A stretch of 43,046 nucleotides of DNA from a virus. Both the position numbers and the translations under genes were made by a program. The notes under the pieces were generated by a model, which saw only the letters and a list, made by a program, of their open reading frames with translations, made no database searches and was not told where the DNA came from. Shown piece after piece: positions 1-43,046 of the stretch; position 1 is the stretch's first letter, and every line of letters starts with the position of its first letter. The DNA is taken from IMG/VR virus record IMGVR_UViG_3300037485_000842, positions 1 to 43,046 of that record, one strand, 5' to 3'.

Positions 1-127
1 GTGTTGGCATGATGTATGCATACAGGTAAGGGCGTTCATCCCTGCCCTGCTATCATCTTCCGGACTATTTCCAGCAATGCTGAAGGATCATTAGCTACTG
101 CTTTGATATCAATATTAGTTATTGCTA
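1..127. repeat. terminal direct repeat, left copy
   Basis: The 127 bases are identical to 42920-43046. An exact overlap of this length is what a de Bruijn assembler using k=127 leaves when a contig closes on itself. It therefore shows a circular or circularly permuted molecule of 42,919 bp and not necessarily a physical terminal repeat. The repeat covers the 3' end of the terminase small-subunit gene and the spacer beyond it. Confidence 0.95.
13..24. other. 12-bp perfect palindrome beside terS
   Basis: The sequence TGTATGCATACA is a perfect palindrome 12 bp beyond the terminase small-subunit stop codon. It lies in the short spacer separating terS from the rest of the late operon, where cos or pac recognition sites are often found in other phages. 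Its function is not shown by the sequence; a protein-binding site is one possibility. Confidence 0.4.
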
Positions 128-473
128 TCGTATTGTTAACAGTCTTAGCTTCAGTTCCTGTTCCGATTATGTCGCAAGCTTGCCCTGCTAATTGCAAGAA
201 CCTTGGCTTATTAGCTTCAGTTACTTCCAATTGATCGAAACAGTTCATAGCCTTATCAACAAAGCTTTCCTTGCTAAGTTCTTCACGTTTTTTGCTTTTA
301 AAGTTAGCAATTTCAAGAGCAATTGACGGAATTTTTAGCATTCTATTAGCTTGAACTGCTAATGAATTACGGGATTTTGCGGAATAACCTGCGGCAACAC
401 AAGCGGAAACGCTGTCATTTGTTTTGATATAAGCTTCAACGAACTTCTTCTGGCGAAGTGTTAGCTCTGACAT
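36..473 (-). CDS. terS: terminase small subunit
   Basis: The 145-aa protein has the Terminase_2 layout. The N-terminal segment begins SELTLRQKKFVEAYI and continues with a helix-turn-helix of the type SACVAAGYSAKSRNSLAVQA (residues about 22-42). A central helical part follows, then a hydrophobic C-terminal tail. The small subunit recognises viral DNA and loads the large subunit for packaging. The start at 473 matches the normal N-terminus of the family. No Shine-Dalgarno lies ahead of it, and a sigma-70-like promoter ends only a few bases upstream. On the circular map it is the first gene of the leftward late arm, with terL 1.1 kb further on. Confidence 0.88.
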   Translation of the reverse strand: MSELTLRQKKFVEAYIKTNDSVSACVAAGYSAKSRNSLAVQANRMLKIPSIALEIANFKSKKREELSKESFVDKAMNCFDQLEVTEANKPRFLQLAGQACDIIGTGTEAKTVNNTIAITNIDIKAVANDPSALLEIVRKMIAGQG

Positions 474-483
474 ATGTTAGTAG

Positions 484-511
484 ATTCTATACGAATTGTT
501 AGGAATGTCAA
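484..511 (-). promoter_or_regulatory. late promoter for terS, leaderless
   Basis: Read on the minus strand there is a TTGACA box (506-511), a 16-base spacer and TAGAAT (484-489). Transcription should start near 477, only about four bases before the terS ATG at 473. The mRNA would be leaderless or almost so. This is the only strong promoter seen at the head of the leftward arm. Confidence 0.6.
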
Positions 512-548
512 TAATGTTAGTTAATTATTTTAATCGAGGATTGCTCAG

Positions 549-702
549 GATCAATGATCTCCGGTCAGTTGATAGCTACTACCTAATCAATTGACAATCT
601 GTCTAATAGCATTTAATGCGGGATTATCAATTGATACCGGCAATGATAATTTAGGATAATATAGATATTATAATCTTTACTGTTGACAACATTATTGATC
701 AA
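549..702. promoter_or_regulatory. cluster of palindromes in the divergent control region
   Basis: The 474-772 spacer separates the divergent arms and has no gene. It holds GATCAATGATC (549-559), CAATTG next to a TTGACA (588-596), the perfect 12-mer TATCAATTGATA (625-636), and TTGATCAA (695-702), which lies inside the spacer of the early promoter. These share ATCAA/TTGAT half-sites. The arrangement looks like an operator array for one regulator controlling both arms; the binding protein is unknown. Confidence 0.45.
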
Positions 703-711
703 GGTTATAAT
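683..711 (+). promoter_or_regulatory. consensus early promoter
   Basis: TTGACA (683-688), exactly 17 bases, then TATAAT (706-711): a perfect match to the sigma-70 consensus. The start point should lie near 718, about 28-55 bases before the first early gene. The palindrome TTGATCAA within the spacer could let a repressor block it. This is probably the main promoter of the rightward arm. Confidence 0.85.
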
Positions 712-772
712 TCTGTTAGTCGATACATTACTGAGAGGAAATTCAATGAAGAATAAAACGGAGGGTTTCAAG

Positions 773-955
773 ATGGACACTCAAAGCAAACAAGCGCAGT
801 TAGCAGAAAAGATTATCGAAGCTAAGAGCTATGAAAAGACATCGGGCAAATATTGCTATGTTGTTTATAGCGTTCCGATGCAGTCGTATCTAACGACATC
901 AAGAATGCCGATAATGGGCGAATGGTATGATGCGGACGGTGTTCGCCATGCGTGA
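773..955 (+). CDS. small hypothetical early protein
   Basis: A 60-aa protein starting MDTQSKQAQ, first gene after the early promoter. The ATG at 773 has GGAGGG seven bases upstream. An in-frame ATG at 746 with GAGAGGAA would add nine residues. I prefer 773 because the gene at 1138 begins with the same MDTQ and the same 11 bases. The product has a helical, charged N-terminus and a tyrosine-rich middle. No family is recognised. Its 3' end overlaps the next gene by eight bases. Confidence 0.6.
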   Translation: MDTQSKQAQLAEKIIEAKSYEKTSGKYCYVVYSVPMQSYLTTSRMPIMGEWYDADGVRHA

Positions 956-1124
956 AGATTATCAGGAATCATTAGATAAGATGTTTCCTGCGGGCTATGT
1001 GATTTTATACACCTGCCCGAATGAAACTCTTAGAATCGCAAAGTATAACCCGAAAAAACTTTTCCAGATTCAATTTGCAGAAGATATCTTAATTGAAAAC
1101 TGGAAAAAAGAAGATAACCAATAA
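948..1124 (+). CDS. small hypothetical early protein
   Basis: A 58-aa acidic protein beginning MREDYQESLDKMF. The ATG at 948 overlaps the end of the preceding gene by eight bases, which suggests coupled translation; an in-frame ATG at 927 is also possible. No recognised domain. The C-terminal part ends in a run of charged residues (ENWKKEDNQ). Between this gene and the one before there is no space for separate control. Confidence 0.55.
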   Translation: MREDYQESLDKMFPAGYVILYTCPNETLRIAKYNPKKLFQIQFAEDILIENWKKEDNQ

Positions 1125-1137
1125 AGGAGCCACTACA

Positions 1138-1386
1138 ATGGACACTCAGAAGAATACAGCAACACCGAATCAAATCAGAATGGCTCAAGACTTGGCTTGT
1201 GAGCTTGGGCATCTTAATCAAGGCATCGAATCACTCTGGAGCTTGTATAAATCGGCTCCTGCGCTTCTGGAGGCTTGCAAAGGACTAGTTGAGCAATTGG
1301 AGTATGTTTTGGAGACTAAGAACACTATGGGCGCATACAGTCAATTAGCACACGCCAAGAAAACAATTCAACAAGTGGAGGCTTAA
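1138..1386 (+). CDS. small phage protein, LLEACK family
   Basis: An 82-aa protein with AAAGGAG nine bases ahead of the ATG. The C-terminal half carries the pattern APALLEACKGLVEQLE followed by an Ala/Lys-rich end (AHAKKTIQQVEA). This resembles a widespread small phage and prophage family of unknown function with LLEAxxALL...AIAKA. The first 11 bases of the gene match the start of the gene at 773. The role is unknown; the product is probably helical and cytoplasmic. Confidence 0.65.
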   Translation: MDTQKNTATPNQIRMAQDLACELGHLNQGIESLWSLYKSAPALLEACKGLVEQLEYVLETKNTMGAYSQLAHAKKTIQQVEA

Positions 1387-1387
1387 A

Positions 1388-1483
1388 ATGAAATGTTCCT
1401 GCGGTAAGGAAATGGTCGATTATTGCGGTGCTTTTGTTTGCACAGATTGTAATGAAGATGTTATCAACCAAGCCACCAAGTAA
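1388..1483 (+). CDS. 31-aa zinc-ribbon microprotein
   Basis: An ATG at 1388 preceded by GTGGAGG starts a 31-codon frame one base after the previous stop. Its short length and five cysteines (CSC at 3-5, C13, C18 and C21) fit a small zinc-binding knuckle. Several other microproteins in this arm share this character. Function unknown; the Shine-Dalgarno and tight packing support it as a real gene. Confidence 0.55.
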   Translation: MKCSCGKEMVDYCGAFVCTDCNEDVINQATK

Positions 1484-1503
1484 ACCAAGAAAAGAGGGAT
1501 TGT

Positions 1504-1989
1504 ATGAAAACACTAGCCGAAGTAGTAGCAAAACCAAGCGGATTCGATTCGCTCTCTAATTACATGGGCGAAGTGCCAGAAAAAAAGTGGCTCTGCCTTT
1601 TAACTCAGACAAGAGATGGCGGATGCCTTGAACGTTCTAACTTTCGCTCTGCCTTTAAAGAGTTAGGAGGTAAAGAGTCCGATACAGTTCGCATTGATAG
1701 GTTCGGACATTGGGCTTGCGGTTGGTGGGAATCCTTGTCGGTTTTAGAGGGGAGCAAGGAACACAAGAAAGCATTAAAAATTGAGGAGGAATTAGAAGGT
1801 TATCCAGTTGTAAGTGATGATGACTTCTCAGAGCTTGAATGGGAGGAGGCTACGGCAGTATGGTGTTCCTTCAGCATCAAAGAGCGTGTTGAGCTTTGCC
1901 AGAAGTATAAGATTAGTATATTTGAGGCAAGGCATGATTATATTCCAAGCGATGATACTGGTGAACTTCAGCAATATCTTAACCAATAA
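1504..1989 (+). CDS. conserved phage protein, FGHWACGW family
   Basis: A 161-aa protein with the motif block DGGCLERSNFRSAF (about residues 38-51), RFGHWACGWWE (66-76) and EELEGYPVVSDDDFSELE (94-111). This succession of motifs is found in a conserved hypothetical family of phages and some bacteria. No catalytic function is known to me. The start ATG at 1504 follows AGAGGGATTGT. It is in the first early transcription unit. Confidence 0.7.
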   Translation: MKTLAEVVAKPSGFDSLSNYMGEVPEKKWLCLLTQTRDGGCLERSNFRSAFKELGGKESDTVRIDRFGHWACGWWESLSVLEGSKEHKKALKIEEELEGYPVVSDDDFSELEWEEATAVWCSFSIKERVELCQKYKISIFEARHDYIPSDDTGELQQYLNQ

Positions 1990-2021
1990 CACAACCCGCC
2001 AAGCGGGGGAGGAGTTTGACC

Positions 2022-2222
2022 ATGGAAACAGTAAAGCAGATAACCGAAAAAGTAGACTTGGCTTCTGTAGGAGGTGAGCAAATGAAAAAGAAAAAAGAGT
2101 GCATACATGAGTTTGTAAGGGCATACGCTTGCCAAGGTAATTATAAGGTCGATGTTTGCCGAAAGTGCGGTGAGCAACAGAATAAAAAGGATTGCTGTAA
2201 GTATTGTATGAATGGTGATTAA
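2022..2222 (+). CDS. cysteine-rich small protein with two possible starts
   Basis: A 66-aa frame from the ATG at 2022, which has GGAGGAG (2008-2014). A second in-frame ATG at 2082 is preceded by a perfect TAGGAGGTGA at ideal spacing and would give a 46-aa protein beginning MKKKKEC. Both starts may be used. The C-terminal part has CRKCG (about 48-52) and a CCKYC cluster near the end, typical of a zinc ribbon. Function unknown. Confidence 0.6.
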   Translation: METVKQITEKVDLASVGGEQMKKKKECIHEFVRAYACQGNYKVDVCRKCGEQQNKKDCCKYCMNGD

Positions 2223-2264
2223 GCTTTAAACCGCCTCCACCAAGAGGCCACAAGGAAAGGATGG

Positions 2265-2627
2265 ATGATTATGAGCCACTACAAGGTTACTTTTAAGAAT
2301 GGAAACTGCCACAACTGCACAGCAAACAGTAAGACAGAGGCAAGGCTCTTGGCTCTTGAGCATTTTAAGACCTTGACCTATAACGAGAAGTTGAAAGAGA
2401 TTTATGGAGTGAATTGCTTTGACGAGAATATTATCCTCGTTGAAAGCAAGGAGGAGTTTGACAAGAGAATGATTGAGGAAAACACCTTATCAACTATCGG
2501 GTATTATGAAGTTTACAAGACCCCGTCGAAAACTTGGGTTGTTAGGGAGCGTTCAACTGGTACGGAGGTTGCTTATAAGACAGAGAGAAGATTTGCGGTT
2601 GAATTTGCAAAGGAACTTTCAAAATGA
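2265..2627 (+). CDS. hypothetical protein
   Basis: A 120-aa protein beginning MIMSHYKVTFKNGN; the ATG at 2271 is an alternative start, and AAGGAAAGG lies upstream of both. The N-terminal part reads like a small beta-strand domain with an NCHNCTANS turn. The C-terminal YYEVYKTPSKTWVVRERST suggests a second small beta segment. I do not recognise the family. Its stop overlaps the next gene in ATGA, so the two are probably translationally coupled. Confidence 0.6.
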   Translation: MIMSHYKVTFKNGNCHNCTANSKTEARLLALEHFKTLTYNEKLKEIYGVNCFDENIILVESKEEFDKRMIEENTLSTIGYYEVYKTPSKTWVVRERSTGTEVAYKTERRFAVEFAKELSK

Positions 2628-2752
2628 TAAAGGTTAAAATTGTTTGCCCGAAGTGCAAGTATGTTTTTGAACCAGAGTTAAATTATGAACCGCCAAAATG
2701 GTTTTGGTGCTTCAAGTGTAAGAAGTTCTTTAGAAGCGGATGCAAGGATTAA
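2624..2752 (+). CDS. 42-aa zinc-ribbon microprotein
   Basis: The ATG at 2624 overlaps the stop of the preceding gene as ATGA. The protein has two CxxC knuckles, CPKC (8-11) and CFKC (29-32), separated by an aromatic and proline-rich stretch, then a final GCKD. This is the standard minimal rubredoxin-like zinc ribbon. The function is unknown; such proteins often bind nucleic acid or RNA polymerase. It is the last gene before a hairpin and a new promoter. Confidence 0.6.
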   Translation: MIKVKIVCPKCKYVFEPELNYEPPKWFWCFKCKKFFRSGCKD

Positions 2753-2774
2753 CGACCACCACCAAAAGAATTAT

Positions 2775-2793
2775 AACCCCATCGTTCGGGGTT
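2775..2793 (+). terminator. hairpin, possible weak terminator
   Basis: AACCCC pairs with GGGGTT across a seven-base loop, 23 bases after the zinc-ribbon gene stop. Only three T residues follow directly, so this is a poor intrinsic terminator. It separates the first early unit from a promoter at 2819. Confidence 0.4.
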
Positions 2794-2818
2794 TGAAAGT
2801 TAGACTGTTTTTGATAGT

Positions 2819-2846
2819 TTGACAGTACAAAGTGACAGTCGATAAT
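2819..2846 (+). promoter_or_regulatory. promoter for the secreted-protein gene
   Basis: TTGACA (2819-2824), 16 bases, then GATAAT (2841-2846), five of six matches to the -10 consensus. The spacer contains AAAGTGACAGT. Just downstream CGATCCTA is present twice (2854-2861 and 2864-2871), a possible operator. The leader to the ATG at 2904 would be about 50 bases. Confidence 0.55.
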
Positions 2847-2903
2847 AGATAATCGATCCTAGACGATCCTATGGGCATAGGAATTGACGTAATTGGAGGT
2901 ATC

Positions 2904-3239
2904 ATGAAGATAATCTACATGGTTATGCTGATATTGAGTGTTTCAGGGACTGTAAGAGCGGAGATTGACGTTGAGAGGATGGTAAATGCGATTGGGCGTG
3001 CAGAGAATAGCACAAGCCATCCTTACGGGATTATGACTAAGTATAGGCATACTACGCCTAGACAAGCCTGTAAGAATACCGTATTGCACGCTCTGAGAGA
3101 TTATAAGGGCAAGGAATCAGGGTTTATTTCGTTCCTACAGGGTCGCTATGCACCTATCGGGGCGGAGAATGACCCTACAGGCCTTAATGCTAACTGGACA
3201 GCTAACGTAACGTATTATTACGAAAAGGGGGCGGTATGA
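2904..3239 (+). CDS. secreted protein, possible cell-wall lytic enzyme
   Basis: A 111-aa protein with a clear signal peptide (residues 1-19: Lys, then a hydrophobic core, ending TVRA). The mature part begins EIDVERMVNAIGRAENS. The block AIGRAENS...YGI, a CKNTV segment, then FISFLQGRYAPIGAENDP and LNANWTANV recur in a family of secreted bacterial and phage proteins that I recall only by pattern. The Glu in RAENS followed by YGI is reminiscent of lytic transglycosylases, so a peptidoglycan-cleaving role is possible but unproven. The ATG at 2904 has a perfect GGAGGT. No other endolysin candidate is seen in the genome. Confidence 0.5.
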   Translation: MKIIYMVMLILSVSGTVRAEIDVERMVNAIGRAENSTSHPYGIMTKYRHTTPRQACKNTVLHALRDYKGKESGFISFLQGRYAPIGAENDPTGLNANWTANVTYYYEKGAV

Positions 3240-3433
3240 ACACGTCAATTGCGGATAGGGAGGCGTTTAAACTTTTCAGGCGTACCCGGCGGCTTAATCG
3301 GCTGGTGCAAAGGCTACGGCTCCGGTGTGAACATTCAGACGAGTCGTTAAGGATTATCACGCAGATCCTTGAAAAGACAGCGAATACGCCGACAATCGTT
3401 CCTATTTTGAAAGCATTAAACAATAAAAACTAA
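3236..3433 (+). CDS. Arg-rich small protein
   Basis: A 65-aa basic protein overlapping the secreted-protein gene in ATGA, so likely coupled to it. The segment FRRTRRLNRLVQRLRLRC is strongly basic and helical. There is no recognised domain. Partner or regulator of its neighbour is one possibility; a nucleic-acid-binding role is another. Confidence 0.5.
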   Translation: MNTSIADREAFKLFRRTRRLNRLVQRLRLRCEHSDESLRIITQILEKTANTPTIVPILKALNNKN

Positions 3434-3447
3434 TCTATAGATAGATA

Positions 3448-3476
3448 TTGACAGAATACAACATATTGTATAATAT
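3448..3476 (+). promoter_or_regulatory. promoter of the HTH gene, leaderless
   Basis: TTGACA (3448-3453) is followed by overlapping -10 boxes, TATAAT (3469-3474, 15-base spacer) and TAATAT (3471-3476, 17-base spacer). The predicted start is at about 3481-3483, immediately before the ATG at 3484, so the mRNA would have no ribosome-binding site. The region is very AT-rich and shares GACATATATATCTT with the sequence after the helicase gene. Confidence 0.6.
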
Positions 3477-3483
3477 AGTCTAT

Positions 3484-3681
3484 ATGACATATATATCTTG
3501 TAAAGAGTTTGGACAGGCTCTAGGGGTTACACGACAAGCTGTGCATCAGATGATCACTTCTGGTCGCGTGAAAGCTGATAGGGTTGGCAATGTCTTTGTG
3601 ATTCAGAAGAGTCAGCTTGAGAGATTCAAAAAAAGAGATGACTGGGCAAAGAATAATTATAAGATTCAAGAAGTAATTTGA
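3484..3681 (+). CDS. small helix-turn-helix DNA-binding protein
   Basis: A 65-aa protein with the excisionase/MerR-like HTH pattern: ISCKEFGQALGVTRQAVHQM (4-23) followed by a GRVKADRVGNVFVIQKSQLE wing. Proteins of this type act as small regulators or as accessory factors in recombination and replication. The ATG has no Shine-Dalgarno and sits right after the promoter. The upstream in-frame TTG at 3448 lies inside the -35 box and is not a credible start. Its coding start contains a 14-base sequence that recurs after the helicase gene, so it could regulate both sites. Confidence 0.7.
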   Translation: MTYISCKEFGQALGVTRQAVHQMITSGRVKADRVGNVFVIQKSQLERFKKRDDWAKNNYKIQEVI

Positions 3682-3870
3682 TTCATATAGCTGTTTTTTT
3701 TGTCTCTCGATGTAGTGTGAAAGATTACTTTCTTGTAATAGTTTATAGTTGTAATTTGTAGTGTAAAGTAGTAAGATGTTTTTATGCAATTCACCGTGAC
3801 GGGTCAATAATGATAAAAGACACTTTCCTCTTTTTTAAAATGCAGGGGCACGTAGTGCGTTCTTCCCACT
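3682..3870 (+). other. AT-rich leader of the helicase gene with long-range inverted repeat
   Basis: No gene is seen in this 189-base stretch. CCGTGACGGGT (3794-3804) can pair with ACCTGTCACGG (3885-3895) through 11 pairs including one G-U. GGCACG (3847-3852) can also pair with CGTGCC (3897-3902). The TTG start at 3871 would be in the loop. TGTAGTGT occurs twice (3711 and 3757). The pairing could control translation of the helicase; nothing here matches a riboswitch I know. Confidence 0.35.
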
Positions 3871-4992
3871 TTGGAGCAAATCCAACCTGTCACGGGCGTG
3901 CCTTCTGCTATCTCTATAGGTTATTTAATGAGCAATGTGAAAGAGTTGGAAAGTAGTATCGGAAAATATGATAAAGCAGAGTTTAAGATTTATAATGGGA
4001 AAGATTTTTTCGAGTTAAATTTAAAGCCCAGAGAATGGCTTGTTGAGAATTTAATTAAAGAAGGTGATGCAGTTCTGTTTGTCGGTGAAGCCAAGGCTGG
4101 AAAGTCATTAGCAATTCAGCAGTTGATATTCTCCCTCACAAGTGGAAAACCATTCCTATCAGAGTTTAATGTATTGAAGCCTCAGAAAGTTCTCTATGTC
4201 ATGTTAGAGGGTGATTTAGGAGAGATGCAAAGCAGATATAGACGCATGACTGATGGCCTCAGCATTAATCAAGAGAACTTCTATCTGTTTAATTCTGAGC
4301 CGTTATATTTATCGGATAAGAAAGAGTTGGAATTGTTCATTGATAAGATAAACATGATTGATCCTGATGTGATTATTATTGACCCGATCTACATGGCGTG
4401 TTTAGGTGGGAGTCTTTCTGATGATGATGTAGTAAGAGATTTTCTTGCAAGTCTTAGAATCGTAAAGATGAAATTTAATTGTACGTTGATTATAGTTCAT
4501 CATACGCACAAAGAAAGAAGATCGGATGATGGAAAGACTATTGATGAAGGTGATTCTGCGGCTTTCGGAAGCGTATTCTTTCAAGCGTACCCTGATCATG
4601 TGCTGATGCTGTCATATCAGAAAAAGTCAGGGCTTCGCACATTAACTTGTAAGACGCAAAGATCAAACGAGATTGAGAAGAAGATCATTTTGAAATTGAA
4701 TGAGAGTCCGTTGATGTTTGAAGAAGTGCATGATGTGCCGTCTGGGACTGTGTTAGAGTTCACAAAAAGACGAGTGCTTGAGTATTTAGATAAATGTAGA
4801 CTTCCATTGACTGCAAAGGATATTTATAATCCTCTTGAAGTGCCACGCTCGACTTTTCATTTCGTTAAAGAAGAATTGATAAAAGAAGGCCATTTGAAGT
4901 CTGATAAAGTTAAAGGAAAAACTTTCTACGTTTTAACTAAGTGGATCGGTGAATCTCATAAAAAAGTGTCTGTACAAAGCTTAAGTGTCTAA
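3871..4992 (+). CDS. RepA-like replicative helicase ATPase (AAA_25)
   Basis: A 373-aa RecA-fold ATPase of the RepA/AAA_25 type. Seen directly: Walker A GEAKAGKS (72-79), the strand-glutamate segment YVMLEGD (109-115), Walker B VIIIDPIY (167-174) and IIVHHTHK (207-214), then a C-terminal winged-helix-like region (LTAKDIYNPLEVPRSTFHFV). Family members are hexameric helicases that start replication of plasmids and phages. The TTG at 3871 gives the full N-terminus but lacks a good ribosome site; an ATG at 3928 is an alternative start that keeps all motifs. It lies between the HTH gene and a tandem-repeat AT-rich stretch, as expected for an initiator near its origin. Confidence 0.82.
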   Translation: MEQIQPVTGVPSAISIGYLMSNVKELESSIGKYDKAEFKIYNGKDFFELNLKPREWLVENLIKEGDAVLFVGEAKAGKSLAIQQLIFSLTSGKPFLSEFNVLKPQKVLYVMLEGDLGEMQSRYRRMTDGLSINQENFYLFNSEPLYLSDKKELELFIDKINMIDPDVIIIDPIYMACLGGSLSDDDVVRDFLASLRIVKMKFNCTLIIVHHTHKERRSDDGKTIDEGDSAAFGSVFFQAYPDHVLMLSYQKKSGLRTLTCKTQRSNEIEKKIILKLNESPLMFEEVHDVPSGTVLEFTKRRVLEYLDKCRLPLTAKDIYNPLEVPRSTFHFVKEELIKEGHLKSDKVKGKTFYVLTKWIGESHKKVSVQSLSV

Positions 4993-5106
4993 GACATATA
5001 TATCTTAATATAGACATTAGACAGTTGACTTTAGACACTTTTAAAACTAGCAATATATAACATTTGAGTTTGATGATAAATATTTACGATTGACAATAAA
5101 TAATGT
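4993..5106. repeat. tandem heptamers and AT-rich tract, candidate origin
   Basis: Four tandem heptamers run from 5011 to 5038: TAGACAT, TAGACAG, TTGACTT, TAGACAC. They follow GACATATATATCTT (4993-5006), a copy of the sequence at 3486-3499. They precede roughly 100 bases that are nearly all A and T. Iterons plus a DNA-unwinding stretch directly downstream of a RepA-like helicase is the layout of many plasmid and phage origins. The initiator protein is not proven. Confidence 0.45.
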
Positions 5107-5135
5107 TTGCAATTGAAAAGATGATGTGATAAGAT
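5107..5135 (+). promoter_or_regulatory. promoter of the recombination block
   Basis: TTGCAA (5107-5112), 17 bases, and TAAGAT (5130-5135) preceded by TG (5127-5128), an extended -10. Transcription would start near 5142 and give a short leader to the ATG at 5160. A TTGACA at 5090-5095 has no matching -10 box. This would serve the genes 5160 to about 9164. Confidence 0.5.
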
Positions 5136-5159
5136 TTGAGAATGAAAGGGGTGAATGAG

Positions 5160-5369
5160 ATGAATATACCGATGAAGATTGAGAGAGTAGATTTAGATGT
5201 GCAGTTTAGTTTTAGTGATGGGCAGATCGAGGATCTTGCGATATTTGTCGATGGCTCAGATGTCGATATTCATGATCTGATGAGTGATGAGATTGTGAGT
5301 AAGATTGCACAAGAGTGTTATGAGTATTGTCAGGACAGGGAACCGGATGATATGCCGGAAGGAGCGTAA
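5160..5369 (+). CDS. acidic hypothetical protein
   Basis: A 69-aa strongly acidic protein beginning MNIPMKIERVDLDVQFSFSD. The ATG at 5160 has AAAGGGGTGA at the right distance; the in-frame ATG at 5142 is less likely. It is rich in Asp and Glu (DGSDVDIHDLMSDE), which could mimic DNA or bind a basic partner. No family recognised. First gene of the recombination block. Confidence 0.6.
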   Translation: MNIPMKIERVDLDVQFSFSDGQIEDLAIFVDGSDVDIHDLMSDEIVSKIAQECYEYCQDREPDDMPEGA

Positions 5370-5370
5370 A

Positions 5371-5499
5371 ATGGATCCAGATTTTGAATTGTTTCTCACA
5401 GAAGAGATTCTTGAAATTAGTTGTTCTCTCAAGAAAATAGCAAATCAACTTGAGCAGATAAACAAAATCGGTTTAGGTGTTGGGATAATTGAAAAGTAA
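5371..5499 (+). CDS. 42-aa hypothetical protein
   Basis: A small acidic and helical protein beginning MDPDFELFLTEEILE, with GGAAGGAG ahead of the ATG at 5371, one base after the preceding stop. The segment SCSLKKIANQLEQI is probably an amphipathic helix. Nothing identifies its role. Confidence 0.5.
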   Translation: MDPDFELFLTEEILEISCSLKKIANQLEQINKIGLGVGIIEK

Positions 5500-5513
5500 A
5501 AAAGGAGAGTAAA

Positions 5514-5732
5514 ATGCTAACACATCATTACAGCACATCACAGGATCAGACGGTATTTGAGTTCTTCGTTGAAGATGATGCGAGTTTCCCGATTTCGATC
5601 AGTTGGAAGGACGGGACGCATAGACAGACGCTTCATCTTAGCGAGCTTGAGGCTGAGAGGTTGTTTGCGGGGTTGAGGGATGGTCTCAGGGAACTGGATA
5701 CGATCAGAAAGGGGAAGGTGAATCATGGGTGA
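5514..5732 (+). CDS. hypothetical protein
   Basis: A 72-aa protein with a strong AAAGGAG site. It reads as a short beta-rich part (TVFEFFVEDDASFPISISWKD, continuing to a HRQTLHL strand) followed by a helix (SELEAERLFAGLRDGLRELD). No known domain. The 3' end overlaps the next gene by eight bases, so the two are coupled. Confidence 0.6.
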   Translation: MLTHHYSTSQDQTVFEFFVEDDASFPISISWKDGTHRQTLHLSELEAERLFAGLRDGLRELDTIRKGKVNHG

Positions 5733-5952
5733 ATCGGCGGAATTGTACGATAACGAGCAGTTGTTCATGGAGTTGATCGGGGCGAGAGGGCATAAGCATA
5801 GAGAAGTCGTGCAAGGGGATCTTGTGAATGTTGTTCTTAGAATGAAGGTTCAGGATGTTTGTTACAGGAGCAAGCCTGAGCAGTCGATAGTCTGCGGAAT
5901 CACTGAAGATGGGATTCTCGCTCATGTTCCGTTGTCGGCTGTGGTGCTGTGA
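5725..5952 (+). CDS. hypothetical protein
   Basis: A 75-aa protein, ATG at 5725 with GGGGAAGGTG upstream. The fold looks like a small all-beta domain (DLVNVVLRMKVQDV, QSIVCGITEDGILAHVPLSAV) that could be OB- or SH3-like, but I cannot name a family. Its stop shares a base with the start of the nuclease gene (TGATG), implying coupled expression. Confidence 0.55.
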   Translation: MGESAELYDNEQLFMELIGARGHKHREVVQGDLVNVVLRMKVQDVCYRSKPEQSIVCGITEDGILAHVPLSAVVL

Positions 5953-6602
5953 TGCCGAGAGTCACTGAGATATTGGATTATCTGACAGAGCCTGAGTTGA
6001 TGAGATGGATTGAGAATAACTCAAAGGCTAAGAGGAAGGCTATTCAGGATGAGGCCCTGAGGGTTGGTTCTGCGTGTGATTTACTTGTTCAGCAAGATAT
6101 TAAAGATGGGGGTTATCTCGTCCCAGAAGGAGACACACCAATTGAGAATTGCATGAGAGCATGGGAATTGTTTAAGACTGAACATCCTGAGTTCATTGAT
6201 AGCGTAAAAGATATGCAGTTTGAGTTACGAGATGGTGAGTTGATTGGGCATCCTGACTTCCTGTGCAAGTTCAGAGAAACTTGGGGTATTGTTGACTTAA
6301 AGTGTGCGTCAGGAATAAGACCACGATACTGGACTCAGACTGCGATCTACTCAGAGATGGTTCGTCAGCACGTTGATCCGTTGTATTTGATGAATCATGA
6401 GATTGATATGCCGAGATTCATTGGAGTTCTTAGGCTCGATAAAGTCACAGCGACATATGAGTATATTGAAATCACAGATGAAATTTATATTCGCTATGAG
6501 ATTGATGTGTTCAGAGCGTATCAGCTTGCGTTCAGTCACAATGTAAACAACAGAGAAATGATCAGACAACAACTAGAAAAGGAGATTCTCAATGTATCAT
6601 AG
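5952..6602 (+). CDS. PD-(D/E)XK nuclease, RecB/Cas4-like exonuclease
   Basis: A 216-aa protein with the catalytic core of the PD-(D/E)XK superfamily: GHPDF (99-103), IVDLK (113-117) and the QTAIYSEM helix (129-136) that normally carries the motif-III Gln and Tyr. The N-terminal MPRVTEILDYL and the GSACDLLV segment match phage RecB-like exonucleases. Such enzymes resect DNA ends for annealing. The gene directly precedes, and overlaps, a Sak4-like ATPase, which fits a two-component recombination module. The GTG at 5949 is not needed. Confidence 0.78.
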   Translation: MPRVTEILDYLTEPELMRWIENNSKAKRKAIQDEALRVGSACDLLVQQDIKDGGYLVPEGDTPIENCMRAWELFKTEHPEFIDSVKDMQFELRDGELIGHPDFLCKFRETWGIVDLKCASGIRPRYWTQTAIYSEMVRQHVDPLYLMNHEIDMPRFIGVLRLDKVTATYEYIEITDEIYIRYEIDVFRAYQLAFSHNVNNREMIRQQLEKEILNVS

Positions 6603-7464
6603 AACCGCAGTGTTAGGGTGTCCGGGAAGCAGTAAATCAACGTGTGGACTGAGTTATCCGGGGGTTGAGCAACACGTCTTCGGGAGTGCAGAAGATGACA
6701 CAGCACGGAATTTCCCAAAGAGGACGGATATTCTTCCGCCTCTGAAGCTTGATTGGTTCGATTGTTTGACGGACGCAGAGAAAGCGAAGTTCACGGATGA
6801 GAAAGCGAGCGAAGAAGAGATTGGGAGATTGACTGAGGTTGCACGAGCGAAGAAGATTGCGAAGTATCGTAGATATCTGTATCAATTGAAACTTGATATT
6901 CCCCAAGGAAAACGACCAGAACTGAAGACGATCTTTCTTGATAACGGGACTCCGTTTGCACAAGAGTTCGAGGATTATGTAAAGATTGTGTTCAATAAGG
7001 AGTTCATCACGGATGGTGGAAATTTCAATTCAATCAAGTTCTCAATCAAATATCAGTCTGAGATGACTGATTTCTTGAGATTGTTTTATTCGCTTCCTTG
7101 TCATACTGTGATGAGCTTTCATATCGCTCAGGCTCTTGATGAAGCTGAGAGTGCGAAAGCGAATTTCTTGAAAGATACGAAGGAGGGGATTAGACGCCCA
7201 AAAGAATGGCAACCCATGATCTATGGCAAAGCGAAGTACGTGTTGGCTGGTATTCCTACTTGGGCGTTCTATCTGTGGTGCGAAGAGTCCGTGGGAAAGC
7301 CCAATGTGTACTTAGCGAAGCTTGAAGCTGATGAAGCGAATGTTGGGATTGCAAAAGGACGCATACAACCATTTGAGAAACCTAGTCGAATCGTACTCCC
7401 AAATGGGACATTCTATGATTTTTTAAACGAGGCAATGGAAAAGAAGTACGGAAAATCGGCCTAA
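6592..7464 (+). CDS. Sak4-like RecA-fold recombination ATPase
   Basis: A 290-aa protein. The N-terminal Walker A reads GCPGSSKS (9-16), a variant with Ser where Gly is usual before Lys. The Walker B strand is TIFLDNGT (113-120). The length and the C-terminal tail match the phage AAA_24/Sak4 family of core RecA-like ATPases, which load recombinases and stimulate annealing. It is preceded by a PD-(D/E)XK exonuclease and followed by a putative ssDNA-binding protein, the usual Sak4 neighbourhood. The enzyme should act in DNA repair and replication intermediates. Confidence 0.75.
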   Translation: MYHRTAVLGCPGSSKSTCGLSYPGVEQHVFGSAEDDTARNFPKRTDILPPLKLDWFDCLTDAEKAKFTDEKASEEEIGRLTEVARAKKIAKYRRYLYQLKLDIPQGKRPELKTIFLDNGTPFAQEFEDYVKIVFNKEFITDGGNFNSIKFSIKYQSEMTDFLRLFYSLPCHTVMSFHIAQALDEAESAKANFLKDTKEGIRRPKEWQPMIYGKAKYVLAGIPTWAFYLWCEESVGKPNVYLAKLEADEANVGIAKGRIQPFEKPSRIVLPNGTFYDFLNEAMEKKYGKSA

Positions 7465-7502
7465 TTCGAGGCATAAACTAAAACAAAAAGGAGATAAAAA
7501 CA

Positions 7503-8126
7503 ATGAGTAAGTATACAGAAGAGCAAGATGATATTCAGTTCAGTGAGCCGATTCTAGCACAGAAAGGTGTAAGGGTTGGGGTCGTGAAAGCAGAAAAGAA
7601 TCAATGGGAAGTTAAGACGAAAGATAAATGGACTCCTGAACAATTGGAGACAATGAAGCCATTGATTGGCAATAAGTATGATGCTTGCAAACTGTCAATG
7701 ATTATTTCAGATGATTCAGTGAAGACAGAACACGCTGATGCGAAGCCGAAGTTATCAGTTGATGATGTGTTCAATATTGAGAACTATCCGTTCCCTGATC
7801 AGAAGACTGGGGCATTGAAGCAGATGGGCAAGCAAAAGTTGTATGAACTTGAAGGAGCGTTAGGGTTTGACCCAGTGTTCGTGGCGAATGGTGTTGAAGT
7901 TGAAGCGTTCGTCACTCGCAATGGCAATAAGGTGGCCCCGAAGATTGAAGGAGTCAAGCGTAAGATCAATCCTGATTTCTTCAATGCTTATTTTGATGAA
8001 GATGGAACTCCGAAGATGTCAAACTGGGAGGGCAAGGTTCTCTACGCTGATATTGACGTTGAGACCTCAGAGAAGTTTGGCTCAAAGAATGTCATTAAAC
8101 GATACGTCAAATCCCCAGTAATCTAA
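7503..8126 (+). CDS. putative single-stranded DNA-binding partner of Sak4
   Basis: A 207-aa protein with AAAAGGAG upstream. The N-terminal part has a beta-rich section, the middle is a linker with charged residues, and the C-terminal PDFFNAYFDEDGTPKMSNWE segment is followed by an aromatic and basic end. I do not recognise a named domain. Assignment as an ssDNA-binding protein rests on position: in many phages the gene after Sak4 encodes an SSB. The alternating short strands are compatible with an OB-fold, but the evidence is mostly context. Confidence 0.4.
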   Translation: MSKYTEEQDDIQFSEPILAQKGVRVGVVKAEKNQWEVKTKDKWTPEQLETMKPLIGNKYDACKLSMIISDDSVKTEHADAKPKLSVDDVFNIENYPFPDQKTGALKQMGKQKLYELEGALGFDPVFVANGVEVEAFVTRNGNKVAPKIEGVKRKINPDFFNAYFDEDGTPKMSNWEGKVLYADIDVETSEKFGSKNVIKRYVKSPVI

Positions 8127-8142
8127 TCAAAAGGAGAGTCGT

Positions 8143-8619
8143 ATGATCATAGTCACTGACACGAGAGAACAGGATTGTTTGGAATTTGAAAAGCTTTCGG
8201 GGGTTAGCTATCAAACATCCTGTCTCTCGGTCGGTGATTATTCTGCGTTCTATGAGATTGATGGAAAAAAAGAGATGAGTAAGACGATCTTTGAGAGAAA
8301 GTCCTGTGCGGATTTGTTCGGGTCATTTACTGGAGATAATTATGATCGAGAACGAAATAAGATGATGAGGTATCGGGACTTTGGGTTTGAGAGATATATC
8401 TTAGCGATTGAGAACACGATGTTTGAGATTCGCAAAGGACATCAGTACAAGAAGGACGGGGAATGGCACGAGTGCAAGAAAGATGGGACTTCAATGGTCA
8501 GACAGCTTCTAACGTGTTCGCATAAGTACGGGATCATCCCGATGTTCTTTAATGGGCGAAAAGAAATGTCATTCTTTATTCAGGAATATTTCTTAGCAAA
8601 AGAGAGGGTAAAACTATGA
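8143..8619 (+). CDS. ERCC4-type nuclease
   Basis: A 158-aa protein with the ERCC4/XPF/Mus81 active site: TDTREQ (5-10), GDY (31-33) and IFERKS (49-54). It then has DLFGSFTGDNYDRERNKMMR and a DFGFERYILAIE strand, all in their expected order. Members cut branched DNA. The phage ones are single-domain proteins of about this size and sit in recombination blocks. The start at 8143 has AAAAGGAGAGT. Its stop overlaps the next gene as ATGA. Confidence 0.82.
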   Translation: MIIVTDTREQDCLEFEKLSGVSYQTSCLSVGDYSAFYEIDGKKEMSKTIFERKSCADLFGSFTGDNYDRERNKMMRYRDFGFERYILAIENTMFEIRKGHQYKKDGEWHECKKDGTSMVRQLLTCSHKYGIIPMFFNGRKEMSFFIQEYFLAKERVKL

Positions 8620-8822
8620 AACATCAAAAAGAACGAAGAATTATTCAGGATGATAAGTTGGAGTGGGTTCCGATGTTAGATTCTGAGATGAAAAGACAGA
8701 TGAGTTTGAGTGATCGTGCGACGAGTCTCTTTCGATGTAAATGGTGTTCTCAACTATTCGATGTTAAATCAGAAGCAGAAGCTCACGCGACTTCATGCTC
8801 GATTGGGTTTGAGAAGGTGTGA
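8616..8822 (+). CDS. small zinc-finger protein
   Basis: A 68-aa protein overlapping the nuclease gene by four bases. It ends in a C2HC finger: CKWCSQLF (41-48) and EAHATSC (55-61). Zinc fingers beside nucleases often bind DNA, so it could guide the ERCC4 protein, but this is inference. The first half is charged and possibly unstructured. Confidence 0.55.
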   Translation: MKHQKERRIIQDDKLEWVPMLDSEMKRQMSLSDRATSLFRCKWCSQLFDVKSEAEAHATSCSIGFEKV

Positions 8823-8823
8823 T

Positions 8824-8991
8824 ATGAAACACAAGTGCTTCGAGGATTATCTGTATGAGAAACATGCGGAACAATATCGTGGCCTCGACGATGACATGGC
8901 CGACGATTGGGGCGAGTGGGTCAGTGAGTTGGATAACGATCAGTTGATTAAATATGCGGATGAGTGGATGAGGGAGGAGAGAGCGAAATGA
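8824..8991 (+). CDS. small conserved phage protein, MKHKCFEDYL family
   Basis: A 55-aa acidic protein, MKHKCFEDYLYEKHAEQYRG followed by DDDMADDWGEWVSELDNDQL. The same layout recurs in many phage genomes in my memory. Function unknown. Its start lies one base after the previous stop and its end overlaps the next gene as ATGA. The acidic surface might bind a basic partner. Confidence 0.6.
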   Translation: MKHKCFEDYLYEKHAEQYRGLDDDMADDWGEWVSELDNDQLIKYADEWMREERAK

Positions 8992-9164
8992 AGACTACTG
9001 AGAGCGGAGAGCTGACATACGAATTGGCCAAGGAACGTGCTGACGAGGTTGTTGCAAATAGCAATGTGTCTTGGCTTCCAGTTGTTGTTGCGGAGGCGAT
9101 TTTGGATGCGTACTTCATTGGTGTTCAGCACGGAATCAAGGCATTAGAAGAAAGACTCAAATAA
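8988..9164 (+). CDS. small hypothetical protein
   Basis: A 58-aa protein, start at 8988 coupled by ATGA to the previous gene. A helix ELTYELAKERADEVVANSN is followed by WLPVVVAEAILDAYFIGVQH, which is amphipathic. No recognised domain. It ends the recombination block; the next 120 bases hold no gene but contain nested inverted repeats. Confidence 0.55.
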   Translation: MKTTESGELTYELAKERADEVVANSNVSWLPVVVAEAILDAYFIGVQHGIKALEERLK

Positions 9165-9175
9165 TCTATGGCCTT

Positions 9176-9241
9176 TGGCGGTAGATATACATGAGGCGAA
9201 GATAGAATCCTAGGTTCTTAGCCAACATTGTTGAGCCGCCA
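9176..9241 (+). ncRNA. structured intergenic element, nested inverted repeats
   Basis: TGGCGG (9176-9181) pairs with CCGCCA (9236-9241). Inside it GGC (9195-9197) pairs with GCC (9221-9223), and AGAA (9204-9207) with TTCT (9215-9218). All three stems nest in order, giving one long imperfect hairpin. No open frame or promoter fills it. It could be an RNA processing site, attenuator or small RNA. No known family matches by eye. Confidence 0.35.
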
Positions 9242-9259
9242 CTGGTCATTAAACCTAGC

Positions 9260-9274
9260 GACCATCAAACATGA
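9260..9274 (+). repeat. 15-bp direct repeat before the 9285 gene
   Basis: GACCATCAAACATGA at 9260-9274 recurs exactly at 9676-9690. The copies bracket the 127-aa gene 9285-9668: the first lies just before its ribosome site, the second just after its stop and before the next gene. This fits a gene cassette bounded by short homology. Confidence 0.7.
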
Positions 9275-9284
9275 GGAGAGCAAA

Positions 9285-9668
9285 ATGAGCGAAAGATATC
9301 CGTTGTATCCGAGATTAAGCGAAGAAGGGGTTAAGGAAGCCGAGGAGTTGTTTGTGGCTTTCAAGGAGAAGATGAAGAAGATTTCCGATGAAGTTCTTGG
9401 GGAGCTGTATGTTGATATCGCCCCGCACATCGAATCTGATTCTTGGGGGAATTATCGCAATGTGATTATGGCTGGGATGCAGAATTATGGAAACAGAAAA
9501 CTCCAAGCGGAACATGACTTCAAGAAAATAAGGGAGCAGATTTACAAGGATTTCCGAGAGGATATCATCAAGGATTTAGACCAAGATATGCTCAAAGAAA
9601 TAGACGAACTGAAAAAGTCTCTTGAGGAAACAAGGCAACGACTTCAAGACGCTTACAGAAGAATGTGA
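9285..9668 (+). CDS. conserved phage protein with coiled coil
   Basis: A 127-aa protein with GAGGAGAG before the ATG at 9285. It starts with a Tyr/Pro-rich tail (ERYPLYPRLSEEGVKEAEEL) and has the strongly conserved block IESDSWGNYRNVIMAGMQNY (51-70) followed by NRKLQAEHDFKKIR. A long C-terminal helix is rich in charged heptads (IIKDLDQDMLKEIDELKKSL) and is probably a coiled coil. The central block is one I recall from many phages; function is unknown. Confidence 0.65.
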   Translation: MSERYPLYPRLSEEGVKEAEELFVAFKEKMKKISDEVLGELYVDIAPHIESDSWGNYRNVIMAGMQNYGNRKLQAEHDFKKIREQIYKDFREDIIKDLDQDMLKEIDELKKSLEETRQRLQDAYRRM

Positions 9669-9675
9669 AGAAATA

Positions 9676-9690
9676 GACCATCAAACATGA
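9676..9690 (+). repeat. 15-bp direct repeat after the 9285 gene
   Basis: Second copy of GACCATCAAACATGA, exact match to 9260-9274, lying between the stop of the 127-aa gene and the start of the Cys-rich gene. A crossover between the copies would delete or swap 416 bp containing just that gene. Confidence 0.7.
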
Positions 9691-9703
9691 AATGGAGGGC
9701 ATC

Positions 9704-9913
9704 GTGGATAAGCAATGCAATCACAATGCAGGAGTAAGCAACACTAACATCAATGGTGGCATTGGAGGAACTGCTTGGAATGGCTACTGCCCATATTGTC
9801 AGCCGAAGTGTCCTTGTTGCGGTAGACCTTATTTCAGTTATCCGAGCCCAATTTATTGGCAAGCTCCTGTAATAACTTGTCAGACTCCGAACATGGGTCA
9901 AGCGACTTGTTAA
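9704..9913 (+). CDS. cysteine-rich small protein, zinc ribbon
   Basis: A 69-aa protein read from the GTG at 9704, which has GGAGGG four bases upstream; an ATG at 9692 lies over that site. The middle holds CPYCQPKCPCCGRPYFSYPS, four to five cysteines in a CxxC-x3-CxCC arrangement that probably binds zinc. The N-terminus is Asn/Gly-rich and resembles low-complexity linkers. Function unknown. Confidence 0.5.
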   Translation: MDKQCNHNAGVSNTNINGGIGGTAWNGYCPYCQPKCPCCGRPYFSYPSPIYWQAPVITCQTPNMGQATC

Positions 9914-9918
9914 CCCCC

Positions 9919-9936
9919 ACACCAAAACTTTAAGGA
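9919..9936 (+). repeat. 18-bp direct repeat before the adenine methylase
   Basis: ACACCAAAACTTTAAGGA is found here and at 10461-10478. It ends in the ribosome site of the methylase. The second copy forms the last codons of the same gene, so the methylase is bracketed. A shorter 13-base part (ACCAAAACTTTAA) is found again at 11132-11144. Confidence 0.75.
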
Positions 9937-9941
9937 TTGAC

Positions 9942-10475
9942 ATGAAAAAGTATCAGATTATCTATGCTGACCCACCTTGGGATGTTAAGAAGATTGTGCG
10001 TAAGGTTAGACCAAATCAGACAGCACCATTGGATTATCCAACGATGTCTTTAGAAGCAATAAAAGCGTTGCCGATAAAGGATATTTCAGAAGATAACTCT
10101 TGTCTGTTTCTTTGGACAACCCATTCTTATTTACCGAAAGCGTTTGAGGTTTTAACCGCTTGGGGATTTAAGTATCAGAGGACTATCACTTGGGACAAGC
10201 AAAATGGGATGTGCCTATTTGGGTTTCACCATCGGACAGAGTTTCTTCTTTTTGGGTATAAAGGAAAGATTGAAATGTATCCACGAAGAAAAGCGTTCCC
10301 GACAATTGTGCAAGCGAAGTCCGAAAGGCACTCATCAAAGCCACAAGTATTCAGAGATTTAATTGTTCCGTTTGGGGAATCTCGCATTGAATTATTTGCA
10401 AGACAGAAAACGGACGGGTGGGATGTTTGGGGAAATGAAGTTGAAAGCGATATTGTTTTAACACCAAAACTTTAA
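9942..10475 (+). CDS. MT-A70 family adenine-N6 DNA methyltransferase
   Basis: A 177-aa protein with the MT-A70 catalytic motif DPPW (10-13) inside YADPPWDV. It also has the family's conserved LFLWTTHSYLPKAFEVL strand-helix, and a C-terminal ELFAR (SRIELFARQ) just before GWDVWGNE. It transfers methyl from SAM to N6 of adenine in DNA; phages use such enzymes to evade restriction or mimic host methylation. It is flanked by exact 18-bp direct repeats, so it is probably a recently exchanged cassette. No cognate restriction enzyme is nearby. Confidence 0.85.
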   Translation: MKKYQIIYADPPWDVKKIVRKVRPNQTAPLDYPTMSLEAIKALPIKDISEDNSCLFLWTTHSYLPKAFEVLTAWGFKYQRTITWDKQNGMCLFGFHHRTEFLLFGYKGKIEMYPRRKAFPTIVQAKSERHSSKPQVFRDLIVPFGESRIELFARQKTDGWDVWGNEVESDIVLTPKL

Positions 10476-10478
10476 GGA
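10461..10478 (+). repeat. 18-bp direct repeat at the end of the adenine methylase
   Basis: Second exact copy of ACACCAAAACTTTAAGGA. Here it encodes the last residues TPKL and the stop, followed by the ribosome site of the next gene. Its match to 9919-9936 brackets the methylase. Confidence 0.75.
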
Positions 10479-10484
10479 GAGTGT

Positions 10485-10880
10485 ATGAATGAGCCAGCGT
10501 TTCCAGAACCAGAAGGTCTTGAGGAAATAATCAAGGACGTTGGGCATCAACCTCAGCCTCACACAATTCTCGATGAACGAGGGCAATATGAAGTTAAGTT
10601 GAAGGTAATCCAGATTTGCGAGTGTTTCATGCGTGGATTTATTTCTGGAGAAACAGACTACGGACATATTGGTTCTCAGACTGATGGTTGCCTTCCAGTC
10701 GAAAAACTTGGTTATCACCAGCTTATTGATTTGCTTTATGAGAATAAAAAACTCAAGTGGTTTGCTACGGTTGATCCGATGGCAGTAATACAAAACGGTT
10801 CGTGTTACATGGAAAAAGTCTTGGGGATATTTCCAAATGTTCCAATGCTCAAATCCAGAACAGAACCAAAAGGAGAGTGA
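10485..10880 (+). CDS. hypothetical protein
   Basis: A 131-aa protein, AAGGAG before ATG 10485. It begins with a Pro/Glu-rich section (EPAFPEPEGLEEIIKDVG) and continues with a helical domain containing VIQICECFMRGFISGETDYG. I do not recognise the family. The C-terminal SRTEPKGE resembles the end of the next gene (QRTEPKL), the result of a shared 15-bp DNA repeat. Confidence 0.6.
   Translation: MNEPAFPEPEGLEEIIKDVGHQPQPHTILDERGQYEVKLKVIQICECFMRGFISGETDYGHIGSQTDGCLPVEKLGYHQLIDLLYENKKLKWFATVDPMAVIQNGSCYMEKVLGIFPNVPMLKSRTEPKGE
10857..10871 (+). repeat. 15-bp direct repeat before the 10884 gene
   Basis: AGAACAGAACCAAAA recurs at 11124-11138. The copies encode the RTEPK tails of two successive genes and bracket the wHTH gene 10884-11144. 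Confidence 0.6.
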
Positions 10881-10883
10881 GGA

Positions 10884-11144
10884 ATGAATGATCATCAGAA
10901 AAAGGTTCTCGATTTCCTTGAGAAGAATTTAGAAGAGGATGAGTACGAAGGCGGGGCTTACTTCTCTTTCGCTCCAATATGTAATGCCACAGGGCTTGAC
11001 AGGAAAACTGTCAGGCTTGCTTGCCGATATCTGAAACGAAAAGGTCTTGCGAGGTTTTATGCGGGGCTTTGGGATAACGATGGCGGCTTTAGGGGAAGCG
11101 GATATTCTGCAATGCCTGAACAAAGAACAGAACCAAAACTTTAA
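10884..11144 (+). CDS. winged helix-turn-helix protein
   Basis: An 86-aa protein. Residues 25-52 (YFSFAPICNATGLDRKTVRL, then ACRYLKRKG) form a plausible winged HTH: two helices with a turn, the recognition helix, then a wing. It is probably a DNA-binding regulator. It lies in the accessory region and its last codons belong to a repeated sequence also found in the preceding gene and in the adenine methylase gene. Confidence 0.6.
   Translation: MNDHQKKVLDFLEKNLEEDEYEGGAYFSFAPICNATGLDRKTVRLACRYLKRKGLARFYAGLWDNDGGFRGSGYSAMPEQRTEPKL
11124..11144 (+). repeat. boundary repeat at the end of the wHTH gene
   Basis: This segment contains AGAACAGAACCAAAA (11124-11138, shared with 10857) and ACCAAAACTTTAA (11132-11144, shared with 9921 and 10463). 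It is a junction where two boundary repeats fuse, as expected if cassettes were inserted one after another at the same homology. Confidence 0.6.
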
Positions 11145-11155
11145 CGGGAGGGAGT

Positions 11156-11338
11156 ATGACAAAGGTTGAGGAAGTAACCAAGCATTTGTTGAACATCAAC
11201 GGAGCGTATCTTGCGTTGAAGCAGATTAAGCTGAACCTTGAAAACTGCAAGGACGGAGAATATTCCTACAACAGATGTTTCAACAATGTTCTGGAACTGA
11301 CGAATGTTGCTCTTGAACATATTGGGCGTGAACTATGA
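11156..11338 (+). CDS. small hypothetical protein
   Basis: A 60-aa helical protein, GGGAGGGAGT before the ATG at 11156. It contains NGAYLALKQIKLNLENCKDG and a C-terminal NNVLELTNVALEHIGREL. No recognised family. Its last four bases overlap the next gene's start. Confidence 0.55.
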   Translation: MTKVEEVTKHLLNINGAYLALKQIKLNLENCKDGEYSYNRCFNNVLELTNVALEHIGREL

Positions 11339-11529
11339 CATCCAAAAGTGATGGGAAAAAGGTATCAGAGGAATACATGCTTCGGATGATTGCCGATTGC
11401 AAGCACCAATGGCTTGCCTGGTTTGACGATATTGTTAGGAACGATGGTTTTGCAATCTCATTTCAAAGCATGGGGCAATACAGAAACGGTCTTAGGAAAG
11501 CAATCAAGAATGGGATGGAGGCTCCATGA
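11335..11529 (+). CDS. small hypothetical protein
   Basis: A 64-aa protein overlapping its neighbours on both sides by four bases, so part of a coupled string. The sequence EEYMLRMIADCKHQWLAWFD is helical and aromatic, and the end (RNGLRKAIKNGMEAP) is basic. No recognised domain. Confidence 0.55.
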   Translation: MTSKSDGKKVSEEYMLRMIADCKHQWLAWFDDIVRNDGFAISFQSMGQYRNGLRKAIKNGMEAP

Positions 11530-12134
11530 ATGACATGAGTGAGGAAAAGGAATGCAAGGTTCTTAATTTATACGCAGGACTTGGGGGAAACAGAAAGCTA
11601 TGGGAGGGGAGTGTAACATCGGTAGAGAAAAATCCAGAGATAGCGGAGATATATAAAAGTTTCTTTCCGCAGGATGAGGTCATTGTCGGGGATGCTCATA
11701 CTTATCTTTTGGAACATCACAAAGAATACGATTTTATCTGGAGCAGTCCCCCGTGCCAAAGCCATAGCAAGGTCAGGATGATGGCGAGTAAGTCTGGGAG
11801 CTATCCCCCAGTTTTTCCAGATATGAACTTATGGCAGGAGATTCTGTTCTTGAAACATTTCTTCAATGGTAGGTGGGTCGTTGAGAATGTGAAACCTTAC
11901 TACAAGCCGTTCATTGAACCAACAATCTGCATCGGGAGACATTTGTTCTGGAGCAATTTCCAAATCAATCCAAAAGAGTTTGATGACAATTTATCCCACA
12001 ACGAGAGAGGGACGAGTTTAAAGGGAGTGTTTGATTTGAGAGGATTCAAGACGATGCACAGAAAAGACCAGCTTATAAGGAACTGCGTAAATCCAGAGAT
12101 TGGGAAATATTTACTTGAGGAGGCAACGAAATGA
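11526..12134 (+). CDS. C5-cytosine DNA methyltransferase, short form
   Basis: A 202-aa protein with C5-methylase motifs: motif I NLYAGLGGNRKLW (14-26), motif IV SPPCQSHS (74-81) with the catalytic Cys77, and motif VI RWVVENVKPYY (116-126). At 202 aa it is shorter than typical stand-alone enzymes of 300 aa or more, with little room for a target-recognition domain, as seen in other small phage homologues. It would methylate cytosine and protect phage DNA. The ATG at 11526 has GGAGG; another at 11535 begins the 17-bp repeat shared with the HNH gene. Confidence 0.78.
   Translation: MNDMSEEKECKVLNLYAGLGGNRKLWEGSVTSVEKNPEIAEIYKSFFPQDEVIVGDAHTYLLEHHKEYDFIWSSPPCQSHSKVRMMASKSGSYPPVFPDMNLWQEILFLKHFFNGRWVVENVKPYYKPFIEPTICIGRHLFWSNFQINPKEFDDNLSHNERGTSLKGVFDLRGFKTMHRKDQLIRNCVNPEIGKYLLEEATK
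11535..11551 (+). repeat. 17-bp direct repeat at the methylase start
   Basis: ATGAGTGAGGAAAAGGA recurs exactly at 12131-12147 at the start of the HNH gene. The unit between them contains just the cytosine methylase. Encodes MSEEKE here and MSEEKD there. Confidence 0.75.
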
Positions 12135-12147
12135 GTGAGGAAAAGGA
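12131..12147 (+). repeat. 17-bp direct repeat at the HNH start
   Basis: Second exact copy of ATGAGTGAGGAAAAGGA, 596 bases after the first. Both copies are start codons with the same N-terminal MSEEK, so recombination would leave a good reading frame. Confidence 0.75.
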
Positions 12148-12589
12148 TGAGAGGAAGTGTAAAAGATGCGGTGTTGAGAAGTCTGCTGATTGCTTTTTCA
12201 AAAGTCGTCGGTTGGTTTGTTCTTCATGTTGCAATGAGTATCAAAATCGTTATCGAAAGCAACGGCTCGAAAAAATGAAGAAAGACAATCCATTGGCTTA
12301 CTCTTTGTATAAAGAAAAAAGGAGGAAAGACCAGCAAAGATGGTCAGACTCTCATCATTTCAGTGGGAACGGAACCAAGGCTCTTGAACGGGACGGATTT
12401 AAATGCACGGAATGTGGGATTACCAACGATGGGCATATCTCAAAATACGGACGCATTCTTGTAACTCATCATAAGGATGGAAAAGGTTCACGAGCAAAGT
12501 TTAACAATAATGAGTTAAGTAATCTCCAGACGCTCTGTATTTCATGCCACGCAACAATACACGGGAGGCTTTTGTATGGAAGAGTGTAA
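12131..12589 (+). CDS. HNH endonuclease with N-terminal zinc ribbon
   Basis: A 152-aa protein. Residues 10-33 hold CKRC and CSSC, a zinc ribbon. The HNH fold follows: CTEC (92-95), then VTHHKDGKG (111-119), NNNELSNLQTLC (125-136) and SCHATIHG (138-145). HNH enzymes in phages are usually homing or packaging-associated nickases. Here it lies beside a cytosine methylase with which it shares its first 17 bases, in the region of direct-repeat cassettes. It overlaps both neighbours. A homing nuclease that spreads cassettes is a reasonable inference. Confidence 0.8.
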   Translation: MSEEKDERKCKRCGVEKSADCFFKSRRLVCSSCCNEYQNRYRKQRLEKMKKDNPLAYSLYKEKRRKDQQRWSDSHHFSGNGTKALERDGFKCTECGITNDGHISKYGRILVTHHKDGKGSRAKFNNNELSNLQTLCISCHATIHGRLLYGRV

Positions 12590-12899
12590 GAATTGCCAAT
12601 CCTTATCGTCCAGACTGAAGGAAGCGGAGAAGGAGCTTGCAGATTTAAAATCAACATCAATCCCAGCCGTTGAAGTATATCCTCTTGACCAAGAACTCAC
12701 AGAGGACAATGAAGAAAATGTTGACTTGAAAGATAGACTTTCCCAAGCGGAGGAGATAATCTTACACAACGCCCAATCCGGTGTTCTGGTGAGGACGATG
12801 GAGCAGAGTGATATTGAACAGATTGTCCGAGGATTCAACGTATCAGAAACAGGGGCAAAGCTGATTGCTGAAGCCATAGCCAGAAGGATGAAGGGATAA
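12576..12899 (+). CDS. coiled-coil hypothetical protein
   Basis: A 107-aa acidic protein overlapping the HNH gene by 14 bases; GGGAGG precedes the ATG. Heptad-like segments CQSLSSRLKEAEKELADLKS (7-26) and EENVDLKDRLSQAEEIILHN (46-65) suggest a coiled coil. No domain recognised. It ends just before the structured element at 12900. Confidence 0.55.
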   Translation: MEECKNCQSLSSRLKEAEKELADLKSTSIPAVEVYPLDQELTEDNEENVDLKDRLSQAEEIILHNAQSGVLVRTMEQSDIEQIVRGFNVSETGAKLIAEAIARRMKG

Positions 12900-12970
12900 T
12901 GGAACGGTGTCACCCGAAAAACATCGGACTCTGTGCTAGCCTGACGGTGTTTATAGTCCGAGCCGTTCCA
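12900..12970 (+). ncRNA. structured intergenic element, nested inverted repeats
   Basis: TGGAACGG (12900-12907) pairs perfectly with CCGTTCCA (12963-12970). Within it CGGACT (12925-12930) pairs with AGTCCG (12955-12960), and AAACA (12919-12923) could pair with TGTTT (12948-12952) as a crossing, pseudoknot-like helix. The outer stem begins at the base after the upstream stop and ends before the AAAGGAG of the next gene. The layout recalls small structured RNAs (riboswitch or ribozyme) but no known motif is matched; a T-arm is missing, so it is not a tRNA. Confidence 0.45.
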
Positions 12971-12987
12971 AACTAAAGGAGATTGAA

Positions 12988-13272
12988 ATGACTACCGAGC
13001 AAGAGAAGAAGTGTGATTGCAAAATCGAAGAAGCATTGGGGATTACACCAATGTCAAAAGAGGTTACTGGAAACAATGCCATTGATGCACTTAACGACCT
13101 CAAGGACTCCCTGCGGATTGCGGAGGGCGATATCGCTCAACTGCATGACACCCTTCTTTACATGAGGGACTATCTTAAACACAGAATGAGACCAGAACCA
13201 GAAAACGAACTACACTTATGCTTGTTGGGAATTGAACGTGCCAACTCAGCACTTCAGAGGATTAGACAATGA
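12988..13272 (+). CDS. hypothetical protein
   Basis: A 94-aa protein with AAAGGAGATTGAA before its ATG, immediately after the structured element. It begins with a Cys pair (CDCK) and has a helix-rich body (NAIDALNDLKDSLRIAEGDI, HDTLLYMRDYLKHRMRPEP). No family recognised. If the element is regulatory, this gene is its most likely target. Confidence 0.55.
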   Translation: MTTEQEKKCDCKIEEALGITPMSKEVTGNNAIDALNDLKDSLRIAEGDIAQLHDTLLYMRDYLKHRMRPEPENELHLCLLGIERANSALQRIRQ

Positions 13273-13427
13273 CCAGAGAAGATAAAATTCAACAATTATT
13301 AAGACACGCCTTTGGATGCCTTCAGAAATCAAAGTGTAATTGCAAAAAACTGATTCAGGAGTTTCTTCAAAGTGATGAAGTGTCTTTAAACTGGGCAAAG
13401 AAATTAAAACAAACTTCAGAGGATTAG
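13269..13427 (+). CDS. 52-aa cysteine-containing hypothetical protein
   Basis: The ATG at 13269 overlaps the preceding stop as ATGA. The protein has C17, C23 and C25 in a short span (GCLQKSKCNCKK) and is otherwise helical and basic. Its role is unknown. The overlap supports it as a real gene. Confidence 0.5.
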   Translation: MTREDKIQQLLRHAFGCLQKSKCNCKKLIQEFLQSDEVSLNWAKKLKQTSED

Positions 13428-13439
13428 GGGGAGGAAATA

Positions 13440-13601
13440 ATGGGCTACAAATCAAGAGGAAACTATCCGGTAAGTGTATGTCTAAAGAAATGTGCAAATA
13501 GAGACAAAAGAGTTCAGAGTCGTGATGTAATTAAATACACTTATTGTGATCTGTGTATTGGAAGTAAAACGCTGTTTAAACCAATAAAGAGGAGAACTTA
13601 A
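13440..13601 (+). CDS. 53-aa zinc-ribbon microprotein
   Basis: An ATG at 13440 follows GGGGGAGGAAATA. The protein begins MGYKSRGNYP; its cysteines lie at 14, 18, 37 and 40 (CLKKC and CDLC), a four-cysteine ribbon with an insert of basic residues. The basic character suggests nucleic-acid binding. Function unknown. Confidence 0.55.
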   Translation: MGYKSRGNYPVSVCLKKCANRDKRVQSRDVIKYTYCDLCIGSKTLFKPIKRRT

Positions 13602-13602
13602 A

Positions 13603-13719
13603 ATGAAGACTATCATGACACTAATTGTTATTGCGTTCATTTCAACTGTGATTATTAACGGGCCGAAAGGAGAGTCTGTTATCTGTACGACAAGCGGGTC
13701 AACAACGATTTGCAATTAA
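13603..13719 (+). CDS. 38-aa membrane or secreted microprotein
   Basis: ATG 13603 with AGAGGAGAACTTAA upstream. Residues 4-19 are a hydrophobic stretch; the rest is a short polar tail, GPKGESVICTTSGSTTICN, with two cysteines nine residues apart that could form a disulfide outside the cell membrane. It is the last gene of the rightward arm and overlaps the end of the opposite late arm by 21 bases. Function unknown. Confidence 0.5.
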   Translation: MKTIMTLIVIAFISTVIINGPKGESVICTTSGSTTICN

Positions 13720-14085
13720 GAGGGCGATTGAGAACATAAGCCAGTACCATGCAAAACAGATCAGTCTGACTAGAAAGTCGTTCTTTAAGAGTTTAAATAG
13801 CCATGAGTCGATTCCGTAAGCTGGAGCGACCCAAGTCATAAATGGGATGGCTAGAAAGATCGGCCATTTGACTCCGAATAGGAATGCTGATCCGCAGACC
13901 ACGATTGGAACACCGATTCTTCTGAAGGCTTTGTTTCCATGCTCCCATCCTCCGAGTCTCCAAAGGATTCCACAGACGATCATGACCGGTATGACCCACC
14001 ACCCAACAATAAAGTAGAGGGGAAACTGGAGACACGCCCCAATGAAGATTTCTTCCCAGTTATCGAAGAATGATCTTATTTCCAT
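13699..14085 (-). CDS. multi-pass membrane protein
   Basis: A 128-aa protein starting at the ATG 14085, which overlaps the upstream gene. Hydrophobic segments lie at about 13-39 (FIGACLQFPLYFIVGWWVIP), 58-70 (VPIVVCGSAFLFG), 72-84 and 103-126, so three to four passes. The LWRLGGWEHGNKAFRRIG segment between the first passes is charged. I recall similar proteins in other phage late regions. It could be a holin or a membrane partner. It is the last gene of the leftward arm. Confidence 0.55.
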   Translation of the reverse strand: MEIRSFFDNWEEIFIGACLQFPLYFIVGWWVIPVMIVCGILWRLGGWEHGNKAFRRIGVPIVVCGSAFLFGVKWPIFLAIPFMTWVAPAYGIDSWLFKLLKNDFLVRLICFAWYWLMFSIALLIANRC

Positions 14086-14369
14086 GGAAGCAAGTGAACC
14101 ACAAGTGAAGCAATCGCAAGAAGAAGTGATGACAGGGAGATTATCCCAAGCCAAAACTTCCCGTCCTGCATGGCTTTTGTGAAGTTAGTTGAGAGAGTTT
14201 TTCCGGATCGAATCACAGATACGACCTCTCCGGCTCCGACACAACATCCGATTCCGACGAACACCCAGAAGAATATGAGCTGCCCCATGATCCAGAGTGT
14301 AAGAAGAAGGATTGCGTAGAACACTAACATGATTACGAGTGCAGTTGCCCGAATCAGTTTCCCACTCAT
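14076..14369 (-). CDS. three-pass membrane protein, holin candidate
   Basis: A 97-aa protein with three likely membrane helices: about 7-29 (RATALVIMLVFYAILLLTLW), 31-50 and 73-92 (LGIISLSSLLLAIASLVV). Holins are small membrane proteins of one to three passes. The position within a row of small membrane genes after the tail genes fits lysis. Start coupled by ATGA to the gene before. Function is inference. Confidence 0.5.
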   Translation of the reverse strand: MSGKLIRATALVIMLVFYAILLLTLWIMGQLIFFWVFVGIGCCVGAGEVVSVIRSGKTLSTNFTKAMQDGKFWLGIISLSSLLLAIASLVVHLLPWK

Positions 14370-14464
14370 TTCTTAATCTCCTTTGCGAGTTGCTGTTCAA
14401 GATACTCAAGCTCTTTCCTCTTCTGCTTGATCAGGGAGCGAAGAATTCTCACGTACTTGTTCAT
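14366..14464 (-). CDS. 32-aa basic helical microprotein
   Basis: The ATG at 14464 overlaps the end of the lipoprotein gene (ATGA) and its stop overlaps the next start. The peptide MNKYVRILRSLIKQKRKELE followed by YLEQQLAKEIKK is one long amphipathic, basic helix with heptad features. It resembles a short coiled coil. Function unknown; linked by position to the lysis genes. Confidence 0.5.
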   Translation of the reverse strand: MNKYVRILRSLIKQKRKELEYLEQQLAKEIKK

Positions 14465-14715
14465 TTGGGAGCCTGATCCTTCTTCTTCATTCCGAGAATC
14501 CCAAGGGCAACAAACAGGATGCAAGACCCTGACGCCCCTACAGCGATCGGCCCCCAAGGAGAAGCCACGGCCTGTCCAACGCTCGCATACCTCTGAGCCT
14601 CTGCGAGACACAACGGATCAGACGCACAATCTGCCTGAGCGGATGTCCATTTTGAGACCGCCGCACAGCCCATCAACATGATACAGAAACTTATCAGCAA
14701 CAATGTTCTTTTCAT
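14461..14715 (-). CDS. lipoprotein with C-terminal membrane helix, u-spanin candidate
   Basis: An 84-aa protein beginning with a lipoprotein signal (KRTLLLISFCIMLMGC, lipobox LMGC at 14-17). A short periplasmic part follows (18-54, with several cysteines), then a membrane helix near the C-terminus (about 55-76) and a KKKDQAPK tail. An N-terminal lipid anchor plus a C-terminal inner-membrane helix is the defining topology of unimolecular spanins such as T1 gp11, which fuse outer and inner membranes in lysis. The periplasmic span is shorter than in T1 gp11, so the call is tentative. Confidence 0.5.
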   Translation of the reverse strand: MKRTLLLISFCIMLMGCAAVSKWTSAQADCASDPLCLAEAQRYASVGQAVASPWGPIAVGASGSCILFVALGILGMKKKDQAPK

Positions 14716-14903
14716 TTTGGTCGCTTTCCAGTGAGGAGAACCTCACCGAGTTTGGTGATGATTGTGCAAGCACGTTCCCAAGCGTTGTCATCAGTCTGAG
14801 GCGTGGCATCAAGAACATCCCTCACGGCTTTCATGATCTGAATTGATAGGACATAACCAACTCCAACCTGAACCCAATTAATACTATTGAACCATTCCAT
14901 CAT
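14712..14903 (-). CDS. small protein with a hydrophobic helix
   Basis: A 63-aa protein with GGGAGG eight bases before the ATG at 14903. Residues 9-26 (WVQVGVGYVLSIQIMKAV) are moderately hydrophobic, perhaps a membrane helix. The C-terminal part ends in GEVLLTGKRPK. A small protein of this type often follows tail genes in other phages. Function not known; possibly holin-associated. Confidence 0.5.
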   Translation of the reverse strand: MMEWFNSINWVQVGVGYVLSIQIMKAVRDVLDATPQTDDNAWERACTIITKLGEVLLTGKRPK

Positions 14904-14904
14904 A

Positions 14905-15081
14905 TTAATATCCTCCCTGTTGTAGTTTTGCATACGGACAATGGAGAACTTTCTCATCCAGTTGTCGTTTCAACTCATCAAGTTCCCGATACAACTCTAA
15001 CGTGCTTATCTTCTCCCTTGAATGCTCAGACGGAAGTCTTGCGATGCGTTTCAACACCTCAAGGATTCCGCATTCTTTCAT
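14905..15081 (-). CDS. small charged hypothetical protein
   Basis: A 58-aa protein starting at the ATG 15081, coupled to the preceding gene by ATGA; the upstream ATG at 15096 is less likely. The segment TLELYRELDELKRQLDEKVL is a probable coiled coil. No recognised family. It lies between the XhlA-like gene and the small membrane gene. Confidence 0.5.
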   Translation of the reverse strand: MKECGILEVLKRIARLPSEHSREKISTLELYRELDELKRQLDEKVLHCPYAKLQQGGY

Positions 15082-15332
15082 CGTATTCTTACCCATTCAG
15101 CGATGATTCCAAGAAGCCCTGCCGAAACAAGAACCCATAAAGCCTTCAGTTGCACTTTAATTCCTTTTGTTTCCTCAATCCTCGCAATGCACTGAAGGCC
15201 GTTAACTTTTTCATTGAGCCGATCAAGTTTCTTGCAAAGAGCGATTCTGTAATCAGTGGTTGTTTCCATCCAGTTCTCAACTCGCTCAGTCAGAACCTCG
15301 ATCCTTGAATCGTCTTTCCTGCGTTCTTCCAT
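15078..15332 (-). CDS. XhlA-like coiled-coil protein with C-terminal membrane helix
   Basis: An 84-aa protein. An N-terminal charged coiled coil (EERRKDDSRIEVLTERVENW) leads to a C-terminal hydrophobic helix at about 64-80 (LKALWVLVSAGLLGIIAEWV). This is the architecture of XhlA/holin-associated proteins. The GGAATGAGGTT before the ATG overlaps the end of the previous gene. A role in lysis together with the nearby small membrane proteins is likely, but no assay is implied. Confidence 0.55.
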   Translation of the reverse strand: MEERRKDDSRIEVLTERVENWMETTTDYRIALCKKLDRLNEKVNGLQCIARIEETKGIKVQLKALWVLVSAGLLGIIAEWVRIR

Positions 15333-15336
15333 AACC

Positions 15337-15492
15337 TCATTCCTTTACCGGCTCCGAAGTTGAAACCGCTTTATCTTTTTTCGAAATCTCTTGGTTGATG
15401 AAGCGAAGATTGCTTTGAGCTTGCTCGATTCTTACGAGTTCATCATACGCCAACACCTTCAGTTCATTCAGGCTTAGTTTCGATAAGTCCAT
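15337..15492 (-). CDS. 51-aa conserved phage protein
   Basis: Found by reading the gap between neighbouring frames. ATG at 15492 with GGAGG seven bases upstream; stop at 15337. The protein MDLSKLSLNELKVLAYDELV followed by RIEQAQSNLRFINQEISKKD is helical, with a polar tail. I recall small phage proteins with this LKVLAYD-LxxLEQxQ pattern. Function unknown; it leads the lysis block. Confidence 0.6.
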   Translation of the reverse strand: MDLSKLSLNELKVLAYDELVRIEQAQSNLRFINQEISKKDKAVSTSEPVKE

Positions 15493-15530
15493 TTTCATCC
15501 TCCACGGTTTCAGGGTTCACATCGTTACAC

Positions 15531-15827
15531 TTATAGGTTTGTTCCGTCATAGGTGAAGTTTGCAGAGTCTACAAGAAGCCCTGCTGTTCCTGCGTAGGTA
15601 ACTCTTCCCGCTGTTAATCCAGAGTCTGTAATCTGATTGGCTTTGAATGTTGTGCCGTTATAGGTAAGATTGGCACTATCGGTGAGTATCCCAGATGCTC
15701 CAGAATACGTCACTCGTCCTGCGGTAAGCCCTGTATCAGTGATTGACGCACCGATTAACCCAACTACTCCAAGATTAACAGACTGCGTGACGTTTGTGTT
15801 CGTTCCTTCCTGAACATGAACTGGCAT
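15531..15827 (-). CDS. tail-fibre-like protein with two repeats
   Basis: A 98-aa protein that is mostly two copies of a beta-rich repeat: DTGLTAGRVTYSG followed by DSANLTYNGTTF, and DSGLTAGRVTYAG followed by DSANFTYDGTNL. Larger fibre proteins in other phages carry many such units; here only two remain and the frame ends right after a unit, suggesting a truncated or modular fibre. The start overlaps the upstream gene in TAATG. It is probably an accessory adhesin subunit on the tail. Confidence 0.6.
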   Translation of the reverse strand: MPVHVQEGTNTNVTQSVNLGVVGLIGASITDTGLTAGRVTYSGASGILTDSANLTYNGTTFKANQITDSGLTAGRVTYAGTAGLLVDSANFTYDGTNL

Positions 15828-17455
15828 TATGCACCTACTCCCATGAGCATTCTAAACGAAGAGCCCGTAGATGCGGCAGTAAATATCCATCCATTGTTTC
15901 CAGAAACATTCGTATTCCCATCCGTTAGAAGAGAATTCCAAGTTGCCCCACCCGATGCTGTAGAATCTTGGATTGAAGTATTCTTGACCGTGTTCGTTCC
16001 AGCGGTGTCCGAGATCGTCCAAGCATTCCCTGCAGAAGTTGACTGAATCGTAGTCCCTGCCCCCTGACAATCAAAGCTCGTAACTGTCTGAGTTGTTCCG
16101 TTAGTGAATGAGGCAGTCCCACCCGTTGCAATCTTTAAACCCGTGAACGTCGAGCTTCCAACAAATGACGTTGTTCCGCTTGCTATGACGTTATACGCTC
16201 CTGAGACTGCCCCTGCTGTGCGAGTCCAAGTGTGGGTGAAGGTAAGATCAGAACCTAGAGCGATGTTTGCTCCTTGGGTGATGTTGTACCAGCTCATTCC
16301 GTTCGTGTTCAGGGTGCAGGAGCCAGATATCTTAAGGGTTGAAGTCCCTGCTGAAACTGTCCCTGCTGTGTATGTCCACGTCCCAGTATTATAAGAAATT
16401 GTCCCAGAAAGAGTGAGCGTGTTCCCAGACTTGTTTATGATTATCGGGAGTTTGTAAATATCAGTTGAACCAACTGCCGTCCATGTCTGATTCGCTCCAC
16501 CAGATATTTCAAGAGCAGAAACAGTCCCTGTAAAATTCAATTGAGAATCGGAGGTTATATTCCCCTGAGCATAGAGTTTATACGATGATCCATCAATCGT
16601 GCAGTCTCCGCCAGCGTTACCATAAAATATTAGATCGTTTGTTACAGTCACATTCCCTGATAATGTAACCTTAACCGGATTGTATCCTCTAAGAGTAAAC
16701 GAGTATAAGTTCCCACCTGGATTCATGGTTAAATTCGTCGTTCCTCTTACTTCTAATATGCTTGTATTTGTTGTCCAATCAACAGTTCCAGAAGTGTAAA
16801 CAAGAGTATTCGTTCCCAAATTATAGTAGACCGTTCCTGCAAAATATACTGTTCCTCCAGTGGACGCTATCGTCAGATTCGTAATTGATTTTGTTGCTCC
16901 TCCAGTAAAGGTTTGGTCACCACTTCCAGATAGACTTATGACCGTTGTTCCGAGAATTGCACCATTCCCAGAAAGTGTTACATTTCCTTTTGCTAGAATT
17001 GAATTTCCTGTGAGCGTTGTTCCTGCCCCATTCCCACCAGAGAAGGTAGTCACTCCATTTACAGTACAATTATCTCCAAAGGTAAACGTCCTAGTTCCAC
17101 TAGACGCAATCTCAAAATCAGTAAATTCCTTCCCCCCTGTCGTAATCGTGCTCGTCGCGTTCACCGTGACCTTATACGTACTCGGCGTAAACGTCATGCC
17201 AGAGACAAGGGTGATCGAGCCGGAGACTGTGAGGTTGGCCCCCAAGGTCAGCGTCTGTGCATAATTCGTACAGTCCACGCTCTTAGCCACACTCGTCCCG
17301 TTGGTCGTAGCGGCAGGGCTACTGGCATCAAGGAAACAATCATCAGAGGCGGTAGGAGCCGCCGCAGGGTGAGTTGCCCCACCGCTAGACGTAGCCCAAT
17401 TATCCTTATCGTCCCAATGAGCGTCAGTGTGTCCGACGAAATACAGACTTGCCAT
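15827..17455 (-). CDS. beta-helical tail fibre / receptor-binding protein
   Basis: A 542-aa protein very rich in Ser, Thr, Gly and Asn with short strands at regular intervals (TLTGNSILAKGNVTLSGN, TVTNDLIFYGNAGGDCTIDG), the pattern of a parallel beta-helix. The N-terminal MASLYFVGHTDAHWDDKDNW is a conserved attachment-type start seen in other phage fibres. It should bind the host surface. No enzymatic motif is obvious. GAGGTAAAATAA precedes the ATG. It lies with other fibre genes. Confidence 0.65.
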   Translation of the reverse strand: MASLYFVGHTDAHWDDKDNWATSSGGATHPAAAPTASDDCFLDASSPAATTNGTSVAKSVDCTNYAQTLTLGANLTVSGSITLVSGMTFTPSTYKVTVNATSTITTGGKEFTDFEIASSGTRTFTFGDNCTVNGVTTFSGGNGAGTTLTGNSILAKGNVTLSGNGAILGTTVISLSGSGDQTFTGGATKSITNLTIASTGGTVYFAGTVYYNLGTNTLVYTSGTVDWTTNTSILEVRGTTNLTMNPGGNLYSFTLRGYNPVKVTLSGNVTVTNDLIFYGNAGGDCTIDGSSYKLYAQGNITSDSQLNFTGTVSALEISGGANQTWTAVGSTDIYKLPIIINKSGNTLTLSGTISYNTGTWTYTAGTVSAGTSTLKISGSCTLNTNGMSWYNITQGANIALGSDLTFTHTWTRTAGAVSGAYNVIASGTTSFVGSSTFTGLKIATGGTASFTNGTTQTVTSFDCQGAGTTIQSTSAGNAWTISDTAGTNTVKNTSIQDSTASGGATWNSLLTDGNTNVSGNNGWIFTAASTGSSFRMLMGVGA

Positions 17456-17734
17456 TTATTTTACCTCTGCAACAACCCTTTGACTGATTGGTTTATTGAC
17501 CTTCTTCACAGCATCTTCGTACAAGAGATTCACTTTCTCAATCGCTTTCTTCCGACTTTTAACTTCCTCAATGATATTCTTCGCAGTCTCATCCACCTCA
17601 CTCGAAAGCTTCGGGCGAAACATTGGGCGTGTGAGAGTCTCCGTGTAAACTCCGTCCGTGATCTCAACCTTCAGGATCAATCCTGTTCCGTTCTCATCCT
17701 TAGTAATCTCTTTAGGTGTCGCTGTCCAAGCCAT
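17456..17734 (-). CDS. hypothetical protein of the fibre region
   Basis: A 92-aa protein with AAGGAGGAGTT upstream of its ATG. An N-terminal beta part (GLILKVEITDGVYTETLTRP) is followed by a charged helix (ETAKNIIEEVKSRKKAIEKV). Position between two fibre genes suggests a virion component or fibre chaperone. I do not recognise a family. Confidence 0.55.
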   Translation of the reverse strand: MAWTATPKEITKDENGTGLILKVEITDGVYTETLTRPMFRPKLSSEVDETAKNIIEEVKSRKKAIEKVNLLYEDAVKKVNKPISQRVVAEVK

Positions 17735-17743
17735 AACTCCTCC

Positions 17744-19060
17744 TTATGCTTCTTCGTAATAAGTGATTGCTCCGGAAACTTGAACAGCACCGCCAAGTTC
17801 CATATTGAGTAAAGTATTCACTCCTGTTTCAAACCAATGATTAGTTGGATCGGAAGGAGGTGGAAGAACAAACCCACCAGTTGCTCCGATACTCATCACT
17901 CCAGTTAGAGCAGTCCCCGCCGCTCCGCTCTCAAAACGAACCGTAACCGCAGTAATTGCCACCAAGAATACCGATAAAACTTTAATCTTCTTGTCCACAA
18001 CAGCCGCAACTATTGTATTGTCCCCACTCGTTGCTCCTGAGATAACTGCCCGTTTAATTGTCTTTCCACTAGCAAAAGAGAGAACGTCAACATCACCGAT
18101 GTTATTCGTCCCCGCAGGTAATGCCGCCACAACATCAACTTGGGCCTCACTACCAGAAATACAGTTATCGATTACTTCAACAGCGGTCTTAATCGCTGAG
18201 GCACTTGCTTCAGTCATATTAAGATTCCCTGCGGTGGCCTGAGTAACTCCGATGCTTTGACTTGCCGAAACATTGACAGTCCCAATCACTTTCGTTGTTT
18301 CAGCCCCAAGAGTACAAGCCGCTTGAACCGCAAAGGTTCCGCTGTTCTTGACGTTTCCAATCTCTGCGACTCCTTCCGCTAACTTCCCGAACTCAGCAGT
18401 TCCTGCGGCTAAGACCACAGCCCCCGTATTACAGGCCGTGATCTTTCCATCAATCGAGGTAATTCCTGCATTTGTTACTGCAACAGCATTTGTGATCGAG
18501 GTTACAGCCGTTACCGTCCCTGACTTAACAACCACTTCATTAGCGTTCGCCGTGGCTTGATCAATTCCAACTTTTCCTAGAAGATTTGTCCCTGCTCCAA
18601 GAGCGGGCATTGAAGTAACAACAACATCATGATTGTTCGCTAACTGCTTCGCAGAAGTCGCCGCCCCTGTCGGTAATGCACAACTGGCTACGTCAACGTC
18701 CCCGATATCAACCCCTGAGTTTGCAGTCAACTTCCCGATTCCTGCAGTCCCCGCCGCTAGAACAACCGCTCCGGTATTACACGCTGTAATCTTCCCGTCT
18801 ATTGACGTTATCCCTGCATTCGTGACCGCCACAGGATTCGTAATCCCCGTGACTGCTGTAATCGTCCCACTCGTAATCACTGCGGCCTTCACATCAACCG
18901 CAAGACCATTGGCTCCGATGACACCCTTAGTCGTACCATCGAGAGTCCCATCCATCAACTTAACATACTGAACCTTACAACTTCCTAGTGTTGCGTCAGT
19001 CACTTCATCAGCCGCAACTGTATTCCCTGTCCCCGGTGTCACTACTACGTTATCAGCCAT
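17744..19060 (-). CDS. large fibre protein with internal repeat
   Basis: A 438-aa Ala/Val/Thr/Gly-rich protein. Residues 77-106 and 193-222 are identical (30 residues, beginning VAVTNAGITSIDGKITACNT). A segment of the type IGTVNVSASQSIGVTQATAG follows, known from other phage fibres. The C-terminal domain (KVLSVFLVAITAVTVRFESG, WFETGVNTLLNMELGG) resembles a conserved beta domain of phage tail proteins. It is probably a tail appendage. AAGGGAG precedes the ATG. Confidence 0.6.
   Translation of the reverse strand: MADNVVVTPGTGNTVAADEVTDATLGSCKVQYVKLMDGTLDGTTKGVIGANGLAVDVKAAVITSGTITAVTGITNPVAVTNAGITSIDGKITACNTGAVVLAAGTAGIGKLTANSGVDIGDVDVASCALPTGAATSAKQLANNHDVVVTSMPALGAGTNLLGKVGIDQATANANEVVVKSGTVTAVTSITNAVAVTNAGITSIDGKITACNTGAVVLAAGTAEFGKLAEGVAEIGNVKNSGTFAVQAACTLGAETTKVIGTVNVSASQSIGVTQATAGNLNMTEASASAIKTAVEVIDNCISGSEAQVDVVAALPAGTNNIGDVDVLSFASGKTIKRAVISGATSGDNTIVAAVVDKKIKVLSVFLVAITAVTVRFESGAAGTALTGVMSIGATGGFVLPPPSDPTNHWFETGVNTLLNMELGGAVQVSGAITYYEEA
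18395..18484 (-). repeat. internal fibre repeat, copy 2
   Basis: Encodes residues 193-222 of the 438-aa fibre protein, identical in protein to copy 1. From Ala194 on, 23 of 29 codons differ from copy 1, all synonymously. The DNA is thus much less similar than the protein. Confidence 0.8.
18743..18832 (-). repeat. internal fibre repeat, copy 1
   Basis: Encodes residues 77-106, identical in protein to copy 2 (193-222) and offset by 116 residues. The bases at third codon positions differ almost throughout. Confidence 0.8.
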
Positions 19061-19072
19061 TGTAATCTCCCT

Positions 19073-19282
19073 TTAAAAGTAAGTTAATCCTAGCAATATG
19101 CCAATCGGTTGTCCCTGTGGCTGAATATTAATAGTGTCTAAGGCCCCGTCTGTTTTTACAGTTAATTTCCAGAGCCGTCCGTTTGCGTCTCGTAAGATAA
19201 GATAATCAACTGCTAATGCTTCAATATCATCTTCTGTGATAATTTGTTTCGTTTGAGCTAGATAGGGTTGCCGAATACTCAT
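19073..19282 (-). CDS. small conserved virion-region protein
   Basis: A 69-aa protein beginning MSIRQPYLAQTKQIITEDDI. The start at 19282 is chosen because it lies just after the upstream stop; an earlier in-frame ATG would overlap. The central YLILRDANGRLWKLTVKTDG is a probable beta hairpin, and the C-terminal IGILLGLTYF is hydrophobic. No family recognised. Tail or fibre accessory by position. Confidence 0.5.
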   Translation of the reverse strand: MSIRQPYLAQTKQIITEDDIEALAVDYLILRDANGRLWKLTVKTDGALDTINIQPQGQPIGILLGLTYF

Positions 19283-19286
19283 TAAA

Positions 19287-19880
19287 TCACACCAATGGTT
19301 TTCCGTCTTGGCTGAAACAGTTCTTGTGTATGACATCGATTGTCTTCTCTCTGATAATTGCCCTCTCAACCTCGATGTCCTTCACGATTGCATTAGTCAC
19401 TCGAACATCCTCAATGATAGCATTGAAGACTGGCTTGTCGATAATCACAGCATTGATGACTTCCACATCCCTCTTCACTGGATTAATAATCTCAGTGTCT
19501 TTGTAGACTGGTCTCGATACTTCTACATCTTTATAGACTGGCTTCTCAACTGTCACAGGAACTTCAGTAATATTCAACTTCTCAACTAACTTAGGATATT
19601 CAATCTCAGTAAGTCTCGTTGTAATTGCTTTTTCAAGTCTCTCGTCAAGTTTAGCAATGACGTGTTGCACGACTTTCTCTGCGAGATCAATCGCAAGAAG
19701 ATTCACGACTTTATCGAACCCAGTCGGAACATCAATCTGTTTGTCTTTGAACACAGGACGCTCTACATCTACATCCTTAAAGACTGGTCTCAACACCTCT
19801 AAATCATTCTCAACGATCTTAACATGCCCTACGACTTCCGTGATTGTTGTTGCTTTCTTCTGAGGATTCGTCTGTTCCAT
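19287..19880 (-). CDS. decapeptide-repeat protein
   Basis: A 197-aa protein with two blocks of tandem 10-residue repeats around a central helical part. Block A is LEVLRPVFKD and VDVERPVFKD (27-46). Block B runs from 109 to 178 with seven units such as VTVEKPVYKD, VEVSRPVYKD, VEVINAVIID and IEVERAIIRE. The pattern is x-E-V-x-x-P/A-V/I-x-x-D. The middle (about 55-101) is amphipathic helix. The repeats suggest a beta-solenoid or long extended fibre. GGAGAATCC precedes ATG 19880. It lies among fibre genes, so a virion part is likely. Confidence 0.6.
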   Translation of the reverse strand: MEQTNPQKKATTITEVVGHVKIVENDLEVLRPVFKDVDVERPVFKDKQIDVPTGFDKVVNLLAIDLAEKVVQHVIAKLDERLEKAITTRLTEIEYPKLVEKLNITEVPVTVEKPVYKDVEVSRPVYKDTEIINPVKRDVEVINAVIIDKPVFNAIIEDVRVTNAIVKDIEVERAIIREKTIDVIHKNCFSQDGKPLV

Positions 19881-19893
19881 TTTTTGGATTCTC

Positions 19894-20220
19894 CTACTCG
19901 CGTTCAAAAGTTACAGTGATGACACCGCTAGTTGTTCCAGTGCGAATGCACTTGAATGCTGACATTTGATTTTGACCATTTAGAATAAGAATCCCACCGA
20001 TATCTAAGATATGCCCAACAGTTGAGCTTGGGTCTCCACCATCGTATCGATATCTGATCTGCCCAGAAGCGAGAGTGATGAACGCTGACTCTGCACCGCC
20101 TGAAGTGTTGCTGTCTTTATAGATCGTAGGGGTAAGAACTTGAATGCTATCTGCTACTGTTAGTGTCTCGAAGGCGAATCCTATATTCGGCCTCGTCCTG
20201 ACTACTTGACCTGATGCCAT
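19894..20220 (-). CDS. small virion protein
   Basis: A 108-aa protein, AAAGGAGACTATC before the ATG. The sequence is beta-rich (IQVLTPTIYK, GQIRYRYDGG, GHILDIGGILILNGQNQMSA) and ends with TSGVITVTFERE. I recall small phage proteins with this GH...L..L.G layout near tail genes; function unknown. Possibly a tail or capsid spike. Confidence 0.5.
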   Translation of the reverse strand: MASGQVVRTRPNIGFAFETLTVADSIQVLTPTIYKDSNTSGGAESAFITLASGQIRYRYDGGDPSSTVGHILDIGGILILNGQNQMSAFKCIRTGTTSGVITVTFERE

Positions 20221-20233
20221 TGATAGTCTCCTT

Positions 20234-22369
20234 TTATTTTGCTAGTTTTCCAGAAACAAGACGTTTGATGACCTGATCCATACTTGAATCTTTCTTCCCA
20301 ACATAAGTGACTTTGTTCTTATCAAATCTTTTCATCTTCTGTTCTCTTAACCTTGCCTCTGATGTCTCTTTTGAGACACGTTCAAACTTTTCAGGAGAAG
20401 GAAGTTCTTTTCTTTTCCCAAGAATCCTTCCTTCAATCTGTGGTTGTTCCATGCCTTTCATAATAGGTTCTGAGCCAATTAACTTCTGTGTTCCAAGTTG
20501 TTTAGGAAATACAGTTTCTCGAACAGGCGTATATTGATAACCAATTCTTCTAGTAGCCTCTTCAATCTTATCCTGATTAATAATCTTCTTCGCTTGAAGT
20601 TTTGTAATCGCATCAATTTCTTTCTGCAATTTCATAATATCTTTTGTTGTTCTTTCAACAGAATTCCCTCTTAGCACAATATCTTTTGCCGCTTGAAGCA
20701 TTGTTCCCATTACAGACATTTTAAAGCCAGCTCCACGCAACTGAGCCGACCTTGCGGCCTCTTCTACACTAAATCCAGCACTAGGAGAAGTCTGTTGAAC
20801 TACTGCTTTCCTATTAAGCAATTCTTTCAATGAAATCAGTGAAGATTCTTTTGCTGATAGTTTCTTATAGCTCGGAAGAACTTCTGCTATCGCTCGATTA
20901 TAATCAGCAATTAATGATTCATTCACTGCCTTTTCAGTTCTTGTCAGTGGCGGTCTATTCTGCGCTCTCATTGCATTATCATTCAATTCAATCTTTAATT
21001 GCCCAGTTCTTTTGAAAGCATCAAGAACATTCATATCCTTAACAAGACCTTTTTCACGAGCAATTACAGCATCATAATATTGAATTGCTTTCTTATTCGC
21101 AGATCCCCCTGGACTCAACAATTCATTTCGTCTAAGAGTTTCAATTCCAAGCGTTGGTTCAATCTCAATCTTTGCATTGCTCTCATCAACGGATCTTGCT
21201 TTTTCATTCTGAACTTCTTGAATCTTTGATTCAGTTTTTCCAACAAGTTCTTTGTACGTTTTAACTGGCTTCTCACCCTTCATCACTTCTGTGAACATTG
21301 CTTCAACAGGACGTTCTTTCCCCCAGCCAATAGAATGATTTAAATCTGCATTAATATCATCTTTCATTGTTCCAACGAACTCATCAAATAATTTAGTCTT
21401 TGCTTCAGAAACTTGAACAACTTTCTTTGCGAGATCATAAGGCTTTGCACTTGGAAGAGCAGTCAATAATCCTGACGCAACAAAATCAACAACGAAATTA
21501 TCAAACTTGTCTGGGCTATTTGCATAAAGATCACCATTTGAAAGAGCAGATGTTACCCCACCAGCTACGCCTCCAAGAGTTGCACGAGAGGCTGTTGCAA
21601 TTGTTTTGAGTGCCATGGAAGTTTGAGGGCCGGGATTAATCTTCTCAATTGCACCAAATACTTTCCCAATAGCCATATTGATTCCAGCTTGCTTTGCGGA
21701 ATTAACACCTATCTTTCCTTCTTGAGACCCTTGGATAGCTCCAAGGATTGGAAGAGACAGTTTATTCAGAGCAGGGACTAATTTCCCACCACCCATCATT
21801 GCATTTTCTGCAATAAAAGCAGGGGCTTGTGCAACAGTCTCAACAACTTTTGCTCCTAATGATTTTGCTTTGAAATAATCTTCAGCAAACACTCTTGCTT
21901 GTTTTGCTTGATCTCCAAAGAATGTGTTTGTGATTGGAGCAATTGTCTCCTTGATATTCTGGCCAAGAATCTTTTCTGTAATCGTTGCGTCTTTTTTAAT
22001 AGATAACTGGGTGCGAAATGGACGGGTTACAATGTCCATGACTTTCTGCTCAGTATCAAGCATATTTGCCCCACCCTTCATTAGACCAGAAGTCAGACCC
22101 CGAATATAATCATCTGCGACTTCATTGCCAGTTGGTTTTACTGATTTATCTTCTATCTTTGAAGATGTTGAAGCAGATGCTGGAGTCCTTTCAAGCCCAA
22201 GAAATTCAGAACGAGCGGAGCTTTGTTCTTCTGGTTTTAAAGATTTAAATTCTTCTTTCTCAGCAACAACAGTAGAGAAATATTCTTCTTTTGCAGATAT
22301 CTTCTCTTCTGGAGCAAGAGCCTGATAATCCTTAGATTCTTCTACATCCGACCAAGGTTTGTCCATCAT
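20234..22369 (-). CDS. large internal virion / DNA-ejection protein
   Basis: A 711-aa protein. Near the N-terminus are two similar helical units (DYQALAPEEKISAKEEYF and FKSLKPEEQSSARSEFL). Residues about 160-290 contain alternating hydrophobic and Gly/Ala-rich segments that could cross a membrane. Long charged helices follow, and the C-terminus is basic. Large helical proteins of this kind, encoded next to two other ejection-type genes and before the fibres, are injected by short-tailed phages to make a channel. ATGA overlap with the preceding gene. Confidence 0.6.
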   Translation of the reverse strand: MMDKPWSDVEESKDYQALAPEEKISAKEEYFSTVVAEKEEFKSLKPEEQSSARSEFLGLERTPASASTSSKIEDKSVKPTGNEVADDYIRGLTSGLMKGGANMLDTEQKVMDIVTRPFRTQLSIKKDATITEKILGQNIKETIAPITNTFFGDQAKQARVFAEDYFKAKSLGAKVVETVAQAPAFIAENAMMGGGKLVPALNKLSLPILGAIQGSQEGKIGVNSAKQAGINMAIGKVFGAIEKINPGPQTSMALKTIATASRATLGGVAGGVTSALSNGDLYANSPDKFDNFVVDFVASGLLTALPSAKPYDLAKKVVQVSEAKTKLFDEFVGTMKDDINADLNHSIGWGKERPVEAMFTEVMKGEKPVKTYKELVGKTESKIQEVQNEKARSVDESNAKIEIEPTLGIETLRRNELLSPGGSANKKAIQYYDAVIAREKGLVKDMNVLDAFKRTGQLKIELNDNAMRAQNRPPLTRTEKAVNESLIADYNRAIAEVLPSYKKLSAKESSLISLKELLNRKAVVQQTSPSAGFSVEEAARSAQLRGAGFKMSVMGTMLQAAKDIVLRGNSVERTTKDIMKLQKEIDAITKLQAKKIINQDKIEEATRRIGYQYTPVRETVFPKQLGTQKLIGSEPIMKGMEQPQIEGRILGKRKELPSPEKFERVSKETSEARLREQKMKRFDKNKVTYVGKKDSSMDQVIKRLVSGKLAK

Positions 22370-23586
22370 TTACTCCAGAGAGATGAATAACTTTTTTTCT
22401 TAGGTTCTTTCTTCAAGGTTTCACCATCAGACGTAGAACTATTTGTAAACTTAGTAGCTCTTCCAAATCCAGCAGTTACAGTTGAAGGCTTAACTCCAAA
22501 CTCTTTCGCAAGTCCTTGATAATTATCGTGAAGTTCGTTGTAAGCATTAGCTCGACTATCAGCCATTAACTTTGCTCCAAATACAAGAGCTTCCCTGTCG
22601 GAAGGAGTTAAACCAGCGCCACCTTCTTTTAATTTATTGAAAGCTCCAGTAAACCGATTCACAAGAGAAAGATTCTGTGGAGTCCTCTCATATTCACTCT
22701 CTCGAACAACTGAATTCGGGTCAGTGATCTTGTTGAAGATTGTAATGAGGCCTTGATCAAGAGCGAGTTTACTTTGCCCATCACCAGCGTTCGCTCCTTT
22801 CAGAAGAGAATCCATTGCATTCACTTGAGTCTTTACAACCTGATATTCTTTGACTTGTGGTAATGATTGGAACTCTTTCCTTAACTCAAATGATCTTTTC
22901 TGAGTTTCTCCCATGGCTTCATACTGAGCATTCGAGACTCCAACTGCTTTTGCAACATCAGTCTTGATTGCATGATCAATTCCTTTTTGAGTCGATGTCC
23001 TAATGAACTCAGAGAAATCCTTTCCAACAGCAACAGCATCTTTAACAGTCGCTGGATTTGTTTTCATTAATGCCTGAACTGCATCATCCCCCATCCCTGC
23101 TTCTTTCAATTTCTGAGCTTGAAATAAATTGATCTGTTTCGCCGCAGTCTTTTCCTGTTGTTTAGATATATACTCTCCAACATCAAACCCTGTCTTTTTC
23201 TCAATTGCGCCACCAATAACTCCACCTGCAACACTTCCAACTCCTTTAATAGCGTTTCCAACGTTTGACATAAACCCACTATCAGATGAAGCAGATGATG
23301 TACTTACAGAAGGACTTGCAACAGAACTCGCACTTCCACCAGAATAAACCATAGGCTCCCCAGCGGCATTCGTCCCCCCGACATTAACTCCTTTTCCAGC
23401 AGATGTTTCTCCAGAAAAAGATTGGTCAGACGTTGATTCAGCTGACCCAGCCGCTTGAGTTGCAATTCCTTTTAATGCGGCCATTGCAGAGGATGAAGTG
23501 TTTCCTTCTTGCATATCTTTCTTTCTTTTCCCACTCTTATCTTTTGCCGCACTCCCAACTGCCGCCGCAATATAAGCCCATGTCAT
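22366..23586 (-). CDS. internal virion protein
   Basis: A 406-aa protein with a hydrophobic start MTWAYIAAAVGSAA, a Ser/Gly-rich linker (about 50-100) and an Ala/Gly-rich segment SNVGNAIKGVGSVAGGVIGG. A long helical body with polar heptads follows. It overlaps both neighbours by four bases. Composition and order match internal head or ejection proteins of podoviruses. No enzymatic motif seen. Confidence 0.6.
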   Translation of the reverse strand: MTWAYIAAAVGSAAKDKSGKRKKDMQEGNTSSSAMAALKGIATQAAGSAESTSDQSFSGETSAGKGVNVGGTNAAGEPMVYSGGSASSVASPSVSTSSASSDSGFMSNVGNAIKGVGSVAGGVIGGAIEKKTGFDVGEYISKQQEKTAAKQINLFQAQKLKEAGMGDDAVQALMKTNPATVKDAVAVGKDFSEFIRTSTQKGIDHAIKTDVAKAVGVSNAQYEAMGETQKRSFELRKEFQSLPQVKEYQVVKTQVNAMDSLLKGANAGDGQSKLALDQGLITIFNKITDPNSVVRESEYERTPQNLSLVNRFTGAFNKLKEGGAGLTPSDREALVFGAKLMADSRANAYNELHDNYQGLAKEFGVKPSTVTAGFGRATKFTNSSTSDGETLKKEPKKKSYSSLWSK

Positions 23587-24020
23587 AACGCACCATCCTT
23601 AATTAATTTCTGGTCATCTAGCTCAATGAAGTCCTTTGCAATCACTCGTTCTTCAATCTTCTCAAGATCACGTTCTTCTCCAACTGTGTGAACTGTTACC
23701 CAGACAGTATCTTCGTGGATATAGAGAACCCGTTTTGTCCCGATCTTCGTGATTCCGCAGTACGGGGCTTTGATCCTTTCAACTCCATCTTCTGTAAGAA
23801 CTGAAACATCCCCAGTCATTACAAAGAAAGCATGCTCATGTTTATGAATCTTTGAGACAATCATAAGCCCTTTCTTCATGAATATCTTTCGGATGTACTG
23901 GTCTCCGGCAAAAGAATGCTTAAGAGGACAAGCATTATCTCCATAGACTGAATCAGGATAAGATTCTAGTTTCTTTTCAATCGACTGGACTTTATCTCTA
24001 AACGATGAAAGTGTAAGCAT
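23583..24020 (-). CDS. cupin-domain protein
   Basis: A 145-aa protein from the ATG at 24020, which overlaps the stop of the gene before (TAATG). The core has the two cupin strands with metal-site histidines: KGLMIVSKIHKHEHAFFVMTG (IHKHEH is the first motif) and the GDVSVLTEDG turn. A C-terminal strand holds RVLYIHEDTVWVTVH. Cupins bind a metal and a small ligand. The phage homologues are encoded near structural genes; their function is unsettled. Confidence 0.65.
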   Translation of the reverse strand: MLTLSSFRDKVQSIEKKLESYPDSVYGDNACPLKHSFAGDQYIRKIFMKKGLMIVSKIHKHEHAFFVMTGDVSVLTEDGVERIKAPYCGITKIGTKRVLYIHEDTVWVTVHTVGEERDLEKIEERVIAKDFIELDDQKLIKDGAL

Positions 24021-24724
24021 TAGATAATCCAACCTAACGCCCCACGAGACATCGAAGCGTTCTTTGCAGTTGTTGCAACTTGTCTTGATTGATATTTATC
24101 AGCTTCAGTTGCAAATATACTAGCATTGAAATTGTTCAGATTCCCTTGATATCCAAAAATACTGTCAGGGTTCACATTCTGCACAAGTTGTCCTGTTCCA
24201 GTTGTTCCTTGAACCTGAGTTTGACCGCTAATAGGAGTTCTACTTGCTGTCGAAAGAGCAATGTTCAAGCGTCTGTCTTTTAATGAGCTTTTTAATCGAG
24301 CGAGTTGGACACCTTCGTCAATTGAACCAAGAGGACTGATTGCACCAAGGCCACGTTGCGATTGCCCAGCTCTTATGTCTTCACGAACACCGGGAGCAAG
24401 AGAGTTATATTCCTGATCGTCTGTTTGATTCAAATAATCAGTAAGAGTCTTTTGGGCCGCTCCGACTTCTGGATTCAAAATATCAGAGATTGCCTTATAC
24501 TGGGGGGCATACTTTTGCTCAAGGTTTAAAGCCGCTTCAGCAAATGGGCCACTATATTCTTGAAGAGCCTTTAAAGATTCTTCAGAAAACTGACTTCCAT
24601 ATTCTTTTTGTGCCGCAAGAATCTTAGGAAGAGCGTCAATCTGCGCCTGAATTGCTTGAGCTGAAGTCTCAGTCGTAGAAGGTGCTGGAGCAGGTGCTGA
24701 TGGTGCTGAAGGTTGACCGCCCAT
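24020..24724 (-). CDS. internal virion / ejection protein
   Basis: A 234-aa protein with a Pro/Ala N-terminus (GGQPSAPSAPAPAPSTTE), then helical segments (AQAIQAQIDALPKILAAQKE, EEYSL-type turns) and a C-terminal MSRGALGWII. First of the ejection genes after the GNAT-like gene. Proline-rich N-termini and Q/A-rich helices are usual in podovirus ejection proteins. AAAGGAG precedes the ATG. Confidence 0.55.
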   Translation of the reverse strand: MGGQPSAPSAPAPAPSTTETSAQAIQAQIDALPKILAAQKEYGSQFSEESLKALQEYSGPFAEAALNLEQKYAPQYKAISDILNPEVGAAQKTLTDYLNQTDDQEYNSLAPGVREDIRAGQSQRGLGAISPLGSIDEGVQLARLKSSLKDRRLNIALSTASRTPISGQTQVQGTTGTGQLVQNVNPDSIFGYQGNLNNFNASIFATEADKYQSRQVATTAKNASMSRGALGWII

Positions 24725-24728
24725 GATA

Positions 24729-25040
24729 TTAAATCTCCTTTATGATAAGTTCGGGATCATAAGCGTGTCTTCGCCGTTCCCATTGAGTTCTCGTATAGAT
24801 TCTGACTCTCTCATTCTTCTTCTTTCTCTGAAAATAACAGTACTTTGCGTCAGGCACCATTCTCATTACTTCATCGATGATTCTATTGACTTTGTATCTA
24901 TTACGATGACTCGGATGACACCAGATGTCATTGATCCAGACGTACTCTCCGTTCTCCATGTCATAGCCCGATGGGCCGACAAGTCTCCACTCGCAGAATG
25001 TAATCACTTTTCCATCATAATCTTTTAAAGTCGTAATCAT
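24729..25040 (-). CDS. GNAT-like conserved phage protein
   Basis: A 103-aa protein matching a conserved phage group: LKDYDGKVITFCEWRLVGPS at the start, then GEYVWINDIWCHPSHRN and CYFQRKKKNERVRIYTRTQW. It resembles the core of a GNAT N-acetyltransferase: a strand, then the IWCHPSHRN loop that in GNATs holds the pyrophosphate of acetyl-CoA. Such genes stand beside tail genes in many podoviruses, with unknown substrate. Its start overlaps the preceding stop as ATGA. Confidence 0.6.
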   Translation of the reverse strand: MITTLKDYDGKVITFCEWRLVGPSGYDMENGEYVWINDIWCHPSHRNRYKVNRIIDEVMRMVPDAKYCYFQRKKKNERVRIYTRTQWERRRHAYDPELIIKEI

Positions 25041-26053
25041 CAGGCCTTGATCTCACTTATGGTTATGCTTGATGCCATTACTCCGCCAAATATCCGAGCT
25101 CCGCTCTGTCCATTGAACGTAATTGTTGATGCAGAATGTGGGCCACTTCTTACTCTGAATGTCGTTGCTGATGTCGTTCCTGCTGTCATAAAATGTGTAA
25201 AGTTTATTACGGATTCAATAGTCGCAGTTGCTGACGGAGCATTCGACACAGCGGCTAATGCCGCTGACGTAGCATCTTGAAATAATGCGACCGTAGGATA
25301 ATTCCCAGCACTATCTGAACAAACAAAAACCACATCAATCTTCAGTTTATTTGTCGCAGATTTTGGGGTAATGGCAAGAGTCATGTACTCATCACCTTCG
25401 GTAATGGCCGGAATTGAATCATCTATTGGTATAACCGTCGTTCCCGTTGCCATTGCTCCAGTCTGAACATTCACAACCTGAACGACACTTCCAGTAATAG
25501 CATTAGCGGATGTTGGAGAAAACTGTGGACTTCTGCATTTCTCAAACCAATTGGTTCCGTCAGACACGAGAGTGATTGTTGAACCAGCGGCTCCTGTGAA
25601 GTTTCCATCAAGTTTTAGATTACTTCCGTCCGTGAGAGTTGCAGTTGAATCAAATTGAAGAGTTACGACTGTTCCGGCGGTTTTTGCAGTGATAGAGGTA
25701 ATTGCTTCAGTTCCTGTGATATCGAAGTAGTTTCCATCATCTCCAAGAGTCATCGCTCCTGCCGCAGACGCCACATCAGCACCCTTCGCTAACTTCTGAA
25801 TCTTTGAAGAGAACGTCTGAACCCCTGAGATTGTTGATGCCCCTGAGATAGTAGTAGTCCCAGCAAGTGTGACATCCTGAGCAATGCTCGCAAGATTCAA
25901 CTTCGAGTTCGCAATCGCCGCCCCTGCCTTGATATTCGCATTCTCAATGTTTCCATTAAATTCTGTTCCAAGCCCGTCAACTTTTGCGTCAAGAGTCGGC
26001 CCTGTTACTGATACCGGATCTGCTCCAAAACTCGGAATTACAACAATACCCAT
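25040..26053 (-). CDS. tail fibre protein
   Basis: A 337-aa protein. The N-terminus (VDGLGTEFNGNIENANIKAG, AIANSKLNLASIAQDVTLAG) has the NANI...A.I..SKL motif repeated in many fibre stalks. A Gly/Thr/Ser-rich beta segment follows, and the C-terminal half is a beta-sandwich-like region (SATNKLKIDVVFVCSDSAGN). This is a stalk plus head typical of a tail appendage. GGAGGATTTAATC before the ATG. Confidence 0.65.
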   Translation of the reverse strand: MGIVVIPSFGADPVSVTGPTLDAKVDGLGTEFNGNIENANIKAGAAIANSKLNLASIAQDVTLAGTTTISGASTISGVQTFSSKIQKLAKGADVASAAGAMTLGDDGNYFDITGTEAITSITAKTAGTVVTLQFDSTATLTDGSNLKLDGNFTGAAGSTITLVSDGTNWFEKCRSPQFSPTSANAITGSVVQVVNVQTGAMATGTTVIPIDDSIPAITEGDEYMTLAITPKSATNKLKIDVVFVCSDSAGNYPTVALFQDATSAALAAVSNAPSATATIESVINFTHFMTAGTTSATTFRVRSGPHSASTITFNGQSGARIFGGVMASSITISEIKA

Positions 26054-26055
26054 GA

Positions 26056-27612
26056 TTAAATCCTCCCCGTATAAGGCCGTGCATAAGTTGTGTATTCAAT
26101 GAATGTCGCGATTTTCCCGCTTACTGAGTTTGTGATTCTGTACTGAACGTAACTTCCTCGTCCTGAGAACTTTGTTCTGAAATTTCCAGTTGCGTCCGTT
26201 AGAGCAACCGTAGTCGCTGGAGTTGTGAACGGAGTTGTTAGATTCCCAGTTAATGCAATCTGCCCGACTGTGACCCAACCTCCTTCATCGACTTGCATTT
26301 CAATGAGATAGATTCCGTCAGAGCCACCATCTGCCACAAACTGACTAGGGTCAAAAATCTTAATAATAAACGAATCATCAAAATCAATCTGTCTCGTGAT
26401 AATTCTCTGAGTGATCGCTGTTCCTGCATCTGTTGTTCCATTTAAAACTTTATAGCAAAGAGAAGTTGCTAGGGATGAACCACCGACGAACGTCTTGATG
26501 TTGTCCCCAAACCCGAACGAGCTCATGCACGATAAATTCCAAGTGGCTTTTGGAACTGTCGTCCACGCTGAATTAGGATCACCGTTTCTTTGTGCGGCGA
26601 TTGAATCCCAAATAACTGTTCGATCAGGAACTGTAGAAGTTCCAGTTGGGATGTTAAGAATATAAAGGCCGTTCTCGAACCATGCGTTTGCTGTATCGAT
26701 TGCATCCCAGTTGATTCCGTCAATGATGTCTCGAATCGGGTCTGAGATGACTCCAACTCGTAACTTGTCAAATGTCGTACGAGAAAGAAGACGAACCCCG
26801 TCATTCGCTAGAAAGATATGATCATTTCCGATGTCTTGAACTGTTCTCCCTGCCGAGCATCCAACTGCCACACTCAATGGCTTCAGATCCCAATCAGTGA
26901 GGGGAGTTGCTCCATCCATGTTCAAAACATGAATAGAATCATTCTTGTAGATGATCAACTCGAACTCTTTGAAAGCTTTCAACCATGTGACTTTTCCACC
27001 ATCACCGGAACGAACTTTGAACACGTTCGTCGCTCTATCCCACGTCTGTGGGTCAATAGCATTTGAGAACCACACATAATCTTTTGTACTTTGAGTAAGA
27101 CTTCCTGAAGCAAACATTTTATTGTTCGGAGTCCACTCCGCTACTGTACTAAGTGGAAAATCAGCATTCGTATCATTCTCATCTGTTACAGTAAACGCTG
27201 AATCAATACTGAACACATGATCTGTTCCGTTCAAAATGAAACATTTATCTAGGGCTTGTATGAAATTAGTCTGTAATCCAGTTGTGAGAGTCGTTAGCCC
27301 AACGATGTCTGTCCAGTCTGAATAATCATCAGCCAGTCTTTGAATCTTAGTCGCTCTTGCACGAAGTAAAGTATCAAGCGTTCCCCCAACATTATAATGG
27401 ACTAACCCAAGAATCTTATTCGTCGTGCTATTCGCAGTTCCAAGAACAGTCAGCCCATTTCTCTGAGTGCATTTTCCTTTCTTCGTGATGATAGAATTCT
27501 GAAGAAGTTCAGCTTGATTCTTCCCGATACTCGCTGTCTCATCCGAGGAGTTCTGTCCACCTGAGAAATCATTCTGCTGATACTTCACTCGGTTAGCAAT
27601 CAGAACTGACAT
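26056..27612 (-). CDS. tail nozzle / hub protein, gp10- or gp12-like
   Basis: A 518-aa protein. The N-terminal QNDFSGGQNSSDETASIGKN and QNSIITKKGKCTQRNGLTVL are the conserved start of podovirus tail stabilisation proteins (N-D-x-x-G-G...L.N....K.G...R.G). A beta-propeller-like series follows (WTTVPKATWNLS, YVWFSNAIDPQTWDRA). The protein would sit below the adaptor ring and form the tail tube of a short tail. Next to the adaptor gene, as expected. Confidence 0.7.
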   Translation of the reverse strand: MSVLIANRVKYQQNDFSGGQNSSDETASIGKNQAELLQNSIITKKGKCTQRNGLTVLGTANSTTNKILGLVHYNVGGTLDTLLRARATKIQRLADDYSDWTDIVGLTTLTTGLQTNFIQALDKCFILNGTDHVFSIDSAFTVTDENDTNADFPLSTVAEWTPNNKMFASGSLTQSTKDYVWFSNAIDPQTWDRATNVFKVRSGDGGKVTWLKAFKEFELIIYKNDSIHVLNMDGATPLTDWDLKPLSVAVGCSAGRTVQDIGNDHIFLANDGVRLLSRTTFDKLRVGVISDPIRDIIDGINWDAIDTANAWFENGLYILNIPTGTSTVPDRTVIWDSIAAQRNGDPNSAWTTVPKATWNLSCMSSFGFGDNIKTFVGGSSLATSLCYKVLNGTTDAGTAITQRIITRQIDFDDSFIIKIFDPSQFVADGGSDGIYLIEMQVDEGGWVTVGQIALTGNLTTPFTTPATTVALTDATGNFRTKFSGRGSYVQYRITNSVSGKIATFIEYTTYARPYTGRI

Positions 27613-27613
27613 T

Positions 27614-28630
27614 TTAGTATGAGTTTCCTAGGTTATAGAGATTCCGTTGGCCGTACACCTGTGGCTCTCCGTTATCAGGAACGATTTGTTTAATGAGATT
27701 CCGTGGTCTCATTGCAATCCATAATTCTTTTACACTATTCGCAAACTTCTGTTCTTGATCCTGTGCCCCTGTGACTTGCCCGTCTTCCCAAAGAGCGTCA
27801 GCTACGACCCCTTCAACGAGTTCATTCGCACATGGGATGATCGGGGCATCATTGTCATTGACAAGAGGAAGCCACCGCTTCTTGTACCACACTTGAAAGG
27901 TTGCGTTCGCTGATGGCATTAGAGACAGGCGAATCCACTTGAATAACGGAGAGCGATCACTTGGAGATAATTTAGCAAGAATATTAGTCGCAGTTGTCTT
28001 CTCACGAACAGTAATGACTCCAACTGCATCAGTCAAGGTTGCTGATGAACTTCCCTGAGCGATCTGAAGTTCTGAAGATGCGTCATAAGTGTTCGCTGAA
28101 TCAACGGCAGTGGCTCCTGTAAGTGTGATGTCTTCGCTAACTGTCATTCCGCTGACTTCTCCTGTGATTCTTACGATACACGGAGCAACATCTGACGCAG
28201 AAGTCGATAATACCTGGACTTTATCAGCGACAGACAATAACGCAGAACAGGACTTTGAGCCGATAGGAATATAATGATCAGCAGTTCCAGTCTGAACATT
28301 CCCGACAACCTCAAGACTCACAGCATTGAATCTTACGTGATCACGAATATCTAACGCAGTGATCTCTTTTCCGTTAGTCGTGTCCCACATCTTAATGACA
28401 TCTTCGAGATCATAACGAAGCGAGTAATCACGAGTTCCAGAAATGATCGGAAGGTTATAGCTCCTATTAAGCTCTCCCCAAGGAAAGTTTCTAAGGATTC
28501 TATCGTATCGGGTGCGAACCCAGTCCTTGACCTTGGGGAGAAGATCATTTGCGTTTGTCGTAGACGTGCTAGTATTCTGAACACACGCCATCGCCCTGAC
28601 TTGGATGCGTTTGAACGTATCGTTTATCAT
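27614..28630 (-). CDS. head-tail adaptor protein
   Basis: A 338-aa protein. N-terminal and C-terminal helical regions (DLLPKVKDWVRTRYDRILRN and ELVEGVVADALWEDGQVTGA) flank a Thr/Ser/Val-rich insertion of about 110 residues (VSGMTVSEDITLTGATAVDS), which is probably an Ig-like domain. The helical parts have the layout of gp4/gp11 adaptor proteins that dock on the portal. AAGGAGCGTT precedes the ATG. The insertion makes it longer than the simple adaptors. Confidence 0.65.
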   Translation of the reverse strand: MINDTFKRIQVRAMACVQNTSTSTTNANDLLPKVKDWVRTRYDRILRNFPWGELNRSYNLPIISGTRDYSLRYDLEDVIKMWDTTNGKEITALDIRDHVRFNAVSLEVVGNVQTGTADHYIPIGSKSCSALLSVADKVQVLSTSASDVAPCIVRITGEVSGMTVSEDITLTGATAVDSANTYDASSELQIAQGSSSATLTDAVGVITVREKTTATNILAKLSPSDRSPLFKWIRLSLMPSANATFQVWYKKRWLPLVNDNDAPIIPCANELVEGVVADALWEDGQVTGAQDQEQKFANSVKELWIAMRPRNLIKQIVPDNGEPQVYGQRNLYNLGNSY

Positions 28631-28639
28631 AACGCTCCT

Positions 28640-28819
28640 TTATGCTTCGTCAGTATAGACTAACCACGCCAAGTATTTGTTATCGTTTGTTTTAGTGATT
28701 CCACAGTTCATATTCAGTCTAGTAACATCCACCAAATGAATCAAAGTCTCTAATGCAGTAGCGGCCTCTTCTACCGTATTGCAAAGGGTTTTTGCATTAT
28801 GTGATGTGTATTTTGCCAT
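28640..28819 (-). CDS. 59-aa small protein in the head-tail region
   Basis: Read directly from the gap. ATG at 28819 with AGGAGATAAGTC upstream; stop at 28640. The protein MAKYTSHNAKTLCNTVEEAA followed by TALETLIHLVDVTRLNMNCG is mixed alpha-beta and ends LAWLVYTDEA. Small genes of this kind occur next to adaptor genes. Function unknown. Confidence 0.6.
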   Translation of the reverse strand: MAKYTSHNAKTLCNTVEEAATALETLIHLVDVTRLNMNCGITKTNDNKYLAWLVYTDEA

Positions 28820-28830
28820 GACTTATCTCC

Positions 28831-29310
28831 TTATGCCGCCTGAGCGACTGTAATTCCAGAACCAGTAAATGGGACGACCATCACGTGACCGAATTGATCC
28901 TCTAATGTCATTGTGAGAGTTCCAGCCGCACTGAAATCTGCGTTGCTAGGATTCATCTTCGCAATCTTCCAACGCTGAACAACGCCACTAACTGGACATT
29001 CAATGCAGAACTCCCCACGAAGTTTATAGAAGTTTGATCCTTCCCCAGCATCTGTGAGTGGAGCCACCATTCTTGCTCCGTTACCAGATTCAGCACCAAC
29101 GGTTTCAGGTCTGAACGTCAGTTTATAACCATCTGTTGTGGTGATAGCTGTCTGACTTGGGAGAAGATAATAACGAACGTCTGTCGTGCTATTATCATCA
29201 ATGGTAAGATTGAACGTCTGGGCGTTAGTGACGGTATGCGTGATTCCTGTAACATCAACGTATAACCATTCACCTGTATCGATTGTAACTACTGAAGTAA
29301 CTGTGGCCAT
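28831..29310 (-). CDS. virion-region structural protein
   Basis: A 159-aa beta-rich protein (GEWLYVDVTGITHTVTNAQT, ADFSAAGTLTMTLEDQFGHV). GGAGGATGAA precedes its ATG. The composition (Thr, Val, Gly) and position before the adaptor suggest a head or tail accessory protein. I do not recognise a family. Confidence 0.5.
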   Translation of the reverse strand: MATVTSVVTIDTGEWLYVDVTGITHTVTNAQTFNLTIDDNSTTDVRYYLLPSQTAITTTDGYKLTFRPETVGAESGNGARMVAPLTDAGEGSNFYKLRGEFCIECPVSGVVQRWKIAKMNPSNADFSAAGTLTMTLEDQFGHVMVVPFTGSGITVAQAA

Positions 29311-29319
29311 TTCATCCTC

Positions 29320-30096
29320 CTAAAAGAATTTGAGTTGTGCAATTATGTGAAAGTCATCCTGAACAGGGAATCGATACTCGTAATTCTGTCTGCTCAAGAT
29401 AACATTGAACCCCAGATTCTCTAGGTGGCGTGTCATGCTCCTTCTATTCCACATTATGTGGTTGTACTCCGCCTTCCAATGAACGAAATTACTAGAACTT
29501 CGAGTGTTGATAAAATCAGTATCAGGACTCGATATAAATAGTATAGCATCTTCAGAACTTAGTTTTTCACAAAGCTCCAAAGACGCAATGGGATCATTGA
29601 AACATTCTAGGGTTTGATAAATCCAGATTAGATTGAATTTCTCTGATTCCTTGAAGTTGTATTTCTCAAAATCCGCAGAGATGTAGCGGTCAGATGATTG
29701 AATATCAATATTCTTGTCAATGATCGTTGGAACCCAGCCACGCCTCTCAAACTCCGTCTTTTGATACGGATTCACCTGTCCGATCATTAACATCTTACGC
29801 CCGTAGACAAGCTCTTCAATAATCGGGGCATACACCTTGACTGCATACTCATACGCCTCTTTAATCTTCGGTTCATCTTTGTTGTTGCTGTCCCAATATT
29901 TCTTGTCATACACGCCATCAGGAAACTTGTTCTGAAACACGATCCCGCAAGAGCATGAGAACCATTTGCTAGTGCGTTGGGTCGGAGCATCTTTCATGTA
30001 ATACTGATGAGAGACATACGCCTTGCAGATCGGGCAGTTTGCAACCTTCAGTTCTCCGATCTCTAACTGACTAGCTTCTTTTTTGAGATTCAGCAT
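29320..30096 (-). CDS. SAM-dependent methyltransferase with zinc ribbon
   Basis: A 258-aa protein. N-terminal CPICKAY and CSCGIVFQ form a zinc-binding ribbon as in sugar C- and O-methyltransferases. The Rossmann part has KMLMIGQVNPYQ (about 102-113, motif I variant), a FNLIWIYQTLECFNDPIASL segment and C-terminal GFNVILSRQNYEYRF. It is the last gene of the six-gene sugar cluster and overlaps the GT9 gene by 26 bases. It probably methylates a glycan. Motif I has lost one of its glycines. Confidence 0.65.
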   Translation of the reverse strand: MLNLKKEASQLEIGELKVANCPICKAYVSHQYYMKDAPTQRTSKWFSCSCGIVFQNKFPDGVYDKKYWDSNNKDEPKIKEAYEYAVKVYAPIIEELVYGRKMLMIGQVNPYQKTEFERRGWVPTIIDKNIDIQSSDRYISADFEKYNFKESEKFNLIWIYQTLECFNDPIASLELCEKLSSEDAILFISSPDTDFINTRSSSNFVHWKAEYNHIMWNRRSMTRHLENLGFNVILSRQNYEYRFPVQDDFHIIAQLKFF

Positions 30097-31057
30097 AAAC
30101 GACCTCGAATTGTTTTAAGACAGTTTCCATGGGGATGCCTTTCTCCATGCAGTATGCCCCGTGATTATCCGCGATTGGACACTGCAATTTCATGTTGTAA
30201 ATGAGGTAGAAACATGGGGAACAGGGTGATAGTCTACTATCAGCTTCGACAGAATAATCGTTCCTGAAGTGTTTAACGATACATTCTTTCGTGTTATGGC
30301 CTAATAAACACATCTTTGGCGTGTCAAAACATCCAGAAGCATGAATAATCCCAGTGTCTGGAGCGATTACAAGATCAACTACGCTCGTGAGAGCCATTGC
30401 TGTTCGCATGGGAATCTTTCCGCATAGGTTAGTGATTCGCCCTTCTCGTTCCGGTTCAATCAGTCTACACTTCTCGTCCCCGACCGTAATGATATGAACA
30501 TCTGGATATTTATCACATAGATTGTACGCAAAGTCTTGTGACCACGGCCATGTCTTATTATTCCCTGATCCAGACAGTCCAAGCAACACATTGAAATTGA
30601 AGTCTCCGACATACTGAATGGCATCATCGATCTCGTTCTGATTGAAGAATAACTCAGGTTTAAGATCAACTCCATCCCAAGACTCTTTAATATACTCAAA
30701 CGAATACTCATAGAAGTTTCGATTGAACCGAGCGAGTCTCTCAAACTTCGGTAGCTTGTAATTCGGGCTTCTAGGGTGCTGAGACAACGACACCTCAATC
30801 GACTCTGAGAAGTTATAGATCTTCTCACACTTAAACTTTCTCTTAAGATACTGAATGTTCTCCTCTAACTTCTCGATTGGAGTCTCTTCTTTCCATTGAA
30901 TCAGCTTACTAATGTGCGGATTATCCTTAAACACTTCCATGCCACGTTTAGAAGTGACGACTACTAGCTCATGGCCTTGATTGTGAAGATGGCGTATTGC
31001 AGGAGTGATAATTAGATTGTCTCCAAAAGCTCCGCTTCTGAATATCAATATCTTCAT
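30071..31057 (-). CDS. GT9-family glycosyltransferase (heptosyltransferase-like)
   Basis: A 328-aa protein with the GT9 signature. RSGAFGDNLIITPAIRHLHN (7-26) contains the catalytic Asp of the GD motif. The domain end has LVIAPDTGIIHASGCFDTPK, the nucleotide-sugar binding loop. The C-terminal SPCSPCFYLIYNMKLQCP has the paired Cys of the family. Members add heptose or related sugars to LPS core. Start and stop overlap neighbours. Confidence 0.8.
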   Translation of the reverse strand: MKILIFRSGAFGDNLIITPAIRHLHNQGHELVVVTSKRGMEVFKDNPHISKLIQWKEETPIEKLEENIQYLKRKFKCEKIYNFSESIEVSLSQHPRSPNYKLPKFERLARFNRNFYEYSFEYIKESWDGVDLKPELFFNQNEIDDAIQYVGDFNFNVLLGLSGSGNNKTWPWSQDFAYNLCDKYPDVHIITVGDEKCRLIEPEREGRITNLCGKIPMRTAMALTSVVDLVIAPDTGIIHASGCFDTPKMCLLGHNTKECIVKHFRNDYSVEADSRLSPCSPCFYLIYNMKLQCPIADNHGAYCMEKGIPMETVLKQFEVVYAESQKRS

Positions 31058-31836
31058 TTCGTTATCACCTCAAATTTAAGTTGCCCGTAAGTTTCAAACT
31101 CAGCATCTAACGGGAGTCTTTTCATCAGTTGTGCATACCACAGATTCGCAAACTTCTCTAAGAACACCTTTTGATCAGATTCCGGAACGATCTTATGTTC
31201 TTTCACAGTCACAGAATGATGATGGAGAACTATGGAATTTGTGTCTAACATCACCTTGTAATCTGCTTGTTTCGCACGAAAACAATAGTCGTTATCTGAA
31301 CAGTGATTCTTCATGTGTTTATCGAGAAGCCCGATTTCTCGAATCATTGAGAATCTTAGTAGGACTGAGCAGAACGGAATCCAATCGCATTCAATCACTT
31401 CTTTCGTTAGATCTTTCATAGTTGTTGTCATTTGATAGCCACGCAATAGATCAGCCCCGTACAACTCAACATTGTTGTTTGCGTGAAGGCGAGCAGACCC
31501 GATGATCCCGATTGAATCATCCTTATCCATTCGATCAACAAGAACCTTCAAGAACTTCTGTTTCGGTTCAGTATCGTTATTCAGAAGATGGATGTACTCA
31601 TACATCATCCCAGCCCACAGAATTCCACGATTGATAGCATTCGTGAACCCACCATTAACTCCAAGTCTCAACACATAAACATTCTTATCCGAATCATACT
31701 TGAATGGTTTCTTAGAGCCATCATCAACAACTAGAATATCAATATCACATCCAGAATTGTTTAGGGTCTTCTCAATACACTTCCGAGTCATGTCTTCTTT
31801 CCCGAATATCGGGATGATCACTAATATTCTGTTCAT
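31054..31836 (-). CDS. GT2-family glycosyltransferase
   Basis: A 260-aa protein with the GT-A fold: LVIIPIFGKEDMTRKCIEKT at the start, VVDDGSKKP (about 36-44), GVNGGFTNAINRG, and the metal site HLLNNDTEP (86-94). A later DNDYCFRAKQAD holds the acceptor-site Asp. GT2 enzymes transfer sugars from NDP donors. It overlaps the neighbouring glycosyltransferases in ATGA, so it is expressed with them. Confidence 0.8.
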   Translation of the reverse strand: MNRILVIIPIFGKEDMTRKCIEKTLNNSGCDIDILVVDDGSKKPFKYDSDKNVYVLRLGVNGGFTNAINRGILWAGMMYEYIHLLNNDTEPKQKFLKVLVDRMDKDDSIGIIGSARLHANNNVELYGADLLRGYQMTTTMKDLTKEVIECDWIPFCSVLLRFSMIREIGLLDKHMKNHCSDNDYCFRAKQADYKVMLDTNSIVLHHHSVTVKEHKIVPESDQKVFLEKFANLWYAQLMKRLPLDAEFETYGQLKFEVITK

Positions 31837-32690
31837 AGAACCTCGTGAATTTTAGGGGGGAATCTGTACTGACATTTTCCACCCCAGAGATGACGGCGAC
31901 TCTGCATGATTTCTTCGTCTCTTGAGTTAGATTCTTTCGTGTATTCATCGTATCTAAAATTATCAGTGATGATCGGATTTTTCGGAACAATCTTGATCTT
32001 CAGGATATTACGAACTCCGGTATGAGAGTCTTGCACGATATCAGCGTGTACGTCAGCGTACGGAATCATCAAGTCTCTGATTAAAAACTGATTGTATGAA
32101 ATCTCTTGGGTCTGTCCGTCAGAAGACATCTTCTTCTGCCCATAAAACACTGGGGTCATATGATTGATGAAGAATGTTGCGTAAGCGAGATCACCACGAG
32201 CGTCTAACGTGAACACAAACTCTGCATCTGCGATCCTGTCGTAATCAGTATTCAACATCGTGTTCGATCTATCTTCAACGCATGATTTCTCTTGAACATA
32301 ATCTCGTTTAACCATGAATAGACACCATGAGCCAGAGTTTTCATCAGCGATTGCGATTGCTCCTTTGTCTCCAATCTGATCCATTGCCATCATCAACCAC
32401 CCATCAGGAAACACCATGTCATCTGCGGCCATGAACACATAATCTTCTGTCGTGTTATGATAACCAAACTCGTAGATCTTCCCGACACCACGAATAGAAG
32501 TTGTGAGAAGTCTCACATTCACCATCTCTTTCATCAGACTCTCAATCTCAGCTAACGATTCTTTATCACTCTCATCGGCAATGAAATAAATCAACATCTC
32601 ATGTTTTGCGGTCTCATTAAGATGTTTTGCAGTCTTTCTTATCTCTTTAGCCCGTCCATAAGTCGGAACAATCACAGCAATTTCGTTCAT
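31833..32690 (-). CDS. GT2-family glycosyltransferase, variant
   Basis: A 285-aa protein: EIAVIVPTYGRAKEIRKTAK start, then FIADESDKESL and FMAADDMVFPDGWLM (the DDM occupies the DxD position). The length and strand order match GT-A enzymes. Compared with its neighbour the DxD and nucleotide motifs are changed (ADES for DDGS), so its donor may differ. Overlaps neighbours by four bases. Confidence 0.7.
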   Translation of the reverse strand: MNEIAVIVPTYGRAKEIRKTAKHLNETAKHEMLIYFIADESDKESLAEIESLMKEMVNVRLLTTSIRGVGKIYEFGYHNTTEDYVFMAADDMVFPDGWLMMAMDQIGDKGAIAIADENSGSWCLFMVKRDYVQEKSCVEDRSNTMLNTDYDRIADAEFVFTLDARGDLAYATFFINHMTPVFYGQKKMSSDGQTQEISYNQFLIRDLMIPYADVHADIVQDSHTGVRNILKIKIVPKNPIITDNFRYDEYTKESNSRDEEIMQSRRHLWGGKCQYRFPPKIHEVL

Positions 32691-33493
32691 AGTTTCCTCA
32701 TTAGAATGTGATAATCTCCGAAGGTTTCAATCTTCGAGATTGTGTTTCGTTTCTTGAGTTCAATCTTGAATCCGATCTTGATCGCTTCGTCACAGAATGA
32801 GTCCATGTCCCACATGATATGATGCTCACGAAGATGCCAGTGACACCATGAATAGACGCTGTTCCAGTTGATGAAGAATATGTCAGGCATTGCTACTAGA
32901 AGAATCCCATTTTCATTCATGCTCTCATAACATTTCTTTAACGCTAGAATCGGGTCTTTGAAATGCTCGAAGACATGAGACGCCCAAATAACATCGAACT
33001 TCTTATGAACCTTAAAATCATCAAACCAGATATTCCCATCCCATGTTTCAAAATCAGAGACGATCAACTCATGTTTAAAGTCTTTGTGATTGAAGATGTC
33101 GAGGCCAGTGGTTTTGAATCCACATTTCTTTGCGTTATCAAGGATGTAGGAATTGATGCTCCCGATCTCAAGGAATTCTTTCCCTTCAGTATCAAAAAGA
33201 TTCTCATACATCTTCCAGTAATTATTGCAGAGGTTCTCAACTTCTTTTGTCTTGTGTTTGTTCGAGTAATCTTCGTCATAAACACTTTGTCGGATGTTCG
33301 CCCAATTCGTATAGAAGATATTCTTGCAGTTGCAGAATGAATAGCCGAGATCAGGGTATGTTTCAATGCTGAACTTCCCATCAATGAAATCTGTCTTTGC
33401 CCCACGCACAAGAATAGGTTGTCTCGCATGACAATACGGACACACTTGCAACATATGTTCTTTGAATTTCTCAAGTTTATGCAAGACAGACAT
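32687..33493 (-). CDS. SAM-dependent methyltransferase with zinc ribbon
   Basis: A 268-aa protein from the ATG 33493, which has GTGGAGG. CPYCHARQ and CNCKNIFY form an N-terminal zinc ribbon. EFLEIGSINSYIL is motif I; DVIWASHVFEHFKDPILALK is the conserved motif of class I sugar methyltransferases; HHIMWDMDSF follows. It is similar in layout to the gene at 29320 but is not a recent duplicate. The first 17 bases overlap the GT9 gene. Confidence 0.75.
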   Translation of the reverse strand: MSVLHKLEKFKEHMLQVCPYCHARQPILVRGAKTDFIDGKFSIETYPDLGYSFCNCKNIFYTNWANIRQSVYDEDYSNKHKTKEVENLCNNYWKMYENLFDTEGKEFLEIGSINSYILDNAKKCGFKTTGLDIFNHKDFKHELIVSDFETWDGNIWFDDFKVHKKFDVIWASHVFEHFKDPILALKKCYESMNENGILLVAMPDIFFINWNSVYSWCHWHLREHHIMWDMDSFCDEAIKIGFKIELKKRNTISKIETFGDYHILMRKL

Positions 33494-34460
33494 TACGAAG
33501 AACCTCCACAGTGTCCATGATTTCATCGATGTTGAATGTCACGCAAGCCGGGTGATTGCTCTTGATCGGACAGCCGATGTATTTGTATGGGCCTTTATGA
33601 CAGGGCGAGCAGTAGATCGGGGACTGAACCCCGAACGAGTTCTTTGCATATCCAGAATGAGTGACGATTGAATCTGCTGTGAACAGTTGGACTGTCGGGG
33701 TGTCCCATGAGTTTGCGACACAAGATAGACCTGTATTCGTCCCGATATAATAATCAACGTACTTCGACATGAGAGCGACTGTCCTGAAGTTCCACTTAGC
33801 TACTTTAGACAACAATCTCTTACTCACAACCTCTTGATTCTTGCAGAACGAATCTCCAGTCGTGATGATCATCGTGTCAGGATACTTCTCAATCATCTGA
33901 TGACAGACTTGTTCGGCCTGTAAGAACTTCTTATGCAAAGATGACCCTGATAGACACACTAGACAGATATACTTAACCCCATACTTCTTCTTGCACTCGT
34001 CTAACCATGACTTCGCACTATAATGATCTTCTTCTTTGTAATACATCACCCCACGATTCCCGTACAGGAACTCAGGAAGCCCAACCCATTGAGTCATCAC
34101 ATCGCACATGGGCATCTTACCGTACTTCTCTCGACGATACTGATCATTGCGATAATAACTCTGCTCATCCTCCATAGCAATACACCCGTATTCAATCGAG
34201 TGAAAGAGATTAAAGAACATATCGTAGGAGTCTGCGAGATAATTCCAGTGGGCTTCTAATCTTGTAAATGAGAACTTCAAAGGATCAATGAGAATCAACT
34301 CATCAATGTATGGATTCTCTTGAAGAATCTGGATTCCTTGATAGTTTGTTTCGAAAGTGAGATGGTCTACTTTGTAGTAATCTTTGATTAAACGAGGGAG
34401 AGCGGCGGCATGTAAAATATCACCAAATGCGCCATACCTACTAATACACGCTGTCTTCAA
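33477..34460 (-). CDS. GT9-like glycosyltransferase, TTG start
   Basis: A 327-aa protein with ISRYGAFGDILHAAALPRLI at the N-terminus (catalytic GD), YIGTNTGLSCVANSWDTPTV in place of the usual DTG loop, and SPIYCSPCHKGPYKYIGCPI as C-terminal Cys block. The TTG at 34460 has AGAGGAAT just upstream; no ATG fits. The NTG substitution for DTG could change the donor or weaken activity. First gene of the cluster after the tRNA. Confidence 0.7.
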   Translation of the reverse strand: MKTACISRYGAFGDILHAAALPRLIKDYYKVDHLTFETNYQGIQILQENPYIDELILIDPLKFSFTRLEAHWNYLADSYDMFFNLFHSIEYGCIAMEDEQSYYRNDQYRREKYGKMPMCDVMTQWVGLPEFLYGNRGVMYYKEEDHYSAKSWLDECKKKYGVKYICLVCLSGSSLHKKFLQAEQVCHQMIEKYPDTMIITTGDSFCKNQEVVSKRLLSKVAKWNFRTVALMSKYVDYYIGTNTGLSCVANSWDTPTVQLFTADSIVTHSGYAKNSFGVQSPIYCSPCHKGPYKYIGCPIKSNHPACVTFNIDEIMDTVEVLRNVCLA

Positions 34461-34482
34461 GATTCCTCTCTTTGAGGTTATT

Positions 34483-34555
34483 AGCTGAAGGAGGGATTCG
34501 AACCCCCGACCCTCTGTTTACAAAACAGATGCTCTACCAACTGAGCTACTCCAGC
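34483..34555 (-). tRNA. tRNA-Thr (TGT)
   Basis: A 73-base cloverleaf on the minus strand. The acceptor stem is GCTGGAG with CTTCAGC (one G-U). The D-arm is GCTC...GAGC. The anticodon stem is TCTGT/ACAGA with loop TTTGTAA and anticodon TGT, reading ACA (Thr). The T-arm loop is TTCGAAT and N73 is T. CCA is not encoded. It lies between the head protein and the glycosyltransferase operon. Confidence 0.95.
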
Positions 34556-34602
34556 AAGATTTGAGGAGAGGGGTTTTACTCCCCCTCCCCATTTCGCCAA
34601 AC

Positions 34603-35022
34603 TTAATTATCCCCAGCTTCAAACGTCTCACGATACTTCGCTTCCCCGCTGATCACGAACGGCCCTGCCGTAGTCGCAATACCACGTTGAAAAACGAGAT
34701 CGTCACCAGTTGAGAAAGAAGTCGATTCGCAACTTCCATCAACAACTGTGAGATTGGCGTTTGTTCCGAGAGCAATTGTTCCGAAGGCCACAACTGAACC
34801 TGTTCCAGCGAGAGATTTTCCGATCTCGATGGGGCAAGCCGCCGCTGTTCCGCCTGTCTTCACAATTACGTTCCAGTCAGTGACCGTTGTAGGAACCATG
34901 AACGTATGACGCTCAATAACTGTCGCCACACCTGTTCCTGCGAGCGATGCACTTTCCGCTGACCTAACCAGTTTCTCCGACCCGTAAGAAGAGTCAGAAT
35001 AACTACGTCCAGATTTCGACAT
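34603..35022 (-). CDS. head accessory or decoration protein
   Basis: A 139-aa protein with GGGAGGG before its ATG. The N-terminus is MSKSGRSYSDSSYGSEKLVR, polar and possibly flexible; the rest is beta-rich (TVIERHTFMVPTTVTDWNVI, LVFQRGIATTAGPFVISGEA). Position right after the major capsid gene fits a decoration protein or fibre on the capsid. Not recognised at the family level. It is a conceivable target of the nearby glycosyltransferases. Confidence 0.5.
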   Translation of the reverse strand: MSKSGRSYSDSSYGSEKLVRSAESASLAGTGVATVIERHTFMVPTTVTDWNVIVKTGGTAAACPIEIGKSLAGTGSVVAFGTIALGTNANLTVVDGSCESTSFSTGDDLVFQRGIATTAGPFVISGEAKYRETFEAGDN

Positions 35023-35036
35023 ATCTATACCCTCCC

Positions 35037-35966
35037 TTAGAGTGAATCAACTGTGATGATTCGAGTCTGACCATCAGCGCTGTAATCCCAAACTTGCTGG
35101 AATCCAAGCAACGCATACCAAGCGATAGCCTGATCACGCCCGAAGTCAGTAGGAATCCCGACACGAATTTCTTCAGGAATGGCAATACCTTCCCTGACTG
35201 CATCGGCCCCGAAGAACACTGCCTCTCCATACAGACCACTGGAGCCATCAGCATTCCCAAGGAAATTTGTTTCTTCAACGAACCGACAGCCATAGTACTG
35301 GCCGACTTCCCCACGATACAACGGCTGGAGAGTTGTCAGCTGTGCTTTCGCCTCGAAGAAATCATACAGCCCACGGATACTGTTCGTGGACGCAACGCAA
35401 ACGTAGTTATCGTCTTCCCGCTTCGGAATCAGAAGAGTCTTCATGCGGTCAACGATATCACGCACGTTCTTGTCCGACATATTCGCCCCAGCGGTTGCGG
35501 TAGCCGTTCCACTTGTGCTGAATGTCGTTGTTGCTGTATTCGTAATCGTTGCAACATAATCGTTGGTCTTAAATACGGACGCCGCCGCACTATCAAGAAC
35601 AACTTTCATGTCATTCATCAACACTGTACGAACAGTTTCAGGCACCATGATGTCAGAGAGGGTCTTAACCTTCTGCGTGTACGGAATTGAATTACCGTAC
35701 TCTGTCATCGTGAGTGTACCTTGGGTGATCGTATAGTTCCGTTTCGGAATCGTGTCTGTCTCAGTTAGAGTCCCGCCCGCAGTCGAGATGTTCGAGATCT
35801 TATCGAAGAACACCTTGTTTCCACGGTTTGTCCCAGCCGCAGATTCCATGTCACAAAACTGACGGAAACGTTGCATCGTCTGGGCGAGATATCGAACCTG
35901 AGAAGACAACTGGTTATTCGTGAAAAACCCACCGAGTGAGTTTGTCGCAAACACTTGCAGTCCCAT
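35037..35966 (-). CDS. major capsid protein, N4-gp56 type
   Basis: A 309-aa protein of the HK97-fold N4-gp56 family. NRGNKVFFDKISNISTAGGT (48-67) and the segment IPKRNYTITQGTLTMTEYGN (73-92) are the family's N-terminal part, SIRGLYDFFEAK and the GQYYGCRFVEETNF strand come later. ARGQ-type loops are absent. It forms the shell of the head. It follows the scaffold gene, as usual. CGAGGTTTAAC before the ATG. Confidence 0.85.
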   Translation of the reverse strand: MGLQVFATNSLGGFFTNNQLSSQVRYLAQTMQRFRQFCDMESAAGTNRGNKVFFDKISNISTAGGTLTETDTIPKRNYTITQGTLTMTEYGNSIPYTQKVKTLSDIMVPETVRTVLMNDMKVVLDSAAASVFKTNDYVATITNTATTTFSTSGTATATAGANMSDKNVRDIVDRMKTLLIPKREDDNYVCVASTNSIRGLYDFFEAKAQLTTLQPLYRGEVGQYYGCRFVEETNFLGNADGSSGLYGEAVFFGADAVREGIAIPEEIRVGIPTDFGRDQAIAWYALLGFQQVWDYSADGQTRIITVDSL

Positions 35967-35995
35967 GTTAAACCTCGTTTAGATTGAAGTGAACT

Positions 35996-36982
35996 TTATC
36001 GTCTGACTTGACGATTCTTGTTCCGTGCTTTAATTTCTTCCCTCACCTTTTCGGCGTCAGAGAGGGGAACGTGAACTGATGATTGCGAAGGAGATTCTTC
36101 GGATGAATCCGTGCTAGGATCAGCAAGAGTCATTCGTATATTCTTCTTCTCAGGAGCAATTATATTCCCCTTGGGAGCTTTCAATAATCCTTGTTGATGA
36201 ATCTCACGATATGCGTCAGCGACCGCTCGTCTGAAACCATTCACGATATTCGGATCATTATAGAAATCTTTATGCAGATCCTTGTCATCGTAGAGAGCTT
36301 TTGCAGTCTTGAAGAGAAGTCCTTTCTGGTTCGAGAGAGTCAGATCATTATGAGCTTCCGGTTCGCCCTTGTCGTCATACACGACATAATCATTAGCGAG
36401 ATCCTTCATATCAGAATTGATCTTTGCTTCACGATCCTGAACTTCTTTCTGAGTCTTACTCTGAATCTCTGTGACTTCTTTGATTGCGAGATCTTTCTCG
36501 ACCTTGATTAAATATCGGGTCGCCGCAATCTCTTCCTTAACATTGCCTTCTTCACGCATCTTGATGATGTAGGCCTCGATTTGCTCGATGGTCGGCGGTG
36601 TATCATTTTTTGCGTCCACTACAGACTCTGTTACAGGATTCTTCCGAAGTCTTTCTAACTCAGCTTTTGTCTCAGCAAGCTCTTCTTCAACTGATTTACT
36701 CTTTGCAATCACTTTATCGATTCGTTTCTGAACTGACTTCTTCATACGCTCGATAGGATCATCTGTCGATGTCTCGCTATCAGGAGTAGTCTCAGTAGTC
36801 GTCACTTCTTTCTTATCGTCAGAAGCAGTCTCTACTTGTTCTAGTTCAGGAACTGTATTATTCTCTTCAATGATCGCATTCTCAATCGATGCTCGCTTAT
36901 TCACAATCGTTGATTCAACTCCAGTAGCTTCTGACTTTGTATCAGTCACAGGTGCTTCAGGAACCTTCGTGTCATCTACCAT
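35996..36982 (-). CDS. scaffolding protein
   Basis: A 328-aa highly charged protein from the ATG 36982 with GGGAGAAG upstream. Long acidic and coiled-coil segments (VEEELAETKAELERLRKNPV, EEIAATRYLIKVEKDLAIKE) and a basic C-terminal tail (KARNKNRQVRR) that would bind the capsid protein. This composition and the place directly before the capsid gene are typical of scaffolds. The first 80 residues are Thr/Glu-rich and probably disordered. Confidence 0.75.
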   Translation of the reverse strand: MVDDTKVPEAPVTDTKSEATGVESTIVNKRASIENAIIEENNTVPELEQVETASDDKKEVTTTETTPDSETSTDDPIERMKKSVQKRIDKVIAKSKSVEEELAETKAELERLRKNPVTESVVDAKNDTPPTIEQIEAYIIKMREEGNVKEEIAATRYLIKVEKDLAIKEVTEIQSKTQKEVQDREAKINSDMKDLANDYVVYDDKGEPEAHNDLTLSNQKGLLFKTAKALYDDKDLHKDFYNDPNIVNGFRRAVADAYREIHQQGLLKAPKGNIIAPEKKNIRMTLADPSTDSSEESPSQSSVHVPLSDAEKVREEIKARNKNRQVRR

Positions 36983-37033
36983 GATACTTCTCCCAAGGGA
37001 TTTATAGTCTCCCAAGAACGACTATTACTCAAG

Positions 37034-37039
37034 ATTATA
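37034..37039 (-). promoter_or_regulatory. possible -10 box ahead of the scaffold gene
   Basis: On the minus strand TATAAT (37034-37039) lies 52 bases before the scaffold ATG in the only spacer of the capsid block (37016-37067). No good -35 box stands 17 bases upstream (AATAAA only). A small AGAC/GTCT hairpin is just upstream. It may be a minor promoter for scaffold and capsid. Confidence 0.3.
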
Positions 37040-37067
37040 GACTTTGGGGTCTTTTGTTTATTATACA

Positions 37068-37256
37068 TTATCCTTCAATTGGTTTTTCAATCGTACTCGA
37101 TACATTAACCGCAATTCCTAAGAGATTATCAACCTTGAAACTCTCAGTGCGATTCACATTAACGATCTTTCCACCACTGAAATTGATCTGAATATTCCCG
37201 TACTTCTTATCACGAATCCATCGACTGATCTCATCTAAGAGTTTTTGTGGAATCAT
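37068..37256 (-). CDS. DUF2292 (YezD-like) small protein
   Basis: A 62-aa protein with the family pattern: an N-terminal helix (LLDEISRWIRDKKYGNIQIN), then a beta hairpin FSGGKIVNVNRTESFKVD. This matches DUF2292/YezD (LxYGSIxIxxxxGKIxxIxRTE). The function is unknown in bacteria. Here it belongs to a string of small genes between portal and scaffold, coupled by ATGA to the previous one. Confidence 0.65.
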   Translation of the reverse strand: MIPQKLLDEISRWIRDKKYGNIQINFSGGKIVNVNRTESFKVDNLLGIAVNVSSTIEKPIEG

Positions 37257-37441
37257 CGGCTCCTCAGTTCTCTGTATACTTCATTCGCCGCTTTTGCCCC
37301 GTGCTTCTTCTCAATTGCTTTCAAGTTATACGCAATCCTGTTCAGTGACTCTTTCTTCGGATTCTTCTTCTCTCGTAATGCTCGTTCTCTGTGCCACTCG
37401 AAGTTCTTAACTGATGTCTCCTTATCAAATTGCCCGCTCAT
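37253..37441 (-). CDS. small basic protein
   Basis: A 62-aa protein, very basic (EWHRERALREKKNPKKESLN and AIEKKHGAKAANEVYRELRS), coupled to neighbours by four-base overlaps. No recognised domain. Possibly a head-assembly factor by position. Confidence 0.55.
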   Translation of the reverse strand: MSGQFDKETSVKNFEWHRERALREKKNPKKESLNRIAYNLKAIEKKHGAKAANEVYRELRSR

Positions 37442-37629
37442 TTCTTCTTTCCTTTCCCGAAATACTCTGATGCCCCATGACTGCCCATGTCCATCGCTTC
37501 CTGCATCATATTTCGTTCTCTGAACATCGGGTTCACTAACGCCTTCGTCAGTTTCTCGTTGATCCCGTCAACTTTCTTCTCGTTCTTAATCGCCTTTAGA
37601 ATCTTTGAGACATCCGCTTTTCGTGCCAT
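37438..37629 (-). CDS. small basic protein
   Basis: A 63-aa protein, GAGGAATAAAG before its ATG, start MARKADVSKILKAIKNEKKV and end MGSHGASEYFGKGKKK. Helical and basic. No recognised family. It lies between the portal-overlapping gene and another small basic gene. Confidence 0.55.
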   Translation of the reverse strand: MARKADVSKILKAIKNEKKVDGINEKLTKALVNPMFRERNMMQEAMDMGSHGASEYFGKGKKK

Positions 37630-37631
37630 CT

Positions 37632-38048
37632 TTATTCCTCCTCTAAGAATGGATTCACCATCGGTTGTTTCGCTTCTTCTTTATCCCGTTTCTTATCCTC
37701 GATCATCTTATCCTTGATCACTACGAAATCATTTATTCGATTGTGAAATTCCTCTAACGCACACTGATAGCCTGAGATCCTCTCAAGATTACAGATTCCT
37801 CTTGTGAGATCTCCTTTGTAGAAGCGTCCATTAGTGAAACGCCCAGACACTCCTGCGATAGATTCATGGATTAACGGTAGGATGATTTCAGCCCAGACTT
37901 CTGAGGCGAGTAGTTTCTCGACTAGCTCTCCATTATGGAGTATCAGAGAATCTATACTTTTCTTATCTCGTGGCTTGGGCGGCTCTTGAGGAACGGGGGT
38001 CGCCTTGTGCGCCTTGCGAACCTGCACCTTTTTGGGCTTGGATTCCAT
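37632..38048 (-). CDS. hypothetical protein overlapping the portal gene
   Basis: A 138-aa protein whose first 86 bases lie out of frame within the 3' end of the portal gene. Its N-terminus (KVQVRKAHKATPVPQEPPKP) is basic and proline-rich; the rest is helical (ELVEKLLASEVWAEIILPLI) and ends in a charged tail. The start at 38048 has GGAG at ten bases. No family recognised. Its position suggests head assembly. Confidence 0.6.
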   Translation of the reverse strand: MESKPKKVQVRKAHKATPVPQEPPKPRDKKSIDSLILHNGELVEKLLASEVWAEIILPLIHESIAGVSGRFTNGRFYKGDLTRGICNLERISGYQCALEEFHNRINDFVVIKDKMIEDKKRDKEEAKQPMVNPFLEEE

Positions 38049-40137
38049 TTTTCATCTGCTCCGATTGGATGTGGATTTCTACATGTTTATTAACCATCTC
38101 TGCGATTGCAGGGTTCTGCATCATCTGAGAACCTTGAGGGGTGTGAGCCCACTGCTCAATCACCTGAAGATGGATGTTATCGTCATCATCAGGGCTGATC
38201 GGGACATCAAACCCGTTGAAGATTCTTACGAGTTCTTCTTGTTGTTTTGACATTTGATCCATCGATGCGAACTGCGGGGATGTAATATACTTACTCGTAA
38301 CATCAACGTCTGGGTCAGTATCAATGTAATCCTGAAGCATATTGAACACATTTTCAGGAGTTACTAACCCAAGAGGTTGCCCGACTGAGATGATGGTCTG
38401 CATACGTTGCATGGATTTTGCCATCTGCATTTGAGGATCAGTTGCATCGAGAGAACCTGACCAACTCACAATCACTTTCACTAAGAAATCTTCAGGGCGA
38501 AGCATCACTCCACCCATCTTCATCGGGCGATCTACAGACTGTTTCGCAATCAGATACATATGTTGGGCGACTTCACTGAGAGTATCAAGAAACAGAGAGA
38601 TATCCATGTTTACTTGACGAGTCGAAGATTGATTGATCAATTGCAACTCAGTCGCAGTACGAGCAGACCCTTGATTAACTGCTGAGCGATTAGAGAAGTC
38701 AGTGATTGAGAGATATTCTTCAGCATACGCCTTAGCTTGTTGCTCAAGACGCTCTGAAGACACATCAGTTGTGATGCCTTTATTCAGCATCTCAATCTCT
38801 CCGGCCTCGGCTTCTACGATCTGCCCAGGACGCATCCTGATCTCATCGCCACCCATGCCTAATTGTTTCGAGACACGCCACATCGGAGCATTATTGTATT
38901 CATCACGAATCAGTCGGGCGTTATACATCTTCTCGATTGTCTGATGAAGCCCACGAATCTTCTCGGGAACGCCACGACTGCTATACCATCTCGTATTCTT
39001 CACTTCATAATCGTGTTTAACGTACGTCCACATCCCGTGGGAATACGGTAACTTCATCTCTTGAAGCACTCTAATATCCTTCGTCCCATCATCCTTCCCG
39101 TTATTATCCCCACTTTCTTCAATCCATGTGAACACCCACTTCTCGTTTTTGTACCAAGTCTGAGTCTCCCTGACATTAAACAACCCACCACGAGTATCAA
39201 GAGTGCTTACGCCCTCAGAGATTGCCCAAGATGTGTTCGTCAGATTATCATCGTTCGTCCCACCGTCTTCATTGAGAGAATCCACAACTGCTTTATCATA
39301 AATCCCTTTATCCGCTTTCTCCCGTAACTCCTGATACGTCATCCACATATCGTGACAGATTCTTGGAAGTCTCTGAGTCTCCGTACCAGAGGAGGGGACA
39401 ATGATACGGAGTCCACGTTCAGGGATGACCGTTGGCTCAGAGTAAATCTCTTTTTTCGTGAACGTCAGAACCTTCTTCCCAGACTTCAACTGCTCAATCG
39501 CCTTATCAATCTGTTTTAGATCATCCTCGTCATTAACATCCATCTCTTCTCGTTGGGCGAGAACTATCTGCAAATCATTCTTCTTCATCGACTTCAGAAA
39601 CTTAATATCTTCTTTCGAGAAATTATCTTCAATGTTGATTGAGCGATTGATCGTTTTACTGAAAAACTTCTCGATGATCTTGAATACTGCATGTCCGTTT
39701 TCAAGAAAGTAATCTACGAACAGAGTCAGCTTTTTCGCCCAAGAGAAGTCGCGCTTACGAATGAGATTGTTTAACGCCCGCTCTATGCGCTCGGCACTCA
39801 TTTTTGTTTCGGGGGTTGCAACCTCACCATCGTCAAGCGTGACTACGATCTGTTTTTTCATCAGAGTCCCGACAGACACAAACATAGACTTTAGCTTGGT
39901 AATAAACTTGTCTGTTATTGGAATCGGGACTTCGGAGGCTCCGGGGTACGGGCGATTAGTGCGTCGACGAAGACCTAGTCTCGCATTGTACGAGACAACC
40001 TGCTTGTCTTTCCAGACCTGACGGTCATCATCGTCTTGTCTGACTTTCTGTGCTAATTTCTTTATGAACTCTCGGCGTGGGGAACCATCTTGCGAGATTG
40101 TCTCTGTCTTCTCTTGCGGTTCAATTTCTGTCGGCAT
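37963..40137 (-). CDS. portal protein, P22-type size
   Basis: A 724-aa protein. N-terminal acidic and basic region, then RLGLRRRTNRPYPGASEVPI (53-72), PITDKFITKLKSMF, and the wing and stem parts WSGSLDATDPQMQMAKSMQR. The C-terminal barrel is Gln/Ala-rich (IQSEQMKNGIQAQKGAGSQG). The layout and length are those of P22-like portals (about 725 aa). The dodecameric ring is the DNA entry and exit gate and binds terminase and adaptor. Located two genes after terL, as expected. Confidence 0.85.
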   Translation of the reverse strand: MPTEIEPQEKTETISQDGSPRREFIKKLAQKVRQDDDDRQVWKDKQVVSYNARLGLRRRTNRPYPGASEVPIPITDKFITKLKSMFVSVGTLMKKQIVVTLDDGEVATPETKMSAERIERALNNLIRKRDFSWAKKLTLFVDYFLENGHAVFKIIEKFFSKTINRSINIEDNFSKEDIKFLKSMKKNDLQIVLAQREEMDVNDEDDLKQIDKAIEQLKSGKKVLTFTKKEIYSEPTVIPERGLRIIVPSSGTETQRLPRICHDMWMTYQELREKADKGIYDKAVVDSLNEDGGTNDDNLTNTSWAISEGVSTLDTRGGLFNVRETQTWYKNEKWVFTWIEESGDNNGKDDGTKDIRVLQEMKLPYSHGMWTYVKHDYEVKNTRWYSSRGVPEKIRGLHQTIEKMYNARLIRDEYNNAPMWRVSKQLGMGGDEIRMRPGQIVEAEAGEIEMLNKGITTDVSSERLEQQAKAYAEEYLSITDFSNRSAVNQGSARTATELQLINQSSTRQVNMDISLFLDTLSEVAQHMYLIAKQSVDRPMKMGGVMLRPEDFLVKVIVSWSGSLDATDPQMQMAKSMQRMQTIISVGQPLGLVTPENVFNMLQDYIDTDPDVDVTSKYITSPQFASMDQMSKQQEELVRIFNGFDVPISPDDDDNIHLQVIEQWAHTPQGSQMMQNPAIAEMVNKHVEIHIQSEQMKNGIQAQKGAGSQGAQGDPRSSRAAQATR

Positions 40138-40153
40138 TTAATAATTCCCTTTG

Positions 40154-40405
40154 TTATGTTCCTCGAACTGTTTTGATAAATAATATATGCGACCGAATAA
40201 GTTTCTTCAGAAACTGAACATTAAACGTAAGAGTCATGTTTTGTTTACAATCTCCTCTTAAGCCTATACGATCTAGTATATCAGAACAGATTGCACGTTC
40301 TTCATTGTACGAATCAAAGAATGGATCAGGCAGGTCTTTCCCGATCGGATTCTTTCTGTACATTTCATAGTAAGATTGTTTCTTTACTCGATGAAGTCTC
40401 CCCAT
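40154..40405 (-). CDS. small basic protein between terL and portal
   Basis: An 83-aa protein overlapping the terL 3' end by 22 bases; GGAGAGG is ten bases before the ATG at 40405. Its N-terminus MGRLHRVKKQSYYEMYRKNP is basic, the middle ICSDILDRIGLRGDCKQNMT resembles a small motif with two cysteines. No family recognised. It could assist packaging. Confidence 0.55.
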   Translation of the reverse strand: MGRLHRVKKQSYYEMYRKNPIGKDLPDPFFDSYNEERAICSDILDRIGLRGDCKQNMTLTFNVQFLKKLIRSHILFIKTVRGT

Positions 40406-41934
40406 GAACCATATTCCTCTCCACTTTTAACTTCATCACGAATAATTACTCTTCTATACTTCTCAGCGTTTTTAACTTCGGCGACTGACGTTGTGAACTT
40501 CAGAGCTTCTACAGCGAGTACCCATGCGTCAGCACGATCAGGAGATGACCCAATCAATTTCTTAATCTCTTCCTTCGCAGATATGTAGATACGCCCGTTA
40601 TCCTTCAGATACTTCGTAGCATTTAATTGTTTCATCAACGTGTAATCATCATCGATCTGAACATTTCCACTCTTCATCTGAATAGATGCAGAATGATAGA
40701 CTTCATCTCGGCGATTGAAATAGGTCGGGTCTTTTGCTTTCTCAGAAGATTTAAACTTTACAACTTTCACAGTCCTGTTATCACCGAGCAAAGTCACAAC
40801 GATATCCGCAACATCGTTCCCGATTGAGTCCGAGATGAACACCTGAGCTTTATACTTCTTAATGAGCATGACAGATTCTGTCGCAAGCTCAGTAGACTTA
40901 GAACTCTTGATAAACTTCCTCTCGATAATATTCCCGTTATTCATAACGTAGAATACTGCTTCATCCTCACCTTCCCCTGCTGGGTCTAACGCCACCACAA
41001 TCCGATCAGGACTCATAGACGGCTCATTCCTCACCGCCTTCTTCATCTCAGCAAACTCGAACATCACGCCTTCTTCCGACCCTTCATAATTGATGTCGAG
41101 TTCCTGCGCAATTTCGACTTTATCGTTATTCCGACGTTTGCATTCATTGTCATACCATGACTGGTCTTTTTCAGGATGAAGTCTCCAATGAAGGGTTTTG
41201 ACTTCAATACTTCCAGAATGGCGGAGTTTCGCAAATTGATTGTTAAGACCACAGGGTGTGGATACAACAATTCGGCAGTTTGTGCTATCCGCTGAAGCTC
41301 GCCATGCTTCAGAGTCAGTTTCCCAGAATGAGAACTCGTCGAAGAATATCGCTCGTCTACGCCCTGATCTACTAAAATTTGCATTCGTTGCTTCTCCTGT
41401 GATAGTTGCTTGTGAAGATGGATTAATCAGTTTCATGTAATTGCTGTGTTTCTTCCAGTCAAAGCCTTCTGGACGCAACCAAGTCGGTTGGCTCTTGACT
41501 ATGAACCGGATCTTCTCCAATAGTGTGTCCATGTTCCCGATTCCGTCGATGTACTGCTCCTTCCTACTCCCAACTAAGAAATCAAACCCTTCTCCTTTAA
41601 ACTGCCAGAACCATGCGAACACTAGCAATACGCACCATGTCACCCCCATATCACGAGACTTCTCAACTAGGATGTCCTTCTGATTCTGAATGGCATCCAC
41701 CAATTCCAGTAATAATTTGTCTTCGTATTCGTATGTGATGAATGGAATCGTCGAAGGATTCTTTCTAGGGTTATACGTCATTACGAACAGATTCACCCAA
41801 TATAGAATGTTGTGACGACAGAGATGATACAGAGCAAACTTCATGTCCCCTGACTTGTGGGCTAGCATCAATAACTCCGCCCGTCTCTCAAGATTCTTCG
41901 TGTAATCCTTCGGGACATCACTTAACTCTATCAT
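40384..41934 (-). CDS. terL: terminase large subunit
   Basis: A 516-aa packaging ATPase-nuclease. The Walker A-like EKSRDMGVTW (91-100) with an Arg-rich P-loop, coupling residues, and the Walker B AIFFDE (195-200) lie in the ATPase half. The nuclease half has VVALDPAGEGEDEAVF (catalytic Asp at 317), VFISDSIG (Asp 369) and PDRADAW (near 475). The enzyme cuts concatemers and pumps DNA into the procapsid. AGAGGAATA is the ribosome site, overlapping a tiny upstream gene in TAATG. The TerL type could help to predict the packaging mode. Confidence 0.92.
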   Translation of the reverse strand: MIELSDVPKDYTKNLERRAELLMLAHKSGDMKFALYHLCRHNILYWVNLFVMTYNPRKNPSTIPFITYEYEDKLLLELVDAIQNQKDILVEKSRDMGVTWCVLLVFAWFWQFKGEGFDFLVGSRKEQYIDGIGNMDTLLEKIRFIVKSQPTWLRPEGFDWKKHSNYMKLINPSSQATITGEATNANFSRSGRRRAIFFDEFSFWETDSEAWRASADSTNCRIVVSTPCGLNNQFAKLRHSGSIEVKTLHWRLHPEKDQSWYDNECKRRNNDKVEIAQELDINYEGSEEGVMFEFAEMKKAVRNEPSMSPDRIVVALDPAGEGEDEAVFYVMNNGNIIERKFIKSSKSTELATESVMLIKKYKAQVFISDSIGNDVADIVVTLLGDNRTVKVVKFKSSEKAKDPTYFNRRDEVYHSASIQMKSGNVQIDDDYTLMKQLNATKYLKDNGRIYISAKEEIKKLIGSSPDRADAWVLAVEALKFTTSVAEVKNAEKYRRVIIRDEVKSGEEYGSWGDFIE

Positions 41935-42044
41935 TATTCCTCTTGATTATTCGTGTGTATAAAATATGCTGAATCATCATAGCCGCTTGTAATCATCTTA
42001 AAAGCAAAAGCGCTTCTAAAGTGAAAACTTGGCGAATCAATCAA
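41934..42044 (-). CDS. 36-aa microprotein ahead of terL
   Basis: A frame from TTG 42044 to TAA 41934. The TTG overlaps the methyltransferase stop (TTGA) and the TAA overlaps the terL start (TAATG); CGGAGAAG lies eight bases upstream. The predicted protein is MIDSPSFHFRSAFAFKMITS followed by GYDDSAYFIHTNNQEE. It fills the gap exactly, which supports it, but the start codon is weak. Otherwise the region is a 106-base spacer. Confidence 0.45.
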   Translation of the reverse strand: MIDSPSFHFRSAFAFKMITSGYDDSAYFIHTNNQEE

Positions 42045-42559
42045 AACATCTTCTCCGATTCTTTCCTCAAGACGATAGTTCCGAATCGTCCTTTGCATTC
42101 CTTATACTTCTTAAAGTTCGGGTGATCCTCCAAGAAGATATTGATCGCCCGATTAACCATGAACTTGATGTTCTCTTCCTTGAAGTTCGTGTCGTGAATG
42201 CCGATGAAGCCACCAGCTCTAACTAACGGACTAAAGAAATGAAGATCCGCAATCGCATGACTCGTCCGGTGATCGCCATCCACGAACAAATAATCAAGAC
42301 TCGTCGGCAACCTCCTATAATCCACCCACGGACTAAACGTCTCAATCATCTCAGCGTACTCAAACAATCCCGCCTTCACCATATTCTCCTTCCAGATCGG
42401 AATCGGCTCGCACTCCACACAATACAACCTCCCACCATTCCTCTTCGCCTCAGCCGCCAATATCAAACTGCTCGTCCCTGTCCGACTCCCTATCTCCAAG
42501 ATAACCTTCGCCCCTATCACTGTCTCACTTATCAACTTCACATCATCGTCACTCAGCAT
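42041..42559 (-). CDS. class I SAM methyltransferase (Methyltransf_24 / TylF-like)
   Basis: A 172-aa Rossmann methyltransferase. VILEIGSRTGTSSLILAAEA (19-38) is motif I; LYCVECEP follows; LDYLFVDGDHRTSHAIADLH (88-107) is the motif with a metal-site Asp typical of the CmcI/TylF group; GGFIGIHDTN (115-124) closes it. These enzymes often methylate sugar hydroxyls. It lies apart from the six-gene sugar operon but could act in the same pathway. Its start and leader are shared with the upstream gene through a 17-bp repeat. Confidence 0.7.
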   Translation of the reverse strand: MLSDDDVKLISETVIGAKVILEIGSRTGTSSLILAAEAKRNGGRLYCVECEPIPIWKENMVKAGLFEYAEMIETFSPWVDYRRLPTSLDYLFVDGDHRTSHAIADLHFFSPLVRAGGFIGIHDTNFKEENIKFMVNRAINIFLEDHPNFKKYKECKGRFGTIVLRKESEKMF

Positions 42560-42779
42560 AAGTCACTTTTAAAATTTCTTTCAATGTTTCCCCTAAATAA
42601 AAACAATAGGCAGGAATCGCAACATTCTTAAATCTTTTTTTAGAAATGCTTTCTATTATTGGTCTAAATGTATTTTCATTATCAATATATAAGTACCATC
42701 CTTTACAGTCCCCATCCATTTGACTATACCTGTTATAAATTAACTTCGTATTAAAGCTAATTTTTATCTCTTTTCTCAT
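42549..42779 (-). CDS. AT-rich inserted gene, hypothetical protein
   Basis: A 76-aa protein (MRKEIKISFNTKLIYNRYSQ start, KSKKRFKNVAIPAYCFYLGE-like centre). It is visibly richer in A and T than its neighbours. The 17-base sequence TTTAAAAGTGACTTATG ends in its start codon and recurs at the start codon of the methyltransferase gene 220 bases on. Thus the gene sits exactly between direct repeats, as if added as a unit. No family recognised; no good ribosome site. Confidence 0.55.
   Translation of the reverse strand: MRKEIKISFNTKLIYNRYSQMDGDCKGWYLYIDNENTFRPIIESISKKRFKNVAIPAYCFYLGETLKEILKVTYAE
42557..42573 (-). repeat. 17-bp direct repeat, methyltransferase start
   Basis: On the plus strand CATAAGTCACTTTTAAA; on the minus strand it ends in the methyltransferase ATG. 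Exact match to 42777-42793. Confidence 0.8.
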
Positions 42780-42793
42780 AAGTCACTTTTAAA
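42777..42793 (-). repeat. 17-bp direct repeat, inserted-gene start
   Basis: Exact match to 42557-42573, ending in the ATG of the 76-aa gene. The two copies bound a 220-bp unit. Confidence 0.8.
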
Positions 42794-42919
42794 TATTTTA
42801 TAAAATTTGGGAGAGGGTAGATTCAGACTCAGTGGGTACGTCAACATCGGGCTCCCCCACCCCCCTTACCTATCATTGCTATCATTAGTAACAGATCTAT
42901 CATCTCGCATGATGGGCTT
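42780..42919. other. spacer at the circle junction
   Basis: With bases 1-35 this forms a 175-bp gene-free spacer between terS and the next late gene. It includes a C-rich tract (GGGCTCCCCCACCCCCCTTA), a duplicated TATCATTGCTATCATTA-type segment (42871-42887), two GCATGATG and the palindrome TGTATGCATACA. A terminase recognition site here is plausible but not shown. Confidence 0.4.
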
Positions 42920-43046
42920 GTGTTGGCATGATGTATGCATACAGGTAAGGGCGTTCATCCCTGCCCTGCTATCATCTTCCGGACTATTTCCAGCAATGCT
43001 GAAGGATCATTAGCTACTGCTTTGATATCAATATTAGTTATTGCTA
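42920..43046. repeat. terminal direct repeat, right copy
   Basis: Identical to 1-127 over all 127 bases. See the left copy: evidence for circular closure of the assembly. Confidence 0.95.

Follow-up and report, generated by a model that had tools for sequence, protein, structure and literature searches.

Why are single genes in the accessory region of this phage set apart by short exact repeats, and could such repeats serve to exchange genes one at a time? The question comes from a viral stretch of 43,046 nucleotides (IMG/VR record IMGVR_UViG_3300037485_000842), called here the window. A preliminary description of it had placed repeat pairs around four single genes and proposed that whole genes are exchanged through homology at their boundaries.

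Repeats at the joints of successive genes

The four exact pairs are all present: GACCATCAAACATGA with copies at 9260 and 9676, the 18-mer ACACCAAAACTTTAAGGA at 9919 and 10461, AGAACAGAACCAAAA at 10857 and 11124, and ATGAGTGAGGAAAAGGA at 11535 and 12131. The claim of a repeat in three copies also holds, with ACCAAAACTTTAA at 9921, 10463 and 11132. A pair at 17910 and 18744 lies within a single long ORF, and two further pairs are of the same type as the first four and had not been described before:

13251..13427, plus strand: repeat pair U, ACTTCAGAGGATTAG, copies at 13251 and 13413, before the gene starts at 13269 and 13440
42557..42793, minus strand: repeat pair TTTAAAAGTGACTTATG, with CATAAGTCACTTTTAAA at 42557 and 42777, at the starts of the minus-strand genes 42041-42559 and 42549-42779

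Six of the seven pairs mark where two successive genes start, and several repeats run on upstream into the final codons of the preceding gene. The location at gene boundaries is maintained from the preliminary description; its bracketing of single genes is better expressed as junctions between successive genes. The two copies of U are read in two different frames.

Chance, or similarity of ribosome sites and start codons alone, is a reading to which we give practically no credit. Weak leader similarity does exist, as between 8127 and 10866 (CAAAAGGAGAGT), but seven exact pairs of at least 15 bp within 1 kb were observed in the whole window, against 0.06-0.09 expected from Markov simulations. 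Besides, 5 of 28 neighbouring early-gene pairs have at least 15 bp in common versus none of the 378 non-neighbouring pairs, a neighbour bias with p = 5e-5 under permutation of gene order. Also rejected is a tandem duplication that took in both gene and leader, because genes next to each other are of different families.

The same joints in other phages

The 18-mer ACACCAAAACTTTAAGGA is found in only three other IMG/VR records (G019, G020 and G021), which were retrieved by this DNA pattern alone. Their junctions are collinear with those of the window, with 16-40 bp exact, and different genes lie between them. The junctions of the window and their counterparts are the following:

9257..9277, plus strand: junction P1, AGCGACCATCAAACATGAGGA; 21 bp exact in G020 at 5985, 16 bp exact in G021 at 26743
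9674..9701, plus strand: junction P2, TAGACCATCAAACATGAAATGGAGGGC; in G020 at 6688, 19 bp exact and 25 bp at 96%; in G021 at 26906, 24 bp at 96%
9912..9936, plus strand: junction Q1, AACCCCCACACCAAAACTTTAAGGA, left of the MT-A70 cassette; exact over 25 bp in G021 at 28466, 22 bp in G020 at 6979 and 21 bp in G019 at 104
10461..10497, plus strand: junction Q2, ACACCAAAACTTTAAGGAGAGTGTATGAATGAGCCAG; exact over 35 bp in G019 at 628, 29 bp in G020 at 6983 and 27 bp in G021 at 28473
10844..10891, plus strand: junction R1, AATGCTCAAATCCAGAACAGAACCAAAAGGAGAGTGAGGA..ATGA; 40 bp exact in G021 at 30793 (49 bp at 96%), 28 bp exact in G020 at 7236 and G019 at 903
11123..11159, plus strand: junction R2, AAGAACAGAACCAAAACTTTAACGGGAGGGAGTATGA; 29 bp exact in G020 at 8151, 22 bp exact in G021 at 29066 and G019 at 619
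11532..11553, plus strand: junction S1, coding (MSEEKE), GACATGAGTGAGGAAAAGGAAT; 22 bp exact in G021 at 30831
12131..12148, plus strand: junction S2, coding (MSEEKD), ATGAGTGAGGAAAAGGAT; 18 bp exact in G021 at 29762
12735..12753, plus strand: common coding motif T (RLSQAE), AGACTTTCCCAAGCGGAGG; 19 bp exact at three sites in G021

Repeat U was found in the window only, and not in the other three records. Q and R junctions have the short core ACCAAAA in common, around which left and right halves pair differently, a reassortment across phages. The genes between the junctions of the window are:

9285..9668, plus strand: ORF between P1 and P2, 127 aa, with weak, below-cutoff family matches only
9704..9913, plus strand: cassette gene (ORF), 69 aa, Cys-rich, GTG start, no family match
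9942..10475, plus strand: cassette gene for an MT-A70 adenine methyltransferase (PF05063 E 3e-25; phrog_359)
10485..10880, plus strand: cassette gene, 131 aa, 97% aa identity to G021 28727-29086
10884..11144, plus strand: cassette gene for an 86-aa winged-helix/HTH (wHTH) protein (PF13730 E 2e-5, just under cutoff)
11156..11529, plus strand: two small overlapping ORFs, 60 and 64 aa
11526..12134, plus strand: cassette gene for a C5-cytosine-methyltransferase-like protein, 202 aa (PF00145 E 2e-6)
12131..12589, plus strand: cassette gene for an HNH endonuclease (phrog_1271 E 1e-10; PF01844 E 0.001, just under cutoff)

The two small ORFs, with no junction between them, are a multi-gene cassette. 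The C5-methylase-like protein has about 49% aa identity to methylases of Vibrio and Gordonia phages. The final codons of the MT-A70 gene (..TPKL*) are supplied by the junction, and its homology to relatives stops at ESDI, about 10454.

Since the joints are the same and the genes between them differ, single genes appear to be swapped at fixed joints. The P1-P2 slot holds an N6/N4 DNA methylase in G020 and no clear gene in G021, the wHTH slot is filled in G020 by a C5-cytosine methylase, and the 40-bp exact R junction, which in the window separates the 10485 gene from the wHTH gene, stands between two other genes in G021. The backbones are unrelated, with remote matches apart from the 10485 gene, the only one in common with another of these phages; its nucleotide identity to G021 goes from 10521 to 10871, ending inside junction R1. 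In G019 and G020 the cassette stretch has a G+C of 41% and 44% in genomes of 50% and 51%, lower than in all other windows of equal length (0 of 199 and 0 of 50, respectively); the deficit of 7-9 points relative to the backbone is thus seen in two of the three phages, the array of G021 having little G+C contrast.

The preliminary description had recommended a search in other phages for cassettes present or absent and for empty sites with a single repeat copy, and such a search gave refilled junctions and exact collapsed forms. When the repeat around the MT-A70 gene is collapsed, the result equals the gene-free junctions of two phages in 34 of 34 and 33 of 33 bp: window 9912-9936 joined to 10479-10487 is G021 28466-28499, base for base, and 9915-9936 joined to 10479-10489 is present in G020 at 6979. 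Collapse around the wHTH gene (10852-10871 plus 11139-11152) gives a junction of one phage, G020 at 8146, in 34 of 34 bp. The genes flanking collapsed sites mostly differ between phages; G021 29055-29087 is the only such site with the same gene upstream (97% aa) and the wHTH cassette missing, and there the right-hand match past the repeat is 7 bp.

In the three other phages (76 kb) there are more than 20 matches of at least 17 bp, all within the array or the common gene, whereas control phages (786 kb) gave 11 outside the methylase gene, two in the array and none on a junction. The constraint of ribosome sites and start codons alone, named beforehand as a refuting alternative, was tested and fails because the conserved parts are mostly outside the ribosome site (mostly upstream of it), the distance to the start varies and unrelated genomes share them.

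Further scans with junction patterns brought up no other records, apart from four matches to a single 17-mer that are due to chance; L146-L149 were rejected as additional carriers, their 17-mer match being by chance and away from array-type gene starts. Among 80 loci related by the methylase, the five closest and four others were checked and lacked any repeat. Relatives by terminase and portal have structural genes in common (up to 89% aa) and are unusable for the empty-site comparison because the early region is not in common. No junction match above chance was found in cultured phages and plasmids, and two junction patterns gave zero matches in 84,980 bacterial and archaeal genomes.

The junction set is present in only four phages, each of them a metagenome contig, and two (G019 and G020) are clear fragments. 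Chimeric assembly of mixed phage populations, with joins at short repeats, might produce such a picture: G019 starts about 100 bp ahead of a Q junction, and in G019 and G020 the G+C shifts at the array. We find this very improbable, as records that differ in IMG sample number have the same junction order, intact genes lie between the junctions, and the window resembles a closed circle because it has an identical 127-bp repeat at its ends.

Possible routes of exchange

In our opinion, it is probable that single genes are exchanged by homologous or annealing recombination at these short conserved junctions. Exchange through boundary homology, as proposed earlier, is supported, be it by a dedicated system or by ordinary phage recombination with leftover homology. 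The window from 9.25 to 12.6 kb would be an array of accessory genes spaced by the fixed junction series P, P, Q, R, R, S, in which a typical junction would be made up of the last codons of a gene that formerly stood there, a short linker, and then the ribosome site and start of the gene that follows. Recombination between co-infecting phages would take place where their junctions match, so that genes are gained, lost or replaced, mostly one at a time and sometimes as a small group. Insertion of a gene would leave it flanked by two copies of the junction in direct repeat, and recombination between these copies would delete the gene and restore a single junction. The exchange may be carried out by the annealing proteins of the phage, perhaps by the Sak4-like protein encoded just upstream together with an exonuclease:

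5949..8126, plus strand: presumed recombination module (phrog_298 E 3e-7, phrog_124 E 4e-5; AAA_24 E 0.002, below cutoff)
5949-6602, plus strand: exonuclease-like gene (phrog_298 E 3e-7)
6592-7464, plus strand: Sak4-like annealing ATPase (phrog_124 E 4e-5, a weak assignment)
7503-8126, plus strand: 207-aa protein of the presumed module, no family assigned

G021 encodes an annealing/SSB protein (phrog_112, E 2e-56) and a phrog_69 exonuclease. Minimal pairing segments are 23-27 bp for Red-beta and 31-34 bp for RecA (PMC3945230). At 15-18 bp, the window repeats fall short of the 23-34 bp reported for these proteins (PMC3945230, PMC2327257), and the full junctions common to phages reach 20-40 bp exact. 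The part in exchange formerly given to the HNH nuclease is not supported as it was put forward; its sole basis is the presence of HNH genes within the array, in the window as in G021, and any such role could only be surmised.

A different explanation would be that the junctions are functional leaders, with translation-initiation or transcription signals that a factor of the phage or the host would recognise and that are kept by selection for expression, and that exchange is a side effect. Every junction stands at a gene start, the Q junction lies at a nearly constant distance of about 8-9 bases from the start codon, and the SAS/ESAS sequences of Cluster K phages likewise precede genes of different families (PMC3203893). 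Nevertheless, we regard this as unlikely. Instead of a single motif there are several sequences, unrelated to one another and each with its own fixed place in the order; they are confined to one array and absent elsewhere in each of the four genomes. The R junction is 0 to 38 bases from the next start, once about 75, and at G020 7249 it directly abuts ATG without a ribosome site, while the first P in G021 leads no clear gene. None of the junctions has a promoter match, for a sigma-70-like consensus that may not be that of the host, or a terminator match, and no inverted repeat or stable fold was found at the junctions (z between -0.6 and +0.7). With this fold range and no terminator-like site at the junctions, a stem-loop (PeSL-like) element is rejected too.

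Dedicated site-specific recombination of integron-like or invertase-like type would fit single-gene cassettes and the core common to Q and R, but we hold it to be highly improbable. No tyrosine or serine recombinase (PF00589, PF00239) was found in the four records, two of them fragments, with positive controls; the junctions lack inverted repeats and folding, belong to several unrelated sequences (P, Q/R, S) and are partly within coding sequence, and the integron-like reading is rejected.

Relation to known systems and meaning

The array would be a variant of known junction-mediated phage shuffling. In PeSL-type shuffling of T4-type phages (Comeau et al. 2014, cited in PMC4503421), too, accessory genes that can replace one another are separated by short conserved sequences, which have been proposed to direct homologous exchange; it differs in having one composite motif, versus several position-specific junctions on unrelated backbones here, with neither stem-loop nor early-promoter match (for the sigma-70-like consensus, which may not be the host's). 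The SAS of Cluster K mycobacteriophages is likewise a conserved short DNA upstream of genes of different families, but it is one 13-bp motif similar to a ribosome site and scattered over the genome, to which ESAS adds 17-bp inverted repeats (PMC3203893); the junctions of the present phages are conserved mainly ahead of the ribosome site, are position-specific, lack inverted repeats and occur in one array only. In lambdoid homology-facilitated mosaicism (PMC2327257, PMC3945230), modules are also exchanged via short flanking homology with phage-encoded annealing proteins of Red-beta/Rad52 type (the Sak4-like match here being weak, E 4e-5), and the matching flanks and single-copy empty sites that characterize it are found in G020 and G021. 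There, however, the phages are related and gene fragments are often exchanged, whereas here whole single genes appear to move between unrelated backbones and the junctions alone are conserved.

The clean swapping of single genes by phages has long called for an explanation, and the usual one is illegitimate recombination followed by selection. Here, joints are kept across phages with almost nothing else in common. We tentatively suggest, though we doubt it more than we believe it, that the junctions are maintained as addresses for recombination, each specific to its position: phages unrelated to one another but belonging to one host community would keep joints of 20-40 bp and not the genes, the joints being selected for exchange itself. 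If this is true, each phage could draw single modification or accessory genes from a common pool. Because the joints are preserved and exact cassette-free joints exist, the exchange route is directly testable. The pool would be drawn on for modification (counter-restriction) genes and, since DNA methyltransferases of several kinds are among the cargo, these phages may use the array to renew their protection against host restriction.

Repeat pairs at the starts of neighbouring genes

The window (43,046 bp) is a circularly closed assembly with ends identical over 127 bp, with early genes on the plus strand up to ~13.6 kb and structural genes after them on the minus strand. The terminase gene, a profile match to phrog_2, and the finding of relatives with the same portal-like gene point to a tailed phage. 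One tRNA-Thr gene (anticodon tgt, 34483-34555) is located amid the minus-strand genes.

The preliminary description held that single accessory genes are bracketed by short direct repeats and look like exchangeable cassettes. Its four repeat pairs, as well as the triple occurrence of ACCAAAACTTTAA, are exact and correctly placed. These repeats are the junctions P, Q, R and S of the array at 9.25-12.6 kb, with S1 and S2 at a C5-cytosine-methyltransferase-like gene and the others placed as follows:

P1 and P2, around a gene for a 127-aa protein
9942-10475, plus strand, MT-A70 methylase gene, between Q1 and Q2
10884-11144, plus strand, wHTH gene, between R1 and R2

Over the whole window, seven direct repeat pairs match exactly over 15 bp or more within 1 kb, against 0.06-0.09 in Markov-simulated genomes, and in six of them the two copies directly precede or overlap the starts of two consecutive genes. 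Two further pairs of the kind (13251/13413 and 42557/42777) had been overlooked. The sole close 15-bp pair away from gene starts, at 17910 and 18744, is inside a 438-aa minus-strand ORF. Leaders sharing at least 15 bp were found in 5/28 neighbouring pairs of early genes and in 0/378 non-neighbouring ones (order permutation p = 5e-5), which argues against a general regulatory motif, since this would not be expected to be confined to neighbours.

Shared junctions, different genes

When the 18-mer ACACCAAAACTTTAAGGA was used as a pattern against 2.9 million viral contigs, it matched three records, G019 (21.7 kb fragment), G020 (11.4 kb fragment) and G021 (43.1 kb), immediately preceding a gene start in each. 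Scans with the other junction patterns gave the same records plus four chance matches. The G+C of the three phages is 48-50% versus 43% in the window, with which they have in common one gene at 97% aa identity and remote matches. The junction order of the window is kept in all three, with exact matches of 16 to 40 bp; chimeric assembly of the records is an unlikely source of this arrangement.

Junctions of the window in other phages, and the genes between them
P1 and P2: present in G020 and G021; 127-aa unknown protein (window), N6/N4 DNA methylase (G020), no clear gene (G021)
Q: present in G019, G020 and G021
R: present in G019, G020 and G021; wHTH protein (window), C5-cytosine methylase (G020)
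S: present in G021

In the window, the 40-bp R1 junction has the 10485 gene (131 aa) on one side and the wHTH gene on the other; in G021 its neighbours are two other genes. Empty sites, which the preliminary description had proposed to look for, are present as exact collapsed junctions in G020 and G021. Joining the left flank of Q1 to the right flank of Q2 over a single 18-mer copy gives AACCCCCACACCAAAACTTTAAGGAGAGTGTATG, which occurs base for base in G021 at 28466 and in a 33-bp form in G020 at 6979, with no MT-A70 gene at either site. The collapsed R pair, a 34-bp sequence, is found in G020 at 8146, and in G021 the neighbour gene shared at 97% identity has a single R junction behind it and no wHTH gene.

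The arrays of G019 (41% G+C in a 50% genome) and G020 (44% in 51%) are lower in G+C than all other stretches of equal length, and their cassette genes would be foreign cargo. The contrast is weak in G021 (11/299 windows lower) and absent from the window. A 314-aa ORF made mostly of tandem repeats (VWDSV/RASV, about 27300-27690 in reverse-complement record coordinates) adjoins an HNH gene in the G021 array.

The MT-A70 methylase has many relatives (best 87% aa), and the repeats of the window are absent around the gene in those examined; homology ends at ...ESDI, the final codons of the window protein being supplied by the repeat. With its portal and terminase relatives, the window has the structural module in common and not the early region. 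Some of these relatives have start-associated repeats of their own, of different sequence, in small-gene regions: 18-27 bp in L117 (G005 5281, 5821 and 6074) and 17 bp in L119 (G011 1713 and 1868).

Junction anatomy and the probable route of exchange

An alignment of eleven Q/R copies (window, G019 and G020) has an invariant ACCAAA core, where the left halves TGCTCAAATCCAGAACAGA, AACCCCCAC and CAARGAACAGA pair variously with the right halves CTTTAAGGAGAGTGTATG, CTTTAACGGGAGG and GGAGAGTGAGG; crossovers within the core would give this pattern. Some upstream genes read the junctions as C-terminal tails (..MLKSRTEPKL*, ..KPSDHQT*) and elsewhere they follow a stop codon, so that their conservation, judged from the reading frames, is not at the protein level. 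We infer that the junctions derive from genes that once resided in the array, as their residual 3' ends and leaders. Before P1, the stretch 9165-9259 has no clear gene and reads ..NPRFLANIVEPPLVIKPSDHQT* in the P1-tail frame; as the ending KPSDHQT* is shared with the helicase-like ORF of G021, the end of an upstream gene may have left a remnant here.

Several position-specific sequences restricted to one array are not explained by a regulatory leader or by constraint on the ribosome site; besides, the spacing from junction to start codon varies, one P junction has no clear gene, and scans of the junctions turned up no sigma-70-like promoter, no terminator and no stable fold.

The junctions, their order, their fillings, the collapsed sites and the reassorted halves are directly observed, and the exchange behind them would proceed via phage recombination functions. 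Just upstream of the window's array lie genes for an exonuclease-like protein and a Sak4-like annealing protein (weak, E 4e-5), while exonuclease and Gp2.5-like annealing protein genes adjoin the G021 array. Single-strand annealing activity is reported for Sak4 of HK620 (PMC5928155). Between-phage junction matches reach 20-40 bp, versus reported pairing segments of 23-27 bp for Red-beta and 31-34 bp for RecA (PMC3945230). No integrase or resolvase was found in the window, G021 or the fragments G019 and G020. The array of the window and that of G021 include HNH genes, whose earlier proposed part in the exchange is unsupported.

Wider pattern

MT-A70 genes of other phages have leader repeats of at least 17 bp on both sides in 5/68 cases, more often than other genes with 6/759 (Fisher p = 0.001), an exploratory comparison with a threshold chosen post hoc and one repeat-rich locus, L011. 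The repeats at the five loci (L011, L037, L044, L063 and L072) are 19-28 bp long and unrelated in sequence; two contain AACCCCC or ACCCCC, resembling Q1.

The finding of boundary repeats around single genes stands, on stronger grounds than the preliminary description could offer, and cassette exchange at them is its probable explanation. Such exchange resembles the modular shuffling guided by junctions in T4-type and lambdoid phages, although the junctions of the window lack the stem-loop of the PeSLs of T4-type phages, show no sigma-70-like promoter match and, unlike both kinds of shuffling, connect phages of unrelated backbones.
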